This document shows, one piece after another, positions 1-64,000 of a DNA stretch of 64,000 nucleotides (position 1 is the first letter of the stretch; every line of letters starts with the position of its first letter). Source of the stretch: Hyphomonadaceae bacterium (GTDB lineage Bacteria > Pseudomonadota > Alphaproteobacteria > Caulobacterales > Aquidulcibacteraceae); assembly GCA_016791365.1 (NCBI GenBank), contig JAEUMT010000028.1, positions 62,001 through 126,000 of the forward strand, read 5' to 3'. The position numbers were made by a program, and so were the translations under genes. The notes under the pieces are model-generated. The model was not told where the DNA came from and did no database searches. It worked only from the letters and a program-made list of their open reading frames with translations.

Positions 1-2
1 AC

Positions 3-314
3 ACCGACGAGAAGAACCGGTTGGCAAACGCCTACCGCCTCGAACTCGCGCGCATCAAACAGGACCACACGCTGATCGAAGCCGCCCCGCCCGAACTTCT
101 GGACCGGTTGCGCCGCAGCACGATCGCGCTCCACGAGACACTCGCCGCCCATGAACTTGCACTAAATGCAGTGAAGGTCGTGTCCGAAGGTTTGGTCCAC
201 GCCATGGCCGAGGAAGTCTCGCGCCAACGCGGCGCCAGCGCCAATTATTCCGCGCAGGGCGCGATGGAAACGCGTTCGGGCCCGAGCCCGACCGTGCTCG
301 ATCGCAGCGCTTAA
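3..314 (+). CDS. FlgN/FlbY-like flagellar protein (C-terminal part)
   Basis: The reading frame is open to the left edge (its first visible codons read TDEKNRLANAYRLE), so the gene begins outside the window and at least 100 residues of its C-terminus are seen. The sequence is a small helical protein with an EKxRLANAYRxELARIKxD-like opening, a middle HETLAAHELALNAVKVVSEG helix and a low-complexity tail (residues SANYSAQGAMETRSGPSP). This resembles the FlgN-like/FlbY flagellar proteins of Caulobacterales, which act as chaperones or assembly factors in the cytoplasm; the nearby flagellar block fits. A TTG at 21 could serve as a start, but continuous coding upstream of it makes a truncated gene more likely. 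The family call comes from recalled resemblance and is moderate. Confidence 0.55.
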   Translation, partial: TDEKNRLANAYRLELARIKQDHTLIEAAPPELLDRLRRSTIALHETLAAHELALNAVKVVSEGLVHAMAEEVSRQRGASANYSAQGAMETRSGPSPTVLDRSA

Positions 315-430
315 CCATCGGCGCCGATAAACCCTGATCCGGCGACAACTTCGCCTTTCCTGTAATTCATCTTGCTCTGTGTCTTTACTGCCGGTTTGGT
401 AGATGGGCAGGCGGTCTTTGGGCGGAGCAG

Positions 431-1720
431 TTGAAGCACGCGAAACCAACACGTGCGTGGCGCCCCGTCCGGGCCCACGCCTATCAACGCAGACGCCCGT
501 CGCGCCCCGAGGGCGCGTGGATCGCGTTGGTGTTCAATCTTTGCCTCTTCGTCCTGCCGATGGCCGGCGCGGCCGCGGTGATCGTGATCGCGCGCGATCA
601 TCTCTACGCCTACGAATACACCCCGAACGGCGCCCGCTCGATCAGCCGGCGCGTCGAACGTCTTAACGCCAGCCTCATCCAGACCGATTTCGACCGCCAA
701 CGCCAATGGGACAACATGGTCGCCATGGAGCTGATGGCGAACGATGATTCCGCCGCGCGCGGGTTCCTGCTCTCCGGAACCGAGATGCTGCCGCCGCGCA
801 CCGCCGCCATTCTCCGCCAGGCCGCATCCGAAGGCGCCGGCGATTCCGCCATCGAGGTCGCCGCGCTGCAATTGCTGCTGCCCGGCACGCGCGAGCGCTA
901 CCAGGCCAATGTGCAGCTGCTTTCGCTTCGCCCGAACAGCGAAACGCCGGGCGAAGAGCCGGCTGAAACGCTCGGCGATCCGCGCGATTTCGAACTGATG
1001 GCGCGCGCCCTGCTCGGGGCGCCCGAAACCGACCCCCTGCAATTCGTGCTCACCGGTTTTGCGCTCGGGCTCGGCGGCGACATGTCGGCGCGCATGAACG
1101 AAGGCGCCGTCGCGCTTTTGGCCGCGACCCGCCGCGAAGATTTCCCGAACGATCTGTCGGACGAACTGCACATTCTTTTCGCCGAAGCGATGCCGCTTGA
1201 GACGTTTCGCGCCGCCGCGCGCGTCAGCGCCGAAGAACGCGGCGCGCCCGGCGATTTTGACAACGCTTCAGTCGCGTTCGCGGCCAGCATCAATCCCCAA
1301 GCAGCCGCGCGCGTGCGCGCCATGCTCGCGGAAGTCGGCGACATCAGCGCCGCCACCTCCGCCGCGGCCGCCGCAACCATGCTCACGCAAGCCACAACGC
1401 TCAGCGACTTCGAGAGACTGCGCCTGCTCGCCCAGACGTCAGGCGATCGCGCCGCCGCCGCCGCCAAGCGCCTGCCGCGCGACGGCCGCCTGCTTCTCGC
1501 CGCGCGCGGCGAACTGGAATTTAACCGCGATCTCCTGCTGGCGCTTGGCGCCGTCGGCCTGGCGTTGGCCGGGCTGCTCTTCGCGGTGCTGTCCAAGCTG
1601 GTGCAGGCCGCACGTGACGGCGTACGCCGCCTCAATCACGGCGACGACGATTTCGACCACCACGACGATTACGACAGCGAATTGCTCGAGATCAGCACCA
1701 ACAATTGGCGCCCGCTTTAG
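431..1720 (+). CDS. Unknown two-TM membrane protein
   Basis: A 429-residue protein starting at TTG 431, preceded by a GGGCGGAG ribosome-binding site. The basic N-terminus (about residues 1-30) is followed by a TM segment at about 33-60 (ALVFNLCLFVLPMAGAAAVI). A long Ala/Arg-rich, mainly helical region follows, then a second TM at about 378-400 (LALGAVGLALAGLLFAVL) and an acidic, His/Asp-rich cytoplasmic tail (GDDDFDHHDDYDSE). With two TMs, the roughly 320-residue middle part is probably periplasmic. No enzyme motif is visible and I do not recognise the family. Its stop codon overlaps the stop of the convergent flagellin-like gene (TTAG, 1717-1720). It sits between two flagellar genes, so a motility link is possible but unproven. 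Confidence 0.75.
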   Translation: MKHAKPTRAWRPVRAHAYQRRRPSRPEGAWIALVFNLCLFVLPMAGAAAVIVIARDHLYAYEYTPNGARSISRRVERLNASLIQTDFDRQRQWDNMVAMELMANDDSAARGFLLSGTEMLPPRTAAILRQAASEGAGDSAIEVAALQLLLPGTRERYQANVQLLSLRPNSETPGEEPAETLGDPRDFELMARALLGAPETDPLQFVLTGFALGLGGDMSARMNEGAVALLAATRREDFPNDLSDELHILFAEAMPLETFRAAARVSAEERGAPGDFDNASVAFAASINPQAAARVRAMLAEVGDISAATSAAAAATMLTQATTLSDFERLRLLAQTSGDRAAAAAKRLPRDGRLLLAARGELEFNRDLLLALGAVGLALAGLLFAVLSKLVQAARDGVRRLNHGDDDFDHHDDYDSELLEISTNNWRPL

Positions 1721-2424
1721 ACACGGAAGAGCGAAAGCACCGCTTGCGGCTCGGCGTTGGCGATGCTCATGCCGCCCGCGGCGTCGAGGCCCTGACGAAC
1801 CTGCAACGCCAGCAAACGCGCGCCGTCGGCATCGAAATCCCCGCGCGCGCCAGCTTCCGCCGCGCCGAGAAAACCCTGGTGCGCTTCAAGCGCGCGCGCT
1901 GAATCCACCAGACGGCCCATCGCGTCGGCGAGATTTTCCATCGACTTCTGCGCCGCCTGCCCGAGCGAAGCATCGCCCGCTTGCGCGTCGCCTGACACCA
2001 GCAGCACGCCGCCGTCGAGACGCAGATCCACGCCCGGAATGGTCACCGCCGAAGCGCCCGGCTCGGCCTGCACAGCAACATCCTCGCCGGCCAGCACAAC
2101 CGCGCCACGACCGATCGCGGAATCGATCCGTTGCCCGAACGCCGCCAGGGTGTCGGTCAAACCCGCCTGATCGCCGGCCTTCGCCTGCGCTTGAATCTTC
2201 ACCAGCATCGCCTGCGCATCATGGCCTGCGGCCAGCGCTTCATGCACCTGGCTCATGCCGACGCGCACGCTCTCGCGCGCGCTCGAGATCGCCGCGCTGC
2301 TAAGCTCGACCTTGTCGCCCTGCGCTGCGGTCTCGTTGCGTTGCGGTTGAGTTGGGCGCGTGAAGCGCGCATCGACGCCGAGCGATTGCGCGCCATTGGC
2401 GCCGGGAACGATGCTCGAAACCAT
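1717..2424 (-). CDS. Short flagellin-like protein lacking the N-terminal D0 domain
   Basis: A 235-residue protein with an AAGGAG ribosome-binding site upstream of ATG 2424. Its C-terminus (LLALQVRQGLDAAGGMSIAN, ending AVLSLFRV) matches the C-terminal D0 helix of the flagellin at 2920-4191 (LQALQVKQQL.. ALSIAN.. VLSFFR). A middle part (VGMSQVHEALAAGHDAQAML) resembles the flagellin D1 helix. The conserved first ~90 residues of flagellin (SVNTNYGALVALQSLN) are absent and replaced by a short Gln/Ala-rich leader. Without an N-terminal D0 partner it is unlikely to form a normal filament subunit; it could be a cap-, junction- or secretion-related accessory or a diverged minor flagellin. A CtrA-type box lies 82 bp upstream. 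The gene is last in the leftward flagellar block. Confidence 0.7.
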   Translation of the reverse strand: MVSSIVPGANGAQSLGVDARFTRPTQPQRNETAAQGDKVELSSAAISSARESVRVGMSQVHEALAAGHDAQAMLVKIQAQAKAGDQAGLTDTLAAFGQRIDSAIGRGAVVLAGEDVAVQAEPGASAVTIPGVDLRLDGGVLLVSGDAQAGDASLGQAAQKSMENLADAMGRLVDSARALEAHQGFLGAAEAGARGDFDADGARLLALQVRQGLDAAGGMSIANAEPQAVLSLFRV

Positions 2425-2505
2425 ATCAACCTGCTCCTTCGGATCGCGCGCATGCAGAATGCGCGCGGCGTTCTTCGCCGCAGGCGTGAAGGAACAGTAA
2501 ATGCG

Positions 2506-2521
2506 TTAACGAAACGTTAAC
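2506..2521. promoter_or_regulatory. CtrA-type binding box TTAA-N7-TTAAC
   Basis: The sequence TTAACGAAACGTTAAC matches the full CtrA consensus TTAA-N7-TTAA(C) exactly. It is the core of a perfect 9-bp inverted repeat with a 3-nt centre (2503-2523 approx.). It lies between the FlaG-like gene and the flagellin-like gene, 82 bp upstream of the latter's start. CtrA controls flagellar genes in Caulobacterales. Binding is inferred from sequence only; because the site is palindromic, orientation cannot be read. Confidence 0.6.
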
Positions 2522-2557
2522 GCCCATGCATCCGAAACGAATAAATTTACGTTCTGT

Positions 2558-2857
2558 TTACTTGCCGACCTGCGCGCGAAGATAGGCCATCACGGCGCGC
2601 GAGTACGCCAGTTGTGACTCACTTGGATATTTGCGCAACATCTCAGCGGTGCTGGTGTCGGTCACGGTGGCGACGAAGCGCTGACTTTCAGGATCCAGCG
2701 CGATCGCGACACGATCGGGCGCGAGTTCGCTTTTCTGCGCGGTCGCATGTTCTGCGATCCGGCGTTCGGCTGCTTCGGCAGCCGGACCTAGTTCAGAGGT
2801 TGCGACGCGGCGAGCGAGCGCCTCATGAACCGGTTGGGAAGGAGTGATGGAGGCCAT
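2558..2857 (-). CDS. FlaG-family flagellar protein
   Basis: A 99-residue protein. The C-terminal half carries the FlaG-type signature: a short strand pair around DPESQRFVATVTDTSTAEML, then RKYPSESQLAYSRAVMAYL, comparable with the usual 'dpetgevvvqivD..tgevIrqiP.ee' pattern. The N-terminal half is a polar, Ala/Glu-rich, presumably disordered leader, as is usual for FlaG proteins. FlaG proteins affect flagellar filament length or secretion in other bacteria. It follows the flagellin after 62 bp that contain a stem-loop, so it is probably co-transcribed with it at a lower level. ATG 2857 is preceded by CATCACTCC-type sequence on the opposite strand (GGAGTGATGG). Confidence 0.7.
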   Translation of the reverse strand: MASITPSQPVHEALARRVATSELGPAAEAAERRIAEHATAQKSELAPDRVAIALDPESQRFVATVTDTSTAEMLRKYPSESQLAYSRAVMAYLRAQVGK

Positions 2858-2878
2858 GACTCATTGCCCGGCGAAATC

Positions 2879-2902
2879 GGCGGGGAGCCAAAGCCCCCCG
2901 CC
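2879..2902 (-). terminator. Intercistronic stem-loop after flagellin
   Basis: On the minus strand GGCGGGG pairs with CCCCGCC, and the stem can extend to 10 bp with one mismatch around a 4-nt loop. It lies in the 62-bp gap between the flagellin stop and the FlaG-like start. There is no strong U-run after it, so partial termination or 3'-end protection of the abundant flagellin transcript is more likely than full termination. Confidence 0.5.
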
Positions 2903-2919
2903 TCTTTCGGTTTCCGTTA

Positions 2920-4191
2920 TTAGCGGAAGAACGACAGCACGATCGACGGCGCCGAGTTGGCGATCGACAGAGCTTGCGCGCCCAGCTGCTGCTTAACTTG
3001 CAGAGCTTGCAGGCGGGCCGATTCTTTCGCGAGGTCGGCGTCGACGAGGTTGCCGATACCAGCTTCGATCGAGTCAGACAGCTTGCCCAAGAACGTCTTT
3101 TGAACGTCGATGGCCTTCGACTGCGCACCCATCGTGGCGAGATCGCGGTTGAGCGCGCTGATCGCCGTATCGATCGCGGTCGAAGCAGCCGAAGCGCCGC
3201 TCGCGGTCGAGATGTTGAGAGCAGACGTGACCGTGTTCAGCGCTTGGCCTGACGCGCCGCCGAGGCGGAAGTCGAAGCCGCTAACGGCCAGGCTGTTCGT
3301 GCCCGAGCCTGGCGCAACCACAACTGCCATGGTGCCAGCAGCCGTGCCGGCGCCGCCGTCGAGGAAGGCGCTGTCATCAACCGCGGCCGAAACCGGGGTC
3401 GCGCCGTCCGTGTAGGTGACGGTGAACGCTTCAGCAGCCGAGTACGAGATGCGGCCCGTGACGTCGTTGTACGAGGCGCTCACGCGGCCGTCAGAAGCTG
3501 ACGAAACGCGAGCCATGAACGTCGAGATCGTGTCGTTGGCTTCAACGTCGACCGTGAACGTCGTGGTCTCGTTGCCGCTCGTGATCGTGAACTCGAGCTG
3601 GTCGTTGGCGCCGACTGTGAGGCCGGTCGCTTCGTCGAGTTCAGCAGCGGCCGAGAACGGGTTGCCGTTGGTGTCGAGGAACGCTGCGCCTTGCAGAGCA
3701 TAACGGCCACCGCCGCCGCCTGCGCCGTCCGACGTCAGAACGTTGAACTGCGTCGCGCCGCCCGTGAGGTTGGAGCCGTTGACGAGGTTCGAACCGTTGA
3801 ACGTCGCGGCGTTGACGATTTGGTCGACTTGGTTGCGAAGCGCGTTGAAGTCGGCTTGCAGCGCGGCGCGCTGGTCGGTCGAGAGGTCGGTCGCTTGCGC
3901 GGCGACGGCCTTTTCCTTCAATTGCTTCAGAATGTCGCCGACGGCTTCACCGGCCGACAGACCGACGTCGATCACCGATGAGGCGCGATCCATGCCGTCC
4001 ATGATGGCGCCGAGCGAAGCAACGCGAGCGCGCTGGCCTTCGGCGATGGCGAACACAGCGCCGTTGTCCTTCGCGGAAGCGACCTTCAGGCCGGTGTTCA
4101 CGCGGCTTTGGACTTCGCCGAGATCTTTGGTGGTTTGGTTGAGGGATTGAAGCGCGACGAGGGCGCCGTAGTTTGTGTTGACGCTTACCAT
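2920..4191 (-). CDS. Flagellin
   Basis: A 423-residue flagellin that builds the extracellular flagellar filament. The N-terminal D0/D1 part (SVNTNYGALVALQSLNQT, then ATFNGSNLVNG near residue 135) and the C-terminal D1/D0 part (LQALQVKQQLGAQALSIAN.. SFFR) are intact. About residues 140-325 form a variable Gly/Ala/Thr-rich insert, which makes it longer than the roughly 275-residue Caulobacter flagellins. There is no signal peptide, as expected for export through the flagellar type III apparatus. AAGGAC precedes ATG 4191. It is downstream of flbT and flaF, which regulate flagellin translation and secretion in this group. The exposed Ser/Thr-rich surface could be a glycosylation target of the GT41 enzyme at 29922. 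Confidence 0.95.
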   Translation of the reverse strand: MVSVNTNYGALVALQSLNQTTKDLGEVQSRVNTGLKVASAKDNGAVFAIAEGQRARVASLGAIMDGMDRASSVIDVGLSAGEAVGDILKQLKEKAVAAQATDLSTDQRAALQADFNALRNQVDQIVNAATFNGSNLVNGSNLTGGATQFNVLTSDGAGGGGGRYALQGAAFLDTNGNPFSAAAELDEATGLTVGANDQLEFTITSGNETTTFTVDVEANDTISTFMARVSSASDGRVSASYNDVTGRISYSAAEAFTVTYTDGATPVSAAVDDSAFLDGGAGTAAGTMAVVVAPGSGTNSLAVSGFDFRLGGASGQALNTVTSALNISTASGASAASTAIDTAISALNRDLATMGAQSKAIDVQKTFLGKLSDSIEAGIGNLVDADLAKESARLQALQVKQQLGAQALSIANSAPSIVLSFFR

Positions 4192-4223
4192 AATATGTCT
4201 GTCCTTCTGGACTTGAGTGAACC

Positions 4224-4236
4224 GGCCATTTTGGCC
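4224..4236 (-). promoter_or_regulatory. Hairpin in the flagellin leader
   Basis: GGCCATTTTGGCC forms a 5-bp stem with a 3-nt loop 33 bp upstream of the flagellin start codon. In Caulobacter FlbT acts on the 5' leader of flagellin mRNA; a role for this hairpin as such a target is a guess from position only. I could not find a convincing sigma-54 -24/-12 element in the 190-bp leader. Confidence 0.3.
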
Positions 4237-4379
4237 AGCTGGACGTCACCGCCCGGTCCGCGCGGAAATCCGCACGCCCTCCCCCGCACGGGTTCAGACG
4301 CTTTGCGTTGGCAATGTTTTTAGGAGCTGAGGGTTAACAACGCGTCAGCGGCGAAACGATTCTGCAGTTGAAGTGCAGC

Positions 4380-4727
4380 TCAGCGCGCGCCGAGACCTTC
4401 CATCATGGCGCGGTTAATGTCGATTAACGGTTCGACATCGGCGCCTTCACGCAGGACTTCACTCGAATAGCGCGCAACCCACATAGCCAGCGAGATGATC
4501 TGCCCACGCAGCGTGATCGGCAATTGGTTTTCAGGCGCCGCGCAATCGGCTGAGAGCACATTCCAAAGCCGGCGGTTGGCGTCGATGACCTCAAGCAGCA
4601 CCGGCAAAGGCGGCTTCTCTTCTTTCACCCGGACAAGACCGGCCGTCACTTGGCCGAACGCGCGGTACTCGAGATCACGAGGCTGATCAGCCTGCGTGGC
4701 CACGCGCTGGTACGCTTGAATCGACAT
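4380..4727 (-). CDS. flaF: Flagellar biosynthesis regulator FlaF
   Basis: A 115-residue FlaF homologue starting at MSIQAYQRVATQADQPRDLE, with the typical core (LEYRAFGQVTAGL, NRRLWNVLSADCAAPENQLP, LRGQIISLAMWVARYSSEVL). FlaF promotes flagellin synthesis and secretion in alphaproteobacteria and counterbalances FlbT. The ATG at 4727 is preferred over one ten codons upstream because the family starts at M-S-x-x-A-Y. It overlaps the end of flbT by 41 bp, which implies translational coupling. A flagellin gene follows in the same direction. Confidence 0.92.
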   Translation of the reverse strand: MSIQAYQRVATQADQPRDLEYRAFGQVTAGLVRVKEEKPPLPVLLEVIDANRRLWNVLSADCAAPENQLPITLRGQIISLAMWVARYSSEVLREGADVEPLIDINRAMMEGLGAR

Positions 4728-5121
4728 CGTGTCCCAGTCCCAAGCGCTCGGCCTCATAGGTGATGAGTTTCCGGCAGCGCATCAGAGCGCGGTAGTATTC
4801 GCCGCTCATTACTTCTTTGGAAACGCCTATGCATTCTGCCAGGACAGCCGGGTCCCGGACGGCGCCCATGAACTCGGCCAGGCGGCCAGCGAACTCGCCG
4901 TACGCCTTCTCCCGCCCCTGCTCATCAAGATACATGAGCATGATCGGGAAATAGATGCGCTTGGCCGGCGTGTCGGCTTCGTCCTGCTGCATGATGTCCT
5001 TCTCACGCAGCACGGAGGCCTTGTTCTGCAGGACAAGCGCAGCCCGGCGATCGCCGTTCTGCACAACAGCGCCGTTGACGACAAACTTCTCGCCCGGCCG
5101 CAAAGAGAGTTTCAGCGGCAT
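4687..5121 (-). CDS. flbT: Flagellin synthesis repressor FlbT
   Basis: A 144-residue FlbT homologue. It has the family opening MPLKLSLRPGEKFVVNGAVV, then NGDRRAALVLQNKASVLREK and a helical second half (RIYFPIMLMYLDEQGREKAY). FlbT is an RNA-linked post-transcriptional regulator that limits flagellin translation until the hook is complete in Caulobacter. It is the first gene of the leftward flagellar block; ATG 5121 is preceded by GGAGGAGGGCAC-type sequence (GGGAGGAGGGCAC), a very strong ribosome-binding site. Confidence 0.93.
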   Translation of the reverse strand: MPLKLSLRPGEKFVVNGAVVQNGDRRAALVLQNKASVLREKDIMQQDEADTPAKRIYFPIMLMYLDEQGREKAYGEFAGRLAEFMGAVRDPAVLAECIGVSKEVMSGEYYRALMRCRKLITYEAERLGLGHDVDSSVPARGHAG

Positions 5122-5481
5122 GTGCCCTCCTCCCGATTCTGGGAGTCCATCGTGTTAACCCTCGCCCACGATGGTTAATGAGGTGTTGTTTCCGTCCCAC
5201 GCTGCTGTGTTGTTTCGATTGCAAATCGTGCGCGATGCACGCGAGGCGCGATGATCGTGGCAGTTGGGTTTCACGCGCGCAATTTCAACCCGCGCTTGAT
5301 TGATCGGTCCGTCATCAAAACGTAGATACTTAATCGCCGTTCGGGAGGGGGTCCCCGGCGCGGCGCACAGACATCGAAACCAACGGGGCGCATGCCCCGC
5401 GTGCGGACGCACAGCGCGAACGCACGCCCGGAGAAACGCGACCTGAAATTTTGAACCTGCTTCGGCGGGAAAGGAGGAGCT
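5122..5481. other. Divergent intergenic region flbT / unknown gene
   Basis: This 360-bp stretch lies between flbT (leftward) and the gene at 5482 (rightward) and must hold both promoters. Two TTAA half-sites occur near flbT (about 5155 and 5175) but are not at CtrA spacing. I see no convincing gene, hairpin or repeat in it. Confidence 0.5.
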
Positions 5482-6408
5482 TTGTCCAATGTCATCGATC
5501 TTGAGCCGCTGCGCGTCACCGTACGCCGCGCCGCCGCGAAGATTGGCAACGCCGAGCTTGCCGAACGCTTCACCCGCATCGCCACCGACTACATGATCCG
5601 CGACGGACGCTGTTTTCGTCCGGCAACGCCGGCCGAACTCGAACGCGCGCCGTCTTGGGCGCGCAACGCCGTCGCGCGCGGCGAACCCGTCAGCGTCTAT
5701 AAGCGCAGCAGTGCATTGACCGCGCGTCTCAACGTCGTCGCGCGCCGCCTCGCCGATACGCGCGCCGTCGCCGCCGCCGATTGGACCAAGCGCACCGAGG
5801 CCGGCCCCGACATTCTCGCCGCCGGCCTGTTCCTCAAGAAATTCGACCGCGTGAACTTCGACACCGCCGCGCGCAAAGCTCTCGCCTTCTCGCGCGTGCT
5901 GAGTTCATGGCGCGAGACCGATGACGCCAGCCCTTCATGCGACGCACAATCGCTCGTGCTGCTCAGCGGCCAGATCTGGCATCGCATCACCTCCGTCGCC
6001 GAGCTCCGCCGCATCGGCGGCGAATTCAAGAACTGCCTTGCGCGCACCACCAGCACTGGCGGCTACGGCGCATCATTGAAGCGCGGCAAAGCGCAATTCT
6101 GGGTGCTGCGCGATCTTGCGGGCGCGGGGCTCATCGTTGCGATGGCGCCGGCGCCGCTCGCCACCTTCTTTCAGGAAGTGAAAGGCCCCTCCAACGCACG
6201 CGTCCGCGCCGATGCGCCCGCGCTCGTGCAACTGGGCATCGCGCTTGGCGTCAATCCGCCGCCGCCCGAGCCGCCAAAGCCGCCAAGACCGCCAGTGATG
6301 ACGATCCCCATCGGCATCTTGCCCGCCGTGCTCGAGGCGCGGCAACCGTGCCGCTGTTCGCTCTGCGATCCGCAGCTGCGCTTGCGCCTGAGCAGGGCCA
6401 CGCCTTAA
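5482..6408 (+). CDS. Unknown protein, PcfJ-like core possible
   Basis: A 308-residue protein starting at TTG 5482 behind a near-perfect AAAGGAGG site. The N-terminal half is Arg/Ala-rich and helical. The centre contains a segment SVAELRRIGGEFKNCLARTT followed by GYGASLKRGKAQFWVLRD, reminiscent of the 'G..m.nC.' core of PcfJ-type proteins. A proline-rich linker (PPPPEPPKPPRPPV) precedes a C-terminal CRCSLC cluster that may bind metal. No TM or signal peptide. I do not assign a function. It runs into the MoxR gene with a 22-bp gap, so the two are probably co-transcribed. Confidence 0.6.
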   Translation: MSNVIDLEPLRVTVRRAAAKIGNAELAERFTRIATDYMIRDGRCFRPATPAELERAPSWARNAVARGEPVSVYKRSSALTARLNVVARRLADTRAVAAADWTKRTEAGPDILAAGLFLKKFDRVNFDTAARKALAFSRVLSSWRETDDASPSCDAQSLVLLSGQIWHRITSVAELRRIGGEFKNCLARTTSTGGYGASLKRGKAQFWVLRDLAGAGLIVAMAPAPLATFFQEVKGPSNARVRADAPALVQLGIALGVNPPPPEPPKPPRPPVMTIPIGILPAVLEARQPCRCSLCDPQLRLRLSRATP

Positions 6409-6430
6409 GTGCTTCCGGCAAGGAGCGCTC

Positions 6431-7285
6431 ATGCGGTTTGACGGCACCAAAGACTATGTCGCTACGGAAGACCTGAAGGTCGCCGTCAACGCGGCGATCA
6501 CGCTTGAACGCCCGCTCCTCGTCAAAGGCGAACCCGGCACCGGCAAGACCATGCTGGCGATCGAAGTCGCCAAGGCCATCGGCGCGCCTTTGATCGAGTG
6601 GCACATCAAATCGACGACCAAGGCCGTGCAAGGCCTCTACGAGTACGACGCCGTCATGCGTCTGCGCGACAGCCAGTTGGGCGACGCGCGCGCATCCAAC
6701 ATCGAGAACTACATCAAGCGCGGCAAACTCTGGGAAGCGTTCGAAAGTCCGGCGCGCCCCATCCTCTTGATCGACGAGATCGACAAAGCCGACATCGAAT
6801 TTCCGAACGACCTCCTCCAGGAGCTCGATCGCATGGAATTCTACGTCTATGAAATCGACCGCACCATCAAAGCCAAGGTGCGCCCGATCATTCTGATCAC
6901 CTCCAACAACGAGAAGGAATTGCCGGACGCCTTCCTGCGCCGCTGCTTCTTCCACTACATCCGCTTCCCCGACGAAGAGACGATGCGCGCCATCGTCGAG
7001 AGCCACTTCCCGGGCGTGAAGACGCGCCTCGTCAACGAAGCCCTCAAAATCTTCTACGACATGCGCAAAGTCCCGGGCCTCAAGAAGAAGCCCAGCACCA
7101 GCGAACTCCTCGATTGGCTAAAGCTGCTGCTGACCGACGACATCGATCCCGAAACCCTAAAGCAGCGCGATCCCTCCAAACTCATCCCGCCCCTCGCCGG
7201 CGCGCTCCTCAAGAACGAAGCCGACGTCATGCTCTTCGAACGCCTCGCCTTCCTCGCGCGCCGCGAGCAACGCGGCGGACAATAA
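6431..7285 (+). CDS. MoxR-family AAA+ ATPase
   Basis: A 284-residue AAA+ protein. Walker A is GEPGTGKT at about residues 36-43, Walker B is ILLIDEID at about 112-119, sensor 1 is ITSNNEKELPDAFLRR at about 156-171, and a helical lid follows. MoxR ATPases work as chaperones that insert cofactors or remodel complexes, usually together with VWA proteins. The CoxE-like VWA gene at 8407 is in the same direction and is the expected partner, separated here by a secreted protein and repeats. Length and motifs are normal for the family. The GGAGCGCTC before ATG 6431 serves as a ribosome-binding site. Confidence 0.93.
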   Translation: MRFDGTKDYVATEDLKVAVNAAITLERPLLVKGEPGTGKTMLAIEVAKAIGAPLIEWHIKSTTKAVQGLYEYDAVMRLRDSQLGDARASNIENYIKRGKLWEAFESPARPILLIDEIDKADIEFPNDLLQELDRMEFYVYEIDRTIKAKVRPIILITSNNEKELPDAFLRRCFFHYIRFPDEETMRAIVESHFPGVKTRLVNEALKIFYDMRKVPGLKKKPSTSELLDWLKLLLTDDIDPETLKQRDPSKLIPPLAGALLKNEADVMLFERLAFLARREQRGGQ

Positions 7286-7289
7286 CAAT

Positions 7290-7415
7290 ATGGACCGCCG
7301 GCGCCCCGCCGGCATCTTCGCCTCAGGAGGCCCGCGTCTCCTTCGACAAGCTCAGGAAGACGCTATTGTGTAGCCAGCGTCTGAATTGGCGTCACGCTGA
7401 GCCTGTCGAAGCGCG
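7290..7415. repeat. Intergenic palindromic repeats (families B and C)
   Basis: Starting at about 7290 is a copy of a repeat containing the hairpin CCGGCG..CGCCGGC (TGGACCGCCGGCGCC.. pattern). It is followed by two copies of a second family with the core GAGCCTGTCGAAG, one inverted (TTCGACAAGCTCAGG near 7339) and one direct (near 7399). Both families recur at 8187-8312 and elsewhere in the window. Confidence 0.7.
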
Positions 7416-7500
7416 ACGCCACGCACCGGCGCTTTCCCTCTGTTCAGGGGCATCGACAGCAAATCCGCCCCGCCGTAATTTCCGGCCGGGAGGACGCTTC

Positions 7501-8184
7501 ATGCGCCGGTTGCTGCTTTCGCTTGCGTTCGCACTCTGCGCCGCGCCTGCGTTCGCACAAGGCACAGAGGAAGAACCGCAAGCCGCCCCCGGCTCCATCG
7601 CCATCGGCATGATCGAGGAAGCCAACGCCATCGGCATCTTCGACATCGTCCACAACGGCCAGGTCTCCGTCCGCCACCTGCGCAGCGGCCTGCGCTGCGA
7701 CTTCAACCGCAACGGTGATGGCGGCCGCATCATCATCTTCGCGCCGCCCGCCCCGCCGGTGAACACGCCGCCGACAGCCGAACCCGCCATCCCGCGCGGC
7801 GACGACGTTGCCTGCGACATGGTCGAAAGCGGCGTTCAGCTCCGCTACTTCGCCACGCGCTACCCGTTCGGCTCGACACTCGAAGAACAAATCGCCGCCG
7901 TCGAGACCGCCATCCGCCGCCGCAATCCCAACGCCGCGCCCTATCCCGGCGCAACAACACGCGCGCCCGAAGACGGCCTGCCGCTTCGCCGCAGCACGCG
8001 CTTCATCGTCACCCATGACGGCGCGCGCCAATTCACCCGCGCCAGCGTCGCCCGCATCGGCGATTGGATCATCAAGCTGCGCTACACCGCGCCCGCCCCC
8101 GACGACGCCGCCGCCGCAGCCGCCGACGCCCACGCCGACCTCGCCTTCGACGCCGCCCTGCGCGATATCATCGACCAGCGCTAA
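7501..8184 (+). CDS. Secreted protein of unknown function
   Basis: A 227-residue protein with a clear Sec signal peptide (MRRLLLSLAFALCAAPAFA, cleavage after AFA at about residue 19). GGGAGGACGCTTC precedes ATG 7501, which settles the start. The mature part contains a short Pro-rich loop (PPAPPVNTPPTAEP), two Cys (in GLRCDFN and VACDMV) that could form a disulfide, and a C-terminal helix (AAAAAADAHADLAFDAALRD). No known catalytic motif is seen. It sits between the MoxR and VWA genes; whether it shares their function is unknown. Confidence 0.75.
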   Translation: MRRLLLSLAFALCAAPAFAQGTEEEPQAAPGSIAIGMIEEANAIGIFDIVHNGQVSVRHLRSGLRCDFNRNGDGGRIIIFAPPAPPVNTPPTAEPAIPRGDDVACDMVESGVQLRYFATRYPFGSTLEEQIAAVETAIRRRNPNAAPYPGATTRAPEDGLPLRRSTRFIVTHDGARQFTRASVARIGDWIIKLRYTAPAPDDAAAAAADAHADLAFDAALRDIIDQR

Positions 8185-8186
8185 TC

Positions 8187-8312
8187 TTGGACCGCCGGCG
8201 TCTCGCCGGCATCTTCTGTCGTGCGTGGCGTCGTGCTTCGACAAACTCAGCATGACGCCATTGAAACATAGCGCCACAGCATCAGTAGCGTCATCCTGAG
8301 CCTGTCGAAGGA
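8187..8312. repeat. Intergenic palindromic repeats (families C and B)
   Basis: TTGGACCGCCGGCGTCTCGC at 8187 opens a family C copy. It is followed by an inverted family B copy (TTCGACAAACTCAGCATGAC near 8239) and a direct one (GTCATCCTGAGCCTGTCGAA near 8291). The order C-B(inverted)-B(direct) is the same as at 7290-7415, so the whole cluster appears duplicated on either side of the secreted-protein gene. Confidence 0.7.
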
Positions 8313-8406
8313 GACGCGGACCATTGAAGGAAGATGCGGGCGCTACCTGCCCTCACCTCACGGCGCCCGCTAGCGCTCCTCACGCCCGGCCTCTATCCTC
8401 CACCCC

Positions 8407-9582
8407 GTGTTTCAACGCTTCTTCACCGAACTGCGCGCCGCGCATCTGCCGGTCAGTCTCAAGGAATACCTTGTACTGGTCGAAGCGCTCGACAAGGAAG
8501 CGATCGATATCAATGTCCAGGATTTCTATTATCTCGCGCGCACGGCGCTGGTGAAGGACGAACGCCATCTCGACAAATTCGACCGCGTCTTCGGCCAGGT
8601 CTTCAAAGGTCTCGAAAACACCGGCGACGCCGTCAACGCCGAGATTCCCGCCGAATGGCTGCAAGCGCTCACCGAAAAATTCCTGACCGACGAAGAGAAA
8701 GCGGAGATCGAAGCGCTGGGCGGCTGGGATAAATTGATGGAGACGCTGAAAGAGCGGCTCGAAGAACAAAAGAAGCGCCACGAAGGCGGCAACAAATGGA
8801 TAGGCACCGGCGGCACGTCCCCGTTCGGCAACAACGGATACAATCCAGAAGGCATCCGCATTGGCGGCGAAGGCGGTCAACGCAAAGCGGTGAAAGTTTG
8901 GGAAAAGCGCGAATATAAAAACCTCGACGACAGCGTCGAGCTTGGCGTGCGCAACATCAAGGTCGCGCTCCGGCGCCTGCGCAAATTCGCCCGCACCGGC
9001 GCGCCTGACGAACTCGATCTCCAAGGCACGATCGATAAGAGCGCCAAGGAAGGCTATCTCGACATCGTGCTCCGCCCCGAGCGCCGCAACGCCGTGAAGG
9101 TCTTGCTTCTGCTCGATATCGGCGGCTCGATGGATTCACACATCAAGCTTTGCGAGGAACTCTTCTCGGCCGCACGCACCGAATTCAAGAGCCTCGAATT
9201 CTTCTACTTCCACAACTGCCTCTATGAGAGCGTGTGGAAGGACAACCGCCGCCGTCATGACGAAAAGACGCTGACCTGGGACCTCCTGCACAAATACGGC
9301 AGCGATTATCGCGTCGTGTTCGTCGGCGACGCGACCATGAGTCCCTACGAAGTCACCTATCCCGGCGGCTCGGTCGAACATTGGAACGAGGAAGCCGGCG
9401 CAATCTGGCTGCAACGCGTGACCGATATTTATGAGCGCGTCGTCTGGCTCAACCCGACGCCCCGCGCCCATTGGGACCACACGCCATCAATCCAGGTGAT
9501 CCGCGAAATCATCGGCCAGAACCGCATGTTTCCGCTCACCATCGCCGGCCTCGACGGCGCCATGCGCGAACTCAGCCGCTAG
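8407..9582 (+). CDS. VWA domain protein, CoxE-like
   Basis: A 391-residue cytoplasmic protein starting at GTG 8407. The N-terminal half is helical; a Gly-rich linker (GTGGTSPFGNNGYNPEG) follows at about residues 135-152. The VWA domain begins near residue 230 with VLLLLDIGGSMD, a MIDAS of DxGxS form rather than the usual DxSxS. VVFVGDATMSPYE carries the later conserved Asp. Such proteins pair with MoxR ATPases (gene at 6431) to mature metalloenzymes or envelope complexes. The stop overlaps that of the convergent small membrane gene (CTAG, 9579-9582). Confidence 0.88.
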   Translation: MFQRFFTELRAAHLPVSLKEYLVLVEALDKEAIDINVQDFYYLARTALVKDERHLDKFDRVFGQVFKGLENTGDAVNAEIPAEWLQALTEKFLTDEEKAEIEALGGWDKLMETLKERLEEQKKRHEGGNKWIGTGGTSPFGNNGYNPEGIRIGGEGGQRKAVKVWEKREYKNLDDSVELGVRNIKVALRRLRKFARTGAPDELDLQGTIDKSAKEGYLDIVLRPERRNAVKVLLLLDIGGSMDSHIKLCEELFSAARTEFKSLEFFYFHNCLYESVWKDNRRRHDEKTLTWDLLHKYGSDYRVVFVGDATMSPYEVTYPGGSVEHWNEEAGAIWLQRVTDIYERVVWLNPTPRAHWDHTPSIQVIREIIGQNRMFPLTIAGLDGAMRELSR

Positions 9583-9761
9583 TCTTTCTTCTTTTGCTGG
9601 CTGGCGAAGATTGCGGTGCCAACCCCGCACGCCACCGCGATCAGCGCAAACACGATCGCAAGCGGAAAGCCTTCGTCCTCTTCGGCAGGCGCCGCCGCCG
9701 CATAGGCGTTCGCCGCTATCATCGCGAACGGCGCCGCCAATCCCAAGACACGTGTGAACAT
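9579..9761 (-). CDS. Small membrane protein with signal peptide
   Basis: A 60-residue protein. The start at 9761 is chosen because GGGAGGGGTG lies directly before ATG and the peptide begins with a signal sequence (MFTRVLGLAAPFAMIAANAY). It then has a short acidic linker (PAEEDEGF), one TM (LAIVFALIAVACGVGTAIFA) and a basic tail QQKKKD. No family is recognised. It follows the lipocalin gene on the same strand with 43 bp between them. Confidence 0.6.
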   Translation of the reverse strand: MFTRVLGLAAPFAMIAANAYAAAAPAEEDEGFPLAIVFALIAVACGVGTAIFASQQKKKD

Positions 9762-9804
9762 CACCCCTCCCGCGCCAAACGCTAACGCGGAAGCCGCAAA
9801 GCGT

Positions 9805-10320
9805 CTATGGCGCCCAAACCAATTCGGCCGGCCGATACCCGAGCCGCGTGATGCGCTGTTCAAACATCGCGCGCGTCTCCGGCGAAATCGTCTGCTCGCG
9901 CGTCAGCACCCAGAGGTAACGCCCTTCCGGTTCGCCAACGATGCTCCACTCGTAATTCTCGCCGCGCTCGAGCACCCAATACTTCGCCCAGATCGGCCCG
10001 AAGAAGCTCACTTCGAGCTTGCCTTCATTGCCTTCGCCGACCGGACGCGCACGCCCGCGCGCGACACGGCTCTCGCCGCGCTCGTCGATGCACGTGTTCA
10101 CCACCGAAATCAGTCCGTCATCGCGCAGCCCATATTCAGCCGTCGCGCGCTGACATCCCTCCTCGAAACTGTTCGGAAGCCTGGCCTGCTCGTGCCACAG
10201 CCCCAGATAACGCTGCTGATCAATGGTCGCGACCGGCAGCGGATCGGTGCTTTGGCGGTAAACCGGATTCTCGGAACAGGCGGCGGCGAAGATGGCGAAA
10301 ACGACAATAAACAGGCGCAT
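9805..10320 (-). CDS. Bacterial lipocalin lipoprotein (Blc-like)
   Basis: A 171-residue protein with a lipoprotein signal (MRLFIVVFAIFAAAC, lipobox AAAC at residues 12-15). The lipocalin signature YLGLWHEQARLPNSFE at about residues 38-53 corresponds to the G-x-W block. A later block LWVLTREQTISPETRAMF matches the C-terminal lipocalin region with its conserved Arg. Blc-type lipocalins bind lipids or lysophospholipids at the outer membrane. Length is normal for the family. ATG 10320 rather than the one five codons upstream is chosen because it begins the signal peptide. Confidence 0.9.
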   Translation of the reverse strand: MRLFIVVFAIFAAACSENPVYRQSTDPLPVATIDQQRYLGLWHEQARLPNSFEEGCQRATAEYGLRDDGLISVVNTCIDERGESRVARGRARPVGEGNEGKLEVSFFGPIWAKYWVLERGENYEWSIVGEPEGRYLWVLTREQTISPETRAMFEQRITRLGYRPAELVWAP

Positions 10321-10383
10321 GGGCTCTGTACGCATAGCTTGCCCGGCCGGTTCCCTTTGGGGACAATAAGTCCAGGGAGTCGG

Positions 10384-11394
10384 ATGGACCGCCGGGCATT
10401 TCTACTGAGCGCTGCCGCGTGCAGCATCGTGAGCGCATCGACCACGCAGCTGGCGATCGCCCAAACACCCGCGCGCTTCGGCACGGCGGCCAATTATAGT
10501 TCGCAACGCGACGGCGCCACCTTCCTCGTCGCCCGCCACGGCGTGCTGCTTGCCGAACAATACACCGCCGGCAACGCCGACACACGCTGGCCCATCGGCA
10601 TGGGCACGCGCACCTTCCTGTCATTGCTCGCCGCTTCGCTGGTCGAAGATCGGCTGATGACGCTGGACGAACCCGTCGCGCTCACGCTCGGTGATTGGGG
10701 CGCCGATCCGGTCAAAAGCCTGATCTCGATCCGCACGCTGCTGAGCGGCGCTAGCGGCCTCCGGTTCGAACGCAACGGCCCGCAGGACGTCGCCACCGCC
10801 ATCGCGCTGCAGCCGCGCGAAACACCCGGCACATCCTTCAGCGACGACGCCGCGACCTATGTCATCTTTGCCGAAATCGCGCGCCGCAAACTGGAAACAG
10901 GTGGCCGCGAGCCCGACCCCGCGCGCTACCTCACATCGCGGACGCTGCTGCCGATCGGCTGCGTTCCGATCGGTTGGGCGCGCACCAGAGACGGCGCCGT
11001 GCGTCTCGATGACGGCGCCGCCGTTTCAGCGCGCGGCTGGGCGCAAGCGGGCGAACTCATCCGCCGCGAAGGCGTTTGGCGCGCGCAGCAATTGGCCGAC
11101 GACGGTGCGCTGCGTGAGGCCATGCGCGGCTCGTTCGCGGAAATGCGCGCCGGCTTCGGTCTTTGGCTCGCATCCGGCGAGCGCGGGCGCGACAATTTCT
11201 CGATCGACACCGATCTTTGGCGCGCGCCCGGCACGAACGCGCCAGCGGATCTCGTCATGGCCGCGGGTCAGGGCGGCCAGCGTCTTTACCTCGCGCCGTC
11301 AGACGGTCTGGTCATCGTGCGTCAGGCCCGAACGCTCACCAGCAATTCGTGGTCCGACGCACAATTCCTGTCGTTGATCTGGCGTGATCTTTAA
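10384..11394 (+). CDS. Beta-lactamase/6-aminohexanoate hydrolase-like protein, catalytic motif lost
   Basis: A 336-residue protein with a Tat-like signal (MDRRAFLLSAAACS). It aligns in outline with class C beta-lactamase-related hydrolases of the NylB type: TRWPIGMGTRTFLSLLAASL corresponds to the SxxK helix region, LVEDRLMTLDEPV to the following block, and AAGQGGQRLYLAPSDGLVIV to the C-terminal GQ..y..P..d.vvV block. The position of the catalytic Ser is Met or Gly, and Lys is Arg (MGTR in place of SxxK). The usual YSN triad is replaced as well. It may be a non-catalytic derivative. Its stop overlaps the convergent gene's stop (TTAA, 11391-11394). Confidence 0.75.
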   Translation: MDRRAFLLSAAACSIVSASTTQLAIAQTPARFGTAANYSSQRDGATFLVARHGVLLAEQYTAGNADTRWPIGMGTRTFLSLLAASLVEDRLMTLDEPVALTLGDWGADPVKSLISIRTLLSGASGLRFERNGPQDVATAIALQPRETPGTSFSDDAATYVIFAEIARRKLETGGREPDPARYLTSRTLLPIGCVPIGWARTRDGAVRLDDGAAVSARGWAQAGELIRREGVWRAQQLADDGALREAMRGSFAEMRAGFGLWLASGERGRDNFSIDTDLWRAPGTNAPADLVMAAGQGGQRLYLAPSDGLVIVRQARTLTSNSWSDAQFLSLIWRDL

Positions 11395-11696
11395 GCGCGC
11401 GGGCGGATCAGCAGGCCGCTGATCAAACCGACGATGCCGCCGCCGGCGGCGCCCGTGATCAGATTGGCGAGATGGATGCCGTTCTCACCATCGATGAGAT
11501 TGCTCCACACCGACGTGACGCCGCTCACCATCTCGACATTGCCGCCGGCCCAGCCGGTCGCGACGCCGCCAATTGCGCCGATGACGGTGCGCCCGACAAG
11601 GCCGCCGCCGCCGCGCGTCAGCGCGCCCATAATATTGCCGCCGACAGCGCCGCCGACAGCCTGCGCCGCGTATGGCAAGATGCTGGTCCAATCCAT
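11391..11696 (-). CDS. Gly-rich membrane-associated protein
   Basis: A 101-residue protein starting at ATG 11696 behind GGGGAGGA. It contains repeated small-residue hydrophobic stretches (AVGGAVGGNIMGAL, GRTVIGAIGGVATGWAGG, LITGAAGGGIVGLISGLLI) typical of glycine-zipper membrane proteins, with a basic end IRPRA. No known family motif otherwise. The function is unknown; glycine-zipper proteins may form oligomeric membrane assemblies. Confidence 0.65.
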   Translation of the reverse strand: MDWTSILPYAAQAVGGAVGGNIMGALTRGGGGLVGRTVIGAIGGVATGWAGGNVEMVSGVTSVWSNLIDGENGIHLANLITGAAGGGIVGLISGLLIRPRA

Positions 11697-11961
11697 GTTG
11701 TCCTCCCCGGCGGTCGCGATCTGCCTCGCCCCGCGCCTGGGGTCAGAATACGGGTTCCCTGGCAATCCACAACAAAGATTGCAGCGCAGTAATATTGCCT
11801 ACGCGACGGGCGCGATTCTCGTCCCCATCGGGGCGAAATGATGCAGACCGGCACTAACGTCACGCGAGCATCATCTTATGCACACATGCGTGCCGCCGCC
11901 GCGCTACCGGCGTCTGGAAGCCATGTTACAGCAGGCTTCATACTTTTGCGGTCTGCCCCCC

Positions 11962-12735
11962 ATGATCGACATCATCACCGTCAGCACCTACGACGCCAAG
12001 AAATTGGCGACCGATCTGGTGCGCCTGCTTGAGGCCGAAGAGCACACGGTGCGCGTGCTGGTTGGCCGCTCGTCGGAAAGCGCGATCGAGGACGCACAGG
12101 CCTCGCGCGACGGCGTCTTGATCATCTGGTCGGAAGACGCGCCAAGCCAAACCTACATGCGCGAATGGCTGCGCCTCATCGATCCTTCGCGACTTATCGA
12201 GATCGCGACCGCGCCAGGCTGGCCCGAAAGCAAAACCCGCAAAGCCGCCGTCATCGATTTCAGCAACTGGCGCGGCGAACGCGGCGGCCGGGCGTGGAAT
12301 GCGCTGAGCGATCGGCTTCGCGCCGTCGCGCGTGTGATCGAGCCGCCGAAGCCGCCTGCCCGTCACGCAGCTCTCGCGCTCGGCTTCGCGAGCCTTGCCG
12401 CTGTCGGCGCCGCGGTGAGCGTCCGCGCCAATCAGGATCTCATCGTCCCGCCCGCCGAAGATGCGGCGCACCAGGCCCGGATCGCGCACCTCGATGCGCC
12501 AACGGACGCGGTCGGCGGCGTGATCTACGCCACCGAGCCCGCATCGCTTGACGATCTCGCAACCGTGCCAAACCTGCGCACGCTCAACGCCGCGCAACTC
12601 CACGTCCCGCCGGTCGAGTTCACGCAAGTGCGCCTCGCGCCAATTCCCGAAGTGCGTGATCCGACGCTCATCGAGCGTCTGCAGCAATTCAACCCGCTCG
12701 CAAACGACGAGACGGCGGACAACACGCAGCCCTGA
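11962..12735 (+). CDS. TIR-like domain protein with TM anchor
   Basis: A 257-residue protein from ATG 11962. Residues 1-140 alternate strands and helices in a flavodoxin/TIR order: MIDIITVST, DAKKLATDLVRLLEAEE, TVRVLVG, then GVLIIWSEDAPSQTYMREWL, then AAVIDFSNWRGERGG..W. The last block resembles the iDls.W.g motif after the TIR core, and MREW could supply the catalytic-region Glu. A hydrophobic segment (AALALGFASLAAVGAAVSV, about 160-178) anchors it, followed by a roughly 75-residue periplasmic tail. The TIR assignment is structural guesswork from pattern; a generic receiver-like domain is the alternative. It abuts the convergent NUDIX gene (TGATCA, 12733-12738). Confidence 0.55.
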   Translation: MIDIITVSTYDAKKLATDLVRLLEAEEHTVRVLVGRSSESAIEDAQASRDGVLIIWSEDAPSQTYMREWLRLIDPSRLIEIATAPGWPESKTRKAAVIDFSNWRGERGGRAWNALSDRLRAVARVIEPPKPPARHAALALGFASLAAVGAAVSVRANQDLIVPPAEDAAHQARIAHLDAPTDAVGGVIYATEPASLDDLATVPNLRTLNAAQLHVPPVEFTQVRLAPIPEVRDPTLIERLQQFNPLANDETADNTQP

Positions 12736-13200
12736 TCAGGTCAGCCCGGCGCGGCGTCCTCGCATCCAGTGCATGATCGCCCATGCGTGCGATTCATGGC
12801 GCATCTTCATCAGCGCCTCGCCCGGGCTCATCCAAACCAGCGCATGGTCCGGCTCCGTCGGCGCGCTGTCGTCAGCCGAGAGCTCGACCTCGTAGAATGT
12901 GGCGAGCGAATTGCGCGGCTCGGTGCGATTGACCCAGTACTGGCCGGCCCGTCCGATCACGCGCGTCGGCCAAACGGTCAGCCCCGTCTCTTCCTGAAAC
13001 TCGCGCATCAACGCCGCGGCTTCATCTTCATCCGCTTCAATACCGCCGCCAGGCAAGTCGTACTCGTACGGCGCCTTCTTGCCGATCTGCACCACGGCGA
13101 TATTGGCTTCACCGCGCGGACAGAGCCCGTACGCACTCATCCGTTCCAAATAGGTCAAACCGGATTGCGTCTGGCCAAACTGCAAGGCGAAGCGGGTCAT
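12736..13200 (-). CDS. NUDIX hydrolase
   Basis: A 154-residue NUDIX protein. The Nudix box GGIEADEDEAAALMREFQEE (about residues 50-69, followed by TGL) fits G-x5-E-x7-REUXEEXGU and binds the catalytic divalent metal. The substrate is a nucleoside-diphosphate-linked compound that cannot be specified; the N-terminal segment MTRFALQFGQTQSGLTYLER is not diagnostic. The ATG at 13200 is chosen over one 19 codons upstream because the fold starts here. A divergent short-chain dehydrogenase starts 77 bp away. Confidence 0.9.
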   Translation of the reverse strand: MTRFALQFGQTQSGLTYLERMSAYGLCPRGEANIAVVQIGKKAPYEYDLPGGGIEADEDEAAALMREFQEETGLTVWPTRVIGRAGQYWVNRTEPRNSLATFYEVELSADDSAPTEPDHALVWMSPGEALMKMRHESHAWAIMHWMRGRRAGLT

Positions 13201-13277
13201 GGGCGCGATATAACCCAAGCCCGCCAGCGTGGCGACAACAGTTGAGACGTCCCCCAAGGCGTCATAAGCACGCCCGT

Positions 13278-14063
13278 GTGCAGATTCGCCTCAACCCCGT
13301 CACGCTCATCACCGGCGCCGGCTCCGGCATCGGCGCCGGCGTCGCGCGCGACCTCGCGCGGCGCTCCACCGGCGGGCTGTTGCTGGCCGACGCCGACGAA
13401 GCCGCGCTCGGCGTCGTCGCCGACGAACTCGACGCCGCCGGCGTCTCGCCCGAACGCGTCTCCACCCTCGCCTTCGACGCCAGCGACACATCGCGCTGGG
13501 CGCAAGCCGCCACTTTCATTCAAGGCCAATACGGCCGCCTCGATTGGGCCGTCGTCAACACAAGCGCCGCCAACAAACCGGCGCCCGCCGAATCCGACCT
13601 TGTCGATTGGGGCGGCACAACCTCGGCGCAGCTTGAAGCGACGATCCAGAGCCTGCGCACCATCATGCCGATGATGGCGAGGAACGCACAGGGCGGCGCC
13701 ATCGTCGTCACCACCGCCGCCGCCGCCATCAAAGCCGAACCGCTAAAGCCCAACGCCGCGCCCGGCCTCCTGCAAGTCATGCGCGCCGCCTCGCGCGAAG
13801 CCGCGCACAGCAACGTCCGCATCAACGCCATCGCCCCCGGCGGCGCCGACACGCCGATGTGGAACGAGATGCCGTGGTTTCAGGATCTCGTCCGCGAAGC
13901 CGGCAGCGAGAACGCCGCCTTCGACAAAATCGCGCAATCGCCGCGCCCGCTCGCACGCTATGCCCAAGGCCAGGAGGTCAGCCGCCTCATTATCAGTTTG
14001 CTTGCGGAAGAAGCCCACATCACCGGCGCCACCCTGGTCGTGGACGGCGGCGGGACGCTGTGA
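13278..14063 (+). CDS. SDR-family protein with altered active site
   Basis: A 261-residue Rossmann protein from GTG 13278. The cofactor motif TGAGSGIG lies at about residues 9-16, and the C-terminal VRINAIAPGGADTP and GATLVVDGGGTL blocks are typical of classical short-chain dehydrogenases. The active site is unusual: in the region where Ser...Tyr-x-x-x-Lys is expected the sequence reads TTAAAAIKAEPLKPNAAPGL, with no Tyr and no correctly spaced Lys. It may therefore be a pseudo-oxidoreductase or use a different mechanism. The DUF4282 gene follows after 33 bp. Confidence 0.8.
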   Translation: MQIRLNPVTLITGAGSGIGAGVARDLARRSTGGLLLADADEAALGVVADELDAAGVSPERVSTLAFDASDTSRWAQAATFIQGQYGRLDWAVVNTSAANKPAPAESDLVDWGGTTSAQLEATIQSLRTIMPMMARNAQGGAIVVTTAAAAIKAEPLKPNAAPGLLQVMRAASREAAHSNVRINAIAPGGADTPMWNEMPWFQDLVREAGSENAAFDKIAQSPRPLARYAQGQEVSRLIISLLAEEAHITGATLVVDGGGTL

Positions 14064-14096
14064 TCCGATGGCCCTGCGATTCGACGGGGCCATCAC

Positions 14097-14447
14097 ATGC
14101 TTTCGATCTTTAAGCGCTTATTGAACTTCGACCGCCTCATCGGCCCCGTGCTGGTGAAGCTGGTCTATTATGTCGGCGCTATCGTGATCGTCCTCGGCGC
14201 GGTCGGCGCATTTCTCGCCGCCGTGTTCTCGCTCTTCGGCGGCAATTTCGGCCCCGGCCTCATGCAGCTCATCGCGGTGCCCGCCGTCGCCGCCGTCGGC
14301 TTCGTTTATTGGCGCTTTCTCTGCGAACTCTTCATGCTCGCATTCCTCGCCTACGAACGCCTCGGCCAAGTGCGCGACCTCATGCGCATCGCCGCCGGCC
14401 AAGCGCCGCCCGCCACAGAGTCGGACGAAACTGCGCCGTCATTCTAA
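14097..14447 (+). CDS. DUF4282 membrane protein
   Basis: A 116-residue protein. The opening FKRLLNFDRLIGPVLVKLVY is the DUF4282 signature. Two TMs follow (YVGAIVIVLGAVGAFLAAVF and IAVPAVAAVGFVYWRFLCEL), and a conserved RxxCE-like segment (WRFLCELFMLAFLAYERL) leads into a short cytoplasmic tail. The family is of unknown function and is widespread in proteobacteria. Length is normal. Confidence 0.85.
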   Translation: MLSIFKRLLNFDRLIGPVLVKLVYYVGAIVIVLGAVGAFLAAVFSLFGGNFGPGLMQLIAVPAVAAVGFVYWRFLCELFMLAFLAYERLGQVRDLMRIAAGQAPPATESDETAPSF

Positions 14448-14474
14448 AGCGAGTCCGTAGTCAGCCGCGTACCC

Positions 14475-14570
14475 GTCATCCTGGACGTGCGAAGCACGGC
14501 CGGGATCCAGAGCAACCAGCGCGCTTGTCGCTTCCTGGATCCCGGTCACGCTCCGCGTGCCCAGGATGAC
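14475..14570. repeat. Palindromic repeat, family A
   Basis: A 96-bp element with perfect 10-bp terminal inverted repeats (GTCATCCTGG at the left, CCAGGATGAC at the right) and a second inner pair (CCGGGATCCAG / CTGGATCCCGG). It has no coding content. Related copies lie at 31995-32096 and 32173-32265. This is a REP-like intergenic element of the type common in alphaproteobacterial genomes. Confidence 0.8.
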
Positions 14571-14600
14571 GGAAAGTGACGACTTCGCTCTCGCCGCCCC

Positions 14601-14631
14601 CACTGCCCACTGCCCACCGCCTACTGCCCAG
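14601..14631. repeat. Short tandem repeat CACTGCC at the thioesterase 3' end
   Basis: About four imperfect copies of ACTGCCC run into the last codons and stop codon of the thioesterase gene. On the minus strand this reads as G-runs (GGGCAGTGGGCAGTGGGGGC), a possible G-quadruplex. A related G-rich repeat lies on the other side of the same gene. Confidence 0.6.
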
Positions 14632-15031
14632 CTTCCATAAACCGCGCCGCCAAATCCAACGGCACGCGCGTCATGCGCCGCGTCCGCGCATCCAGCATCA
14701 CCCAGTTTGATTTGATCTGCGCGCACGGCTTCTCCGCGCCCGCTTTGTAAACTTCAACGAAGCGCGCCCATGTCGGCCCACGCGGCGCGTCATCGACCCA
14801 TGTGCGCACCTCGACATCATCGCCCAGTTCAAGCTGCGCGCGATAGTCAACTTCGTGCCGCGTCACCACCCACACATACGCATCCAACATGTCTGCCGGC
14901 GCGCGCGATCGCCAATGCGCGATCGCAATCTCCTGCGCGTAGCGCAGATAGACGATGTTGTTGACGTGCCCAAGTTCATCAATGTCGCCAGGCGCGACAG
15001 CAAAGCGCTGAATGAAAATCTCGGCTGGCAT
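14621..15031 (-). CDS. Acyl-CoA thioesterase, hotdog fold (4HBT type)
   Basis: A 136-residue hotdog protein. The motif GDIDELGHVNNIVYLRYAQE (about residues 15-34) holds the catalytic Asp-region D..GHVNN of the 4-hydroxybenzoyl-CoA thioesterase/YbgC class. TRHEVDYRAQLELGDDVEV is the second conserved block. It hydrolyses acyl- or aroyl-CoA thioesters in the cytoplasm; the substrate is unknown. The gene is tightly framed by G-rich minisatellites: one begins 5 bp upstream of its ATG and leaves no visible ribosome-binding site, and the other overlaps its stop. Confidence 0.88.
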   Translation of the reverse strand: MPAEIFIQRFAVAPGDIDELGHVNNIVYLRYAQEIAIAHWRSRAPADMLDAYVWVVTRHEVDYRAQLELGDDVEVRTWVDDAPRGPTWARFVEVYKAGAEKPCAQIKSNWVMLDARTRRMTRVPLDLAARFMEAGQ

Positions 15032-15036
15032 GAATT

Positions 15037-15168
15037 GGGGACTAGGGACTGGGGGTTAGGGACTGGGGACTGGGGACTACAGAATATAGGTCAGGACCGC
15101 TATTGGCTAAGCCGGACGCGGCTAGTCACCAATCCCTAGTCCCTAACCCCTAGTCCCCAGTCCCTAAT
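15037..15168. repeat. Inverted G-rich minisatellite (potential G-quadruplex)
   Basis: The left arm (15037-15079) repeats GGGGACT/GGGACTA about six times; the right arm (15131-15168) is its reverse-complement type (CCCTAGTCCCTAACCCCTAG). The spacer is about 50 bp. The element fills the whole gap between the thioesterase start and the Hpt gene, and the right arm even supplies the Hpt stop codon. Each arm has at least five runs of three or more G (or C) with short loops, enough for a G-quadruplex on either strand. Confidence 0.8.
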
Positions 15169-15475
15169 CAGCCGCGAATTGCTCCAGCGCGCTCAGCGCC
15201 TCGCTCAGCGCCGCGCGCACGCCCGCCAACCCGGCCTCGCTATCCTCGGCCGTTTCCGCCGCCTCGCATGCGGACGCCAGCGCATTCAGCCCAATCCCCC
15301 GCGCCGAGCCCTTCAGCGTATGCACCGCCTCGCGCCAGCCTTGCGCGTCCGCCATCGCCGCGCTCCAGCCGTCGACCTGCAGCCGGAAGAGCCCAAGCAC
15401 CTCCAATTGCAGCGGCCGATCCGAGCCGGTCATGTGATCGAAATGGGCGCGGTCGAGAATGAGCATGAGGCTCAC
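15164..15475 (-). CDS. Hpt domain phosphotransfer protein
   Basis: A 103-residue helical protein. The phosphorylatable motif HTLKGSARGIGL (His at about residue 53) is the histidine phosphotransfer signature. The rest is Ala-rich four-helix-bundle sequence (ALASACEAAE, LSEALSALEQFAAD). It would relay phosphate between hybrid kinases and response regulators; two hybrid kinases with receivers are in this window (20899 and 42208) but no partner can be assigned. The stop codon comes from the adjacent minisatellite. Confidence 0.85.
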   Translation of the reverse strand: MSLMLILDRAHFDHMTGSDRPLQLEVLGLFRLQVDGWSAAMADAQGWREAVHTLKGSARGIGLNALASACEAAETAEDSEAGLAGVRAALSEALSALEQFAAD

Positions 15476-15496
15476 CCTCGCGCGCGTCGCTTAAAG

Positions 15497-16201
15497 TCAG
15501 GTTGAGAACGCCGCGACGCCAAAGAGCTGCCGGTGAAACAGCCCAATCGCCACCGCGATCGCGATCCCAAGCAACCCGCGCCAGCCAATCTCCCCCAGCG
15601 CCAACCGGTTGCGCCCCTGCGCAATCGCCATGAACGGCACATTCGAGCTCACCGCCGCGAATTTCGCCCAGCCCTCGGGATCACGCGCCGCGCCTTTGCG
15701 GTCGATCGACCGTGTCCCCAGCACCGCCATCAGCGCCAGCGCCCCAAACAGCATCAGCGCAAAGCGTTCGCCATTGGCCAGCAAATGCCCCGCGCCCCAG
15801 ATCGCGACGCCCCACAAGAACGGATGCCGCGTAATCCGCAGCACCCCATGCGCCGGCTCTGGGCGCGCCAAGCCAAGCTTTTCAAACCCAGCGAACGTCG
15901 GCCCCGGCGTGAAAAGCCCGGTGAAAGCCAGGCTCACCCCAAAGAGAACAAGCACATAGGCGCCCTGACGCGCCCATATCGGCGGAGACCAAAGCGGCAG
16001 GTTCAGCGGATCGAAGGGGTCTGCCCGCATCTGCCCAAGACCGATAATCATGGCCGCAAGCAACGCCGCCGAGGCCAGCGAAAACAGCCCCCGATAGGCC
16101 CATTCGCCCATCCCCCGCACCAGCGCCGCCCTCAGACCCGTCGCCGAAACCCCGATATGGATGAGCACGAACCCCGCCAGCGCCCAGGCAAACAAATTCA
16201 T
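15497..16201 (-). CDS. NnrU-family membrane protein
   Basis: A 234-residue protein with about six TMs (first ALAGFVLIHIGVSATGL). The NnrU/methyltransferase-like signature is HGVLRITRHPFLWGVAIWGA at about residues 115-134. NnrU proteins are linked to nitric oxide/nitrite metabolism or to membrane methylation-related functions; the role here is unknown. ATG 16201 follows GGAGAGAGGGAC, which fixes the start. The tRNA-Lys gene starts 99 bp away in the opposite direction. Confidence 0.88.
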   Translation of the reverse strand: MNLFAWALAGFVLIHIGVSATGLRAALVRGMGEWAYRGLFSLASAALLAAMIIGLGQMRADPFDPLNLPLWSPPIWARQGAYVLVLFGVSLAFTGLFTPGPTFAGFEKLGLARPEPAHGVLRITRHPFLWGVAIWGAGHLLANGERFALMLFGALALMAVLGTRSIDRKGAARDPEGWAKFAAVSSNVPFMAIAQGRNRLALGEIGWRGLLGIAIAVAIGLFHRQLFGVAAFST

Positions 16202-16300
16202 GTCCCTCTCTCCTCGCGCCGGCAGCGCCCGCATTTGTGCATCCCTCGCACACTGGACGCGCGCGCCCAATCCCCCTATGTCCGGGCGCTCGTTTGGTAT

Positions 16301-16376
<76 letters not shown>

Positions 16377-16380
<4 letters not shown>

Positions 16381-16682
16381 TTCCTTGATTTATAAGGGTT
16401 TTTGAGCGGCTTTCGCTCAGTCAGTCGCGGCCTGTGATACAGGTTTGTGATACAAAAAATTCAGCGGTTAAGACGTGACACAAATCTGGCGCGCAACGAG
16501 CCGACCATTTTGTGACTCAAGCGCGCAAAAGCCTCTCTCAAATCCAGCGTTTTCAGCAAAAGCCAATCTCGTCATGCGCGTGATACAGCGCTGAAGCCCG
16601 CTGACCCGCTGATAAGTTGTCAGCTGCTCTAAGCGAACGCGAACTGGATGGCCGAATGGGAACCGAGTGAGTTACAACCCAA
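16377..16682. other. Gene-free att-proximal region with GTGAYACA repeats
   Basis: Three GTGATACA or GTGACACA motifs cluster just inside the attL site (16434-16441, 16447-16454 and 16475-16482) and another GTGATACA lies at 16580-16587. The first two are 13 bp apart. The layout resembles arm-type integrase or excisionase sites. I see no open frame with support here. Confidence 0.45.
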
Positions 16683-17645
16683 TCAATGCCGAGCCGCAGC
16701 GGCCCTCACCTCGGCCCTGCAACGCTCGCCTGCTCCCATGCCTTGCCTGACGGAGATGTCGATACAATCTCCTTCGTTCAGCCCGGCTTGGGGACGTCCA
16801 GCTACCTGTGCCCTGCAACGCTCACCCGCACCCATGCCCTCTCTGACGGAGATGTCGATGCAATCTCCTTCATTCAGTCCGGCTTGGGGACGTCCAGCAA
16901 CTTGATCTCGACAACGCTCGCCCGCGCCCATGCCCTGCCTGACGGAGATGTCGATACAATCTCCTTCATTCAACGCAGACTGAGGTTGTGCAGCTGAAAC
17001 CGCCGCAATTGGCATTGGTTCGAACCGGCCAAGATTTGCTCGCGCGTTGGGGTTTCCTTGGGAGGCGGCGAGTCGATAGAGCCGCACAGCCTCAGCGTTG
17101 TCTTGCGGCACGCCCAAACCGAGTTCGTACATCGCGCCCAAATTGTTTTGTCCGTCACTGTCTCCTTGATCGGCAGCTCGCCGAAAGAGCCGCGCGGCTT
17201 CTGAGTAATTTTGCGCCACTCCGCGACCGTAATAGTAGGCAAGCCCCTGTTCGACTTGCTCCACCGCATTTCCCGTGTCGAGTTCGCTCACTGGTGACTC
17301 ATTGCGAGACGAACCGCTTGCCACTTCATTGACAACGAACTCCGTGGTGGTGGTGGTGGTGGTCGTGCCGCGCCCGCTCTGCATGACGCTGAAGCCTACC
17401 ACACCCGCCATAACCAACAGAAAGGCGATGATGTAGAACAAGCCAGAACCGTCAGCGACCTCCGACATCGACGGTCCGACTGATGCCGATGCCGAGCGCT
17501 CTGCCTCGGCGTTGCGCGGTTCGACTTCTGCTCTCCCGCTTTGAACTTCGGAAGACTGAGCGAAAGGCGCTTCACGCCCGCAATGAGGGCAGCGAATTGC
17601 CTTGTCCGAGACAGGCTTGCCGCACTGCTTGCACACGCCGAGCAT
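16683..17645 (-). CDS. Zinc-ribbon, TM, Sel1-repeat protein with triplicated C-terminal unit
   Basis: A 320-residue protein from ATG 17645. It has an N-terminal zinc ribbon (CKQCGKPV.. CPHCG, residues 4-24), an acidic/Ser-rich linker and one TM (GLFYIIAFLLVMAGVVGFSV, about 70-89). A Thr run (TTTTTTTT) comes next, then two Sel1-like repeats (GLAYYYGRGVAQNYSEAARL and NNLGAMYELGLGVPQDNAEA). The C-terminus consists of three tandem 32-residue units starting LNEGDCIDISVR.GMGAGERC, each with two Cys. At the DNA level these are near-identical 96-bp repeats (about 16690-16980). Sel1 proteins mediate protein contacts; the Cys-paired units look like an extracytoplasmic binding module. Function unknown; island cargo. 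Confidence 0.75.
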   Translation of the reverse strand: MLGVCKQCGKPVSDKAIRCPHCGREAPFAQSSEVQSGRAEVEPRNAEAERSASASVGPSMSEVADGSGLFYIIAFLLVMAGVVGFSVMQSGRGTTTTTTTTEFVVNEVASGSSRNESPVSELDTGNAVEQVEQGLAYYYGRGVAQNYSEAARLFRRAADQGDSDGQNNLGAMYELGLGVPQDNAEAVRLYRLAASQGNPNARANLGRFEPMPIAAVSAAQPQSALNEGDCIDISVRQGMGAGERCRDQVAGRPQAGLNEGDCIDISVREGMGAGERCRAQVAGRPQAGLNEGDCIDISVRQGMGAGERCRAEVRAAAARH

Positions 17646-17748
17646 CACGCACCTCAAACGGTCGATTGCGGGGCGATGCTACCTCACGATAAGATGGCCT
17701 GTCATCGCAGAACGCGACATATTCCGCGTCTTTGCGGCTGGGGGCCCG

Positions 17749-18393
17749 ATGATCGTTGCCTGCCAAGAGTGTGGCGCATCAATAAGCGATGCAGCAGCGA
17801 CGTGCCTAAAGTGCGGCGCACCTCCCGATGCTTATCTCGGTGCCCAGTACAAGTGCGCTGAGTGTGCCGCCAACTATCGACCGGCCTATCCCGAATGTCG
17901 CAGCTGTGGAGCACCGCGTGTCGTCGCGGTCGGCGAGACCACCAACGATCTTGTTACTGAAATTGGAAGCGCGTCGAAGGCGCCTCATACGCGCTCCCAA
18001 GGAGATGCCCGCGCTCCGTACACGACACTCTCCAATCCCCCACAAGAAAGCCCTTCAACGAATATCCTCAGCTTTGAAGGTCGAACCAACAGACTTGGCT
18101 ATTTTCTCATCAATCTTGTAGCGATACCCATCTCGCTCCTTTGCGCCGCCGTGCTCCGTGAAGGGGGAACGGGCGATGTGGTGATAAACCTGCTGCTCAT
18201 TGTAGTCGCCTTCGTTGGCCTCTGGATCATCGTCGCCGCTGGTTGGCGGCGATGCCACGATGCGGGTTGGTCAGGGTACTGGGCTCTATTGGCGCTGCTG
18301 CCTTTGGTGAGCTTGGTCTTCGGGATCGTCATGCTCTTTGTGCCCACCGCAGCCGATCAACATCGCTCGTCACCCTCAGCCACGGCAACTTGA
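17749..18393 (+). CDS. Double zinc-ribbon DUF805 membrane protein
   Basis: A 214-residue protein from ATG 17749. Two zinc ribbons open it: CQECGASISDAAATCLKCG and CAECAANYRPAYPECRSCG. After a polar linker (about residues 65-105) comes a DUF805 domain: FEGRTNRLGYFLINLVAIPI, a second TM (VVINLLLIVVAFVGLWIIVA), the signature WRRCHDAGWSGYW, and a last TM (LLALLPLVSLVFGIVMLFV). The family is of unknown function. It starts 103 bp from the divergent zinc-ribbon Sel1 gene and probably shares a regulatory region with it; the shared ribbon fold suggests related roles. Confidence 0.85.
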   Translation: MIVACQECGASISDAAATCLKCGAPPDAYLGAQYKCAECAANYRPAYPECRSCGAPRVVAVGETTNDLVTEIGSASKAPHTRSQGDARAPYTTLSNPPQESPSTNILSFEGRTNRLGYFLINLVAIPISLLCAAVLREGGTGDVVINLLLIVVAFVGLWIIVAAGWRRCHDAGWSGYWALLALLPLVSLVFGIVMLFVPTAADQHRSSPSATAT

Positions 18394-18542
18394 TTTGCGA
18401 GACGGCTGGCCAGACCCGCTGACAACTCACTGCTTTGCCGGTGAAGCGTGTTACACCTTAATTGGTAGCTCGTTGATTTTGTTCGGCGCTAATCGCTTCG
18501 GTGTTACAGCGAGAGCCTTGAAAAATAAGGCTTAGCCGATTT

Positions 18543-18591
18543 CTCTTAATCAGCGGGTCACAGGTTCGAATCCTGTATCACCCACCATTTT
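18543..18591 (+). other. attR-type site: tRNA-Lys 3'-half copy
   Basis: Starting CTCTTAATCAGCGGGTC and ending ATCACCCACCATTTT. Compared with the intact gene the T stem is ACAGG/CCTGT instead of GGGGG/CCCTC, so the differences are compensatory and pairing is kept. There is no tRNA 5' half upstream, so it is not a functional tRNA gene. Confidence 0.75.
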
Positions 18592-18677
18592 CGGCATCGG
18601 AAGCAAGCGCTTAGACTCTTGATGCTTCGCTCGGCTCGCCACTCAAGCCCGACCTCGGGCCGACATGCTTGCTGTGG

Positions 18678-19385
18678 TCAGCGAGTGCGATATTCGCCCA
18701 ACGTCTCGAGGCATGCGGCCTGAAACCGACTATGGGCCTCGATCGCCTCGTTAGCGATCTCAATGCGCTCATCTAACAGCGGTGACCGGCCGTTTGCCTC
18801 AAGCGTCCCTAATGCCCCCAATGCCCGCACGAGGTCCGCCTCGGCGTCCGCCAATGCTGGCGGACCGATAACGTTGAAGGTGCGCGACGCGTTGAACTCT
18901 ATTCGGGCTCGAACTGCGTCGGCGCTATTCGAGATTCCGGCTAGTTCGTTGAAAAGCTCCCTAGCTCGGGCGCGCCGCGCCGTGCACGCAGCAGCGGCCT
19001 CGCCAGGCTCGCAGGGGGCAGGCTCTACCTCGCCATACCAACTGCCAGCAGAATGCCACTCCCATACATCTCCGTCGCGCAGGGCGACGCTCGCCTGCTC
19101 GCCCGCCAGAGCTCTTATCGACGCTAGCACTGGGGTGAGCTGAGCCGTCGCCCTGCGATCCACCTCAAAACAAGCGTCGATGCGTCGGTTGAGCAGCTGC
19201 GAATTCTTCGTTTCCTCGATCGACTCAAGAGCGGCCCATCCGCTCACCGCCGCTCCTACCGAGGCGACTGCAGCCATCAGTCCGCCAATGGCCGTCAACG
19301 CCGGCCGCAGCCATCTCCATCTCCTCGGGCTCCGCTTTTGCGGCTTCGCATCTGGCTCCGGCGTCGGCAATTGCTCCTCGGTCAT
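18678..19385 (-). CDS. Single-TM protein of unknown function
   Basis: A 235-residue protein, start MTEEQLPTPEPDAKPQKR at ATG 19385. A basic stretch (RSPRRWRWLR) precedes one TM (ALTAIGGLMAAVASVGAAVSGW). The large C-terminal part is helical with Cys in CFEVDRRA, PCEPGEAAAACTARRAR and ACLETL. A Cys-rich insertion between helices suggests an extracytoplasmic location. No family recognised. Adjacent to the tRNA-associated island, so possibly accessory. Confidence 0.6.
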   Translation of the reverse strand: MTEEQLPTPEPDAKPQKRSPRRWRWLRPALTAIGGLMAAVASVGAAVSGWAALESIEETKNSQLLNRRIDACFEVDRRATAQLTPVLASIRALAGEQASVALRDGDVWEWHSAGSWYGEVEPAPCEPGEAAAACTARRARARELFNELAGISNSADAVRARIEFNASRTFNVIGPPALADAEADLVRALGALGTLEANGRSPLLDERIEIANEAIEAHSRFQAACLETLGEYRTR

Positions 19386-19582
19386 CCCGCACGTCCTCCC
19401 GAGTTGCTGATTTTCAACGCGACTATTCTTCCGCAGTGCTCGTTTAACGCGGTCGGCAACCACCTTAGCACGTCTTTGCGGTCAGAGCCGAGCAGGAAGC
19501 CAGGAAACTCTATGCAGCCCGCCGACCAGCCCTCGCTATCGGGCATGACGATGACGCGAAGCGGCCAGAGCTGTTTCGGTTT

Positions 19583-20497
19583 TCACTCACTTGCACCGCC
19601 CAATCGTGCCTCCCGCAACTGTGCAACGGACAATGGCTGGAGTCGATCTGGCGCCATCTCGTGCGTCCATCGGTGACAGGTTGGACAGAGCACCGCGAAG
19701 TCATCGATCGTACTGACGCGGACGCCCGCATGGATTGGGTCGAGGTGGTGGGCGTCGAACATAGCGCGCGTGTCGCTGGTAAAGTCGCAGCCCTCGCATA
19801 CGATCACGCCGCCGTGCCTCTCGCGGTTCGCCGTTTTGGCGGCTTTCACCAGCGCCGACGATCGCTCGATCGAGATGCACTCCCGTAGGATGCGCTTGCC
19901 TTCCTCCGAACTGGCGAGAAGACGCGGAATGATCGATCCCACCAGAGTGAGCCGGCCGGGATCGCGAAAGCCGGGTATCGGCGGAAGGTCACGGCGTCGC
20001 TCGACCTTCAGATCGCGGATCACGGACCACAGCGCTTGCATGTCTTCGTCGCGATGGATGATCCCGTCGTAGGCGTTGGCAAGGATGCGCCTGTCCGCGA
20101 AGCCGAGGTCTTCCATCAGGCGAGGTTGGCCTTCTATGGAATGAACCTCCGACAGCACAACGGAGACCGGCCACTGCGTAAGCAGGCTGCGTAGTTTCTC
20201 GTCTTCCACGAACGTCAGCGTCTCGCCGTACACGGCCGTGACCTTCGCCAATTCGAGCACGCGTCCGTCGAAGCCATCCCGAACCTGCGCGCCGCCGCCG
20301 ATGCTAACGAGCCACGGCGCAGTCAACGACCGCTCCGCAGCACTTCTGGCGAGCGTGTAGTGCTTTCGATCCTTCGCAGATGGATCGCCGCGCGAGCCGA
20401 AGGACATGAGCGGCGCGCTGAGCGTACCCCAGACCGCCTTCACGCCCATGAGCGCAGTTGGCTCACCGACAATCTCAGCAACAGAAAGCGAAGTCAC
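19583..20497 (-). CDS. HNH endonuclease (restriction-type)
   Basis: A 304-residue protein from GTG 20497. The C-terminal HNH module spans about residues 230-285: CEGCDF, then FDAHHLDPIHAG, then IDDFAVLCPTCHRWTH, with the two Cys pairs for zinc and the catalytic His-His plus late His. The N-terminal roughly 225 residues lack an obvious motif and probably bind DNA or recognise a target (IGGGAQVRDGFDGRVLELAK is reminiscent of PUA/EVE-like edges, an uncertain resemblance). HNH proteins with such a leader are usual in modification-dependent restriction. It follows the small winged-helix-like gene by 8 bp, so the two form an operon. Confidence 0.82.
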   Translation of the reverse strand: MTSLSVAEIVGEPTALMGVKAVWGTLSAPLMSFGSRGDPSAKDRKHYTLARSAAERSLTAPWLVSIGGGAQVRDGFDGRVLELAKVTAVYGETLTFVEDEKLRSLLTQWPVSVVLSEVHSIEGQPRLMEDLGFADRRILANAYDGIIHRDEDMQALWSVIRDLKVERRRDLPPIPGFRDPGRLTLVGSIIPRLLASSEEGKRILRECISIERSSALVKAAKTANRERHGGVIVCEGCDFTSDTRAMFDAHHLDPIHAGVRVSTIDDFAVLCPTCHRWTHEMAPDRLQPLSVAQLREARLGGASE

Positions 20498-20505
20498 GGA
20501 ACGAT

Positions 20506-20826
20506 CTAGTCCCTGGTGAGAATGGTTTCGACGTAGCGGCTGTCGGGTACGTCGAACGGAATGATCGGCGCGCCGTCAGATGCGAAGGTTAGCAGACCAC
20601 GTCGCTCAAGCTCATTGAGCAGACGATCGACAGCAGCCTGCGTGACCGACATGCGGTGCACTACCTCTTCATCACTCATTTTCTCAATCGGGCGCTCCAG
20701 AATGCCCGTTAGAAGCATATCAAACTGCTCTTCAGTCATCGGCGTAGCCCACTCGTCTTTGCTGTGCACCCACTCCGCTGCGAAAGCATAGTTTGTGGAT
20801 CGAAACGTCAGCGCGGTCAGCCTCAT
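20506..20826 (-). CDS. Small winged-helix-like protein, operon partner of HNH nuclease
   Basis: A 106-residue protein starting at ATG 20826 behind GGTGGAG. The middle EEVVHRMSVTQAAVDRLLNE, followed by LERRGLLTFASDG, looks like a winged helix-turn-helix with its wing. No catalytic motif is seen. It precedes the HNH gene in the same direction and could be its regulator or immunity/specificity partner. Assignment rests on pattern only. Confidence 0.5.
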   Translation of the reverse strand: MRLTALTFRSTNYAFAAEWVHSKDEWATPMTEEQFDMLLTGILERPIEKMSDEEVVHRMSVTQAAVDRLLNELERRGLLTFASDGAPIIPFDVPDSRYVETILTRD

Positions 20827-20898
20827 CACTCCACCATGGCCATTCGACAGTGCGCACGCTCCCACCCGCGAGCTTCGGATGGCTCACGCCTCGCGCCC

Positions 20899-23193
20899 TC
20901 ACCCCGCAGCCTTCGCCGCGCCAGCCCCAAGCACTTCCCGCAACTTCGCCGCAAGCTCGCGCCGCCGGTATGGCTTGCGCAGCAGCGTGACGCCAGGCGC
21001 GAGGTAGCCTTCTTCATCCATCATCGTTTCGGGATGCCCCGACGTATAAAGCACCGGCATCGCGGGCGCGATTTCGCGCGCGAGCGCCGCCAGTTGCGCG
21101 CCGCTCATGCCGCCGGCCATCACCACATCGGTGAACAGCAAATCGAAGCGCTCACCTTCACGCAGCATCTGCATTGCTTCCGCGCCGGTGCGCGCGCTGA
21201 CAACGCGATAGCCAAAATTCGCCAGCTCACCCGCGACCTGCGCGCGCAAGAGATTGTCATCTTCGACCAGCAAGATGCGCTCATGCCCCGTCGGCGCGGC
21301 TTCATCGGCGCCGGCGCCGGCATCGCGCCGCACCTCGGTTGAGCGCGGCAGATGCACATTCACGGTCGTGCCCGCGCCAAGCTCGCTCTCAATGCCAATG
21401 CGGCCCTTCGACTGCGTGACGAAGCCATAGACCATGCTGAGTCCCAGGCCCGAACCCTTCCCCACTTCCTTGGTCGTAAAGAACGGCTCGAACACACGCG
21501 CACGCGTATTCTCATTCATGCCCGTACCAGTATCGGTCACCGACACGGTCACGTACTCGCCCGCCGCCTGCGCGCCATCGCCCGCGAGCGTCGCGTTCGC
21601 GACATCGATCGTCAGCACGCCGCCGCCCGGCATCGCATCGCGCGCATTGATGCACAGATTGAGCAGCGCACTTTCAAGCTGCAGCGCATCGACCTGCGCG
21701 TCCCACACGTCATCGTCCGCGACGATCACGATCTCGACCTGCTCGCCCAGCGCACGCCGCAGCAATTGATCCATGCCGCGCACCAGCGCCGCGACATCCA
21801 CCGGCCTGGGATCAAGCGCCTGGCGGCGCGAGAACGACAGCAGCCTGCTCGTCAGCTCCGCCCCGCGCTCGGCCGCCAGCCGCGTCATCTCCGCCAGCAT
21901 GTGCAGGTGATCATTGCCCGCGAGCCGCGTCTCCAGCAATTCGGCGTTGCTCAAGATGACGGTCAGCAGATTGTTGAAATCGTGCGCCACGCCGCCGGTG
22001 AGCTGGCCCACCGCCTCCAGACGCTGCGACTGACGCAATTGCGCTTCCAATTCGCGCTGGCTCGTCACATCGACCATCGAGCCGACCATGCGCACGGCCC
22101 TGCCATCGCTATCGCGGATCACCGAGCCGCGATCCGTCACCTGCGCCAGCGAGCCGTCGCCGCGAATGAACCGGTACTCATCGGCCCATTTCTCGCCGTC
22201 GCCATCGATCACCGCGTGAATGCCGGCGAGCACGCGCGCGCGATCGTCGACGTGAATGGCGTCCGACCATGAATCGGACGTCGCCGAACGCCGCTCCGGC
22301 TCATAGCCGAACATGCTGCGCATCCCGTCGCTCCACCACATGGTGTCATCGACAAGATTCCAATCCCACACCACGTCCGCCGTCGTTTGCGCGACGATGC
22401 GGAAGCGCTCGGTGGATTCCTTCAGCATCAGTTCGGCGCGCTTGCGCTGGGTGATATCGCGCGCAACGACGACATAATGCGTGACGACGCCCTCATCATC
22501 CGCCAACGGCGCAATCTCGCCTTCGACCCAGATTTCGCGGCCGTCCTTGGTGTAATTGATGATCTCGGTCCGCGCCGAGGCGCCGGTGCGAAGCGCATCG
22601 CGTGCGCGCGACAGCTCGTCGGGATCGGTGTGCTCGCCGTGCAGGAAGCTCAGTGACCTGCCCAGCACGTCCGCCGCCGTGTAACCGGTCATCACCGTGA
22701 AGGCTTCATTCACGAACACGATCGGCGGCCCGTCCGAAATCGGCGCGGCCGTCGTGATGATGACGACATCCTTCAGCCGTGAGATCGCCGATTGCAGCAG
22801 GCGCATCGTCTCTTGCGTGTGGTGGCGCCCGGTAATGTCCCGGAAATAAACCGCGAGCCCGCCCTGCGATGCGAATGCGCGCACCTCCAGCCGCATCCCG
22901 AGCGGCGGATAGTCGAGCTCAAACGTCGTCGAGCCGCCATGCTCTTTTACTCTGGTGTATTCGCGGCGCGCGATCGTATCGGCGCCCTCTGGAAACTCGT
23001 CCCACATATTCTTGCCGAGCAGCGCTTCGCGTCCGCGCTGCAGCAGCACTTCCGCCTTGCCGTTGATGTAAGTGAAGCGCCAGGCGGCATCGAGCAGGAT
23101 GAAGCCGTCCGGCATACTCTCGAGGCTGGCGTAGAGCTGGTCGTCCCGCCCGCCGCCACTGATCGCCGCGCGAGTATGTTCAACGCCGCTCAT
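20899..23193 (-). CDS. Hybrid histidine kinase, PAS-PAS-PAS-HisKA-HATPase-REC
   Basis: A 764-residue cytoplasmic sensor kinase without TMs. PAS domains lie at about 15-125, 135-255 and 265-385 (for example SLESMPDGFILLDAAWRFTY; MTGYTAADVLGRS; MFGYEPERR). The H-box GGVAHDFNNLLTVILSNAEL has its His at about 402. ATPase motifs follow (LNLCINARDAMP, DTGTGMNE, GKGSGLGLSMVYGF). The C-terminal receiver begins with RILLVEDDNLL (about 636) and carries the phospho-Asp in LLFTDVV at about 690. The HDFNN type of H-box belongs to the HWE-like/HisKA_4 hybrid kinases common in alphaproteobacteria. The start is at 23193; no upstream regulator is adjacent. Confidence 0.95.
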   Translation of the reverse strand: MSGVEHTRAAISGGGRDDQLYASLESMPDGFILLDAAWRFTYINGKAEVLLQRGREALLGKNMWDEFPEGADTIARREYTRVKEHGGSTTFELDYPPLGMRLEVRAFASQGGLAVYFRDITGRHHTQETMRLLQSAISRLKDVVIITTAAPISDGPPIVFVNEAFTVMTGYTAADVLGRSLSFLHGEHTDPDELSRARDALRTGASARTEIINYTKDGREIWVEGEIAPLADDEGVVTHYVVVARDITQRKRAELMLKESTERFRIVAQTTADVVWDWNLVDDTMWWSDGMRSMFGYEPERRSATSDSWSDAIHVDDRARVLAGIHAVIDGDGEKWADEYRFIRGDGSLAQVTDRGSVIRDSDGRAVRMVGSMVDVTSQRELEAQLRQSQRLEAVGQLTGGVAHDFNNLLTVILSNAELLETRLAGNDHLHMLAEMTRLAAERGAELTSRLLSFSRRQALDPRPVDVAALVRGMDQLLRRALGEQVEIVIVADDDVWDAQVDALQLESALLNLCINARDAMPGGGVLTIDVANATLAGDGAQAAGEYVTVSVTDTGTGMNENTRARVFEPFFTTKEVGKGSGLGLSMVYGFVTQSKGRIGIESELGAGTTVNVHLPRSTEVRRDAGAGADEAAPTGHERILLVEDDNLLRAQVAGELANFGYRVVSARTGAEAMQMLREGERFDLLFTDVVMAGGMSGAQLAALAREIAPAMPVLYTSGHPETMMDEEGYLAPGVTLLRKPYRRRELAAKLREVLGAGAAKAAG

Positions 23194-23472
23194 CCCTCGC
23201 CGGTACGGCCTTCACTGGGGAACCGCAAGGCTGGCATACTAGTCCAAACGTCGTAGCGCTTTGAGCTTCGTAGCAGGCGCTACGCGGCGCGCCACAATCC
23301 CTAACAATCCACTAATTGTTTTTGCTTCATTTCGGACCACTACAACCTGCGGCGGAAACGTCTCGGAAACACATTCATCGTAAATCTGGCAACGCAGGCA
23401 TCAGGACGCAGAAGCGTCAGGAGTGCGTGTGGGCTGACTGAACGTCGGCTCTCTAGACCAAGAAGGTCCGCA
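23194..23472. other. Promoter region of the octad-repeat gene
   Basis: A 279-bp divergent gap between the hybrid kinase and the octad-repeat gene. It is less GC-rich between about 23290 and 23350 than its surroundings, as expected for a promoter. GAAGGTCCGC before ATG 23473 gives a weak ribosome-binding site. No CtrA-type box or strong hairpin is visible. Confidence 0.4.
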
Positions 23473-26400
23473 ATGTCGGTTTCGAGCTTGTCTGCCGCGC
23501 AGGTTGCTGCGCTGTCCGTGTCGGCTATTCAAAGCCTCTCGACGACCACCCTAAGCTCATTTGCCGCCACCCAGATCGCGGCCATCAGCGCCACCGGTGT
23601 TGGCGCGCTCTCCAATACGCAAGTTGCGGCGCTCTCGACCACGCAGGTCAAGGCGTTCACCGCCACGCAGATCCCGAACTTCTCGAGCGACGTCACCTTC
23701 TCGTCGGCGCAGCTCCTGGCCCTCAACGACGTGCAGCTGGGCGCCTTCAACGGCACGCTGATGGCCAACATCAGCAGCACCGCCGTCGCCGCCTTCGCCA
23801 CCACGCAAATCCAGGCCTTCAGCGCCGCCAACATCTCGGCGCTTGACGAGACCCAGGCCGGCGCGCTCACCACGACACAGATTTCCAGCCTGACCACGGC
23901 TCAGGTCGCCGGCTTCAGCGCCACCGACATTGGCGAACTCAGCACTGTCCAGGCGCGTGCGTTCACCGGCACGCAGGTCGCCCGCCTCTCCAACGCCGCC
24001 GTCGCCGCCTTCGACGCGAGCCAGGTCGCCGCCCTGACCACCACCCAGGTCAAAGCGCTGACCGCAACCCAGATCACCGCTCTCGACGCCACTGACATCG
24101 CCGAGTTCGCCGAAACCCAGATCGCCGCGCTTTCAACCACGCAAGTGCGCGCCATATCGACGGCGAACATGGCCGCGTTGACGGAAACGCAAATTCACGG
24201 CCTCACCTCGTCTCAGCTGCAAGCGCTGACCAACACCAACCTCGCCGCGCTCGCCGACACGCAGATCGCGGCGCTCTCGACCGCGCAGGCCTCATCGCTC
24301 ACCGCGACGCAGATTTCAGGCCTCAACGCCACCAATATCGCTGAATTCACCGCCGCCCAGCTGGCGGCGTTCACGGTCACGCAGGTGAAAGCGCTGACCG
24401 CCACCAACATGGCGGCGCTGCAGGACACTCAAATCGCCGCCTTCGACGCAACGCAAATCGCCACCTTCACCGCAACCACGATGGGCGCCCTCACCGCCGA
24501 CCAACTCGGCGCGCTGACCACCGACCAGATCAATGCCCTCAGCGCCGCGCAAGTGAAGGCCTTCACCGCCACCAACATGGCCGCGTTCAGCGATGTCCAG
24601 GTCGGCGCCTTCAACGCCACCCAGATGCAATCGCTGACCAACACCGCGCTCTCGGCGCTGGTGGATACGCAGGTCGCGGCGCTCAACACCACGCAATTGC
24701 AATCGCTGAAAGCCACGCAGATCGCCGCGCTCTCGGGCGCCGACATGGCCGAATTCTCCACCGACCAGATCGCGCTGTTCTCGGCCGGCCAGGTCAAGGG
24801 CTTCACCGCGACCAATATCGGCGACCTCACCGACGCCCAGGTCGCCTCGCTGACGACCGCGCAATTGCAAGCGCTCAACAACACGCAATTGGCCGCGTTC
24901 GACGCCTCGCAAATCGGCGCGCTCACTGCCGGCCAGGTGGCTTCGCTCACCGCCGCTCAAGTCCGCTCGCTTGGCGCCACCACCATCGACGCCCTCGCCG
25001 ACACTCAAATCGCCGCCATGACGACGACTCAAATCTCGTCGCTCTCGGCCACCGCCCTCGCCAGCTTCGATAGCTCGCAGATCGGCGCGCTCACCACGAA
25101 CCAGGTCGGCGCTTTCAGCCGCGCTCAAATCGGCCTGATGACCAACGCAACATTGTCAGCCTTCGACGGCGCGCAAGTCGCCGCGATGAACTCGACCCAG
25201 CTGCGCTCGATCACGACGACGCAAATGGCAGCCCTCGATGCGGCCGATGTCGCCGAATTCGCCGCCTCGCAACTCGCGGTCATGGCCACCACGCAAATCG
25301 CGGCGCTCACGGCCACGAACATGGCCGGCCTCACCGAAACCCAGATCGCCGGCCTCGGCACGTCGCAAGTCGCGTCCATCACCGCGACAAACCTGCGTTC
25401 ACTCGCCGACACGCAGATCGCGGCGATGACAACCGGTCAAGTCGCGGCGCTGAGCACAACCCAAGTGGGCGGCCTTAACGCCACCAACGTTGGCGCGCTC
25501 ACCAATGCGCAGATCGGCGCTCTTACCGCCACCCAGGTCTCCGCCCTCTCCACGACCGCTGTCTCCGCCTTCGACGCCGCCCAGTTCGCCGTTCTCAACA
25601 CCACGCAAGTGCGCGCGCTGACGGCAACGCAGATCGGCGCCATGCAAGCCGCTGACGTCGCCGACATCACCACCGCGCAAATCGCCTCGTTGACGACGAC
25701 GCAGGTCACGGCGCTCAACGCCTCGAACGTCGCCAACCTCACTGAATCTCAGGTCGCAACGTTCTCAACCGCGCAATTGCAGGCGCTCACCACCAACAAT
25801 CTGCGCAGCTTCGCCGACACCCAGATCGCGGCGCTCACAGATGCGCAGGTCGCGAACCTCAGCACCGCGCAGGTCGCCGCCCTCACCGCCACCAATGTCG
25901 CCGCGATGACGACGAACCAGGCGGCCGCCCTCACCACCACGCAAGTGGGCCTCCTCAGCGGCGCCAACGTGCACGCCCTGGCCGACACGCAAGTCGCCGC
26001 CATGAGCACCGCGCAGGTCAAAGCCTTCACGGCCACGCAACTCGCCTCGCTCAACGCCACCGACATGGCGGAATTCGCCGCCACACAAGTCGCGGCGATG
26101 ACGACGACGCAAGTCGCCGCGCTCTCCAGCGCCAATTTCGCCGCGCTCGCCGATACGCAGGTTGAAGCGCTGACCGTCACGCAACTCACCGCCGTATCAA
26201 CCACCAAGATCGCGGCGATGACGGAAACCCAAACTGCGGCGCTGACGGCGGCTCAAGTCGCCTCGCTCAGCACGACGCAAGTTCGCGCCATCACCAACGC
26301 CAACCTCTCGGCGCTCGACGCCACGCAATCAGCCGCCCTCACCGACGCGCAGGTCGCGGCGCTGACATCGACGCAAATCTCCAGCCTCTCGGCCGGTGAC

Positions 26401-29400
26401 GTTGCCGACCTCACGACCGCGCAGATCGCGGCCATGGCCACGACCCAAATCCGCGCGCTGACTGAAACGACCCTGGGCGACCTTACCGAAACGCAGGTCG
26501 CGGCCTTCACGGCGACGCAGATCGCCAACCTTTCAACCGCCAATATCGGTCACCTCGCCGACACCCAGGCTGCCGCGCTCACCACCACGCAAGTCGCCGC
26601 CCTCACCGCCGCGCAACTGAAGGAAGTGTCAAACACCAACCTTGCCGCCCTGACGACGGCGCAGCTCAATGCGCTCTCTTCGACGCAAATGCGCGCGCTC
26701 ACCAACACGCAGATTGAATCGTTGGGCGCCAACGACGTCGCCGAATTCACCGGCGCCCAACTCGCGAACCTCACGACGTCGCAAATGGCGGCGCTCAACC
26801 AGACCAACATGGCCAGCCTCAGCGCCGGCCAGGTCGCCGCCTTCGCCGCGACGCAAGTCGCGCGCCTCAGCACCGACGCGGTAAATGCGCTCGACGCGAC
26901 CCAAATGGGCGCGCTGACCGCCACGCAAGTCAAAGCGCTGACCGCCACTCAAATCGGCGCCCTTGGCGCGACTGACGTTTCAGAATTCACCGCCGGCCAG
27001 ATCGGCGCGCTGACCAGGACCCAACTCGGCTCGCTCAGCAACGCAAGCCTCGCCGGCCTGACCGCGACGCAAGTCGAAGCCTTCGCGACCACGCAAATCC
27101 AGTCCTTCTCGGCTTCCGCCCTCTCGGCGCTCGACGCGGCCCAGGCCGCCGCGCTGAAAGTCACGCAGATCGCCGCGCTGACGACGACGCAGGTCGCCGG
27201 CCTCAACGCCACCGACATCGGCGAACTCGCCGCAACGCAAACCAGCGCCCTCACCGCAACGCAGATTGGCGCCCTCACCAATGGCGCGGCCTCGGCGCTC
27301 GACGCAGCCCAGATGGCGGCGCTGAGCTCGACCCAGGTCAAGTCGTTCACCAGCACGCAAATCACCGCATTCAGCGCCACCGACATCGCTGAAATGAGCG
27401 CGGCGCAGCTCGCGCAGCTGACGACAACGCAGGTCGCGGCGCTGGCCGACACCAACATCACCGAACTCAGCGAAACCCAGATCGCGGCCTTCACGACGAC
27501 GCAGATCAAGTCGCTCTCGGCCAACAATCTCTCGCATCTTGCCGACAGCCAGATCGCCGCGCTGACGACCGCGCAGATCGCCGCGCTGTCGACACAGCAG
27601 GTGAACGGCCTCAACGAAACCAACATCGGCGCCTTCACCGAGGCGCAAGCCGCGGCGTTGACCACGACGCAGATTTCCGGCCTCTCCAGCGCCGCCGCGC
27701 ACGCTTTCGGCGCCACCCACGTCGCCGCGATGAGCACGGGCCAGGTTCGCGCCTTCAGCGCCACCCAGCTTTCGGCGCTCGACGCGACCGACATGACCGA
27801 GTTCACCGAAACCCAAGTCGCCGCCCTGACGACGACGCAGGTGTCCTCGATCTCCGCCGCGAACCTCGCTGCGCTGGCCGATACCCAAATCGCCGCGATG
27901 ACCGCCACGCAGGTGCAGGCGATCACGACCACCGGCGTCGCCGCCCTGACTGAAACCCAGGTTCAGGCGATGACGACGGACCAGGTGTCCGCCCTCTCCA
28001 CCCAGCAGGTCCGCGCCTTCACCAACGCCAACCTCTCGGCGCTCGCCGCTGATCAGGTCGCCGCGATGACGACGAACCAGATTGCAAGCCTCTCGGTCGC
28101 GCAGCTCAACTCGCTCAACGCCGGCGACATCAACGAATTGTCGACCGCTCAGGTCGCGGCGCTCGCGGCCTCGCAGGTCCAGGGTCTCAACGCCACGGTG
28201 GTCGGCAATCTCAGCGAAGCGCAAGTCGGCGCGATGACGACGACGCAAGTCGCCGCCCTCTCCGCGGCCAACGCGCACGCTCTGGCCGACACCCAGATCG
28301 CCGCCATGTCGACCGCACAGGTCGCCGCGATGACGAGCACGCAGATGGCGGCGCTCGACGCCGCCGACATGGCCGAATTCGCCGCCACCCAAATCGCGGC
28401 GATGACGACCACGCAAGTCCAGGCCATCAACGGCACGAACCTCGCCGCCTTCGCCGAAACGCAAGTCGCGGCGCTAACGGCGGCCCAGCTCGGCGTTATC
28501 ACCGCCACCAAGCTCGCCGGCCTCAGCGAAGCGCAAGTGGCCGCGTTCACGACCACGCAAATGGCCGCGCTCTCGACCAGCCAACTGGCCGCTCTCTCCG
28601 CGACCAAAATCTCGGCCTTCGCCGACACGCAGGTCGCCGCCCTCTCCGCGACGCAGGTGCGCGCCTTCTCGGCCGCTCAGATCAACGCGCTGCAAACCTC
28701 GGACTTCGCCGAGTTCACCAGCGGCCAGGTCGCCGGCATGAGCACGACGCAGATCGCCGGCCTCAACGCCACCAGCGTCGGCGCTTTCGCCGATACGCAG
28801 ATCGCCTCGCTCACCGCGACGCAGCTGCAATCCATGCTCGCCGCCAACGTGAAGGCGCTGAGCGCGACGCAAGTCGGCGCGATGACCAACGCTCAGATCG
28901 CCGCGCTCAGCATCTCGCAAATCCAAGGCCTCGACGCGACCGACATCGGCGAATTCACCGCCGATCAAATCGCCCACATGACCAGCACGCAGATCCGCGC
29001 CTTCGACTCCACCAAGCTGGCCGCGCTCGACGAAAGCCAGGTCGCCGCCCTGACCTCAACACAGCTCAGCGCCATCACGACCTCGAACGTCTCGGCCTTT
29101 ACCGCAAGCCAGGTCGCCGCCCTGACCGCCTCGCAAGTCTCGGCCTTCACGGCGCAGCAGATCGGCGCCTTCTCGGACGCCAATCTCGCGGCGCTCGATG
29201 AAACGCAGGTCGCCGCCCTCACGGTCACGCAAGCGCGCTCGATCACCAGCGCTCAACTGGCCGCTCTCACCGCCAACGACGTCGCCGAGTTCAGCAACGC
29301 TCAGCTGGCCGGGATGACGACGACGCAAATCGGCGCCCTGACCGCGGCCAACGTCACCGCCCTCGCCGACACGCAAGTGGCGGCGCTCTCGGCGACGCAG

Positions 29401-29787
29401 ATCGGAAAACTCGGCACGGCCGCGTTCGCCGCCCTCGAAGCGGCGCAGATCGCCACCCTCGACGCAACCCAGGTGCGCGCCCTCGCCGCCTCGCAAATCG
29501 CTGTCCTCAGCGCCGGCGACATCGCCGAGTTCACCGACACCCAAATCGGCGCGCTGACGGCGACACAAGTGGCCGCCTGGTCGACGGATGTGATCCAGGA
29601 CCTCACCGCCGCCACCATCGGCGCGCTAGTCGTGACGCAAATCCCGTCGCTCACCGCCACGCAGCTCGATCACCTGAGCACCACCAACATCGCGAACTTC
29701 AACGCGACGCAGCTCTACGCCTTCACCTCAACGCAGGTCGCGAGCCTCGACAACGATCAGATCGAAGCCTACCTCGGCGCTGTCTAA
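23473..29787 (+). CDS. Giant octad-repeat protein (about 262 copies of T-Q-[IV]-x-[AS]-[LF]-[ST]-x)
   Basis: A 2104-residue protein made almost entirely of an 8-residue repeat, for example TQVAALST, TQIGALTA, TDIAEFAE. After nine octads there is a single 6-residue break (DVTFSS, about residues 73-78); the remaining 2026 residues equal 253 octads plus a terminal Ala-Val, so the register appears unbroken. Every third or fourth octad lacks the TQ and carries an Asn/Asp type (TNMAAL, ADMAEF). There is no signal peptide, TM or Cys and little charge apart from Asp/Glu. The spacing [ST]-x-T-Q could act as a helix N-cap box, so short helices or a solenoid are possible. Composition is Ala, Thr, Ser, Gln and Leu/Phe. 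Likely a structural, secreted or surface polymer; the route of export is unknown. A GT41 glycosyltransferase follows. Confidence 0.9.
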   Translation: MSVSSLSAAQVAALSVSAIQSLSTTTLSSFAATQIAAISATGVGALSNTQVAALSTTQVKAFTATQIPNFSSDVTFSSAQLLALNDVQLGAFNGTLMANISSTAVAAFATTQIQAFSAANISALDETQAGALTTTQISSLTTAQVAGFSATDIGELSTVQARAFTGTQVARLSNAAVAAFDASQVAALTTTQVKALTATQITALDATDIAEFAETQIAALSTTQVRAISTANMAALTETQIHGLTSSQLQALTNTNLAALADTQIAALSTAQASSLTATQISGLNATNIAEFTAAQLAAFTVTQVKALTATNMAALQDTQIAAFDATQIATFTATTMGALTADQLGALTTDQINALSAAQVKAFTATNMAAFSDVQVGAFNATQMQSLTNTALSALVDTQVAALNTTQLQSLKATQIAALSGADMAEFSTDQIALFSAGQVKGFTATNIGDLTDAQVASLTTAQLQALNNTQLAAFDASQIGALTAGQVASLTAAQVRSLGATTIDALADTQIAAMTTTQISSLSATALASFDSSQIGALTTNQVGAFSRAQIGLMTNATLSAFDGAQVAAMNSTQLRSITTTQMAALDAADVAEFAASQLAVMATTQIAALTATNMAGLTETQIAGLGTSQVASITATNLRSLADTQIAAMTTGQVAALSTTQVGGLNATNVGALTNAQIGALTATQVSALSTTAVSAFDAAQFAVLNTTQVRALTATQIGAMQAADVADITTAQIASLTTTQVTALNASNVANLTESQVATFSTAQLQALTTNNLRSFADTQIAALTDAQVANLSTAQVAALTATNVAAMTTNQAAALTTTQVGLLSGANVHALADTQVAAMSTAQVKAFTATQLASLNATDMAEFAATQVAAMTTTQVAALSSANFAALADTQVEALTVTQLTAVSTTKIAAMTETQTAALTAAQVASLSTTQVRAITNANLSALDATQSAALTDAQVAALTSTQISSLSAGDVADLTTAQIAAMATTQIRALTETTLGDLTETQVAAFTATQIANLSTANIGHLADTQAAALTTTQVAALTAAQLKEVSNTNLAALTTAQLNALSSTQMRALTNTQIESLGANDVAEFTGAQLANLTTSQMAALNQTNMASLSAGQVAAFAATQVARLSTDAVNALDATQMGALTATQVKALTATQIGALGATDVSEFTAGQIGALTRTQLGSLSNASLAGLTATQVEAFATTQIQSFSASALSALDAAQAAALKVTQIAALTTTQVAGLNATDIGELAATQTSALTATQIGALTNGAASALDAAQMAALSSTQVKSFTSTQITAFSATDIAEMSAAQLAQLTTTQVAALADTNITELSETQIAAFTTTQIKSLSANNLSHLADSQIAALTTAQIAALSTQQVNGLNETNIGAFTEAQAAALTTTQISGLSSAAAHAFGATHVAAMSTGQVRAFSATQLSALDATDMTEFTETQVAALTTTQVSSISAANLAALADTQIAAMTATQVQAITTTGVAALTETQVQAMTTDQVSALSTQQVRAFTNANLSALAADQVAAMTTNQIASLSVAQLNSLNAGDINELSTAQVAALAASQVQGLNATVVGNLSEAQVGAMTTTQVAALSAANAHALADTQIAAMSTAQVAAMTSTQMAALDAADMAEFAATQIAAMTTTQVQAINGTNLAAFAETQVAALTAAQLGVITATKLAGLSEAQVAAFTTTQMAALSTSQLAALSATKISAFADTQVAALSATQVRAFSAAQINALQTSDFAEFTSGQVAGMSTTQIAGLNATSVGAFADTQIASLTATQLQSMLAANVKALSATQVGAMTNAQIAALSISQIQGLDATDIGEFTADQIAHMTSTQIRAFDSTKLAALDESQVAALTSTQLSAITTSNVSAFTASQVAALTASQVSAFTAQQIGAFSDANLAALDETQVAALTVTQARSITSAQLAALTANDVAEFSNAQLAGMTTTQIGALTAANVTALADTQVAALSATQIGKLGTAAFAALEAAQIATLDATQVRALAASQIAVLSAGDIAEFTDTQIGALTATQVAAWSTDVIQDLTAATIGALVVTQIPSLTATQLDHLSTTNIANFNATQLYAFTSTQVASLDNDQIEAYLGAV

Positions 29788-29809
29788 GCGCCGGGCCAGG
29801 CTCGAACCC

Positions 29810-29840
29810 AACGCCCGGCGCACCCCCTGCGCCGGGCGTT
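29810..29840 (+). terminator. Perfect 13-bp stem-loop after the octad-repeat gene
   Basis: AACGCCCGGCGCA pairs perfectly with TGCGCCGGGCGTT around a 5-nt C loop. It lies 22 bp after the stop of the repeat gene and 81 bp before the glycosyltransferase start. No U-run follows, so it may be a partial terminator or an RNA 3'-end stabiliser that lets some transcription continue into the glycosyltransferase. Confidence 0.7.
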
Positions 29841-29921
29841 AACGCATTAAGATTTCGGCAACGCAAATCACCGGAGATTCGCGCGCGGGCGCGTGTGCCC
29901 GCGTAAGCGGGTGCGCGTCTC

Positions 29922-31982
29922 ATGTCTCAAACGGCGTTCGTGACGGCGTTGCAGAAGGTCACGACCGGAGATCTGGCGCTCAACGAGCTCATCGCCGCGG
30001 CTCAGCAGTTGAGCAATACCGGCCAGCACGACCTCGCCCGCCAGCTCTATCAAATCTGGATCGCCATGAACGGCGATCACCCGCTCTTGTTCATCGCGCA
30101 CTTCAATTGCTCGACGCTGCTCGCCCAGGGCGGCGACGCCGCCGGCGCACTTGCATCATTGCGCGCCGCCCTCGCCGTCAATCCGGACTTCGCCCCCGCG
30201 CACATCAATCTCGGCAGCGCGCTCGAACGCGAAGGCAACGCCGCCGGCGCTGTTGAACAATGGAAAGCCGGCCTCGAACGCCTGGCCGCCATCACCGGCG
30301 ACGCTGTCGAATATAAGATCACATTGCTCAAGCAACTAAGCCGCGTGCTGAGCGACAACCAGCAGCACGAAGCCGCCGAAATCGCGCTCACCCAATGCCT
30401 CGATCTCGGCCTCAACCAGCGCGACGTCGTTGAGCAATACGCGGCCGTGCGCCTCGCGCAGTGCAAATGGCCAATCGCGACGACGCCGACCAAGCTCACG
30501 CGCGACAATTTCGTTTCGCGCTTCCACCCGCTTTCCTCCTGCGCCTATTCCGACGATCCGCTTCAGCATCTCGGCCTCGCGCACCGCTACAGCGACGCCG
30601 TGGCGCCCGCGATCACCAGCGCCAGCGACCGCCGCAACGCAACGATCGCGCAAGGCCGGCGTCTGCGCATCGGTTATGTCTCATCGGACCTGCGCGCCCA
30701 CGCCGTCGGCTATCTGATGGCGAACCTCTTCGAAGCCCACGATCCCAAACAGATCGAGGTGTTCATCTATTATTGCGGCATCCCGGCCGAAGGCGACGGC
30801 ATCAACACGCGCATCAAATCCGCCGTCGAACACTGGACCGACATCCGCACCATCAGCGACGACGAAGCCGCCGCAAAAATCGCCGCCGACGAGATCGACA
30901 TCCTCATCGACGTCAACGGCCACACGCGCGACGCGCGCCCCGGCATTTTCGCGCGCCGGCCCGCGCCCATCCAGGTCAATTGGCTTGGCTATCCCGGCAC
31001 CATGGGTAGCCCCTACCACCACTACATTATCGGCGACGATTGGGTGATCCCGCGGGATCACGAGATTTATTATTCCGAGCGCGTGCTGCGTCTGCCCTGC
31101 TACCAGCCGAACGACCGCAAGCGCATCGTCGACACAGCGGCGCCGCAACGCAGCGACCACGGCCTGCCAGAAGACGCCTTCGTGTTCTGCTGCTTCAACG
31201 CCGCGCACAAAGTCACGCGCTTTTCGTTCGAACGCTGGATGGCGATCCTCGCGCAAACGCCGAACAGCGTCATGTGGCTTCTGGACTACAACACCGAGAC
31301 CAACACCCGCCTCCGCGCCGCCGCCGAAACCTACGGCGTCTCCGGCGATCGCCTGATCTTCGCCAAGAAAGTCCCGAACCCGCGCCACCTCGCGCGCTAT
31401 CCGCTGGCGGATCTCTTCCTCGACACCGCGCCGTACGGTGCGCACACCACCGCGTCCGATGCGCTCTGGATGGGCGTGCCGGTGCTCACCTATGCCGGCC
31501 GCAGCTTTGCCTCACGCGTCTGCGCCAGCCTCGTGCGCGCCGCCGGCGCGCCGGAACTCATCACCACATCGCCGGATGCGTTCATCGCCCGCGCCATTGC
31601 GCTGGCGACGACGGACCGCCTCGCCCTCCACGAAGTGCGCCAACGCATCATCGCCAATCGCGACACCTGCACGCTCTTCGACATCGATCTGCTCGCCCGC
31701 AAACTCGAAGGCCTCTACGCGCAAATGGCCGATGAATATCACGCTGGCGCGCTGCCGCGGCCAAACCTCGCGAACCTGCCGGCCTATCTCGATATCGGCG
31801 TGAACATCGATCACGACAGCGCCGAGATCAGCGCCGCCGCCGACTATCACGACATCTACCGCGCAGCCCTCGCCGCCCGACACTACAACACGCCGCTGCA
31901 GGCGGACGCGCGGCTCTGGACCGAAAACGAAATCGGCGCAGCCGACGCAATGCCCGCGCGCAAAAAAACACTGGCGGCCTAG
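29922..31982 (+). CDS. TPR-GT41 O-linked glycosyltransferase (OGT/SPINDLY-like)
   Basis: A 686-residue cytoplasmic enzyme. TPR-like repeats occupy about residues 10-135 (TLLAQGGDAAGALASLRAAL, INLGSALEREGNAAGAVEQW). The GT41 domain begins near 248 with LRIGYVSSDLRAHAVGYLM. Positions expected to be essential are kept: His in DLRAH, NGHTRDARPGIFARRPAPIQ then WLGYPGT, Lys in CCFNAAHKVTRFSF, and DTAPYGAHTTASDALWMG then FASRVCASL. It should transfer a sugar from a nucleotide donor to Ser/Thr of proteins. The gene sits directly after the Thr/Ser-rich octad protein, a natural candidate substrate; Caulobacter flagellin glycosyltransferases of TPR-GT type (FlmG) are the alternative parallel. Donor sugar unknown. 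Confidence 0.93.
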   Translation: MSQTAFVTALQKVTTGDLALNELIAAAQQLSNTGQHDLARQLYQIWIAMNGDHPLLFIAHFNCSTLLAQGGDAAGALASLRAALAVNPDFAPAHINLGSALEREGNAAGAVEQWKAGLERLAAITGDAVEYKITLLKQLSRVLSDNQQHEAAEIALTQCLDLGLNQRDVVEQYAAVRLAQCKWPIATTPTKLTRDNFVSRFHPLSSCAYSDDPLQHLGLAHRYSDAVAPAITSASDRRNATIAQGRRLRIGYVSSDLRAHAVGYLMANLFEAHDPKQIEVFIYYCGIPAEGDGINTRIKSAVEHWTDIRTISDDEAAAKIAADEIDILIDVNGHTRDARPGIFARRPAPIQVNWLGYPGTMGSPYHHYIIGDDWVIPRDHEIYYSERVLRLPCYQPNDRKRIVDTAAPQRSDHGLPEDAFVFCCFNAAHKVTRFSFERWMAILAQTPNSVMWLLDYNTETNTRLRAAAETYGVSGDRLIFAKKVPNPRHLARYPLADLFLDTAPYGAHTTASDALWMGVPVLTYAGRSFASRVCASLVRAAGAPELITTSPDAFIARAIALATTDRLALHEVRQRIIANRDTCTLFDIDLLARKLEGLYAQMADEYHAGALPRPNLANLPAYLDIGVNIDHDSAEISAAADYHDIYRAALAARHYNTPLQADARLWTENEIGAADAMPARKKTLAA

Positions 31983-31994
31983 CCAACATTTTCC

Positions 31995-32096
31995 GTCATC
32001 CTGGGGCTCGCGAAGCGAGGCCCGGGACCCAGAAGTCACAAAGCGCGTCTGTTGCCCCTGGATCCCGGATCGCGCTCACGCGCGCTCCAGGATGAC
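31995..32096. repeat. Palindromic repeat, family A (copy 2)
   Basis: Begins GTCATCCTGGGGCTCGCGAA and ends CTCCAGGATGAC, with the same inner GGGACCCAG / CTGGATCCC pair as the copy at 14475. It lies between the glycosyltransferase and the convergent autotransporter gene. Confidence 0.8.
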
Positions 32097-32172
32097 AGGA
32101 AGTCTTGGACCGGTCGGAGTTTGCGCGAACGGAATTCATCATCCTGGAGCGCGCGTGAACCCAACGCGTTCC

Positions 32173-32265
32173 GTCATCCTGGGCTCGCGAAGCGAGGCCC
32201 GGGATCCAGAAGTCACAAAGCGCGTCTGTTGCCCCGGGTCGCACTCACGCGCGCGCCGGGACGAC
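32173..32265. repeat. Palindromic repeat, family A (copy 3, tandem)
   Basis: A second copy in direct tandem with the previous one; about 50 bp in the middle (around AGAAGTCACAAAGCGCGTCT) are identical between them. The right end has drifted (CGCGCCGGGACGACAGG). A half-copy lies between them (about 32139-32155). Confidence 0.75.
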
Positions 32266-32270
32266 AGGCC

Positions 32271-35200
32271 TTAAAACCGGAAGCGGATCGCGGCGTTGAT
32301 GCTGTGACGCTCGATCTGGTCGCTGAACTCGCCTTCGTAACCGAGCGAGAACGTCGAATAGCCGTTGGTTGCGTCAAAGCCGACGCCAATCAGCGGACCG
32401 CCATCGCCAACGCCCTCGTCCGTCAGCGTGAACGGCGTGCCGGTCGAGATAAACTCCACCGTGCGTTCGGATTCCGCATCCAGCGTATTGGCGCGATACC
32501 CCGCATAGATGCGCGGCGCGACAACCGTCTGCTGGCCGAAGCGGAAATTGGCTGCGAGTTCAACGCCCACGTCAGCCCAGAGGCGTTGTGAGAACACGCT
32601 GTCGACGCGATAGTCGATCGCAGCGCCGCCGCCGGTTTCCTCGTAACCCTCTTCCGAGATGCCGACATAGGTCAGCGCCGCTTGCGGCGTGATCGTGATC
32701 GTGTCGGTGAGCGCGAGCGGCACCGAGGCGCGGATCGCGCCGTGGCCTTCATAGGCCATCCACTCGGCTTCCGAGAGCGCGCTGAACGCGACGGGGTTGC
32801 CGATTTCGACAAAGCGGCGTGACTGCATCTTGCCGCCGCCAAGGCCGCCGATGAAGTCGAGGTCGACCGGCCCCAGCGCCGTCGCGTAGTAGGCGCTGCC
32901 CTGCACGAACCAGAGCGAGATCTCGCCTTCCGGACGGCCCGGCTCTTCCACTTCCGATGCAATGAACGACGCCGACAGGCCGAACAGATCGCCATTATTG
33001 GTCGGGCCATCGATGCCGGCGGCGAAGCCGAAGCCGTTGCCGCGGAATTCCTGCGAGTTCGCCGTCGGCGCTTCACGCGTCAGGCCGTAGGCGATTTCCT
33101 GGCCCCAGACCGAAACTTCTTCCAGCCCCTGCATGCGCGTCGCCGACATGCGGTTCGACGTGGCGCTTTGCATTTGCTGGATCGCCGTCGCGGCGATTTC
33201 CGTCGCGCCGTCGGCATAGTTCGGCAACAGGTCTTCGTACGCATCGAAGAATTCGTACTGGCTGGTGATCGCCGCCATCGCCGCCGATGCGTCGTCATCC
33301 AGACGCAGCGCCGCGAGGATCGGATCGAACGCGATCGCCTGGTTGTCGCTGAGCCCGAGTTGCGCCGGCGTCCGCAATTGGAACGTGGCCTGCAACGCGT
33401 TCGCCGCGCCTTCCACGATCGGGTTCGTCGTCCCGATGCTCACCGTATAGAGATAAGGCGAGTTCGCCGTCGCGACGGCGCCGACAACATTGGCCGCGCC
33501 GAACATGCCGCCATTGGCGGTCAGGAACGTCTGGGTGCCGGAGACCGGAAGGCCTTCCGGCAGAATCGGGTTGATCGATGCGCCGGCCGCGAACGTCACC
33601 GTGCCCGAGGCCGTGATCGTCGCGCTGTTCGCCGGAACGCTGGAGAGGAACGGATTGTACTGGCTGCTGGCGCCGAATGTCGCGCTGGTGATGTTCAGCG
33701 CCCCCGTCCCCTGGTTCAGCGTGCCGTTGGTCAGGTTGAGGATCAAATCCCCGCCGGCGTCGCTGATGCTGCCCGAATAGACCGCGCCATTATTGATCGT
33801 GAACGTATCGGCGCCCGCGCCGAACGAGACATCGCCGCTCACCGCGCCTGACAGCAGGTTGAAGACGTCAGCGCCGCTGCCGAACAGGATATCACCCGTG
33901 ATGTTCGCCGGCGCGGCGACGACATCATCGACCGTGTCATCGTCGGTGAACACAACCGGCGCGATTTGCTGGATGGTCACGCCGCCCGCATTGTTCGATA
34001 CGTCGATCGCGATCGCATCGCCCGCCGGGTTCGGCGGCGGAATGCCGTCGGTGAGATTGTCGTCCGTCGGTATGAGCAGCGCAACGATCTGGCCGCTATT
34101 GGTGATCGAGGACACCGTGCCGGACGCATCCGCGAATGCGATCGCATCGCCGACTTCGCCGAACATCGATGCCTGGATGACGCCGCTATTGTTCAGCTCC
34201 GGCAGCGCAGCGCCCGTATTCACATAAACGCCGCGCGCAATGTTGGCGCCGTCCGCCGTCACGGTGGTGAAGATGCCGCCGCGAATTTGCAGCAGATCGC
34301 CGACGCCGATCACCGAGCCCTGGTCGAGCAGCAAGCCGATCGCATTGCCTTCGGCCGCCCGCGCGAACAACGCATTGTCGATCGAAATACCGCCATCGAT
34401 CGTGGTCGTGAAGCCGCCATTGCCCGCGATCCGCAGCGTGGTCGCGTTGATGCCGTCAAAGACGCCCGAGGACGTGAGCTGACCGCGCATCAGCAAGCCA
34501 AAGCCCGATGCGCCCGCGCCCACCGTCAGGTTCGCGCCATTGGCCTGGATCAACATCGCCGGCGCACTGCCAAGACTGCTGACCTGGGCCCCGGCGTTAT
34601 CGTCGGCTTCGCCTTCGGTGGCGTCGTCATCGTCATCGAGATCGTTCTCGTTGCCGACGCCCACGACCGTGATGCCATCGGCGACATTGCCGTTGACCAG
34701 GATCGCCGCACCTGACTGCTCCAGATCGTCAGCGTCGAGGTTGCTTTGATCGGAAGGCGCGGTGGACGACAGATAGCCCGTCACCGTCCACGTGCCGCTC
34801 AGCGAAAGCTCGCCGCCGACATTGCTGTTGATGTGAATGCCGGTGCTGTTTTGGCCGCGCACCAGGCCCGCGCCGGCAATGGTGACATCGCCCGTGACGC
34901 CGCCATTGATCGCGATGGCCGTCGAATTGTCGCCGATGACGTTGACGACGCCGGAATTGGTGAGCGTGCCGGTCAACAGCGCGTTCGTCGTGATCCCCGA
35001 CGAATTGTTGCCCTCGATGCCGATCGTGCCGGTGTTGGAAATGCCGCCGGTGAACGTCGGTCCGGCCTGCAGGAAGATGCCGTGGCGGTTGGTCCCGGTC
35101 GCAACGTTGCCGTCGAGATCGCCGTCGGCGTTCGAGTCCGCGATGGTGTAGGTTTCGAGCAGGTTGATCGAGCCCGAATTGACGACGTTGCCGCTGTTGC

Positions 35201-35498
35201 CGCCCTGAATCAGCACGCCGGTGGTGTTGTTCGCGTCGTTCGAAGCGAGCGTGCCCGCGTTCGCGACATCATTGCTGCTATCGACGGTGATCGCGGTCTG
35301 ACCTGCCGTAACCGTGATCGAACCGCCGGTCGCGACTGTCACATCGCCCGCGACGGAAGTGCCATCCGGATTGGAGGTCGTGACTGGCGTCGTAATCGCG
35401 GTGCTGATCGTGCGATCACCCGCTTCCGCAACGCCGCTTGCCCCGCCGGCTAGAGCGACCGCCAGGCCAGCGAGTTGAATCTTACGTCTGATGCGCAT
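32271..35498 (-). CDS. Autotransporter (type Va secretion) with beta-rich passenger
   Basis: A 1075-residue protein. A signal peptide opens it (MRIRRKIQLAGLAVALAGGA.. cleavage near GVAEA). The passenger (about 30-780) is rich in Gly, Asn, Thr and Val with repeated N[ST]G-type turns (NAGTLASNDANNTTG, SNTGTIGIEGNNSSG), typical of a right-handed beta helix, and contains an acidic Asp-rich loop (NENDLDDDDDATEGEADDN). The last roughly 270 residues form the translocator barrel, from GLEEVSVWGQEIAYG to the terminal INAAIRFRF, with the required C-terminal Phe. It would display or release the passenger at the cell surface. Convergent with the glycosyltransferase; a surface partner of the octad protein is possible but not shown. 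Confidence 0.92.
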   Translation of the reverse strand: MRIRRKIQLAGLAVALAGGASGVAEAGDRTISTAITTPVTTSNPDGTSVAGDVTVATGGSITVTAGQTAITVDSSNDVANAGTLASNDANNTTGVLIQGGNSGNVVNSGSINLLETYTIADSNADGDLDGNVATGTNRHGIFLQAGPTFTGGISNTGTIGIEGNNSSGITTNALLTGTLTNSGVVNVIGDNSTAIAINGGVTGDVTIAGAGLVRGQNSTGIHINSNVGGELSLSGTWTVTGYLSSTAPSDQSNLDADDLEQSGAAILVNGNVADGITVVGVGNENDLDDDDDATEGEADDNAGAQVSSLGSAPAMLIQANGANLTVGAGASGFGLLMRGQLTSSGVFDGINATTLRIAGNGGFTTTIDGGISIDNALFARAAEGNAIGLLLDQGSVIGVGDLLQIRGGIFTTVTADGANIARGVYVNTGAALPELNNSGVIQASMFGEVGDAIAFADASGTVSSITNSGQIVALLIPTDDNLTDGIPPPNPAGDAIAIDVSNNAGGVTIQQIAPVVFTDDDTVDDVVAAPANITGDILFGSGADVFNLLSGAVSGDVSFGAGADTFTINNGAVYSGSISDAGGDLILNLTNGTLNQGTGALNITSATFGASSQYNPFLSSVPANSATITASGTVTFAAGASINPILPEGLPVSGTQTFLTANGGMFGAANVVGAVATANSPYLYTVSIGTTNPIVEGAANALQATFQLRTPAQLGLSDNQAIAFDPILAALRLDDDASAAMAAITSQYEFFDAYEDLLPNYADGATEIAATAIQQMQSATSNRMSATRMQGLEEVSVWGQEIAYGLTREAPTANSQEFRGNGFGFAAGIDGPTNNGDLFGLSASFIASEVEEPGRPEGEISLWFVQGSAYYATALGPVDLDFIGGLGGGKMQSRRFVEIGNPVAFSALSEAEWMAYEGHGAIRASVPLALTDTITITPQAALTYVGISEEGYEETGGGAAIDYRVDSVFSQRLWADVGVELAANFRFGQQTVVAPRIYAGYRANTLDAESERTVEFISTGTPFTLTDEGVGDGGPLIGVGFDATNGYSTFSLGYEGEFSDQIERHSINAAIRFRF

Positions 35499-35775
35499 CC
35501 CGGCTCCGTCCCCTGCAATTCGGCGCGAGCGGGCGTGGCGTCGGTCAAGCCGCCTCTTGGACAGACCGTTCGGTCACGTCCAATCCTCCCGCTGGCGGCC
35601 GCCCTTCTAGGAGCGGCGCACACCGGTTGGCATGCCGACTTCTCGGAATTTTGTCCATAGCCGGGCGCATGGCCGAAAGCTCTGGATACGGGGCGAAAAT
35701 GTCACTGGCGATGCACGTCCCGAGCGGTGAGTAACGCACTCTGTTGCAGCGCACCAAAGTGCGTCGCCGCGCGTC

Positions 35776-38073
35776 TCAGCCCAAGCGCGACAGCAGATCG
35801 GCAACCGTGGCCGGCTTCGTTTCGGCCTTCGGCTTCTGGAAAGCGCCCTGCAACGCCGCAACCTGCTCGGCCGGCACCGCCTGGGAGAAGAAGAAGCCCT
35901 GCAGCTCGGTTACCCCAACGAGGCGCATCACGGACGCCTCGGCTTCGGTTTCCACACCTTCCGCCACGATCTCCATGCCCAGGCCGCGGCCCAGCGTCAC
36001 CACCGACTGGATGATCGTCATGGCGCGCTTGCGCTCATGGATGCCGGTCACGAAGGCGCGGTCGATCTTGATCTTGTCGAAACGGAAGTCGCAGAGATAG
36101 CGCAGCGACGAATAGCCGGTGCCGAAATCGTCGAGCGCGATCTTGAAGCCCATTGAGCGCACTTGTTCGAGAATCTGGCGATTGCGATCGCTGGATTCCA
36201 TCAGAATGCCCTCGGTCACCTCGAGCACGATCCGTGTCGGGTCAACGTCATGCTTGCGGACCAGATCTTCCAGCAGGTCGACAAGATCGACATGGCGGAA
36301 CTGCACCGGCGACAGATTGATCGAGATTTCGAGGTCCGGCCACGCCTTGGCTTCCTCGAACGCGCGGTCGATCACGAACGCGCCAAGCGCCGGCATCAAG
36401 CCCGCCTCTTCCGCGATCGGCACGAACACGCCCGGCGAGATATCGCCCTTGGTCGGATGCTTCCAGCGCAGCAGCGCCTCAACCCCCGTCACGCGGCCAT
36501 CGGCGCACGACACCAGCGGCTGATAATGCAGCTTGAGCTCGCGCGCTTCCAAGGCGGCGTGCAATTCAACTTCAACTTCGCGGCGTTGTTCGACTTCCGC
36601 CGCCATCTCGGCGCAGAAGATCATCGCCTTGTCACGGCCCTGGTTCTTGCCCTGATAGAGCGCGATGTCGGCATGACGCATCAGCTCCTGAGGGCCCATG
36701 CCATGATCGGGACTCATCGCGATGCCGATCGAGGCCGTCATCTTGATGTGCTGGCCATAGACATCGAAGCTCTCCTCGAACGCCTTGCGCAGACGTTCGG
36801 CGAGCTCGTTGGCGCCTTCCGGGCTGTTGGTGCAGCGCATGACGGCGAATTCGTCGCCGCCGAAGCGTGACAGGAAATCCTCGCGCGACAGCGATCTGCG
36901 CAGGCGCTGCGCCACGCCCATAATCAGCGTATCGCCGGCCGCGTGGCCCATCGTGTCGTTGACGTCCTTGAAGCGATCGACGTCGATATAAGCCACGACA
37001 ACACGGCCGTTGTTGCGGGTTTGAACCAGATTATCGAGCTGCTCTTGCAGGTGCTCGACGAAATGATGGCGGTTCGGCAGGCCCGACAGCGCATCGTGCA
37101 ACGCCTGATGGCGCGATTGCTCTTCGCGGTCCGCCAGATCGCTCGAGGCGCGCTTCAAGCGATTGATCATCAGCCAGGTCAGCCAGCCCGCGCCCAAAAC
37201 GCCAAGCGCCACCAGCGGCAGAATAAACAGCAACAGCGAACGGCCCGGCTGGCGCGGCGTCCAGCTGAGATAGCCCATCTGCGCGCCGTCATCGGCCGCG
37301 AACGCTTCTGAGAGAACGCCGGAATTGTGCGCCGCCGTATTTGACAGCGCCAGATCCGGGATCAGCAGCGAGCCGCCGACTTGCCCCATAAACGCTTCGT
37401 CGATCTTGACGACGCTCAGCAGCAAATGCGGTTCGCCGCGCAGCAGGTTGGCGTCCAGGTTCGGCACGATCGAAATCGTGGTGACGACCGCCGGTTCGCC
37501 GTCGACACTCATAATGTGACCGGCCCAGCGGCCGAAGCTCGCGCCAAGCAGCGCGCTGTAATTGCCCTGGCTTTCCACGAACGCGCGATCGCGGCGGCGC
37601 AGCGTATTGTCCGGGCCGCTGCGCGCTTCGCTGACGATCTGGTCAAACATCTGCCGGTGCGCGTTGTAAGCGGCGACAGCGTCGCTGCGCTCACCGTTCA
37701 CCGTCGCGTAGATCGGCTGGTTGCTGCTATCGATGATGAAGACTTCATCGTGACCATAGGTCTCGTAGAAGTAGAGGCCGATATTGGTGTCGATCCAATC
37801 GAGGTCGAGCGGCCGGCGCTGGGCGTTCGCCACCGCATCGTCCCACCAGGCGATCGCCTTCTGCTGGTCCAGAACCGAACTCACGCTCTGGTCGAGCGCG
37901 TTTTCCACAAGCTGGCGCTCACGCACCACCGCCGTCCGGTTCGCGGACCAGCCGGCATACGCGACGATCACGACAAGCAGAGCGCCGAACAAGACGAGCG
38001 CGCCGCCGATCGTCGCCGTCATCCGGCGCAGATCGTTCTTGTAGTGAACAGTTTTGGCGCTGCTCGGGATCAT
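35776..38073 (-). CDS. c-di-GMP enzyme, CHASE4-GGDEF-EAL membrane protein
   Basis: A 765-residue protein. TM1 at about 22-43 (GGALVLFGALLVVIVAYAGW) is followed by a periplasmic CHASE4-type sensor (WWDDAVANAQRRPLDLDWID, then GLYFYETYGHDEVFIIDSSN) and TM2 at about 282-302. The GGDEF domain (SRFGGDEFAVM, about 402-412) has the catalytic GGDEF intact. The EAL domain (VEALLRWKHPTKGD, about 528) has the EAL triplet and later DDFGTGYSSL. Such proteins may synthesise or degrade c-di-GMP; with both sites intact the net activity cannot be stated. Start at ATG 38073. Confidence 0.95.
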   Translation of the reverse strand: MIPSSAKTVHYKNDLRRMTATIGGALVLFGALLVVIVAYAGWSANRTAVVRERQLVENALDQSVSSVLDQQKAIAWWDDAVANAQRRPLDLDWIDTNIGLYFYETYGHDEVFIIDSSNQPIYATVNGERSDAVAAYNAHRQMFDQIVSEARSGPDNTLRRRDRAFVESQGNYSALLGASFGRWAGHIMSVDGEPAVVTTISIVPNLDANLLRGEPHLLLSVVKIDEAFMGQVGGSLLIPDLALSNTAAHNSGVLSEAFAADDGAQMGYLSWTPRQPGRSLLLFILPLVALGVLGAGWLTWLMINRLKRASSDLADREEQSRHQALHDALSGLPNRHHFVEHLQEQLDNLVQTRNNGRVVVAYIDVDRFKDVNDTMGHAAGDTLIMGVAQRLRRSLSREDFLSRFGGDEFAVMRCTNSPEGANELAERLRKAFEESFDVYGQHIKMTASIGIAMSPDHGMGPQELMRHADIALYQGKNQGRDKAMIFCAEMAAEVEQRREVEVELHAALEARELKLHYQPLVSCADGRVTGVEALLRWKHPTKGDISPGVFVPIAEEAGLMPALGAFVIDRAFEEAKAWPDLEISINLSPVQFRHVDLVDLLEDLVRKHDVDPTRIVLEVTEGILMESSDRNRQILEQVRSMGFKIALDDFGTGYSSLRYLCDFRFDKIKIDRAFVTGIHERKRAMTIIQSVVTLGRGLGMEIVAEGVETEAEASVMRLVGVTELQGFFFSQAVPAEQVAALQGAFQKPKAETKPATVADLLSRLG

Positions 38074-38383
38074 GACTAAGCCAAAGTAAACGCGCCTTCT
38101 GGCGCTTATCCGAGCGAAAATACCGCACCCAATACGAAAATAACGTTACGGTGACACGGGGTTATATTTAAATTGTTCCTTTGAATACTTCGGTAACTAT
38201 ATTTGAGCCAACTATGGTTAACAGCAAAACCATTGCAATTAACCTTAGTAAACAGCGATTTACGCTTGTGTTTTACAAATTTACCCCTTATTAGGGAAAT
38301 TGCGAGCGCCCAAGCACTGCTGGGGACAAGCCGGGTAATCGCCGGGGCGGGCGCAAGTATAGTTAACGAGAGATGGGTGACCC
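38074..38383. other. AT-rich divergent intergenic region
   Basis: A 310-bp gap strikingly AT-rich for this genome, especially about 38115-38290 (for example TTATATTTAAATTG and GTTTTACAAATTTACCCC). It separates the CHASE4-GGDEF-EAL gene from the GNAT-like gene. Several TTAA half-sites occur but none at exact CtrA spacing. It may hold promoters for both genes or nucleoid-protein binding. I see no gene in it. Confidence 0.5.
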
Positions 38384-39130
38384 ATGACGCGGTACGTCGT
38401 GAAGACGCGCGGCGACAGCCCTGAGCTGCGCAAAGCCGCGATGGCGATTGAACAGGCGGCCTGGGGCGCGCTCGGCTTCCTCAACTTCACCAAGGCGCAT
38501 TTCGCGTTCTACCAGGAGTTGTTGGACCAATACGCCGACTACCAGCTCTGCCTGGTCGATGAAGCCACCGGTTACCCGGTCGCCGTCGGCAATTGCGTCC
38601 CCCTCACCTGCGACTTCGACAATCTCCCGCCCGAGGGCTGGGATTGGATCGTCGAGACCGCCGCCAACAACAACGGCGCCCGCCGCAACGCCATTGGCGC
38701 GCTGGCGATCTCCGTGCCCAAGATTCACCGCTCCAAAGGTTTGGCGCGGCTGATGATCCAGGAATTCTCCAACCTTGCTGCTCGCAACGGCATGGATGGA
38801 GTCATCGCGCCGGTGCGTCCGTCGGCCAAGCACCTGCATCCGTTCATCCCGATACAGGAGTACATCACCTGGAAGGACGAGAACGGCCGCTTGTTCGATC
38901 CCTGGCTGCGCAGTCACGCCGCCGCCGGCGGCAAGATCATCAAGCCCGCGGATCGTTCGATGGTGGTCGATGAGCCGGTGGCGTTCTGGGAAATGTGGCG
39001 TGGCAGCCCCTTCCCCGAAACCGGCGAATACAAGATCGAGGGCGCGCTCAACCCCGTGCAGATTGATCTTGAGCGCGGCAGCGGCCGCTATGTCGAACCG
39101 AACGTCTGGTTCGCTTACCAGGCCGCCTAA
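38384..39130 (+). CDS. GNAT-like acyltransferase
   Basis: A 248-residue protein. NAIGALAISVPKIHRSKGLA, followed by RLMIQEFSNLAARNGMDG, looks like the GNAT motif A with its pyrophosphate-binding loop (here HRSKGLA, a weak Q/RxxGxG/A). FNAT-type N-terminal sequence is less clear. Residues HPFIPIQEYITWKDENGRLF then FDPWLRSHAAAGGKII form the C-terminal part. The substrate is unknown. The antitoxin gene starts 34 bp after its stop. Confidence 0.65.
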   Translation: MTRYVVKTRGDSPELRKAAMAIEQAAWGALGFLNFTKAHFAFYQELLDQYADYQLCLVDEATGYPVAVGNCVPLTCDFDNLPPEGWDWIVETAANNNGARRNAIGALAISVPKIHRSKGLARLMIQEFSNLAARNGMDGVIAPVRPSAKHLHPFIPIQEYITWKDENGRLFDPWLRSHAAAGGKIIKPADRSMVVDEPVAFWEMWRGSPFPETGEYKIEGALNPVQIDLERGSGRYVEPNVWFAYQAA

Positions 39131-39164
39131 TGACCTTCCGGCTCGAACGCGCTATATTCAGCTT

Positions 39165-39419
39165 ATGTCCGAGTTGAAGATCGTTCTGCGCGGCGAGACC
39201 GCCGACAAACTCCGCAAACTGGTGGCCGACCGCGACTACGCGCAGCCGGAGGACGCCGTCGCGGACGCTCTGGACGCGTTTGCCCACGACGAGGACCCCG
39301 AACTTGATGCCTGGCTTCGCGAGGTCGTCGTTCCTCGTGTCAAACAACTGGAAGCCGATCCATCGCGCGTCGGCCTTACGCCCGAGCAAGTGCTCGCCCG
39401 GCTCCGCAAAAAATCCTGA
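39165..39419 (+). CDS. ParD/RHH-type antitoxin
   Basis: An 84-residue protein beginning MSELKIVLRGETADKLRKLV. The opening strand plus helix (LKIVLRGETADKLRKLVADR) is typical of ribbon-helix-helix antitoxins, followed by DYAQPEDAVADALDAF and a toxin-binding helical tail ending LTPEQVLARLRKKS. It would neutralise the adjacent RelE/ParE-type toxin and repress the pair's own promoter. The toxin follows after 2 bp, as is usual for such modules. Confidence 0.82.
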   Translation: MSELKIVLRGETADKLRKLVADRDYAQPEDAVADALDAFAHDEDPELDAWLREVVVPRVKQLEADPSRVGLTPEQVLARLRKKS

Positions 39420-39421
39420 CG

Positions 39422-39748
39422 ATGGCGGCGCGCTACAACATCATCTTCGATGAAAGCGCCTCCACCGATCTTGCCAATATCCAATCGTATCTCAGCACCG
39501 CCCGCAGCGAGGCCTTCGCGGAAGACTTCGTCACGCGCATTGTGCGCCATTGCCAAACGTTCCGCACAATCCCGCACCGAGGCACGCGCTTGAACGTCGA
39601 TGGCGTAAGTCTGAGAACGGTGTCATGGCGCGGCAGCGTCACCATCGCCTTCAAAGTCTTCGACAATGAGCGGAATGTGAGGGTGCTTGGCGTGTTCTAT
39701 CGCGGCCGCGATGTTCGAGCCGCGCTGCGCAAGCGGCTCGAAGACTAA
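39422..39748 (+). CDS. RelE/ParE-family toxin
   Basis: A 108-residue protein: MAARYNIIFDESASTDLANI with the family's early beta strand and helix, then a Arg/His loop (FRTIPHRGTRLNVDG) and the terminal strand pair (RVLGVFYRGRDV). The pattern YxVxFxxxAxxDLxxIxxYL is that of ParE/RelE toxins, which inhibit gyrase or cut mRNA. It is co-transcribed with the antitoxin. Its stop abuts the stop of the convergent REC-GGDEF-EAL gene (TAATCA, 39746-39751). Confidence 0.85.
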   Translation: MAARYNIIFDESASTDLANIQSYLSTARSEAFAEDFVTRIVRHCQTFRTIPHRGTRLNVDGVSLRTVSWRGSVTIAFKVFDNERNVRVLGVFYRGRDVRAALRKRLED

Positions 39749-41575
39749 TCAGCCAACCGCGCGTATTGGCGCGACGTTGTACTGGGGAAACTCGGTCGCG
39801 TGCCCGTAGAGATACCCTTGCGCCAGTTCGCAGCCCATCGCGCGCAGCGCGGCGGCGGTCTCTTCGTCCTCGACGCCCTCCGCCGTGACCTTGAGGCCGA
39901 GCGCCTTGCCCAGCCCGACAAGCGCGCCGACGATCGTCGCGTTTTCACGATCGGTCGTGATCCGCGCCACGAACGAGCGGTCGATCTTCAACTTGTCGAT
40001 CGGCAGTTCGCGCAGCAGGAACAGCGAAGAATAGCCGGTTCCGAAATCATCGAGCGCAATCCGCACGCCCTGATTTTTCAGCGACATCAAAGATGATTTC
40101 GCGCGCGCGACATCGCCGATCATCGCGCTTTCCGTCACTTCAATTTCCAGCCGCTGCGCCGGGAAGCCAGTTTCGCGCAACGTCCGCAGCACCTTCTCCG
40201 GGAACCATTGATCGCGCACCTGGCTCGGCGAAATGTTGACCGCGAGAATGAAATCACCCGGCGCATCGAGCGCCTTCGTGCACGCGCGCGCCAGCAATGC
40301 CCAGAACATGGCGTCGACCAGGCCCGCATCTTCCGCGACCGGGATAAAGTCCGCCGGCGAGATCATGCCGCGTTCCTTGTGCGGCCAGCGCGCCAGGACT
40401 TCAAAACCCGCAAGCGCGCCCGTGTCGCAATGCACCACCGGCTGAAAGTACGGCACGATATCGCCGTTCGGGATCGCCGAACGCAATTCGGTTTCGAGCG
40501 CCGCTTTCGATTTCAGCTCTTCGTCGATCGAAGAGTCGAAGAACTTGAAGGCGCCGCGATCTTCCTTCGCGCGCAACATCGCCGCATCGCCGCGCTGCAG
40601 CAGATCGGCCGCATCGCGCCCGTCTTCCGGGCAAAGCGCAATGCCGATCGATGCGCCGACGGTCAGCTTCAGGCCATTGACCAAAATCGGCGCGGAAAGT
40701 TCATGCAAAATCCGGCGCGCCGCCGACGCCACGCCTTCGCGGCCGCCCGGCCCCTCCAGCAGCACCGCGAATTCGTCACCGCCCAGACGCGCCGCAAAGC
40801 TGTCGTCGCGGATGCAGCCGATGAGGCGCGTGCCGATGACTTGCAGCAGCTGATCGCCGATGGCGTGACCATGCACGTCGTTGATCGGCTTGAACCGATC
40901 CAAGTCGACGAACATCAGCGCAAACGCGTTTTCCTCGACCCCGACCAGCGCGATCCGGCGGTCGAGTTCTTCAAGAAAGTGGCGGCGGTTGGCGAGGCCC
41001 GTGAGCGGATCGTGACGCGCCAAAGATTGCGCGCGCGCTTCCGCGGCTTCGCGTTCGCCGATTTCAGCCGACAGAGTTTCGTTGGCGCTGAGCAGATCCT
41101 GCGTGCGCTCCTGGACGGTGCGCTCAAGGCTGGCGCGGATCGCATCAAGCTCGAGCACCGCCTGGCGGCGATCCAGCTGCGCCTTCACGCGCGCGGTCAG
41201 AACCCGCAAATCGATCGGCTTCGTAATATAATCGTTGGCGCCGCCTTCGAGCGCCTTCGAGACGATGTCGCCATCATCGAGCGCCGTCACCACGATCACC
41301 GGCACGTGCTCGGCGTCGAAACGCTGACGAATGCCGTGCAGCGCATCGAGGCCCGAGCGCTCCGGCATCATCCAATCCAGCAGCACAAGTTCGATATCGA
41401 GTTCGGCGATCGCATCTTCGATGCCGATGGCGGTTTCACGCAGCACAACGTCGTAGCCGCGGCGCTCAAGCCTGCGGCCAAGCATGTCGCGGTTCTGCGC
41501 TTGGTCATCGACCAGCAGAATGCGACCGAGGCGCGTCACGGACGACGCGCCTTCACTGCCTTGCGCTGAGGACAT
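39749..41575 (-). CDS. REC-GGDEF-EAL c-di-GMP regulator
   Basis: A 608-residue protein from ATG 41575, chosen over one ten codons upstream because GGGGGGACGA lies just before it. A receiver domain (RILLVDDQAQNRDMLGRRL, phospho-Asp in LVLLDWMMPERSG) is followed by a short coiled coil (LLSANETLSAEIGEREAAEA). GGDEF follows (RLGGDEFAVLLEGPGG, about 265), then EAL-type (GFEVLARWPHKERG, with EVL in place of EAL; DDFGTGYSSLFLL intact). It would control c-di-GMP in response to a sensor kinase; the hybrid kinase next door (42208) is a possible phosphodonor through the Hpt/receiver network. Confidence 0.93.
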   Translation of the reverse strand: MSSAQGSEGASSVTRLGRILLVDDQAQNRDMLGRRLERRGYDVVLRETAIGIEDAIAELDIELVLLDWMMPERSGLDALHGIRQRFDAEHVPVIVVTALDDGDIVSKALEGGANDYITKPIDLRVLTARVKAQLDRRQAVLELDAIRASLERTVQERTQDLLSANETLSAEIGEREAAEARAQSLARHDPLTGLANRRHFLEELDRRIALVGVEENAFALMFVDLDRFKPINDVHGHAIGDQLLQVIGTRLIGCIRDDSFAARLGGDEFAVLLEGPGGREGVASAARRILHELSAPILVNGLKLTVGASIGIALCPEDGRDAADLLQRGDAAMLRAKEDRGAFKFFDSSIDEELKSKAALETELRSAIPNGDIVPYFQPVVHCDTGALAGFEVLARWPHKERGMISPADFIPVAEDAGLVDAMFWALLARACTKALDAPGDFILAVNISPSQVRDQWFPEKVLRTLRETGFPAQRLEIEVTESAMIGDVARAKSSLMSLKNQGVRIALDDFGTGYSSLFLLRELPIDKLKIDRSFVARITTDRENATIVGALVGLGKALGLKVTAEGVEDEETAAALRAMGCELAQGYLYGHATEFPQYNVAPIRAVG

Positions 41576-41740
41576 TCGTCCCCCCTCGCACCCATGTGCG
41601 CCCATACCAGGGGCACAATTTACCGTGACGAGGGTTTAGGTCGCGCTAATTTGGCAACCCAGATCGAACTATTTGGATAGTTAAATTCGAAGAACCTTGC
41701 TGCGCGCTAACCATGTTGTGGCCCGCGCAGTCTTCGACGA

Positions 41741-41825
41741 CCCCGGATTAAATCCGGGGCAGACTGACGCTACTTTACGCGGCGCTGGAATTGGCGTCAC
41801 CCTGAGCCTGTCGAAGGGCGACGCC
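41741..41825. repeat. Palindrome CCCCGGATTAAATCCGGGG and family B repeat
   Basis: 41741-41759 is a perfect 9-bp inverted repeat with a 1-nt centre; a shorter copy lies at 48177-48193. It is followed at about 41796 by a family B copy (CACCCTGAGCCTGTCGAAGG). Both occupy the gap between two signalling genes; no gene is seen. Confidence 0.7.
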
Positions 41826-41836
41826 ACGCTCACCTG

Positions 41837-42196
41837 CTAAGCCGCGTATTTTTCAATCAGCGCCACGAGCCCCGCGAAGTCCACGGGCTTCGTCGCGAAA
41901 TCATCGCAGCCCGCATCCATGCATTCCTTGCGCGCGCTTTCCATCGCGTGCGCGGTGAGCGCCACGATCTTCACGCTGCTCACATCCGGCGTTGCGCGAA
42001 TGACCTTCGTCGCTTCAATGCCGGACATCACCGGCATGGAAATATCCATGAGGATGAGATCGGGCGCACAGCTCCTGGCCATATCGACAGCTTCAGCGCC
42101 GTTTTCGGCGCAGTGCACTTCGTAGCCCTTCCGCTCCAGGCGGCGGGTCAGCATTTCGCGGTTATCGGGATGATCTTCAGCGATGAGGATGCGCAT
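41837..42196 (-). CDS. Single-domain response regulator (DivK/CheY-like)
   Basis: A 119-residue receiver: MRILIAEDHPDNREMLTRRL, phospho-Asp in LILMDISMPVMSG, Thr in VALTAHAM, and Lys in DFATKPVDF. It has no output domain, so it acts by protein contact like DivK. GTG 42211 overlaps the stop of the hybrid kinase gene in GTGA and could be the start (5 extra residues); ATG 42196 with AAAGGCC before it is also plausible. The overlap indicates a translationally coupled kinase-regulator pair. Confidence 0.9.
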   Translation of the reverse strand: MRILIAEDHPDNREMLTRRLERKGYEVHCAENGAEAVDMARSCAPDLILMDISMPVMSGIEATKVIRATPDVSSVKIVALTAHAMESARKECMDAGCDDFATKPVDFAGLVALIEKYAA

Positions 42197-42207
42197 GGGG
42201 AGGCCTT

Positions 42208-44922
42208 TCACGCCGTCTTGGCGATTGTGGAAACAGCCGGTGCGTCGGCCGGCTTCGCAGCTTGGGTTTCGACGGTGCGCGCAAATCGCAAAGCAGCGGC
42301 GGCGAGCACATCACGGTCGGCGGGTTTGACCAGATGTTCGCAAGCGCCCGACGACAAAGCGCGCTGACGATTGTCGTCGATAGAATGAATGATGACGGGA
42401 ATATCGCCCGCGTCGCCCGTATTGAGCACCGTGAGCACGTCCCAGCCGGTCACGTCCGGCAAGTTGATATCGAGCAGGATGAGACTTGGCCGCAAGCTGC
42501 GCGCCATCTCGATGCCTTCGGCGCCGGTGGCCGCCGTCCGCACCTCAAAACCCAGGCGAATAAGCGACCGCGCTGTCAAATCACGCGCGCTCTCTTCGTC
42601 ATCGATCATCAGCACGAGGCGCTGGCTGCCCTTCCCGGCCGCCGCGTTCGCATCGATGCGCGCCGGCGCCGGCAGCGCATTCATCTGAGACGGGAAGCGC
42701 AAGGTGAACGTCGAGCCCACGCCCTGCGCGCTCGTCACCGTCACATCGCCGCCCAGCAGCTGCATGATGCGGCGCGTCAACGCCAGGCCGAGCCCGGTGC
42801 CGCCATAGCGGCGCGCCGTCAGCGCATCCGCCTGCACGAACGCATTGAACAAGCGGCCGACCTGCTCATCGCTCATGCCGATGCCGGTGTCGCTCACCGC
42901 CACCTCGATCGCCCCGCCGTCGCGGCGCGCGCGGATTGTGATTTCGCCGTCCTTTGTGAACTTCGCCGCGTTCGAAAGCAGGTTCAGCAAGCACTGATTG
43001 AGCTTGAACGAGTCTGTGCACGCGATCCCGACATCGGCGCCGAGTTCAAGTTTCACCTTGCTGCCGTTCTTCTCCACGTTCGGTCGCACCGTGGCGACCG
43101 CCTCGCTGACCAGCGCGCCGACATCGAACTCCGACGCCGATATGTCCATTCGCCCGGCCTCGATCTTCGACAGATCGAGGATCTCGTTGATGAGATGCAG
43201 CAACTGCCGCGCCGAACTCAGAACGCGCTGCAAATCCGCGATATCGGTATCGCGCCCGTCAGCCTCGGCCTCTTCCATGAGAATTTCGGAATAGCCGATA
43301 ATGGCGTTGAGCGGCGTTCGCAGCTCATGGCTCATTGATGTCAGGAACTGCGACTTCGAAACGTTGGCCGCATCCGCATCCTCGCGCGCCGTGCGCAAGT
43401 GCGCCAGCGTCTCGGCCAGCTTCACGTCGCGCGCGTTCATTTCTTCCATCAGGCTGTCGAGCCGCTCGTACATTTCGGCGACATTCACCGCCGCTTCGTC
43501 GATCGCATCCGCGACCGCCGCGTCCTCGCCTACCAGGGCGCGCCGCGACTTCAGCCCCTCTTCGGCCCGATGCATCGCGGCGATGAAAGCGGCTTCCTGC
43601 GTCTTGCGCTCGGTAATGTCCTTCGAGATGACGACAATCTTGCGCACGCCGCCCGAGCGCCCCATCACACGCTGCGCCCACGCTTCGATCCAGCGGACGC
43701 GGCCGTCTTCGCTCATCACCCGGTGCTCGACGCAACCGCCGCCGCCCTTGCCGATGTTCAAGAAGTAATCGCGCAGCGCCAGTCGATCTTCTTCATGCAG
43801 GAAACCGGTTCGGCTTTCCATGAACTGATCGAACGTGAAGGCGCGATTGTAGATCGCCTCGACATCGCCATGCCAATTGATCGTACGCGACTTGAAATCG
43901 ACTTCCCAAACCAGGCTCTTGGCGATCTTCAAGGCCTGCGTGAGGCGCCGTTCATTCGCCGCCGCCGCCGCGCGGGCCTGCACCAGCTGCGTGATGTCGC
44001 TGCCGTGCGAGACAACCCCAACGATCTCGTTGTCGCTATTGCGCCACGGGCGCGCTTCCCAATTGTACCAGCGCGTGCCGTTCGCCACGCGCGTTTCGTC
44101 TTCTTCAAAGCGCACAACTTCGCCGCTCAACGCACGCGCGAACGCATCGCGCCAACGATCAGGCGCCCAGTTGATGATATCTTCGAACTTCCTGCCGATT
44201 GGATCTTGCACCCGGATCGCATCGCTCATCGCCTTGCTCATCGCGACGATCGAGCCACGCGCGTCAACCAGCATCGCGGCCGTCGCGCCCTGACCGAGCA
44301 TCAGCTCAGCCAGGATTTGTTCCTGCGTGGCGTTGGTCCGCACTTCGATGAGCGCGCGCTCGGCATTCGCCGCGCTCACACGCGCCAGCGTCACGTACGC
44401 CATCAATGCGCCGCCGCCGACGGCCGCGATAAACGCCAAATCCCAATCCGGTTGCGACGATATCGCCGCCATCATCAAAGGCGCCGCCAACAATGAGAGC
44501 GCCGGCGGCGCCGCGCCCGAAGCCGCGATCGGCAACGCGCCCGATGCGCCGGGGCTAAAGTGGCGCACAACGCCCGCGACCCACAGCAACATCGCCGCGG
44601 CCGCGCCCGCCGCTTCGCCGTGCAACCACAACGTGATCGGCAACACCGCATAAAAGCCTGACGAGAAGGCGGCCCACACGCAAAGTCCCGCCATCGTCCG
44701 CCCTTCGATCTTGCGATCGGCGGCGTCGAGGCGGCGATAAAGCTCGGTGTCCAAGATCCAGAGCACGGCCATGACCGCCGACCAGGCCACCGGCCAGGGT
44801 CCGCCCATGATTGCGGCGGCGATGCCGCCGGTCAGCATCGTCAGCGCGATCGAGGCCGGCATCTCGCGCCGGCGCGTCTCCGCGGCGCTTGCAAGGGCTG
44901 TTGGCGGCTTAGGCGTCGTCAT
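42208..44922 (-). CDS. Membrane hybrid histidine kinase, PAS-PAS-HisKA-HATPase-REC
   Basis: A 904-residue protein. Up to six TMs lie in the first ~190 residues (SIALTMLTGGIAAAIMGG, AGLCVWAAFSSGFYAVLPIT, PPALSLLAAPLMMAAI). Two PAS domains follow at about 205-450. A helical spacer leads to HisKA (SMSHELRTPLNAIIGYSEIL, His at about 533) and HATPase (NLLSNAAKFT, DTGIGMSDEQVGRLF, TGLGLALTRRIMQLLGGDV). A C-terminal receiver closes the protein (LVLMIDDEESARDLTARSLI, Asp in LILLDINLPDV). Integral-membrane MASE-like sensing is implied. Its stop overlaps the start of the single-domain regulator, the likely phosphoacceptor. A divergent TetR gene starts 97 bp away. Confidence 0.95.
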   Translation of the reverse strand: MTTPKPPTALASAAETRRREMPASIALTMLTGGIAAAIMGGPWPVAWSAVMAVLWILDTELYRRLDAADRKIEGRTMAGLCVWAAFSSGFYAVLPITLWLHGEAAGAAAAMLLWVAGVVRHFSPGASGALPIAASGAAPPALSLLAAPLMMAAISSQPDWDLAFIAAVGGGALMAYVTLARVSAANAERALIEVRTNATQEQILAELMLGQGATAAMLVDARGSIVAMSKAMSDAIRVQDPIGRKFEDIINWAPDRWRDAFARALSGEVVRFEEDETRVANGTRWYNWEARPWRNSDNEIVGVVSHGSDITQLVQARAAAAANERRLTQALKIAKSLVWEVDFKSRTINWHGDVEAIYNRAFTFDQFMESRTGFLHEEDRLALRDYFLNIGKGGGGCVEHRVMSEDGRVRWIEAWAQRVMGRSGGVRKIVVISKDITERKTQEAAFIAAMHRAEEGLKSRRALVGEDAAVADAIDEAAVNVAEMYERLDSLMEEMNARDVKLAETLAHLRTAREDADAANVSKSQFLTSMSHELRTPLNAIIGYSEILMEEAEADGRDTDIADLQRVLSSARQLLHLINEILDLSKIEAGRMDISASEFDVGALVSEAVATVRPNVEKNGSKVKLELGADVGIACTDSFKLNQCLLNLLSNAAKFTKDGEITIRARRDGGAIEVAVSDTGIGMSDEQVGRLFNAFVQADALTARRYGGTGLGLALTRRIMQLLGGDVTVTSAQGVGSTFTLRFPSQMNALPAPARIDANAAAGKGSQRLVLMIDDEESARDLTARSLIRLGFEVRTAATGAEGIEMARSLRPSLILLDINLPDVTGWDVLTVLNTGDAGDIPVIIHSIDDNRQRALSSGACEHLVKPADRDVLAAAALRFARTVETQAAKPADAPAVSTIAKTA

Positions 44923-45019
44923 ACGTGGCGGGCTCCGCGCCGAAGGGGTTCGGGCGACGCTGCCAGCGCAGGGTGAATTTAGGCTAAACCATAACAGAGA
45001 ATCCCCTCCTTATGGCGGT

Positions 45020-45622
45020 GTGCCGCGCCATGCCGATCCCGCTTTGCCCGAACGCCGTCGCGGCCAGATTCTGGACGCGGCCCGCGAATGTTTCCGTGAA
45101 CGCGGTTTCCGGCTGACCACAATCGAGGAAATCTGCGCCGAAGCGCGCATCAGCCCCGGCGCCCTCTACCGCTATTTCGACTCCAAGGCCGACATCATCG
45201 CCGCCATCGCCCTCGACGCACGCGCCGAAGCCGAAGCGATGTTGGACCGCGTTAACGGTTCAGAAGGTCTGATCGCCGGTCTCGCCGAACTGGCGCGCGT
45301 CTTCTTCGAAACGTTCGACGGTGACGGCGACGCCGCGCTTCTGGCGGACATCTGGGCCGAAGCGGCGCGCGACCCGCTTCTCGCCAAAGCCCTGCAACAG
45401 CGCGATCAAATCGCCGCCGGACGTCTCGCCGCCGCCATTGAACGCGCCCAACGCGACGGCTCGATCTATCCCGCTCTCCCCGCTTCGGAATCCGCCGAAG
45501 CGCTGCTCGCGTGCCTTGAAGGCATGGCCATGCGGCGCGCGCTCAGGCGCGAAAGCGGGGCAACCGAAGCCGTGCGGCGCTTCCGCACGTTCGCGTTGCA
45601 TATCCTAAAGCCTAAACGTTAG
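45020..45622 (+). CDS. TetR-family transcriptional regulator
   Basis: A 200-residue protein from GTG 45020. The N-terminal helix-turn-helix is ILDAARECFRERGFRLTTIE followed by EEICAEARISPGALYRYF and DSKADIIAAI, the TetR signature. The C-terminal ligand domain is helical. The start is chosen because PRHADPALPERRRGQ reads into the first helix; no strong ribosome-binding site is visible. The target may be the divergent kinase gene or the following MerC-like gene. Confidence 0.9.
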   Translation: MPRHADPALPERRRGQILDAARECFRERGFRLTTIEEICAEARISPGALYRYFDSKADIIAAIALDARAEAEAMLDRVNGSEGLIAGLAELARVFFETFDGDGDAALLADIWAEAARDPLLAKALQQRDQIAAGRLAAAIERAQRDGSIYPALPASESAEALLACLEGMAMRRALRRESGATEAVRRFRTFALHILKPKR

Positions 45623-45633
45623 ATTGCGCATCT

Positions 45634-45993
45634 TTAGGTTGAGCGATGGACGAGAATGATCGCCACGTTCGCCACAAAGCACAGCACCGAAAACGCAAAC
45701 AGCCACGGAAACCCGTGGCTGTGGCGACGCCGCGCGCTCGCCTCCAGCCAGCCTCCGACCAGCACCAAGGCCGCCGAAACCACCAGGATCCACACCTCGT
45801 GACCGTGCAAGAACCGGTGAACCGGCGCGAAATACCCGGCCAGCACCGCAATCCCGGAGGTCGCCCCCGACACCGCCGCCGCGATCATCGCCAACGCCGG
45901 CAAGCCGCAACAGATCGCGTGCAGGCTCATAACGGCGGCGTGTGCCAGATGGGCCCTTCGCCCGTCGCGCGCGCTGTTATGTTGTAACATCAC
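45634..45993 (-). CDS. MerC-domain membrane protein
   Basis: A 119-residue protein with four hydrophobic segments. The Cys pair SLHAICCGLPALAMIAAAVS in the first TM, then HRFLHGHEVWILVVSAALVL and a later RRRHSHGFPWLFAFSV, fits the MerC family of mercury or related metal transporters and of small heavy-metal-associated inner-membrane proteins. No mer operon is nearby, so a role in mercury is not supported by context. Its stop is 11 bp from that of the convergent TetR gene. Confidence 0.82.
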   Translation of the reverse strand: MMLQHNSARDGRRAHLAHAAVMSLHAICCGLPALAMIAAAVSGATSGIAVLAGYFAPVHRFLHGHEVWILVVSAALVLVGGWLEASARRRHSHGFPWLFAFSVLCFVANVAIILVHRST

Positions 45994-46133
45994 GCCGATT
46001 TAAGCGCCGCCCGGGCGCCGGTCAAGCGCATCGCCGGCGCGCTATCCTACTTTCGTGGTAATACACGGAACCGTCGCTTGCGGAACGCCAGCGAAGCGCG
46101 CACATACCGGTTGCTACATTGAGGTAGAGGGCG

Positions 46134-46268
46134 ATGTTGGCTTACCTGGTGATTATCCGCGACGCGCTCATCGCAATGGCGCTTGCTTGGGTCGGCGTGA
46201 CCTTGGAACAGCGTGCGGTCGAACAGCCAGGCTGCGCCGCCGAATCCTGCCAGACGATCGAGCGTTAA
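46134..46268 (+). CDS. Small membrane-anchored protein (44 residues)
   Basis: ATG 46134 is preceded by GAGGTAGAGGGCG, a strong ribosome-binding site with good spacing, and the frame runs to TAA 46266-46268. The peptide starts MLAYLVIIRDALIAMALAWV (a TM or signal anchor) and ends with a polar stretch containing two Cys (GCAAESCQTIER). No homologue is recognised. It lies alone in the 405-bp gap between the MerC-like and coiled-coil genes; expression is not shown. Confidence 0.45.
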   Translation: MLAYLVIIRDALIAMALAWVGVTLEQRAVEQPGCAAESCQTIER

Positions 46269-46398
46269 ACGCTTCGTCCCATTCGCGATCTTTCTGAGCG
46301 GCAGCTGGCCGTGGCAAGCGTTCGCCCTTGAATGGCCGCACTTCTTTCGTTCTCGTTGACCATACGCGCGCACTCCCGGCGCGCCCGCGGGACCATGC

Positions 46399-48102
46399 AT
46401 GACCACGATTAGCCACGACACCGAACGAAGCGGCGATCCGGGGGCAATGATCGGTCTGCTTGGCTTGATCGTGGCCGGCGTTTGGATACTTGGCAGCATC
46501 GCCGGCGCCATCGTCCTTATCGGCCCCGCCAATATCGGCTCGCTCACCATTCCCGAATACGGCGCCGTCGGCGCCATCACCGTCCTGCCGGCTCTGATGG
46601 CCGTATTCTCCGGCCTCGCCGCCCGCGACAGCGCCCGCGCCCGCGCTGAAGCACGCCGCCTCGCCGACGCCGCCGATCGGCTCATGAACCCCGAGCGCAG
46701 CGCCGAGAACGCCGCGCGTCAGCTCGCGGAATCCGTGCGCGGCGAGATCAACCAGCTCGATCAGGCGCTGCTGCAAACCTTGAAGCGCCTGCAGGACGTC
46801 GAAGGCCAAATCTCGCGCCAGGCCAAGGCGGTCGACGACATGTCCGACCAGGCCAAGGCCGGCGCCAACCAGATGATCGTCGGCATGGAGCGCGAGCGCG
46901 AAGAGTTGATGCGCATCAGCCGCGACCTCACCAGCCAAGCGCAAAACATCGGCGACTCCATCGGCAAGCACACGCACTCGATCTCCGAAGCCGCGCGCGT
47001 CGCCGAAGCCGAAGTCCGCGCCGCCGACCAGGCGCTCGACCACCGCCTCACCTCCTTCGGCGCCGCCGCCGCGCTGATCTCCGACCGCACCAACGGCCTC
47101 TCCAACGCCGCCCAGGCCAGCGCCGATTCCGCGCTCCGTCTTGAACAAGCGCTCTCGACCGCGCTCGATGTTCTTTCGCGCGCCACCAGTCTCACCGACG
47201 CCGCGCGCCAATCGGCGGAAGCCGCCTCCTACGCCGCCAATTCCACCGCCGGCGCCGTCCGCGAAACCACGCACCGCGCCATCGACGACGCCAAGCGCGC
47301 CGCCGAACTCATTCGCGGCGAAGCCGTCAACGTCGAACGCGAAGCCGCCGTCGCGCTTGAGCGCCTGCGCGACGCCGCCGAAGCCGCGCGCGTTGCAGCC
47401 CGCGGCGCGCGCGACGCCGTCTCCGATGACGAACCGCAAATGCGTGTCCGCAATCGCGGCGGCGATCCCAAGTCAGACGAAGCCGCGCCCGGCTATGATC
47501 GCTCTTGGCGCGACGAAGCCGCCGATCCGCTCGAAATGCCGCCCACGCGCGGCCGCAACGATCCGCCGGCGCCCATGTTCGGCGACACGCCGCCTGACCA
47601 ACAGCAGCAGCGCCCGCGTGCGCCCGCCGCCGATCGCCCCGTCCCCGGCGATTGGACCTGGCGCGATCTCCTCTCCAACGTTGACGGCCCCGAACACGGC
47701 GCGCCGCCCGCCGCGCCGCGCCGCGAACCCGCCGCCGATCCCGTCGCGCACCTGCGCCGTCAAATCGCCGAACCGCGCACGCAAGCGCCGCCGATCGTCG
47801 AAACGATTTCGCAATCGGGTCTCACACTCGATGACGTGTTCTCGCCGTCCGCACTCGAACGCATCGCCCAGCGCGCCCGCTCAGGCACGCAAGCGCGTCG
47901 CCGCGCCGTCCGTGACGCAGCGCCAGAAGCCGCGCGCCGCATGGGCGATTTCCTGCACCGCGACGCCCGCGCCAATCAGGAAGCGATGCAATTCCTGCGC
48001 ACCGAAGGCGCACGCATCGCCGAACAAATCGGCCGCGGCCGCGCGCAAATGAACGCCGAACTCACCCGCGCCTTCCTCCTCATCGACGCCGCCGCAGGCT
48101 AA
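46399..48102 (+). CDS. TipN-like two-TM coiled-coil protein (paralogue 1)
   Basis: A 567-residue protein with two N-terminal TMs (GLLGLIVAGVWILGSIAGAI and VGAITVLPALMAVFSGLAA). A long Ala/Glu/Arg-rich coiled coil follows (about 80-350; LLQTLKRLQDVEGQISRQAK, SAGAVRETTHRAIDDAKRAA region), then a Pro-rich linker and a conserved C-terminal module (SGLTLDDVFSPSALERIAQR; ARRRAVRDAAPEAARRMGD; AFLLIDAAAG). The same modules occur in the gene at 50353, so the two are paralogues. The architecture resembles the polarity factor TipN of Caulobacter, but I claim similarity of layout only. Likely a cell-pole or envelope scaffold. Confidence 0.75.
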   Translation: MTTISHDTERSGDPGAMIGLLGLIVAGVWILGSIAGAIVLIGPANIGSLTIPEYGAVGAITVLPALMAVFSGLAARDSARARAEARRLADAADRLMNPERSAENAARQLAESVRGEINQLDQALLQTLKRLQDVEGQISRQAKAVDDMSDQAKAGANQMIVGMEREREELMRISRDLTSQAQNIGDSIGKHTHSISEAARVAEAEVRAADQALDHRLTSFGAAAALISDRTNGLSNAAQASADSALRLEQALSTALDVLSRATSLTDAARQSAEAASYAANSTAGAVRETTHRAIDDAKRAAELIRGEAVNVEREAAVALERLRDAAEAARVAARGARDAVSDDEPQMRVRNRGGDPKSDEAAPGYDRSWRDEAADPLEMPPTRGRNDPPAPMFGDTPPDQQQQRPRAPAADRPVPGDWTWRDLLSNVDGPEHGAPPAAPRREPAADPVAHLRRQIAEPRTQAPPIVETISQSGLTLDDVFSPSALERIAQRARSGTQARRRAVRDAAPEAARRMGDFLHRDARANQEAMQFLRTEGARIAEQIGRGRAQMNAELTRAFLLIDAAAG

Positions 48103-48109
48103 CGATCGA

Positions 48110-48193
48110 CTCCCCGCCCCCTTGTGGGGCGGGGTTGGGGGTGGGGGTGTTGGCGCGGCTTTCAACTAGCGTCACCCCCGGATTTAATCCGGG
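48110..48193. repeat. GC-rich repeat family E and a short palindrome
   Basis: CCCCGCCCCCTTGTGGGGCGGGG forms a hairpin (CCCCGCCCC/GGGGCGGGG) at about 48114-48136, followed by a G-rich run. The palindrome CCCGGATTTAATCCGGG lies at 48177-48193. Related copies lie at 57909-57950 and 58155-58200, and at 41741. They fill the gap before the dipeptidase gene. Confidence 0.65.
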
Positions 48194-48225
48194 AAGCACG
48201 ACGCCGCCCACAACATGAAACACCA

Positions 48226-48891
48226 ATGCGCGCCTTAATCCTCTGCCTCGCCCTCGCCGCCTGCGCCCACGCAATGCCAGCGCGTCCGGCGGATTTTGTC
48301 GACGCCGCCAGCATCGTTCCAAATTTGCGCGTCGAGACGCGCTACGCCGCCGCGCACAATTTCGTCGGCCGCCGCATCGATGGCTACGAAGCGCCCATCT
48401 GCCTACTCACACGCCAAGCCGCCGAAGCCTTAGCGCGCGCACAAGCCGAACTCGCCACACGTGGTCTCGGCCTCAAAGTCTATGATTGCTACCGCCCGCA
48501 ACGCGCCGTCGCGCATTTCGCGCGCTGGGCCGCCGATCTCACCGACCAAACCACGAAACCCGAATTCTATCCCAACGTCGAAAAGTCGCGGCTCTTCGAG
48601 CTTGGCTACATCGCCGAACGCTCCGGCCACTCGCGCGGCTCCACCCTCGACCTCACCATCATCAATCTCGCCACCGGCGCCGAGATCGACATGGGCACGC
48701 CCTTCGATCTCTTCGACACGCGCTCATGGCCAACAGATCAAACCGTCAGCCCAGAAGCCCGCGCCAATCGCCTCATGCTGCAAACCCTCATGCGCACACA
48801 CGGCTTCCGCCCCCTCCGCGAAGAATGGTGGCACTTCACCCTCGACCCCGAACCGCACCCCGAAACCTATTTCGATTTCCTCGTGCGCTAA
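48226..48891 (+). CDS. D-Ala-D-Ala dipeptidase (DdpX/VanX family), exported
   Basis: A 221-residue protein from ATG 48226. The N-terminal hydrophobic leader (MRALILCLALAACAHAMP) is a signal or lipoprotein peptide (AAC). The zinc/catalytic motif SGHSRGSTLDLTI (the SxHxxGxAxD block) and the late EEWWHF (ExxWH) are intact; GLKVYDCYRPQRAVAHFARW is the conserved substrate-side block. It hydrolyses D-Ala-D-Ala or related peptides. No van genes are adjacent, so it is more likely a housekeeping peptidoglycan-recycling or periplasmic dipeptidase. Confidence 0.9.
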   Translation: MRALILCLALAACAHAMPARPADFVDAASIVPNLRVETRYAAAHNFVGRRIDGYEAPICLLTRQAAEALARAQAELATRGLGLKVYDCYRPQRAVAHFARWAADLTDQTTKPEFYPNVEKSRLFELGYIAERSGHSRGSTLDLTIINLATGAEIDMGTPFDLFDTRSWPTDQTVSPEARANRLMLQTLMRTHGFRPLREEWWHFTLDPEPHPETYFDFLVR

Positions 48892-49414
48892 CCGACACCG
48901 CGTCCCCTCTCCTGGTTAAGGAGAGGGTGTCAGTGAGCGCAGCGAACGACGGGTGAGGTTTACCGGCGTTTGAAACATGAAGCGCAATCTCTTGGACCGC
49001 CGGCGCCCTCGCCGGCATCGGCACATAAAACCGCACAGGCGCCTAGGGAAACAACACCGCGTCCCCTCTCCTGGTTAAGGAGAGGGTGTCAGTGAGCGAT
49101 AGCGAACTGACGGGTGAGGTTTACCGGCGTTTGAAGCGTTGGCGCCACGTCTTGTGCCGACAGCAAACCTCATCCGGCGCTTCGCGCCACCTTCTCCTTA
49201 ACCAGGAGAAGGAACACAGTCCTCTTGGACCGTCGGCGTCTCGCCGGCGGTTTTGGTCCACGCTGCCAAAACCTGTGCGGCTTTACACACTAACGCCGGC
49301 GGGGGCGCCGGCGCTCCAAGAACACCACACCCCACCAACGGTGAACTCCCAATCCCGAGCACAGAAGAAATATAATCCCACACCCCCGCCAGCGGCGCGA
49401 TACTAGCGCCGCCA
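48892..49414. repeat. Gene-free repeat cluster (families C and D)
   Basis: Two copies of a family D repeat (CCCCTCTCCTGGTTAAGGAG, then the AGAGGGTGTCAGTGAGCG type) lie at about 48902-48966 and 49064-49131, with an inverted half-copy at about 49188-49215. Family C copies (TTGGACCGCCGGCG) lie at about 48993 and 49226, and a related inverted hairpin at about 49284. Apart from these repeats I see no gene in the 523 bp. Confidence 0.75.
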
Positions 49415-50131
49415 ATGCCAACCGACTCCCCGCCCCCAACCATCGCACCCCTCTGGGATCGCTTGCGCGCCACCTTCGCGCGCGTGATCGCGGCGGTCGG
49501 CGCACCGGCGGCGATTGCATTGCTCAACCTGTCTTCGCGCCATGTGCGGCTCGGCATCGTGCGCCAATTGCTCGCGCTCGAGAATCTGGCGCGCAAACTT
49601 CTCATCGTCGAAGCCGCCGCCTTCGGCTTGCCGGACGACACACGCGGACCGCAACTCGTCACCGTGCCGATCGGCCTCGTCACCATTAACCCTCCGCCGC
49701 GCGCCCGCTTCCAGGCGCCGCCGCGCCTGCCCGATCTCGCGCATCCCGAAACCTGGAACACGACCTTCGCGCTCGGGATGCCGCGCGATACGCGTGCTGT
49801 CGCCGATCGCCACGCGCCGCGCATCCGCGCGCTCTGGGGCAAGTCCGCGCCCGAACCGCTTCCGCCATCGCGGCGCGGCGGACGCCAACCGGCGCCGTTC
49901 CGGATTGCCTGCCGCTTCGAGGCGCTGCGCCGCGTGCTTAACGATCCCGCCCCGCACGCCCGCCGCCTCGCGCGCATCCAGCGGCGCGTTTACGTCCGTG
50001 CGCCGGAGCTTTTGCACCGCTACATCCACGCAACGACCCGCCGCTATTCCTACGATCCGCGCGATCCGCGTTTACCAATCGACATCTTCCGGTTCGTGCT
50101 GGCGCCTGTCGCGCGGCCCAACACCAGCTAG
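49415..50131 (+). CDS. Unknown protein between the coiled-coil paralogues
   Basis: A 238-residue Arg/Ala/Pro-rich protein from ATG 49415. The first half (APLWDRLRATFARVIAAVGA; LGIVRQLLALENLARKLLIV) is helical; the second half is basic and proline-rich with RFEALRRVLNDPAPHARRLA and a final YDPRDPRLPIDIFRFVLA block. No signal peptide or TM, no catalytic motif. It lies between the two coiled-coil paralogues, which may hint at a common process, but I cannot name it. Confidence 0.6.
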   Translation: MPTDSPPPTIAPLWDRLRATFARVIAAVGAPAAIALLNLSSRHVRLGIVRQLLALENLARKLLIVEAAAFGLPDDTRGPQLVTVPIGLVTINPPPRARFQAPPRLPDLAHPETWNTTFALGMPRDTRAVADRHAPRIRALWGKSAPEPLPPSRRGGRQPAPFRIACRFEALRRVLNDPAPHARRLARIQRRVYVRAPELLHRYIHATTRRYSYDPRDPRLPIDIFRFVLAPVARPNTS

Positions 50132-50352
50132 ACGCGTCATGAGCCAAACGCGCCGATCATGCCGCACGCACGCAGCGCCGCGGCGCGCACGCGCATGCGC
50201 TTAACCTTACCATTCGCGCGTGGCGCAAGTTGGCCCGCCCTTTGCTCCGATTTGGAGCAAGCCCACCAAGAGAAACCCACTCGCCTCGTTGGCATGGCCG
50301 TTGCAGCCAGCGGGTTAACGCCCGCGATCCCACGGGCGCGCGGGAGTTTACG

Positions 50353-52164
50353 ATGTACTACGGACAAGAGGACGACGAGCGCGATCCGTTCGAAGTTTTC
50401 GGCGAAGCCGAAAACACGAACGACGCCATCGCGGACGATTTCTCGGAGAATTTCTCCGAGGAGTTCGAACGCGAAGAGTTCACCACCTATTCAAGCGATG
50501 AGCCGAACGTGGTTGAGCCAAAGCACGAAACCAGGATCAAAACGGGCTTCTCATGGGCTGGCCTCGCCGGCGGCGTGATGTCGCTCGTGTGGATCGGCGG
50601 CGCCATTGGCGGCCCGCTCACCTATTTCGGCGTCAACGCCGTCATGGCGATGGACCCGGCGATGCAAGCCGGCCTCATCGCTCTGGCCTTCGGCCCGGCG
50701 CTGTTGTTCTGGGTTGCAGCCTCCGCCGCCGGCGAAGCGCTGAAAGCCCGCAAGCTCGCGACCGAGCTCACCCGTCTCGCACACGAAGCGGCGATGCCGG
50801 TCGAGAACGGCGAAGCGCAGGCCCAGCGTCTCACCGAAACCGTGAAGCACGAAATCGAGTCGCTTAACGACGCGGTCTCGGCTGCATTGGATCGCCTGGC
50901 GGAACTGGAAGCCGCCGCGCAGCGCAATGCCAACCTCTTCGGTGAAGCGGTCGCCGCCTCGCGTCAGAACACCCAAGCCATGGCCGACACGCTCGTCCGC
51001 GAACGCGAAGCCCTGGTCGAGGTCAAAGCCGACATCAAGGACCAGACGGACGTGATCGCCAACTCGATCGGCCGCCAGGTCCGCTTGATGCGCGAAGCCT
51101 CAAAGCTGGTGAAGACGGAAGTCACCGCCGCCGAGCACGCGCTGGAAACGCACCTCTCCTCGTTCGCCGCCTCCGCCAGCGTTATCGGTGAGCGTACGCA
51201 CCAGTTCCACATCGCCGCCGATACGGCCAACGCCGCCGCTGCTTCGCTCAACGGTTCAATGTCGGAAATGCTCGGCGGCCTCGCCGAAGCCACCCGCCTG
51301 ACCGAGACGGCCAAGAAGTCGACCGCCGAAGCCGTGCTCGTCGCCAACGAAACCGCCGCCGCGGTTCGCGAAACGACGCGCGGCGCCGTCAGCGAAGCCA
51401 AGCGCGCGGCTCAGCTGATCCGCGCCGAAGCGCAGGCCATGCAGGAAGCCGCCAACATCACGATGGCGCGCCTCAACGAAATGTCGACAACCTCGCAAGG
51501 TCACGTCGCCACGATCGAGAAGCGCCTCGGCGCCATCGCCTCGACGGCCGCCGTGAAGAAGCCAGTCGTCGCCGAGCGCAAGCTCGAAGCTGTCGCCTAC
51601 GCCGAGCAGGACGAAATGACGACGCTGCACGCAGCGGCCAACGCGGCCGTCGCCCGCGGCGGCTCGCGTCAGCGCGTTGAAACCCGCGCCGCGGTCGAAG
51701 TCGAAACGCATCCGAAGAAAGTCTTCAAGGGCTTCGGCTCATGGGGCAACTTCATGCCGCCGCACCGCGCTGAAGAGCCGATGCAGGCAGCCAACGAGAG
51801 CGCCTTCGAACTGGCCGATTTCGGCCGCGAAGAACCTGTCGTCGATCGCGACGCGATGCTGAAGACCGGCGCGCTCGATCTGGTCACCGACTCGGGTGTT
51901 GATCTCGACGAAGTGCTGGATGCCGCCGACCTCGAGCGTATCGCCCGCTGCTCACGCGATGGCGCCAGCGCGCGCCGCCGTGCGGTCATCGACGCCGCCC
52001 CCGGCGCCGTCACCCGCATCTCGCGTCACATGAAGCGCAACACCGGCGCCCATGAAACCGCGGCTCAATTCCGCTCGCGCCCCGATCTCGCCAAGAGCGA
52101 GAAGAAGGGCGAAAGCGGCGACCTGGTCCGCGCCTACCTGTTGATCGACGCCGCTCTGGCTTGA
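50353..52164 (+). CDS. TipN-like two-TM coiled-coil protein (paralogue 2)
   Basis: A 603-residue protein from ATG 50353. An acidic N-terminus (YYGQEDDERDPFEVFGEAEN, residues 2-65) precedes two TMs (WAGLAGGVMSLVWIGGAIGG; IALAFGPALLFWVAASAAGE). The coiled coil spans about 125-425 and shares blocks with paralogue 1, for example AAVRETTRGAVSEAKRAAQL and GERTHQ. The C-terminal module is DSGVDLDEVLDAADLERIAR; ARRRAVIDAAPGAVTRISRH; AYLLIDAALA. The acidic leader is unique to this copy. Probably a membrane-anchored scaffold at poles or division sites. Its stop abuts the convergent lipoprotein gene (TGATCA, 52162-52167). Confidence 0.75.
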   Translation: MYYGQEDDERDPFEVFGEAENTNDAIADDFSENFSEEFEREEFTTYSSDEPNVVEPKHETRIKTGFSWAGLAGGVMSLVWIGGAIGGPLTYFGVNAVMAMDPAMQAGLIALAFGPALLFWVAASAAGEALKARKLATELTRLAHEAAMPVENGEAQAQRLTETVKHEIESLNDAVSAALDRLAELEAAAQRNANLFGEAVAASRQNTQAMADTLVREREALVEVKADIKDQTDVIANSIGRQVRLMREASKLVKTEVTAAEHALETHLSSFAASASVIGERTHQFHIAADTANAAAASLNGSMSEMLGGLAEATRLTETAKKSTAEAVLVANETAAAVRETTRGAVSEAKRAAQLIRAEAQAMQEAANITMARLNEMSTTSQGHVATIEKRLGAIASTAAVKKPVVAERKLEAVAYAEQDEMTTLHAAANAAVARGGSRQRVETRAAVEVETHPKKVFKGFGSWGNFMPPHRAEEPMQAANESAFELADFGREEPVVDRDAMLKTGALDLVTDSGVDLDEVLDAADLERIARCSRDGASARRRAVIDAAPGAVTRISRHMKRNTGAHETAAQFRSRPDLAKSEKKGESGDLVRAYLLIDAALA

Positions 52165-52779
52165 TCAATTCCCGGCGGCTGGAGCCTCAGCAGCTTCCGC
52201 CGCCGCATCCGCCGCAAACTCCCCAATGCGCGCGCTGCCTTCACGGGCGGCGCGCGCAAGCGCGTCAGCCGCCACCGAAGAAGACCGCGCACTCACCGGC
52301 GCCGTCGTGTCGATAATCCGCGACGCGATAATGCGCCGCCCCGGCGCGACAATGCGAACATCCGCGCGGAAGTGCGCGGTCATATCTTCTTCGCGCACTT
52401 CAAAATCCAAAACCTCCCAGCGGACCTCATACTCCGCCCGCGCCTCGCCCGTGCGCGTCGCGGCGCGGAAGCGGCCTTGATTGACGATCGTCTCCGCCAG
52501 AATTTGCTGGAGCGCATCGGCCGCGCGGTTCGACCATTGCGACTGGTCCACATACGCAATCGTATCCGCTGTCCGCCAGATGAGATCGAACCCAAGGATC
52601 GAGCGCTCACCCGTCGGCTGCGCGATAGCGATCACCGCATCGACCGGCGCGCCTTGCAGGGGCTGAACGCTCCGCGCTTCAAGCACGTACGTCCGCGGCG
52701 GCGGCGGCGGTTTCGGCAGCAGCGAAATGCAGCCGCCCAACATCGAGGCAGCGAGCAGCAAACTTGCGGCGCGGATCAT
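52165..52779 (-). CDS. ABC-type transport auxiliary lipoprotein (PqiC-like)
   Basis: A 204-residue lipoprotein with lipobox LGGC at about 14-17 (MIRAASLLLAASMLGGC). The ABC_trans_aux fold appears as TYVLEARSVQPLQGAPVDAV, YVDQSQWSNRAADALQQILA (the conserved W and nearby block) and RADVRIVAPGRRIIASRIID. Such proteins sit on the periplasmic face and work with MCE permeases. Its ATG overlaps the stop of the MlaD-like gene by 4 bp (ATGA), so it is the last gene of the lipid transport operon. Confidence 0.88.
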   Translation of the reverse strand: MIRAASLLLAASMLGGCISLLPKPPPPPRTYVLEARSVQPLQGAPVDAVIAIAQPTGERSILGFDLIWRTADTIAYVDQSQWSNRAADALQQILAETIVNQGRFRAATRTGEARAEYEVRWEVLDFEVREEDMTAHFRADVRIVAPGRRIIASRIIDTTAPVSARSSSVAADALARAAREGSARIGEFAADAAAEAAEAPAAGN

Positions 52780-53624
52780 GGTTCAAGCTCCACGGTCGGC
52801 CGCGGGCTGCGCGGCGTAAGAACGGATGGATTCTCTTCGAGGTTGTTGGCGACACGGCTGATCGACGACGCCGCACGGCGGATCTCTTCAGCGGCTAGCG
52901 AAAGCTCCGGCAGCGTTTCGCCGGCGGCGACTCCAGCCGCTTGGTTCACCGACCCCAGAACTTCATCCAGGTCGGCAAGATCCGACTGCATCTGACGCGC
53001 GAGCACCGCGATCTCGCGCGCCGCGTCGCCCGACTGGTTCACCACGGAATCCTGCGCCGCCAGCTGCTGCGAAATGCTCTCCAGATTTTCCAATGTCCGC
53101 GTCACACGCGCGATGTTCTCATCGGTCAGCAGATCACGCACGGCGGCCATGGCTTCGCTGGCGCGCATCGCCACTTCCTCACCCCGCGCGACAATGACGT
53201 CGATCTGACTGCCCCGACCCTGAATACGCGGCGGCGGCGCGCCGAACGTGCCGCGCAGAATTTCCGAATCCGCCGCTCCCGCCGAAAGTTGGATCAGCGT
53301 CACACCCGTCAAACCAATCGGTTCAAGCTGCGCTTCGGTATCCGTCTTCACCGGCACGTCGGACGACACGCGGATACGCGCGATCACGCGGTTGGTGTTG
53401 TCGGGGTCGATGCGCAGCGATTCCACTTCACCGACCTTGATGCCATTGAAGCGCACTTCGCCGCCTTCCGTCAGACCGCGCACGGGATCATCGAACACGA
53501 CATCGTATTCGTTGAAGCCACGCCTCAAATCGCCCGTTGTGATCCACATGGCGAAGAGCATGATCAATAGCGCGCCGATTATGGTCGAGGCGCCGATCAG
53601 GACGTAGTTGGCTTTTGTTTCCAT
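52776..53624 (-). CDS. mlaD: MlaD-like MCE-domain protein
   Basis: A 282-residue protein from METKANYVLIGASTIIGALL, where the N-terminal TM begins. The MCE domain covers about 38-125 (FNEYDVVFDDPVRGLTEGGE; VRFNGIKVGEVESLRIDPDN; LTGVTLIQLSAG). A helical tail (about 140-282) follows, longer than in E. coli MlaD. It forms the periplasmic hexameric ring of the lipid transporter. It is 4 bp from the ATPase gene stop and overlaps the lipoprotein gene. Confidence 0.93.
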   Translation of the reverse strand: METKANYVLIGASTIIGALLIMLFAMWITTGDLRRGFNEYDVVFDDPVRGLTEGGEVRFNGIKVGEVESLRIDPDNTNRVIARIRVSSDVPVKTDTEAQLEPIGLTGVTLIQLSAGAADSEILRGTFGAPPPRIQGRGSQIDVIVARGEEVAMRASEAMAAVRDLLTDENIARVTRTLENLESISQQLAAQDSVVNQSGDAAREIAVLARQMQSDLADLDEVLGSVNQAAGVAAGETLPELSLAAEEIRRAASSISRVANNLEENPSVLTPRSPRPTVELEP

Positions 53625-53628
53625 GACT

Positions 53629-54381
53629 CTACCCTCCCGCGGCGCCGCGCGTGGCGGCGCGGCCTCGCGGACCTGAGAAATATTCATTCACCCAACCTTG
53701 AGCGTTGGCGGTGATTTCGGGGATCGTGCCGATCGCGGCGACCTTGCCTTTATACAGCACGGCGACCCGGTCGCAGATTGCGTGCAGCGTATCCAGGTCA
53801 TGCGTCACAAGAAACACGGTGAGACCCAAAGAGCGTGCAAGCTCTTGGGTCATGCGGTCGAAATTTTCGGCGCTGATAGGATCGAGGCCGGCGGTGGGTT
53901 CGTCGAGAAACAGAAGCTCAGGATCGAGCGCGATCGCACGCGCCACCGAGGCGCGTTTGCGCATGCCGCCGGATATCTGGGACGGCTTCTTGTGGTGCGC
54001 GTCCGGGCCAAGCCCGGCCATCGAGAGTTTGAGGCCGGCAATGTCGCGGCGCAGCGCGGACGACAGATGCGTGTGCTCGCGCAGCGGCGCCTCGACGTTT
54101 TCCAGCACTGTCAGATTGGAAAACAGCGCGCCATCCTGGAACATCACGCCAAGCCGCGGCTGGCGCTCGTCATCTTCAAAACACGGAAAGCTGATCTCAC
54201 CGGCTGTCGGCGCATCGAGGCCAACGATCTCGCGCAGCAACACCGACTTGCCCGTGCCCGACGGGCCGACAACGCCGAGGATTTCACCGCGGCGGACGTC
54301 AAGCTCGAGCCCGTCGTGAACCGTCTGCGGTCCAAAGCGCGTGACCAGGCCGCGCACGCGAATGGCGATCTCCTCGCTCAC
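53629..54381 (-). CDS. mlaF: Lipid transport ATPase, MlaF-like
   Basis: A 250-residue ABC ATPase from GTG 54381, which overlaps the permease stop in GTGA. Walker A GPSGTGKS, the Q-loop VMFQDGALFSN, signature ISGGMRKRASVARAI and Walker B LLFLDEPTAGLD are intact; the H-loop is LVTHDLDTL. It energises phospholipid trafficking between the membranes together with the permease, MlaD and lipoprotein of the same operon. Confidence 0.95.
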   Translation of the reverse strand: MSEEIAIRVRGLVTRFGPQTVHDGLELDVRRGEILGVVGPSGTGKSVLLREIVGLDAPTAGEISFPCFEDDERQPRLGVMFQDGALFSNLTVLENVEAPLREHTHLSSALRRDIAGLKLSMAGLGPDAHHKKPSQISGGMRKRASVARAIALDPELLFLDEPTAGLDPISAENFDRMTQELARSLGLTVFLVTHDLDTLHAICDRVAVLYKGKVAAIGTIPEITANAQGWVNEYFSGPRGRAATRGAAGG

Positions 54382-55511
54382 CAGTTCATCTCCAGGAACC
54401 AGAGCGCGAAGATGGCGTCGAGCAGGATCACCATGAAGATGCCCTGCACCACCGAGGTCGTAACGCGGGAGCCAAGCGAGCCGACGTCGCCGCCGACCGA
54501 AAGCCCCTGCTTGCAAGCGATGATCGCCAGGACGATGGCGAAGGCCGGCGCCTTCACGAAGCCAACCCAGAAATGTTGCGCCGGCACAACCTCGGCGATC
54601 CGCGCGAAGAACATATTGGGGCTGACGCCAAGCGAACTCCAGCATACCAGCAAGCCGCCGAAAATGCCTGACATCATCGCCGCGAATGTGAGGATCGGCG
54701 TCATCACGAGCATGGCGACAACGCGGGGCACGACGAGCGCATCCATCGGATTGATGCCGATGACACGCATGGCGTCGATTTCCTGGCGCATCTTCATCGC
54801 GCCGATCTCGGCCGTGAACGATGAATTTGTTCGGCCGGCGAGGATGACGCCCGTGATGACGACGCCAAACTCACGCAGCATCGAGAAGGTCACAAGTTCA
54901 ACGGTGAACACCGAGGCGCCAAAATCGCCGAGAATGCGGGCGCCGAGATAGGCGACGACCAAGCCGATGAAGAAGGAAAGCAGCGCGACGATCGGCAATG
55001 CATTGAGGCCGGCGGTCTCCATGACGTGAACGACTGAAACGGCGCGGATACGCCGCCAATTGGTGAGCTGGCGCCCGATGACGACAAGGGTCTCGCCGAA
55101 AAATCCAACCGTCTCGATGATCTCCTCGCCGATCGCGGCGACCGCGCGGCCGGTGACCTCGGCGAACCCTTTCAGGCCGGTTGGTTGGCGCGGGTCGGCG
55201 GCGGGGCCGGCATAGGATTTACGCGTCGCCTGCAGCAGCCGCATCGCGTTCGCATGTTCGCCGCGAATGGCGATGCGGACTTTGTCGCCGGCGGCGCTTT
55301 CGCGGAAAGTGCGATCGATCAGATAAGCGCCCGCGACATCGAAGCGCCCGAGGCTCGACACGTCGACAACCGCGCCTTGCGTTAACTTCTCAGAAACCTC
55401 CGACAAGCCGTTCTCAAGGCCGGAGATGGTGTCCACCGTCCAGTCACCGCGCAGCGCCAGAACCGGCGCGTGCTCATCCTCGCGGAAGTCAAAAGCGGCC
55501 GTTTCGGCCAA
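54378..55511 (-). CDS. mlaE: STAS-MlaE fusion permease
   Basis: A 377-residue protein. The N-terminal roughly 105 residues form a STAS/MlaB-like domain (VLALRGDWTVDTISGLENGL; VVDVSSLGRFDVAGAYLIDR). The permease part is MlaE: ALPIVALLSFFIGLVVAYLG, AGRTNSSFTAEIGAMKMRQE and EIDAMRVIGINPMDALVVPR. Fusion of the MlaB-type domain to the permease replaces the separate MlaB subunit of E. coli and is common in alphaproteobacteria. It is first in the operon; the ATPase is translationally coupled. Confidence 0.94.
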   Translation of the reverse strand: MAETAAFDFREDEHAPVLALRGDWTVDTISGLENGLSEVSEKLTQGAVVDVSSLGRFDVAGAYLIDRTFRESAAGDKVRIAIRGEHANAMRLLQATRKSYAGPAADPRQPTGLKGFAEVTGRAVAAIGEEIIETVGFFGETLVVIGRQLTNWRRIRAVSVVHVMETAGLNALPIVALLSFFIGLVVAYLGARILGDFGASVFTVELVTFSMLREFGVVITGVILAGRTNSSFTAEIGAMKMRQEIDAMRVIGINPMDALVVPRVVAMLVMTPILTFAAMMSGIFGGLLVCWSSLGVSPNMFFARIAEVVPAQHFWVGFVKAPAFAIVLAIIACKQGLSVGGDVGSLGSRVTTSVVQGIFMVILLDAIFALWFLEMNW

Positions 55512-55623
55512 TCACAGTCCCCTTCGAGCTTTCTGCCCGTCAACCGATAACGGCTAACAGAAAATATTAGGCAAAGAAGCGAAGGCACGCGTCAGTGGCG
55601 AGGTTCCCGCGCAAGGGGAATTC

Positions 55624-56829
55624 TTACCGGGGTGTTGCCGGCGAAACGCGTGGTTTTGGCGGTATCAGCAACAGAGCGAGCAGTCCGCCTGCCCCGGCCA
55701 TGGCGGCCATGGCCCAGTAGCCGATCGCGCCGCCGACGTCATAAAGCTGACCGGAGATGAGGGTGGACACGCCCATCAGAAGCCCGCCGGACATGACCGC
55801 GTAAAGCGTCTGCGCCATGGCGGCGGAACTCTCCGGCGCGTCGCGATGCAAAAGCCGCATCGCACCGACATGGGCGGCGGCGAAACTCAGAGCATGCATC
55901 GCCTGCAACGGCCAAAGCGCGAGCCCCAAAGGGGCAAAGCCCATGACGAACCAGCGTGCAACCGCGGCGCCTGCGCCAAGCAAAATCAAACCCTCAGGTG
56001 TGGTGCGCCGTTCTATAATAGGCAGGCTCCAGAGGAACGCGACTTCGCAAGCGACACCAAACGCCCAGAGCACGCCGATCATTTCCGGTGAGATGCCCTG
56101 CCCGCGCCAAACGTTGGTGGAGAAGGAATAGTAGAACCCATGCGCAGCTTGAATGAGACCGCACGCGACAATCAGAATGAGGAATTGACGGTTCCGCAGA
56201 AGCGCGTTGGCGCCGCCGGTGCGGGACGGGTTCGCGACAGGCGGCGGCGGGTCTTTGGGCAACCCGAGCCAACTCGTCACGGTGGTGAGCGAGAGCCCGC
56301 AAATGATCCAGACGACAACCGCGACCAAGCCGAAGCGCGCGATCACGATTCCGCCCAACACGTTGGCGGCGATGAACGCGATCGAGCCAATGCCGCGCGC
56401 GACGCCGTAACTCATCCGGCCCTGCGCGGTCGCCCGCAAGGTGGCGGCTTCGATCAGCGGCGTCATCGATTGGCTGAGCGTCAGCGCGATGAAGCCGAGC
56501 GCAAGCAGCGGCCAGAAGCCATCCACAAAGAAGAAGGCGGTGTAAGCAAGAACGGCGGCGAGCGCGATATACCTCAGAGGCGCCGCGCGATCGGATGCGC
56601 GGTCGGAGCGGTACGCGATCAACGGCCCGGTAATGACACGCGCAAATTGCGCGAGCGAAAGGATGATGCCGATCTCGGCGCCGGAAAGTCCGCGCTCGGC
56701 TTCAAGCCAGCGCGGCAGAAAAACCAGGATGACGCCGGTAGTGCCGAACAGCGCGGACATCACCATGGTCACGCGCGCGGCGCGGGTGGCGAAGATGTGC
56801 TGGGGAGGCGATTCAGCGCTCAAGCGCAC
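55624..56829 (-). CDS. MFS transporter (3-phenylpropionate permease type)
   Basis: A 401-residue protein with 12 predicted TMs. SALFGTTGVILVFLPRWLEA, SGAEIGIILSLAQFARVITG and GPLIAYRSDRASDRAAPLRY match the HcaT-like MFS_1 subfamily, with later GLIQAAHGFYYSFSTNVWRG and HVGAMRLLHRDAPESSAAMA. GTG 56829 is chosen because GGAAAG lies about 12 bp before it; a TTG two codons on is the alternative. The substrate is unknown. Divergent from the iminopeptidase gene. Confidence 0.87.
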   Translation of the reverse strand: MRLSAESPPQHIFATRAARVTMVMSALFGTTGVILVFLPRWLEAERGLSGAEIGIILSLAQFARVITGPLIAYRSDRASDRAAPLRYIALAAVLAYTAFFFVDGFWPLLALGFIALTLSQSMTPLIEAATLRATAQGRMSYGVARGIGSIAFIAANVLGGIVIARFGLVAVVVWIICGLSLTTVTSWLGLPKDPPPPVANPSRTGGANALLRNRQFLILIVACGLIQAAHGFYYSFSTNVWRGQGISPEMIGVLWAFGVACEVAFLWSLPIIERRTTPEGLILLGAGAAVARWFVMGFAPLGLALWPLQAMHALSFAAAHVGAMRLLHRDAPESSAAMAQTLYAVMSGGLLMGVSTLISGQLYDVGGAIGYWAMAAMAGAGGLLALLLIPPKPRVSPATPR

Positions 56830-56926
56830 CGCGTAGCACTGCTTTCCGGGCGCCGCGAGACAGCAGAATTGGAACGCTGGCAGCGCGAGCCTTGCACCAC
56901 GCGCTGGGCGCCCGTAACCAAGCGTC

Positions 56927-57907
56927 ATGTACGGACAAACGCCCCCGCCCCGCCGCGACCTTTATCCCGCGATCGAAGCCTATTCGAGCGAGATGCTGAA
57001 GGTTTCGGATCTGCACACGATTTATGTGGAGCAATCGGGCAACCCGAACGGACGTCCGGCGGTGGCGCTGCATGGCGGACCTGGCGGGGGGCTCTCGCCG
57101 GAGATGCGCCGGTTCTTCGATCCCAAGCGCTTCCGCGTGCTGGCGATGGATCAACGCGGCTGCGGACGTTCAACGCCCCATGCTGAACTTCGTGAAAACA
57201 CAACCTGGGATCTGGTCGCCGACATCGAGCGCGTGCGCGAAAGGTTCGGCATCGACAAATGGGTGGTCTTCGGCGGCTCGTGGGGCTCGACTCTGTCGCT
57301 GGCGTATGCGGCCAAGCATCCCGAACGATGCGCGGGCCTCGTATTGCGCGGGATTTTCCTGCTGCGGAAGAGCGAGATCGATTGGTTCTACCAGGACGGC
57401 GCGAGCCACGTTTATCCCGACGCCTTCGAGCGGTACGCGCAGGCCATTCCGCCAGGCGAGCGCGGCGACTTCCTGCGCGCCTATCACAAGCGCCTCACAT
57501 CGAACGATTGGGCCGAACGCGTGCGCGCCGCGCGCGCCTGGTCACGTTGGGAAGGCGAAACCATTTCGATCGCGGGGCCCAGCGCGCTGCCCTCGCGCTT
57601 CAACGAAGACCGGTTCGTCGAAGCGTTCGCGCGGATCGAGAACCACTATTTCATGCATGGCGGTTTTTTTGAAACCGATGGCTGGTTGCTGGAGCAAGCG
57701 CCGCGGATGCGCGGCATCCCCTGCCGCATCGCGCAAGGCCGCTACGATATGTGCACGCCGATGAAGAGCGCATGGGACTTGAAGCAGCGTTGGCCGGAAG
57801 CGGAATTGGAAGTGATCCACGACGCCGGCCATAGCTCGCTTGAGCCTGGCATCGTCGACGCACTGGTGCGCGCGACAGACTGGATGGCGGATCGCGGCGC
57901 CTGGTAG
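56927..57907 (+). CDS. pip: Proline iminopeptidase
   Basis: A 326-residue alpha/beta hydrolase. HGGPGGG (about 49-55) forms the oxyanion loop, MDQRGCGRS is the S33 family signature, and the nucleophile lies in FGGSWGSTL (about 114-122). The late Asp (QGRYDMCTP) and His (DAGHSS) complete the triad. Such enzymes remove N-terminal proline from peptides in the cytoplasm. Length and motifs are normal. Confidence 0.95.
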   Translation: MYGQTPPPRRDLYPAIEAYSSEMLKVSDLHTIYVEQSGNPNGRPAVALHGGPGGGLSPEMRRFFDPKRFRVLAMDQRGCGRSTPHAELRENTTWDLVADIERVRERFGIDKWVVFGGSWGSTLSLAYAAKHPERCAGLVLRGIFLLRKSEIDWFYQDGASHVYPDAFERYAQAIPPGERGDFLRAYHKRLTSNDWAERVRAARAWSRWEGETISIAGPSALPSRFNEDRFVEAFARIENHYFMHGGFFETDGWLLEQAPRMRGIPCRIAQGRYDMCTPMKSAWDLKQRWPEAELEVIHDAGHSSLEPGIVDALVRATDWMADRGAW

Positions 57908-57908
57908 C

Positions 57909-57950
57909 GCTTCCCTCGCCCCGCAAAGCGGGTTGTGAGAGAGGGGGACG
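57909..57950. repeat. GC-rich repeat family E
   Basis: Directly after the iminopeptidase stop: CCCTCGCCCCGCAAAGCGGG then GTGAGAGAGGGG. The pattern is repeated in the other orientation at about 58155-58200, so the short DUF559 remnant is framed by an inverted pair. Confidence 0.65.
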
Positions 57951-58169
57951 TTGAAACATCCTCCGGAGGTCGATCGCGCGAGACGCTTGCGGCAAACGCA
58001 GAGCGTTGCTGAGAAGCTCTTGTGGGAACGGTTGCGGCGCAATCAGCTCAATGTGCGTGACGCGCCGGAGCATGTGCTCGATTGGATTGCGCGGGTTGGC
58101 GAATTGGTCTTGGCCGGCAAGTTCGTGGGTGGCGAGCTGCGGAGGTTGGATCATGTCCCCCGCCCCTAA
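57951..58169 (+). pseudogene. DUF559 endonuclease-like remnant
   Basis: A 72-codon frame from TTG 57951. The first ~35 residues (RARRLRQTQSVAEKLLWERL then RRNQL) match the start of DUF559/VSR-like proteins, which normally run to about 115 residues with a PD-(D/E)xK-like core (FRRQ..igpyiaDF..). That core is absent; the rest (NVRDAPEHVLDWIARVGELV) does not fit. I read it as a truncated, decayed copy. It lies between two family E repeats. Confidence 0.55.
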
Positions 58170-58200
58170 CCCCTCCCCCGCTTTGCGGGGCGAGGGGGAT
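58155..58200. repeat. GC-rich repeat family E (second copy)
   Basis: CCCCCGCCCCTAACCCCTCC followed by CCGCTTTGCGGGGCGAGGGG, a hairpin of CCGC..GCGG type. It ends just before the rodA stop codon and may serve as a terminator for the convergent DUF559 remnant or for the rod operon. Confidence 0.6.
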
Positions 58201-58207
58201 TAGGAGA

Positions 58208-59356
58208 TCACCACAACCAGCCGCGCGCGCCGTGTTGATCGCGGTGGAGATCGACGCTGAGCACGATCGCGTAGCCGGCCATGAGCGTCACCATCGCCGT
58301 GCCGCCAAAACTGATCATCGGCAAAGGAATGCCAACGACCGGCACGAGCCCGATGACCATCGCCGTATTGATAAAGACGTAGCATGCAAGCGTCGCGGCG
58401 ACGCCCCCGGCGGCGAGTTTGCCGAACAACGAACGGGCCTTGTAAGCAACCTGCATAGTGAAAGCCAAAAGCGCGCCAAACAGGAACAGCACGAGCGCGC
58501 CGCCGAGCAGGCCGAACTCTTCAACGATCATCGTGAAGATGAAGTCGGTGTGTTTCTCGGGCAAAAAGTCGAGCTGGCTCTGCGTGCCCTGCATCCAGCC
58601 GCGACCGAACAGCCCCGCGGAGCCAATGGCGATCTTCGACTGCAGCACGTGATAACCGGCGCCAAGCGGATCTTGCGTAATGCCAAGAAACACGTCGACG
58701 CGCTGCCGCTGATATTCATGCAGCAGGCCGAAATACGCGAACACCGCGCCGCCTATGGCGACGATCGCTCCCGCGGCGATGATGCGCCAGAGCAGACCGC
58801 CCAGGAACATGATGCAGACGCCGGCGAAGAGGATCATCAGCGAGGTGCCGAGGTCGGGCTGGTGCATGACGAGAGCGACAGGCGCGACGATCATCAGGAA
58901 TGGCGGCGCCACCCAGAGCACGGTGCCGGTCTTGCGCGGATCGAGCTGGTGATAATAGCGCGACAGCGCCAACACGATGCCGACCTTCATCAGCTCCGAG
59001 GGCTGCAAGGAAAGCGGACCGATATCGAGCCAGCGCGTCGCGCCCATACGTGTCGCGCCAAAAAGCTCAACACCAACCAGTAAAACCAGGGCGCCGGCAT
59101 AAAGCGGGTACGCAATCGCCAACCAGAAGCGTGTGTCGAGGAAGATGGCGGCGAACACCATCATGAAGAGCAGCACAGTGAAGCGGATGCCGTGCGTGAG
59201 CGGCATGTCTGTCCACGCGCCGGACGAAACCGAGAAGTGCATCAGCACGCCGATGAAGGCGAGCGCGATGAGGATCGTGATGATCCCCCAGTTCAGCTTC
59301 GCGAAACGATCGAAGACCGTGTTCGGGCCGGAGGTCGACATGGAGAGCGTCGTCAT
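58208..59356 (-). CDS. rodA: Rod shape-determining SEDS protein RodA
   Basis: A 382-residue SEDS glycosyltransferase with about 10 TMs. Signatures are GATRWLDIGPLSLQPSELMK, VALVMHQPDLGTSLMILFAG (with the catalytic-region Asp), YQRQRVDVFLG, and the late GIPLPMISFGGTAMV. It polymerises peptidoglycan for side-wall elongation with PBP2. Its ATG overlaps the mrdA stop in ATGA (59353-59356), so the two are translationally coupled. Confidence 0.96.
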   Translation of the reverse strand: MTTLSMSTSGPNTVFDRFAKLNWGIITILIALAFIGVLMHFSVSSGAWTDMPLTHGIRFTVLLFMMVFAAIFLDTRFWLAIAYPLYAGALVLLVGVELFGATRMGATRWLDIGPLSLQPSELMKVGIVLALSRYYHQLDPRKTGTVLWVAPPFLMIVAPVALVMHQPDLGTSLMILFAGVCIMFLGGLLWRIIAAGAIVAIGGAVFAYFGLLHEYQRQRVDVFLGITQDPLGAGYHVLQSKIAIGSAGLFGRGWMQGTQSQLDFLPEKHTDFIFTMIVEEFGLLGGALVLFLFGALLAFTMQVAYKARSLFGKLAAGGVAATLACYVFINTAMVIGLVPVVGIPLPMISFGGTAMVTLMAGYAIVLSVDLHRDQHGARGWLW

Positions 59357-61350
59357 GCGCGGCTATCCGGTTCGAGTTGCGCCAAAGTCGCCGCCGGCCG
59401 GTTCGACGGATCGCGCAGCAGCAATTGGCGCATGATCATCGCCGTGATCGGCGAGGCGTCGAGCGCGGGGTTGATGTGCCCGCCGTGCTCAAGCACCACC
59501 GCGCCAGCGTAGCGCGGATTGTCGTACGGCGCGAAGGACACAAAGAGCGCGTGATCGCGAAGCCGCCATGGCAGATCGATGTCGCGGATAACGCCGCGCG
59601 CGCGCTCCGCCGCGGTGATGACGCGCGCCTGCGCGGTGCCGGTCTTGCCGGCCATTTGAATTGGGGTGCTGCCCGGAGGCGCGGTCGCGGCGTCAACAAT
59701 GACGCCGTCCGGGCGGCGCTTCAATTGCAGCATGTTGCCGGCGCGCGTGGCGGTGCCGCCGCCTTCATTGGCGACGCCGAACATGCCCTGGCGGATAGCC
59801 AGCAAATGCTCGGGCGAAATATCCGGCAAACGCGGCGCCCGGCGCTCGCCTGGAAATCCTGGCGCTTCGTGCACGAGGCGCGGTGTAACGGCCAGACCGT
59901 TGTTGGCGATGCGCGCCGCCATGATCGCAAGCTGGAGCGGCGTGACGACAAGCGAGCCCTGCCCGATGCCGTAGTTGACGGTGAGACCAGCCGTCCAACG
60001 TTCGTGACGATTGGCGAGCCACCATTCCGGATCGGGCACCAGGCCGCGTTGCACGTTCGGCAAAGAGACATCGTGCGCAACGCCGAAGCCGAACTCTCGC
60101 GCGGCGGCGGCGATACGTTCAGGGCCGGCGCGTAGCGCGGCCTGATAGAAGTAAACGTCGCAGCTTTCCTTGATCGCGCGGTTCATATTGATCGAACCGT
60201 GCCCGCCGCGCTTCCAGCAGTGGAAGTTGCGGCCGCCGAACGGGAAGTAACCGGGACAGTTCACGTGCCAATCGTCTTCGACGCCAGCTTGCTTGGCGGC
60301 GATGCCGACGGTGAGCTTGAAGGTGGAGCCTGGCGGATAACCACCGGAGATCGCCTTGTTGAAGAGCGGCTTCTTCTCGTCTTCGTTCAGGACGCGGAAA
60401 GGCTCTTGCGCGATGCCATTGACGAATAGATTTGGATCGAACGTCGGCGAGGACGCCATCACCAGCACGTCGCCGGTGTAAATATCCATGACGACAGCTG
60501 AACCGGCTTGATCGCCGAAACTCTGCATCGCGGTCCGCTGCAATTCATGGTCAATCGTCAGCACGACACCGGAGCCGCGCACCGGCTCCCTGCGCTCGGT
60601 GACGTCCTCGCCTTGCTCAACGCCACGTGCGTTGACAATAACTTTGCGCCAGCCGGCTTCACCGTGCAGCACAGTCTCCAGCGACGCTTCAAGACCAGCC
60701 TTACCGACGCGCACATGCGGATTGCGCAGATAGACAGCGCGGCTCTGCCCCTGGGCCGGGTCTTCAAGCGCGCGGTCAATATCGCGTTGCGTCGGCTTTT
60801 GCACGTAACCGATCGGATGCGCGTAAACGACATCGAACGGATACGCGCGCACGTCAGCCGATTGCGCGACGATGCCCTGCAATTCCGGCAAGCGAACGTT
60901 GATGGCGTTGAACTCTTCCCAGGTCAGCCCCTCTTTCAGGGGCTGGGGCTCGTAGCGCGAGCCGCCACGCACGCGGATGATGGCGCGGCGCGCCCATTCG
61001 GCATCGAGACCGAGGATCTGCGCGACCCGCCCGACGGTCTCTTCCATGTTCTCGACGTCGTTTTGCACGACGGCGACCTGGTAGTCCTTCGAGGTCTGGG
61101 CCAGCACGACGCCGAAGCGGTCATAGATGACGCCGCGGGGCGGCGCGATGATGCGCGTGTCGAAACGGTTCTCGTCGGCGGCGTCGGTATATTCACCGCT
61201 GATCAAGTTCGTGGCCTGGAGTTGCCCCATGCGGAACATGATCGCACCGAGCGTGCCGGCGCCAATGAAAGACAGCAGAGCAGCGCGGCGATTGAAGATC
61301 ACCGTCGCGTCGCGCTTGGGCAGCGTCGAGCCGACTTTCTTGCCCTTCAT
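59353..61350 (-). CDS. mrdA: Penicillin-binding protein 2 (elongation transpeptidase)
   Basis: A 665-residue PBP2 from ATG 61350, which overlaps the mreD stop. A basic cytoplasmic tail (MKGKKVGSTLPKRD) precedes one TM (AALLSFIGAGTLGAIMFRMG). The dimer domain follows (IIAPPRGVIYDRFGVVLAQT). The transpeptidase has SxxK in YPPGSTFKL (Ser the nucleophile), SxN-type SCD in KESCDVYFYQ and KTG in AGKTGTAQ. It cross-links the wall synthesised by RodA. Length is normal for the family; a longer upstream start would overlap mreD deeply and is rejected. Confidence 0.96.
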   Translation of the reverse strand: MKGKKVGSTLPKRDATVIFNRRAALLSFIGAGTLGAIMFRMGQLQATNLISGEYTDAADENRFDTRIIAPPRGVIYDRFGVVLAQTSKDYQVAVVQNDVENMEETVGRVAQILGLDAEWARRAIIRVRGGSRYEPQPLKEGLTWEEFNAINVRLPELQGIVAQSADVRAYPFDVVYAHPIGYVQKPTQRDIDRALEDPAQGQSRAVYLRNPHVRVGKAGLEASLETVLHGEAGWRKVIVNARGVEQGEDVTERREPVRGSGVVLTIDHELQRTAMQSFGDQAGSAVVMDIYTGDVLVMASSPTFDPNLFVNGIAQEPFRVLNEDEKKPLFNKAISGGYPPGSTFKLTVGIAAKQAGVEDDWHVNCPGYFPFGGRNFHCWKRGGHGSINMNRAIKESCDVYFYQAALRAGPERIAAAAREFGFGVAHDVSLPNVQRGLVPDPEWWLANRHERWTAGLTVNYGIGQGSLVVTPLQLAIMAARIANNGLAVTPRLVHEAPGFPGERRAPRLPDISPEHLLAIRQGMFGVANEGGGTATRAGNMLQLKRRPDGVIVDAATAPPGSTPIQMAGKTGTAQARVITAAERARGVIRDIDLPWRLRDHALFVSFAPYDNPRYAGAVVLEHGGHINPALDASPITAMIMRQLLLRDPSNRPAATLAQLEPDSRA

Positions 61351-61871
61351 CGGCGGGCTCCCGCGCGCAGGCTCGCGGATGCGCTCATGTAGAGCGGCCG
61401 CACGATCGGGAAGATGATCGCGGTGATGATTGCAGCTTCGGCGTACGGCAGCACGGAAATATTGCGGCCCAGGCCCAGACGCGCGAGCACATATGCAACG
61501 CCAATGCTGATCAATGTGGTGACAATGAAGCCGCCCCACAGCGACACCAAATTCGGAGCGGACATGATGTTCGCCGCAATGCGGCCCACAAGATAAGCGG
61601 AGACGTAGATCGCGGCGAACAAGCCATAAGGCCCGCCCGCGAGTTGATCATGTAGGAGCCCAAGCACAGCCAGCATGAGCGGTGCGCGCCAGCCGCTTTC
61701 GTCCTCCGCGGCCCATCCATACGCAGCCCACAATACGGCAAGCGGCATTGGCGGTTGCGCGAAGAGCGGGCCAAGCGGCAGCGCCGGCAGGATCACGCTG
61801 GCGACCGCAAGCGCAAAACCCCAAGCCCGCAATGCGCCGCGACCGGGCGCGCGCATGCGAAACACGTTCAT
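61347..61871 (-). CDS. mreD: Rod shape protein MreD
   Basis: A 174-residue inner-membrane protein with about five TMs (LPLGPLFAQPPMPLAVLWAA; GLFAAIYVSAYLVGRIAANI; GFIVTTLISIGVAYVLARLG). GLLHDQLAGGPYGLFAA is the conserved MreD core. It works with MreC in the elongasome. It overlaps mreC by 4 bp (ATGA, 61868-61871) and mrdA by 4 bp. Confidence 0.92.
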   Translation of the reverse strand: MNVFRMRAPGRGALRAWGFALAVASVILPALPLGPLFAQPPMPLAVLWAAYGWAAEDESGWRAPLMLAVLGLLHDQLAGGPYGLFAAIYVSAYLVGRIAANIMSAPNLVSLWGGFIVTTLISIGVAYVLARLGLGRNISVLPYAEAAIITAIIFPIVRPLYMSASASLRAGARR

Positions 61872-62995
61872 TGCGGCGGCGTCGCCGGCTCGGCGGGCGA
61901 CGGCGCTTCCTGTTGCGGTTGCGGTTGCGCAGGCGCGGTTTGCGCCGGCGCTTCGGTCTGCACGGCTTGACGGCGCGGCTGTTGCGGACGCGGCGCGGGC
62001 GCGGCTGTCGGCGCGGTTGGCGGCGGCGTCATTGTTTCGCGGCCGATGGCGGCGACCGATGACGTTGAGCCCAACGGCGGCGTTGCATTCGGATCGGCGG
62101 TGGCTTCGGGTGGATCGATCGGCACGAACGGAATGATGCGCACGAAGTCGATCGGTTGCTGGGCGGCGGCGAGCGCAACGCTCCAGGAGCCGTCGCCATC
62201 GCGGCGCGCAACGCCAACTTGCAGCCCACGCGGATAAAGACCGCCATCACCCGAGGTGATGACGCGCTCCCCCTCGCGGAGCGCTTGCGCGCCGACAATA
62301 AAGTCCATGCGCGGCGCCTGCAGTTGGTAGGGGTAGAGCGAAAGCTCCGGCCGCCGCGTCGCCTGCCCCGCCAGCACCGCGCGCACGCGCGAGGCTTCGC
62401 CCATCACCGGAATGCGTGAGTTGTAATCATCAAGCATCAGCACGCGCGACGAATGCTGACCGACGGAAACGACGCGGCCGACGAGGCCGTTTTCGTTGAC
62501 GGCGATGTAACCGACCTTGACGCCATGCAGCGCGCCGGCATTGGCCACCAGCGTGCGCATGAACGGGCCGCCGCTATCGAGAACGAGCTGGGCCGCGATG
62601 GAATTTTCAACATCGGCGCCTTCGCCGAACGTATCTTGCGGCATACGCAGCAGCGCTTCGTAGCGGCGATTGCGCTCCGCCAGCCGCTCAGCGAGATCGC
62701 GCCAGGCCTGGAGTTCGCGGTTCTCCGCTTCCAGCTCCTCTATGCGCGAAGCGGCGTTCCAGCCGCCAAACAGACGATCGAAGAAACCCTGGCCCGCGCG
62801 CGCGGGGCCGGTCGCAACGCGCCCGGCGGCGGCCGCGCCGTCATCACCGGTTTGCACGACGCCTTGTGGCGGGCGGCCCGCCTGCGTGCCGATCAGCGCC
62901 ACGGCGCCGATGATCAACACGACGCCAAGCGCGACGCCGGCGGGGACCCGTCTGCCGCCGCCTGCGCGACGCGTGCTGCTTCTGCGCCTGGCCAC
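61868..62995 (-). CDS. mreC: Rod shape protein MreC
   Basis: A 375-residue protein from GTG 62995 with AAAGAGGCGG before it. A basic start (MARRRSSTRRAGGGRRVP) precedes a TM (AGVALGVVLIIGAVALIG), a coiled coil (IEELEAENRELQAWRDLAER) and the MreC beta domain (LVANAGALHGVKVGYIAVNE; VISVGQHSSRVLMLDDYNSR region). The C-terminal 90 residues are Pro/Ala/Gln-rich and disordered, longer than usual. It bridges PBP2 and MreB in the periplasm. The gene is 32 bp after mreB. Confidence 0.95.
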   Translation of the reverse strand: MARRRSSTRRAGGGRRVPAGVALGVVLIIGAVALIGTQAGRPPQGVVQTGDDGAAAAGRVATGPARAGQGFFDRLFGGWNAASRIEELEAENRELQAWRDLAERLAERNRRYEALLRMPQDTFGEGADVENSIAAQLVLDSGGPFMRTLVANAGALHGVKVGYIAVNENGLVGRVVSVGQHSSRVLMLDDYNSRIPVMGEASRVRAVLAGQATRRPELSLYPYQLQAPRMDFIVGAQALREGERVITSGDGGLYPRGLQVGVARRDGDGSWSVALAAAQQPIDFVRIIPFVPIDPPEATADPNATPPLGSTSSVAAIGRETMTPPPTAPTAAPAPRPQQPRRQAVQTEAPAQTAPAQPQPQQEAPSPAEPATPPQ

Positions 62996-63027
62996 TTATG
63001 CCGCCTCTTTAATCGCGCGAGCCGCTG

Positions 63028-64000
<973 letters not shown>

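Follow-up and report, generated by a model that had tools for sequence, protein, structure and literature searches.

The window, meaning the whole 64,000-nucleotide stretch of Hyphomonadaceae DNA analysed here, contains a gene for a protein of tandem octapeptides (octads), a glycosyltransferase gene directly downstream of it, and conserved elements upstream. The features are listed below, with the basis for each in brackets.

23353-23385, + strand: upstream element, conserved and promoter-like, that carries two GGAAAC boxes (15 aligned upstream regions)
23394-23468, + strand: three hairpins in the leader, conserved, immediately upstream of the start codon (covariation in 15 leaders)
23473-29787, + strand: octad-repeat (ALTTAQ) protein, 2104 aa (ORF, PF20080 and lag-8 identity)
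23473-23688, + strand: first nine octads, conserved N-terminus (conservation and similar N-termini in relatives)
23689-23706, + strand: six-residue break, residues 73-78 (PNFSSD-type in same-genus copies)
23707-29778, + strand: 253 octads without a break, superhelical period 3.43 octads (sequence periodicity)
29665-29784, + strand: last 40 residues, conserved; candidate C-terminal cap or export signal (conservation)
29922-31982, + strand: TPR + GT41 (OGT-type) glycosyltransferase, 686 aa (PF13844 and TPR, OGT matches)

The repeat ORF has no internal stop. A sequence-only reading of this DNA had described its product as 262 octads with a single six-residue break after octad 9, and its length sum (9x8 + 6 + 253x8 + 2 = 2104) is correct; a strict octad phase fits the evidence. 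Identity at lag 8 is 0.313 versus 0.122 in shuffled sequences (0.1216 +/- 0.0068 over 2000 shuffles, largest 0.142; z = 28); lags 16, 24, 32 and 40 also give 0.31-0.36, and the remaining lags up to 40 give 0.12 or less. The motif proposed in that reading, T-Q-[IV]-x-[AS]-[LF]-[ST]-x, serves as a loose consensus, but only 39 of the 262 octads match it strictly. Position 3 is V/I/L/M/A/F and position 6 is L/F/M/I/V/W/Y in 259 octads. The protein lacks Cys, as had been read, and has two Pro, a net charge of -83 and 24% Ser+Thr. The reported absence of a signal peptide and of transmembrane segments holds as far as a Kyte-Doolittle hydropathy profile goes (top 19-residue mean, 1.44).

Position 7 is S/T/D/N in 217 of the 262 octads, and in 191 consecutive octad pairs such a residue is followed by Q/N/D/E at position 2 of the next octad. 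Most position-7 Ser/Thr thus look like helix N-caps, and for this reason a high Ser/Thr content alone does not indicate glycosylation or adhesion; the adjacent GT41 gene is a better pointer. The structural, surface-type polymer proposed in the earlier reading fits the evidence. Both ends of the protein are conserved: residues 1-78 score 0.869 (versus 0.770 mid-protein) and the last 40 residues, which end hydrophobic or aromatic, score 0.900. Similar N-termini are found in relatives from other orders and in Pseudomonas, and related C-terminal ends also occur in relatives. The PNFSSD-type break lies at the same site in every same-genus copy whose N-terminus was read.

The statement that no characterised family has a strict octad does not stand, since the Pfam ALTTAQ repeat family (PF20080, ALTTAQ_rpt) covers the protein with 79 stretches at 747.5 bits (cut-off 26.4). 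The octads are the same in both, the Pfam model being a stretch of 38 positions, and the search listing for PF20080 says nothing of a function, a superhelical period, a fixed length or a partner of GT41 type. No paper with the word ALTTAQ was found in a literature search whose coverage excludes preprints and most subscription papers. The 3.43-octad period, the frozen length, the GT41 pairing and the type I secretion genes added in some relatives are new here. A search of NCBIfam returned no family, and a phage collection gave no match at E 1e-5. A role in anti-phage defence was rejected (PADLOC: 0 families for four of four proteins).

Relatives of the octad protein carry the labels hypothetical, heme utilization and ICE nucleation protein. 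The earlier idea of a beta-strand repeat is contradicted by structure prediction, which gives one short helix per octad. Two AlphaFold2 models of 320 residues each have mean pLDDT values of 95.5 and 94.5 (pTM 0.84); the first has 40 helices for 40 octads, and the six-residue break sits within the confident N-terminal model. The octad repeat is thus predicted to be an alpha-solenoid rather than a beta repeat. There is no strand in either model, which argues against the ice nucleation protein or heme-utilisation adhesin of the labels. Leucine-rich repeats were also rejected: PF23952 scores 44.6 bits in total with no single stretch passing, the model is helical, and both PF23952 and LRR chains in the PDB match through composition only.

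Polar and charged residues recur every 3.43 octads, with phase kept through the 253 octads. Of 14 sequence features, 11 have their maximum at 3.425-3.440 octads, with power reaching 65 where shuffled sequences have a 99% level near 9; the core features (F at position 6 and V/I at position 3) and T at position 1 do not follow the period. Gln at position 2 has a period of 3.395-3.455 octads in 21 of 21 same-genus runs. When other orders and a Pseudomonas class are included, each of the 32 sense runs has a peak at 3.37-3.47 octads among its five highest, and it is the strongest peak in 24.

The length of the protein is frozen. Of the 12 intact copies in the genus, eight are exactly 2104 residues long, and these align without gaps at 58-76% identity, versus 32-37% when shifted by one octad. 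In two copies of 1720 residues the best middle offset is 24 octads in eight of eight comparisons; judged from these alignments, two losses of 24 octads, seven turns each, fit both best. The octad frame is under purifying selection, with dN/dS of 0.18-0.22 against four orthologues.

The leader hairpins were scored on the same alignment from which their structure derives. The 23-base core of the upstream element occurs once in its own genome when up to 3 mismatches are allowed. A sigma-70 scan found no promoter, terminators are no more frequent than in shuffles, and Rfam has no match in 18000-33000. The leader RNA does not mark a wider regulon, as no second strong copy was found in the 12 genomes searched.

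The product of 29922-31982 scores 270.9 bits with PF13844 (cut-off 25), matches TPR models above or near their cut-offs, and matches human OGT and XcOGT chains (OGT, 6e-87). Aligned with human OGT, it retains HTTxxD, the SDxxxH His and the Lys that follows the FN motif, which we take to be the catalytic and UDP-binding residues of OGT. The GT41 gene lies directly downstream of the repeat gene in 17 of 17 same-genus carriers, and an orthologue is found in one of 13 non-carriers, there at a contig end (Fisher 1.5e-7, a value that overstates independence because carriers are related). Further afield, it accompanies the repeat gene in 12 of 18 plasmid loci read, hand-picked from 58 matches, and in six of eight other carriers in the class. 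The six plasmid loci without it are from Shinella (two), Pararhizobium, R. grahamii, Thioclava and Polaromonas. It is missing from nine of 15 class loci read, and the class carrier G166 lacks any GT41 match; the class scan for the repeat was run at E 1e-6, so divergent members may be missed. In a tree, 38 linked GT41 sequences (L055, at a contig end, being labelled as linked) form one clade (100/100) separate from 27 unlinked ones, which are the class genomes' top PF13844 matches plus three from the same genus and not a random draw. In a reverse search from GT41, the five best other GT41-bearing genomes all carry the repeat gene.

That the octad gene adjoins its own sugar-attaching enzyme gene suggests a sugar-coated fibre. 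We somewhat favour a model in which the pair makes such a fibre of set length, O-glycosylated in the cytoplasm and then exported. Each octad would form one short helix, capped by the S/T/D/N at position 7, with Q at position 2 closing the capping box and positions 3 and 6 forming the core. At about 3.43 octads per turn, the 262 octads would wind into a slender solenoid of about 76 turns, with N/D/E on one face and K/R on the opposite one. The TPR-GT41 enzyme may recognise the chain in the cytoplasm and O-glycosylate exposed Ser/Thr. The glycosylated chain would then be exported, by a type I system where the lineage's cluster has one, and could serve at the surface in attachment, biofilm or coating.

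The enzyme might instead be an FlmG-like flagellin glycosyltransferase, with the octad protein flagellum-associated or a mere neighbour in a flagellar region. Caulobacter FlmG, a TPR + GT-B enzyme, glycosylates flagellins in the cytoplasm (PMC7591256). Moreover, the window holds flagellin, FlaF and FlbT genes at 2920-5121, in seven of 17 carriers a flagellin gene shares the contig with the repeat gene at a distance of up to about 21 kb (adjoining in G007 and G013), and flagellar genes flank the Rhodovastum and Pseudorhizobium loci. However, all 30 genomes of the genus contain flagellin, whereas the GT41 orthologue is in 18, of which 17 have the repeat gene, and no flagellin genes are listed by the pair in the annotated Pseudomonas, Cereibacter, Pseudoroseomonas and R. 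daejeonense stretches. We consider this explanation unlikely.

Another alternative is a scaffold or ruler-like filament that stays inside the cell, with or without glycosylation, which we rate slightly lower still. A fixed length would be in keeping with a ruler, hydropathy shows no evident signal peptide, and in same-genus carriers no type I secretion genes were seen near the repeat gene and no secretion gene of any kind is constantly linked. A constant type I exporter in the genus was not supported, a PrtD-type ABC exporter being above cut-off in 14 of 17 carriers and eight of 13 non-carriers; G019, a 99%-complete carrier, has none above cut-off. A neighbouring autotransporter was likewise rejected as partner, as only the closest relatives of the window have it next to the pair (five of 16 other same-genus carrier loci). 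Against an unexported filament, type I secretion genes lie within the cluster in Pseudomonas, Cereibacter, Pseudoroseomonas and Niveispirillum, ABC and HlyD genes being found in five of the 18 plasmid loci and in one other genome of the class. In Cereibacter sphaeroides 2.4.1, plasmid pA carries the repeat gene together with an OGT-type gene, HlyD and an ABC exporter. No report of an O-GlcNAc transferase paired with type I secretion was found in a literature search that excludes preprints and most subscription papers. A functionless low-complexity or drifting repeat ORF is highly improbable and already disfavoured: in the assemblies, three of the 17 same-genus copies carry a frameshift or are split, but a dN/dS of about 0.2, the exact length, the alignment without gaps, the phase kept along the whole sequence and the conserved leader speak against it.

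Beyond the fibre itself, the locus may define a class of bacterial protein nanofibres, each a single chain, a proposal that we hold more tentatively, at a little under even chances. Its members would have one-helix octads turning about 105 degrees each, a length in whole superhelical turns, acidic and basic stripes for lateral packing, a dedicated O-glycosyltransferase clade that has moved with them across orders and classes, and a structured leader RNA of their own. Surface repeat proteins usually vary in repeat number; in the octad protein the number is frozen and the superhelical phase is seemingly read out in the sequence, so that fibre geometry can be tested on sequence data. If a GT41 clade follows one protein family, bacterial OGT-type enzymes would gain a natural substrate that is both very large and regular, and the pair would be a clean system for target choice by TPR-GT41 enzymes. 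It would also give a testable role to a Pfam family otherwise labelled hypothetical, heme utilization or ICE nucleation protein.

Among known structures, the best fold match of the octad model is mesothelin; both are superhelices of short helices, although TM-scores are at most 0.42 among the matches listed and identity is about 14%. The best PDB sequence match is HeliScrew4 (PDB 9zem; phmmer 6.1e-14, profile 6.3e-24), which, judging by its name, we take to be a designed protein. Its LTPEQIAA-type octads resemble those of the octad protein, a likeness of sequence only, but it is short (120 aa versus 2104 aa); it is not among the best 50 matches listed in either fold search (structure library to April 2026), and no literature was found under the name HeliScrew within a coverage that excludes preprints and most subscription papers. 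Among paired enzymes, HMW1C is a GT41-type glycosyltransferase that acts with a large secreted protein, the HMW1 adhesin. HMW1C modifies Asn, and HMW1 is a two-partner-secreted beta-helix adhesin. HMW1C-like chains match the GT41 of the window weakly (1.6e-08), whereas this enzyme is closer to OGT. Caulobacter crescentus FlmG is a TPR + GT-B enzyme that O-glycosylates a filament protein in the cytoplasm, as proposed here (PMC7591256). The putative substrate here, in contrast to flagellin, is an octad solenoid, and the GT41 clade, in a tree built without FlmG itself, tracks the octad gene and not flagellin.

The octad protein encoded by the repeat gene is best read as a glycosylated exported fibre, a reading that we hold with moderate confidence. 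The gene stands in the window among the following features.

2920-5121, minus strand: flagellin, FlaF and FlbT, 19 kb from the repeat gene
20899-23193, divergent from the repeat gene: PAS hybrid histidine kinase
23353-23385, upstream of the repeat gene: conserved element, two GGAAAC boxes 11 bases apart, then ATTCATCGTAAA
23394-23468, before the repeat-gene start codon: structured leader RNA with three covarying hairpins
23473-29787, plus strand: octad-repeat ORF
29922-31982, plus strand: TPR + GT41 enzyme, the next gene after the repeat gene
32271-35498, after the repeat gene-GT41 pair: autotransporter of 1075 aa

The sequence-only reading described a single octad phase with one six-residue break, and the 2104 residues do divide into nine octads, six residues, 253 octads and two residues. 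The lag-8 autocorrelation that it proposed as a check gives an identity of 0.313, against 0.122 in 2000 shuffles. Its motif, T-Q-[IV]-x-[AS]-[LF]-[ST]-x, is too narrow in the strict form (39 of 262 octads), but its hydrophobic frame, V/I/L/M/A/F at position 3 with L/F/M/I/V/W/Y at position 6, holds in 259. NCBIfam names no family for the protein. The sequence-only reading knew of no characterised family with a strict octad; the protein belongs to a named repeat family, Pfam ALTTAQ (PF20080), which is uncharacterised as far as searches show. A DNA-level tandem-repeat finder detects only short arrays in the gene (2-3.5 copies), which marks the octads as old and diverged.

Among the 17 same-genus carriers, the window included, two copies are contig fragments, three are frameshifted or split (loci L042, L045 and L049, through assembly error or decay) and 12 are intact, with 2104 residues in eight, 2102 in two and 1720 in two. 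The seven other 2104-residue copies align with that of the window without gaps at 58-76% identity, each 100-residue block reaching at least 46%; a shift of one octad lowers identity to 32-37%. The dN/dS of the gene is about 0.2. For both 1720-residue copies, a loss in two steps that offsets the middle by 24 octads, or seven turns, scores best among 47 offsets in all eight comparisons, though it beats a single break by little (about 0.02-0.035 in identity). The frozen length is new here.

Octad-to-octad identity is maximal at lags 3, 4, 7, 10, 14, 17, 24, 31, 38, 41, 48, 55, 65 and 72, multiples of about 3.43, and Fourier analysis of 253 octads places 11 of 14 features at a period of 3.425-3.440 octads; the period is absent for F at position 6, V/I at position 3 and T at position 1. 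On the resulting wheel, N/D (position 2), D/E (position 8) and E/D (position 5) cluster on one side, with K/R (position 4) opposite. Gln at position 2 has a period of 3.395-3.455 in 21/21 runs of same-genus copies. When the set is widened to 21 loci (L088 lacks a 400-residue run, and two antisense ORFs were left out), a peak at 3.37-3.47 is among the top five in 32/32 sense runs and ranks first in 24; a competing peak is equal or stronger in Pseudomonas, Niveispirillum, one Shinella and one run of locus L099. The period predicts a rotation of about 105 degrees per octad, and the putative superhelix encoded in this way is new here.

The third point that is new here is the dedicated OGT-type partner. 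The GT41 enzyme of the window is close to human OGT and XcOGT and retains the main motifs. The repeat gene occurs in 17 of 30 same-genus genomes, with GT41 directly downstream in every one; four of the other 13 have some GT41, and the single orthologue among these (G011) lies at a contig end, where a repeat gene would begin. In 389 class genomes scanned at E 1e-6, the repeat is found in nine, eight of them with GT41, against 129/389 overall (Fisher 8e-4, which ignores kinship). GT41 lies within six of 15 class loci read, i.e., in six of the eight other class carriers. Of 18 plasmid loci hand-chosen from 58 matches, 12 have it; one record is common to the two sets. When the class is searched from GT41 alone, the five top-ranked genomes other than the window's own all have the repeat (E 1e-188 to 1e-230, two genera), and the sixth drops to 1e-115; in G417, another carrier, the linked GT41 is far down the ranking (1.5e-100). 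A single branch (100/100) of a GT41 tree of 65 rows sets all 38 linked rows apart, whereas shuffled labels give 20.9 changes. Two Shinella loci (L036, L110) have octads with no GT41 seen in the stretch read; the superhelical period is present in L036, where it was tested.

The core of the upstream element is single-copy in the genome at up to three mismatches. Covariation in the leader amounts to 37 double-change cells versus 12.5 in shuffles (0/500 reach that), on 10 pairs versus 6.5 (5/500 as high). Its last hairpin abuts the start codon and holds a purine-rich ribosome-binding stretch in the loop. The leader has no Rfam match; it is present in 3/3 carriers searched and in 0/9 others at E <0.1.

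Type I ABC and HlyD genes lie in the cluster in five of the 18 plasmid loci (two Pseudomonas plasmids, Niveispirillum, Cereibacter and Pseudoroseomonas) and in one further class genome; no constant export gene was found among the same-genus genomes. The Cereibacter cluster also holds rfbBDA and sulfotransferases, and two rhizobial clusters hold UDP-galactopyranose mutase. A flagellum-linked reading, with GT41 as a flagellin glycosyltransferase and the octad protein as a flagellum-associated protein or mere neighbour, stays alive because flagellar genes are near the repeat gene in 7/17 same-genus carriers and on two plasmids. Flagellin adjoins the repeat gene in genomes G007 and G013. Genes 40% identical over 412 residues to the PAS hybrid histidine kinase stand beside the repeat genes of loci L091 and L099, and the 1075-aa autotransporter follows the pair in 5/16 other same-genus carrier loci, the window's nearest relatives. 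A 96-base tandem repeat (2.7 copies) is found within a Sel1-repeat ORF at 16714-16972, and plasmid CP117533.1 (Spiroplasma endosymbiont) gives a 23% identity match, perhaps through composition only.

As for the fold of the proposed fibre, the sequence-only reading likened the protein to sequences known as hypothetical or beta-strand-repeat proteins; AlphaFold2 instead predicts 40 helices for 40 octads in residues 655-974 (mean pLDDT 95.5, pTM 0.84; alignment of ten segments of the protein itself). With two orthologues in the alignment, the best model of the first 320 residues has a mean pLDDT of 94.5 and a pTM of 0.84, the five models spanning 94.5 to 75.5. S/T/D/N occupies position 7 in 217/262 octads and Q/N/D/E occupies position 2 in 232/262, which, from established peptide chemistry, we take to be a helix capping box. 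Foldseek returns no close solved fold for either model, TM-scores being at most 0.42 among the matches listed, of which mesothelin is the top one for both. The PDB chain that matches best in sequence is HeliScrew4 (9zem; E 6e-14 and 6e-24), and from this match the octad fold may already be solved, in that short protein.
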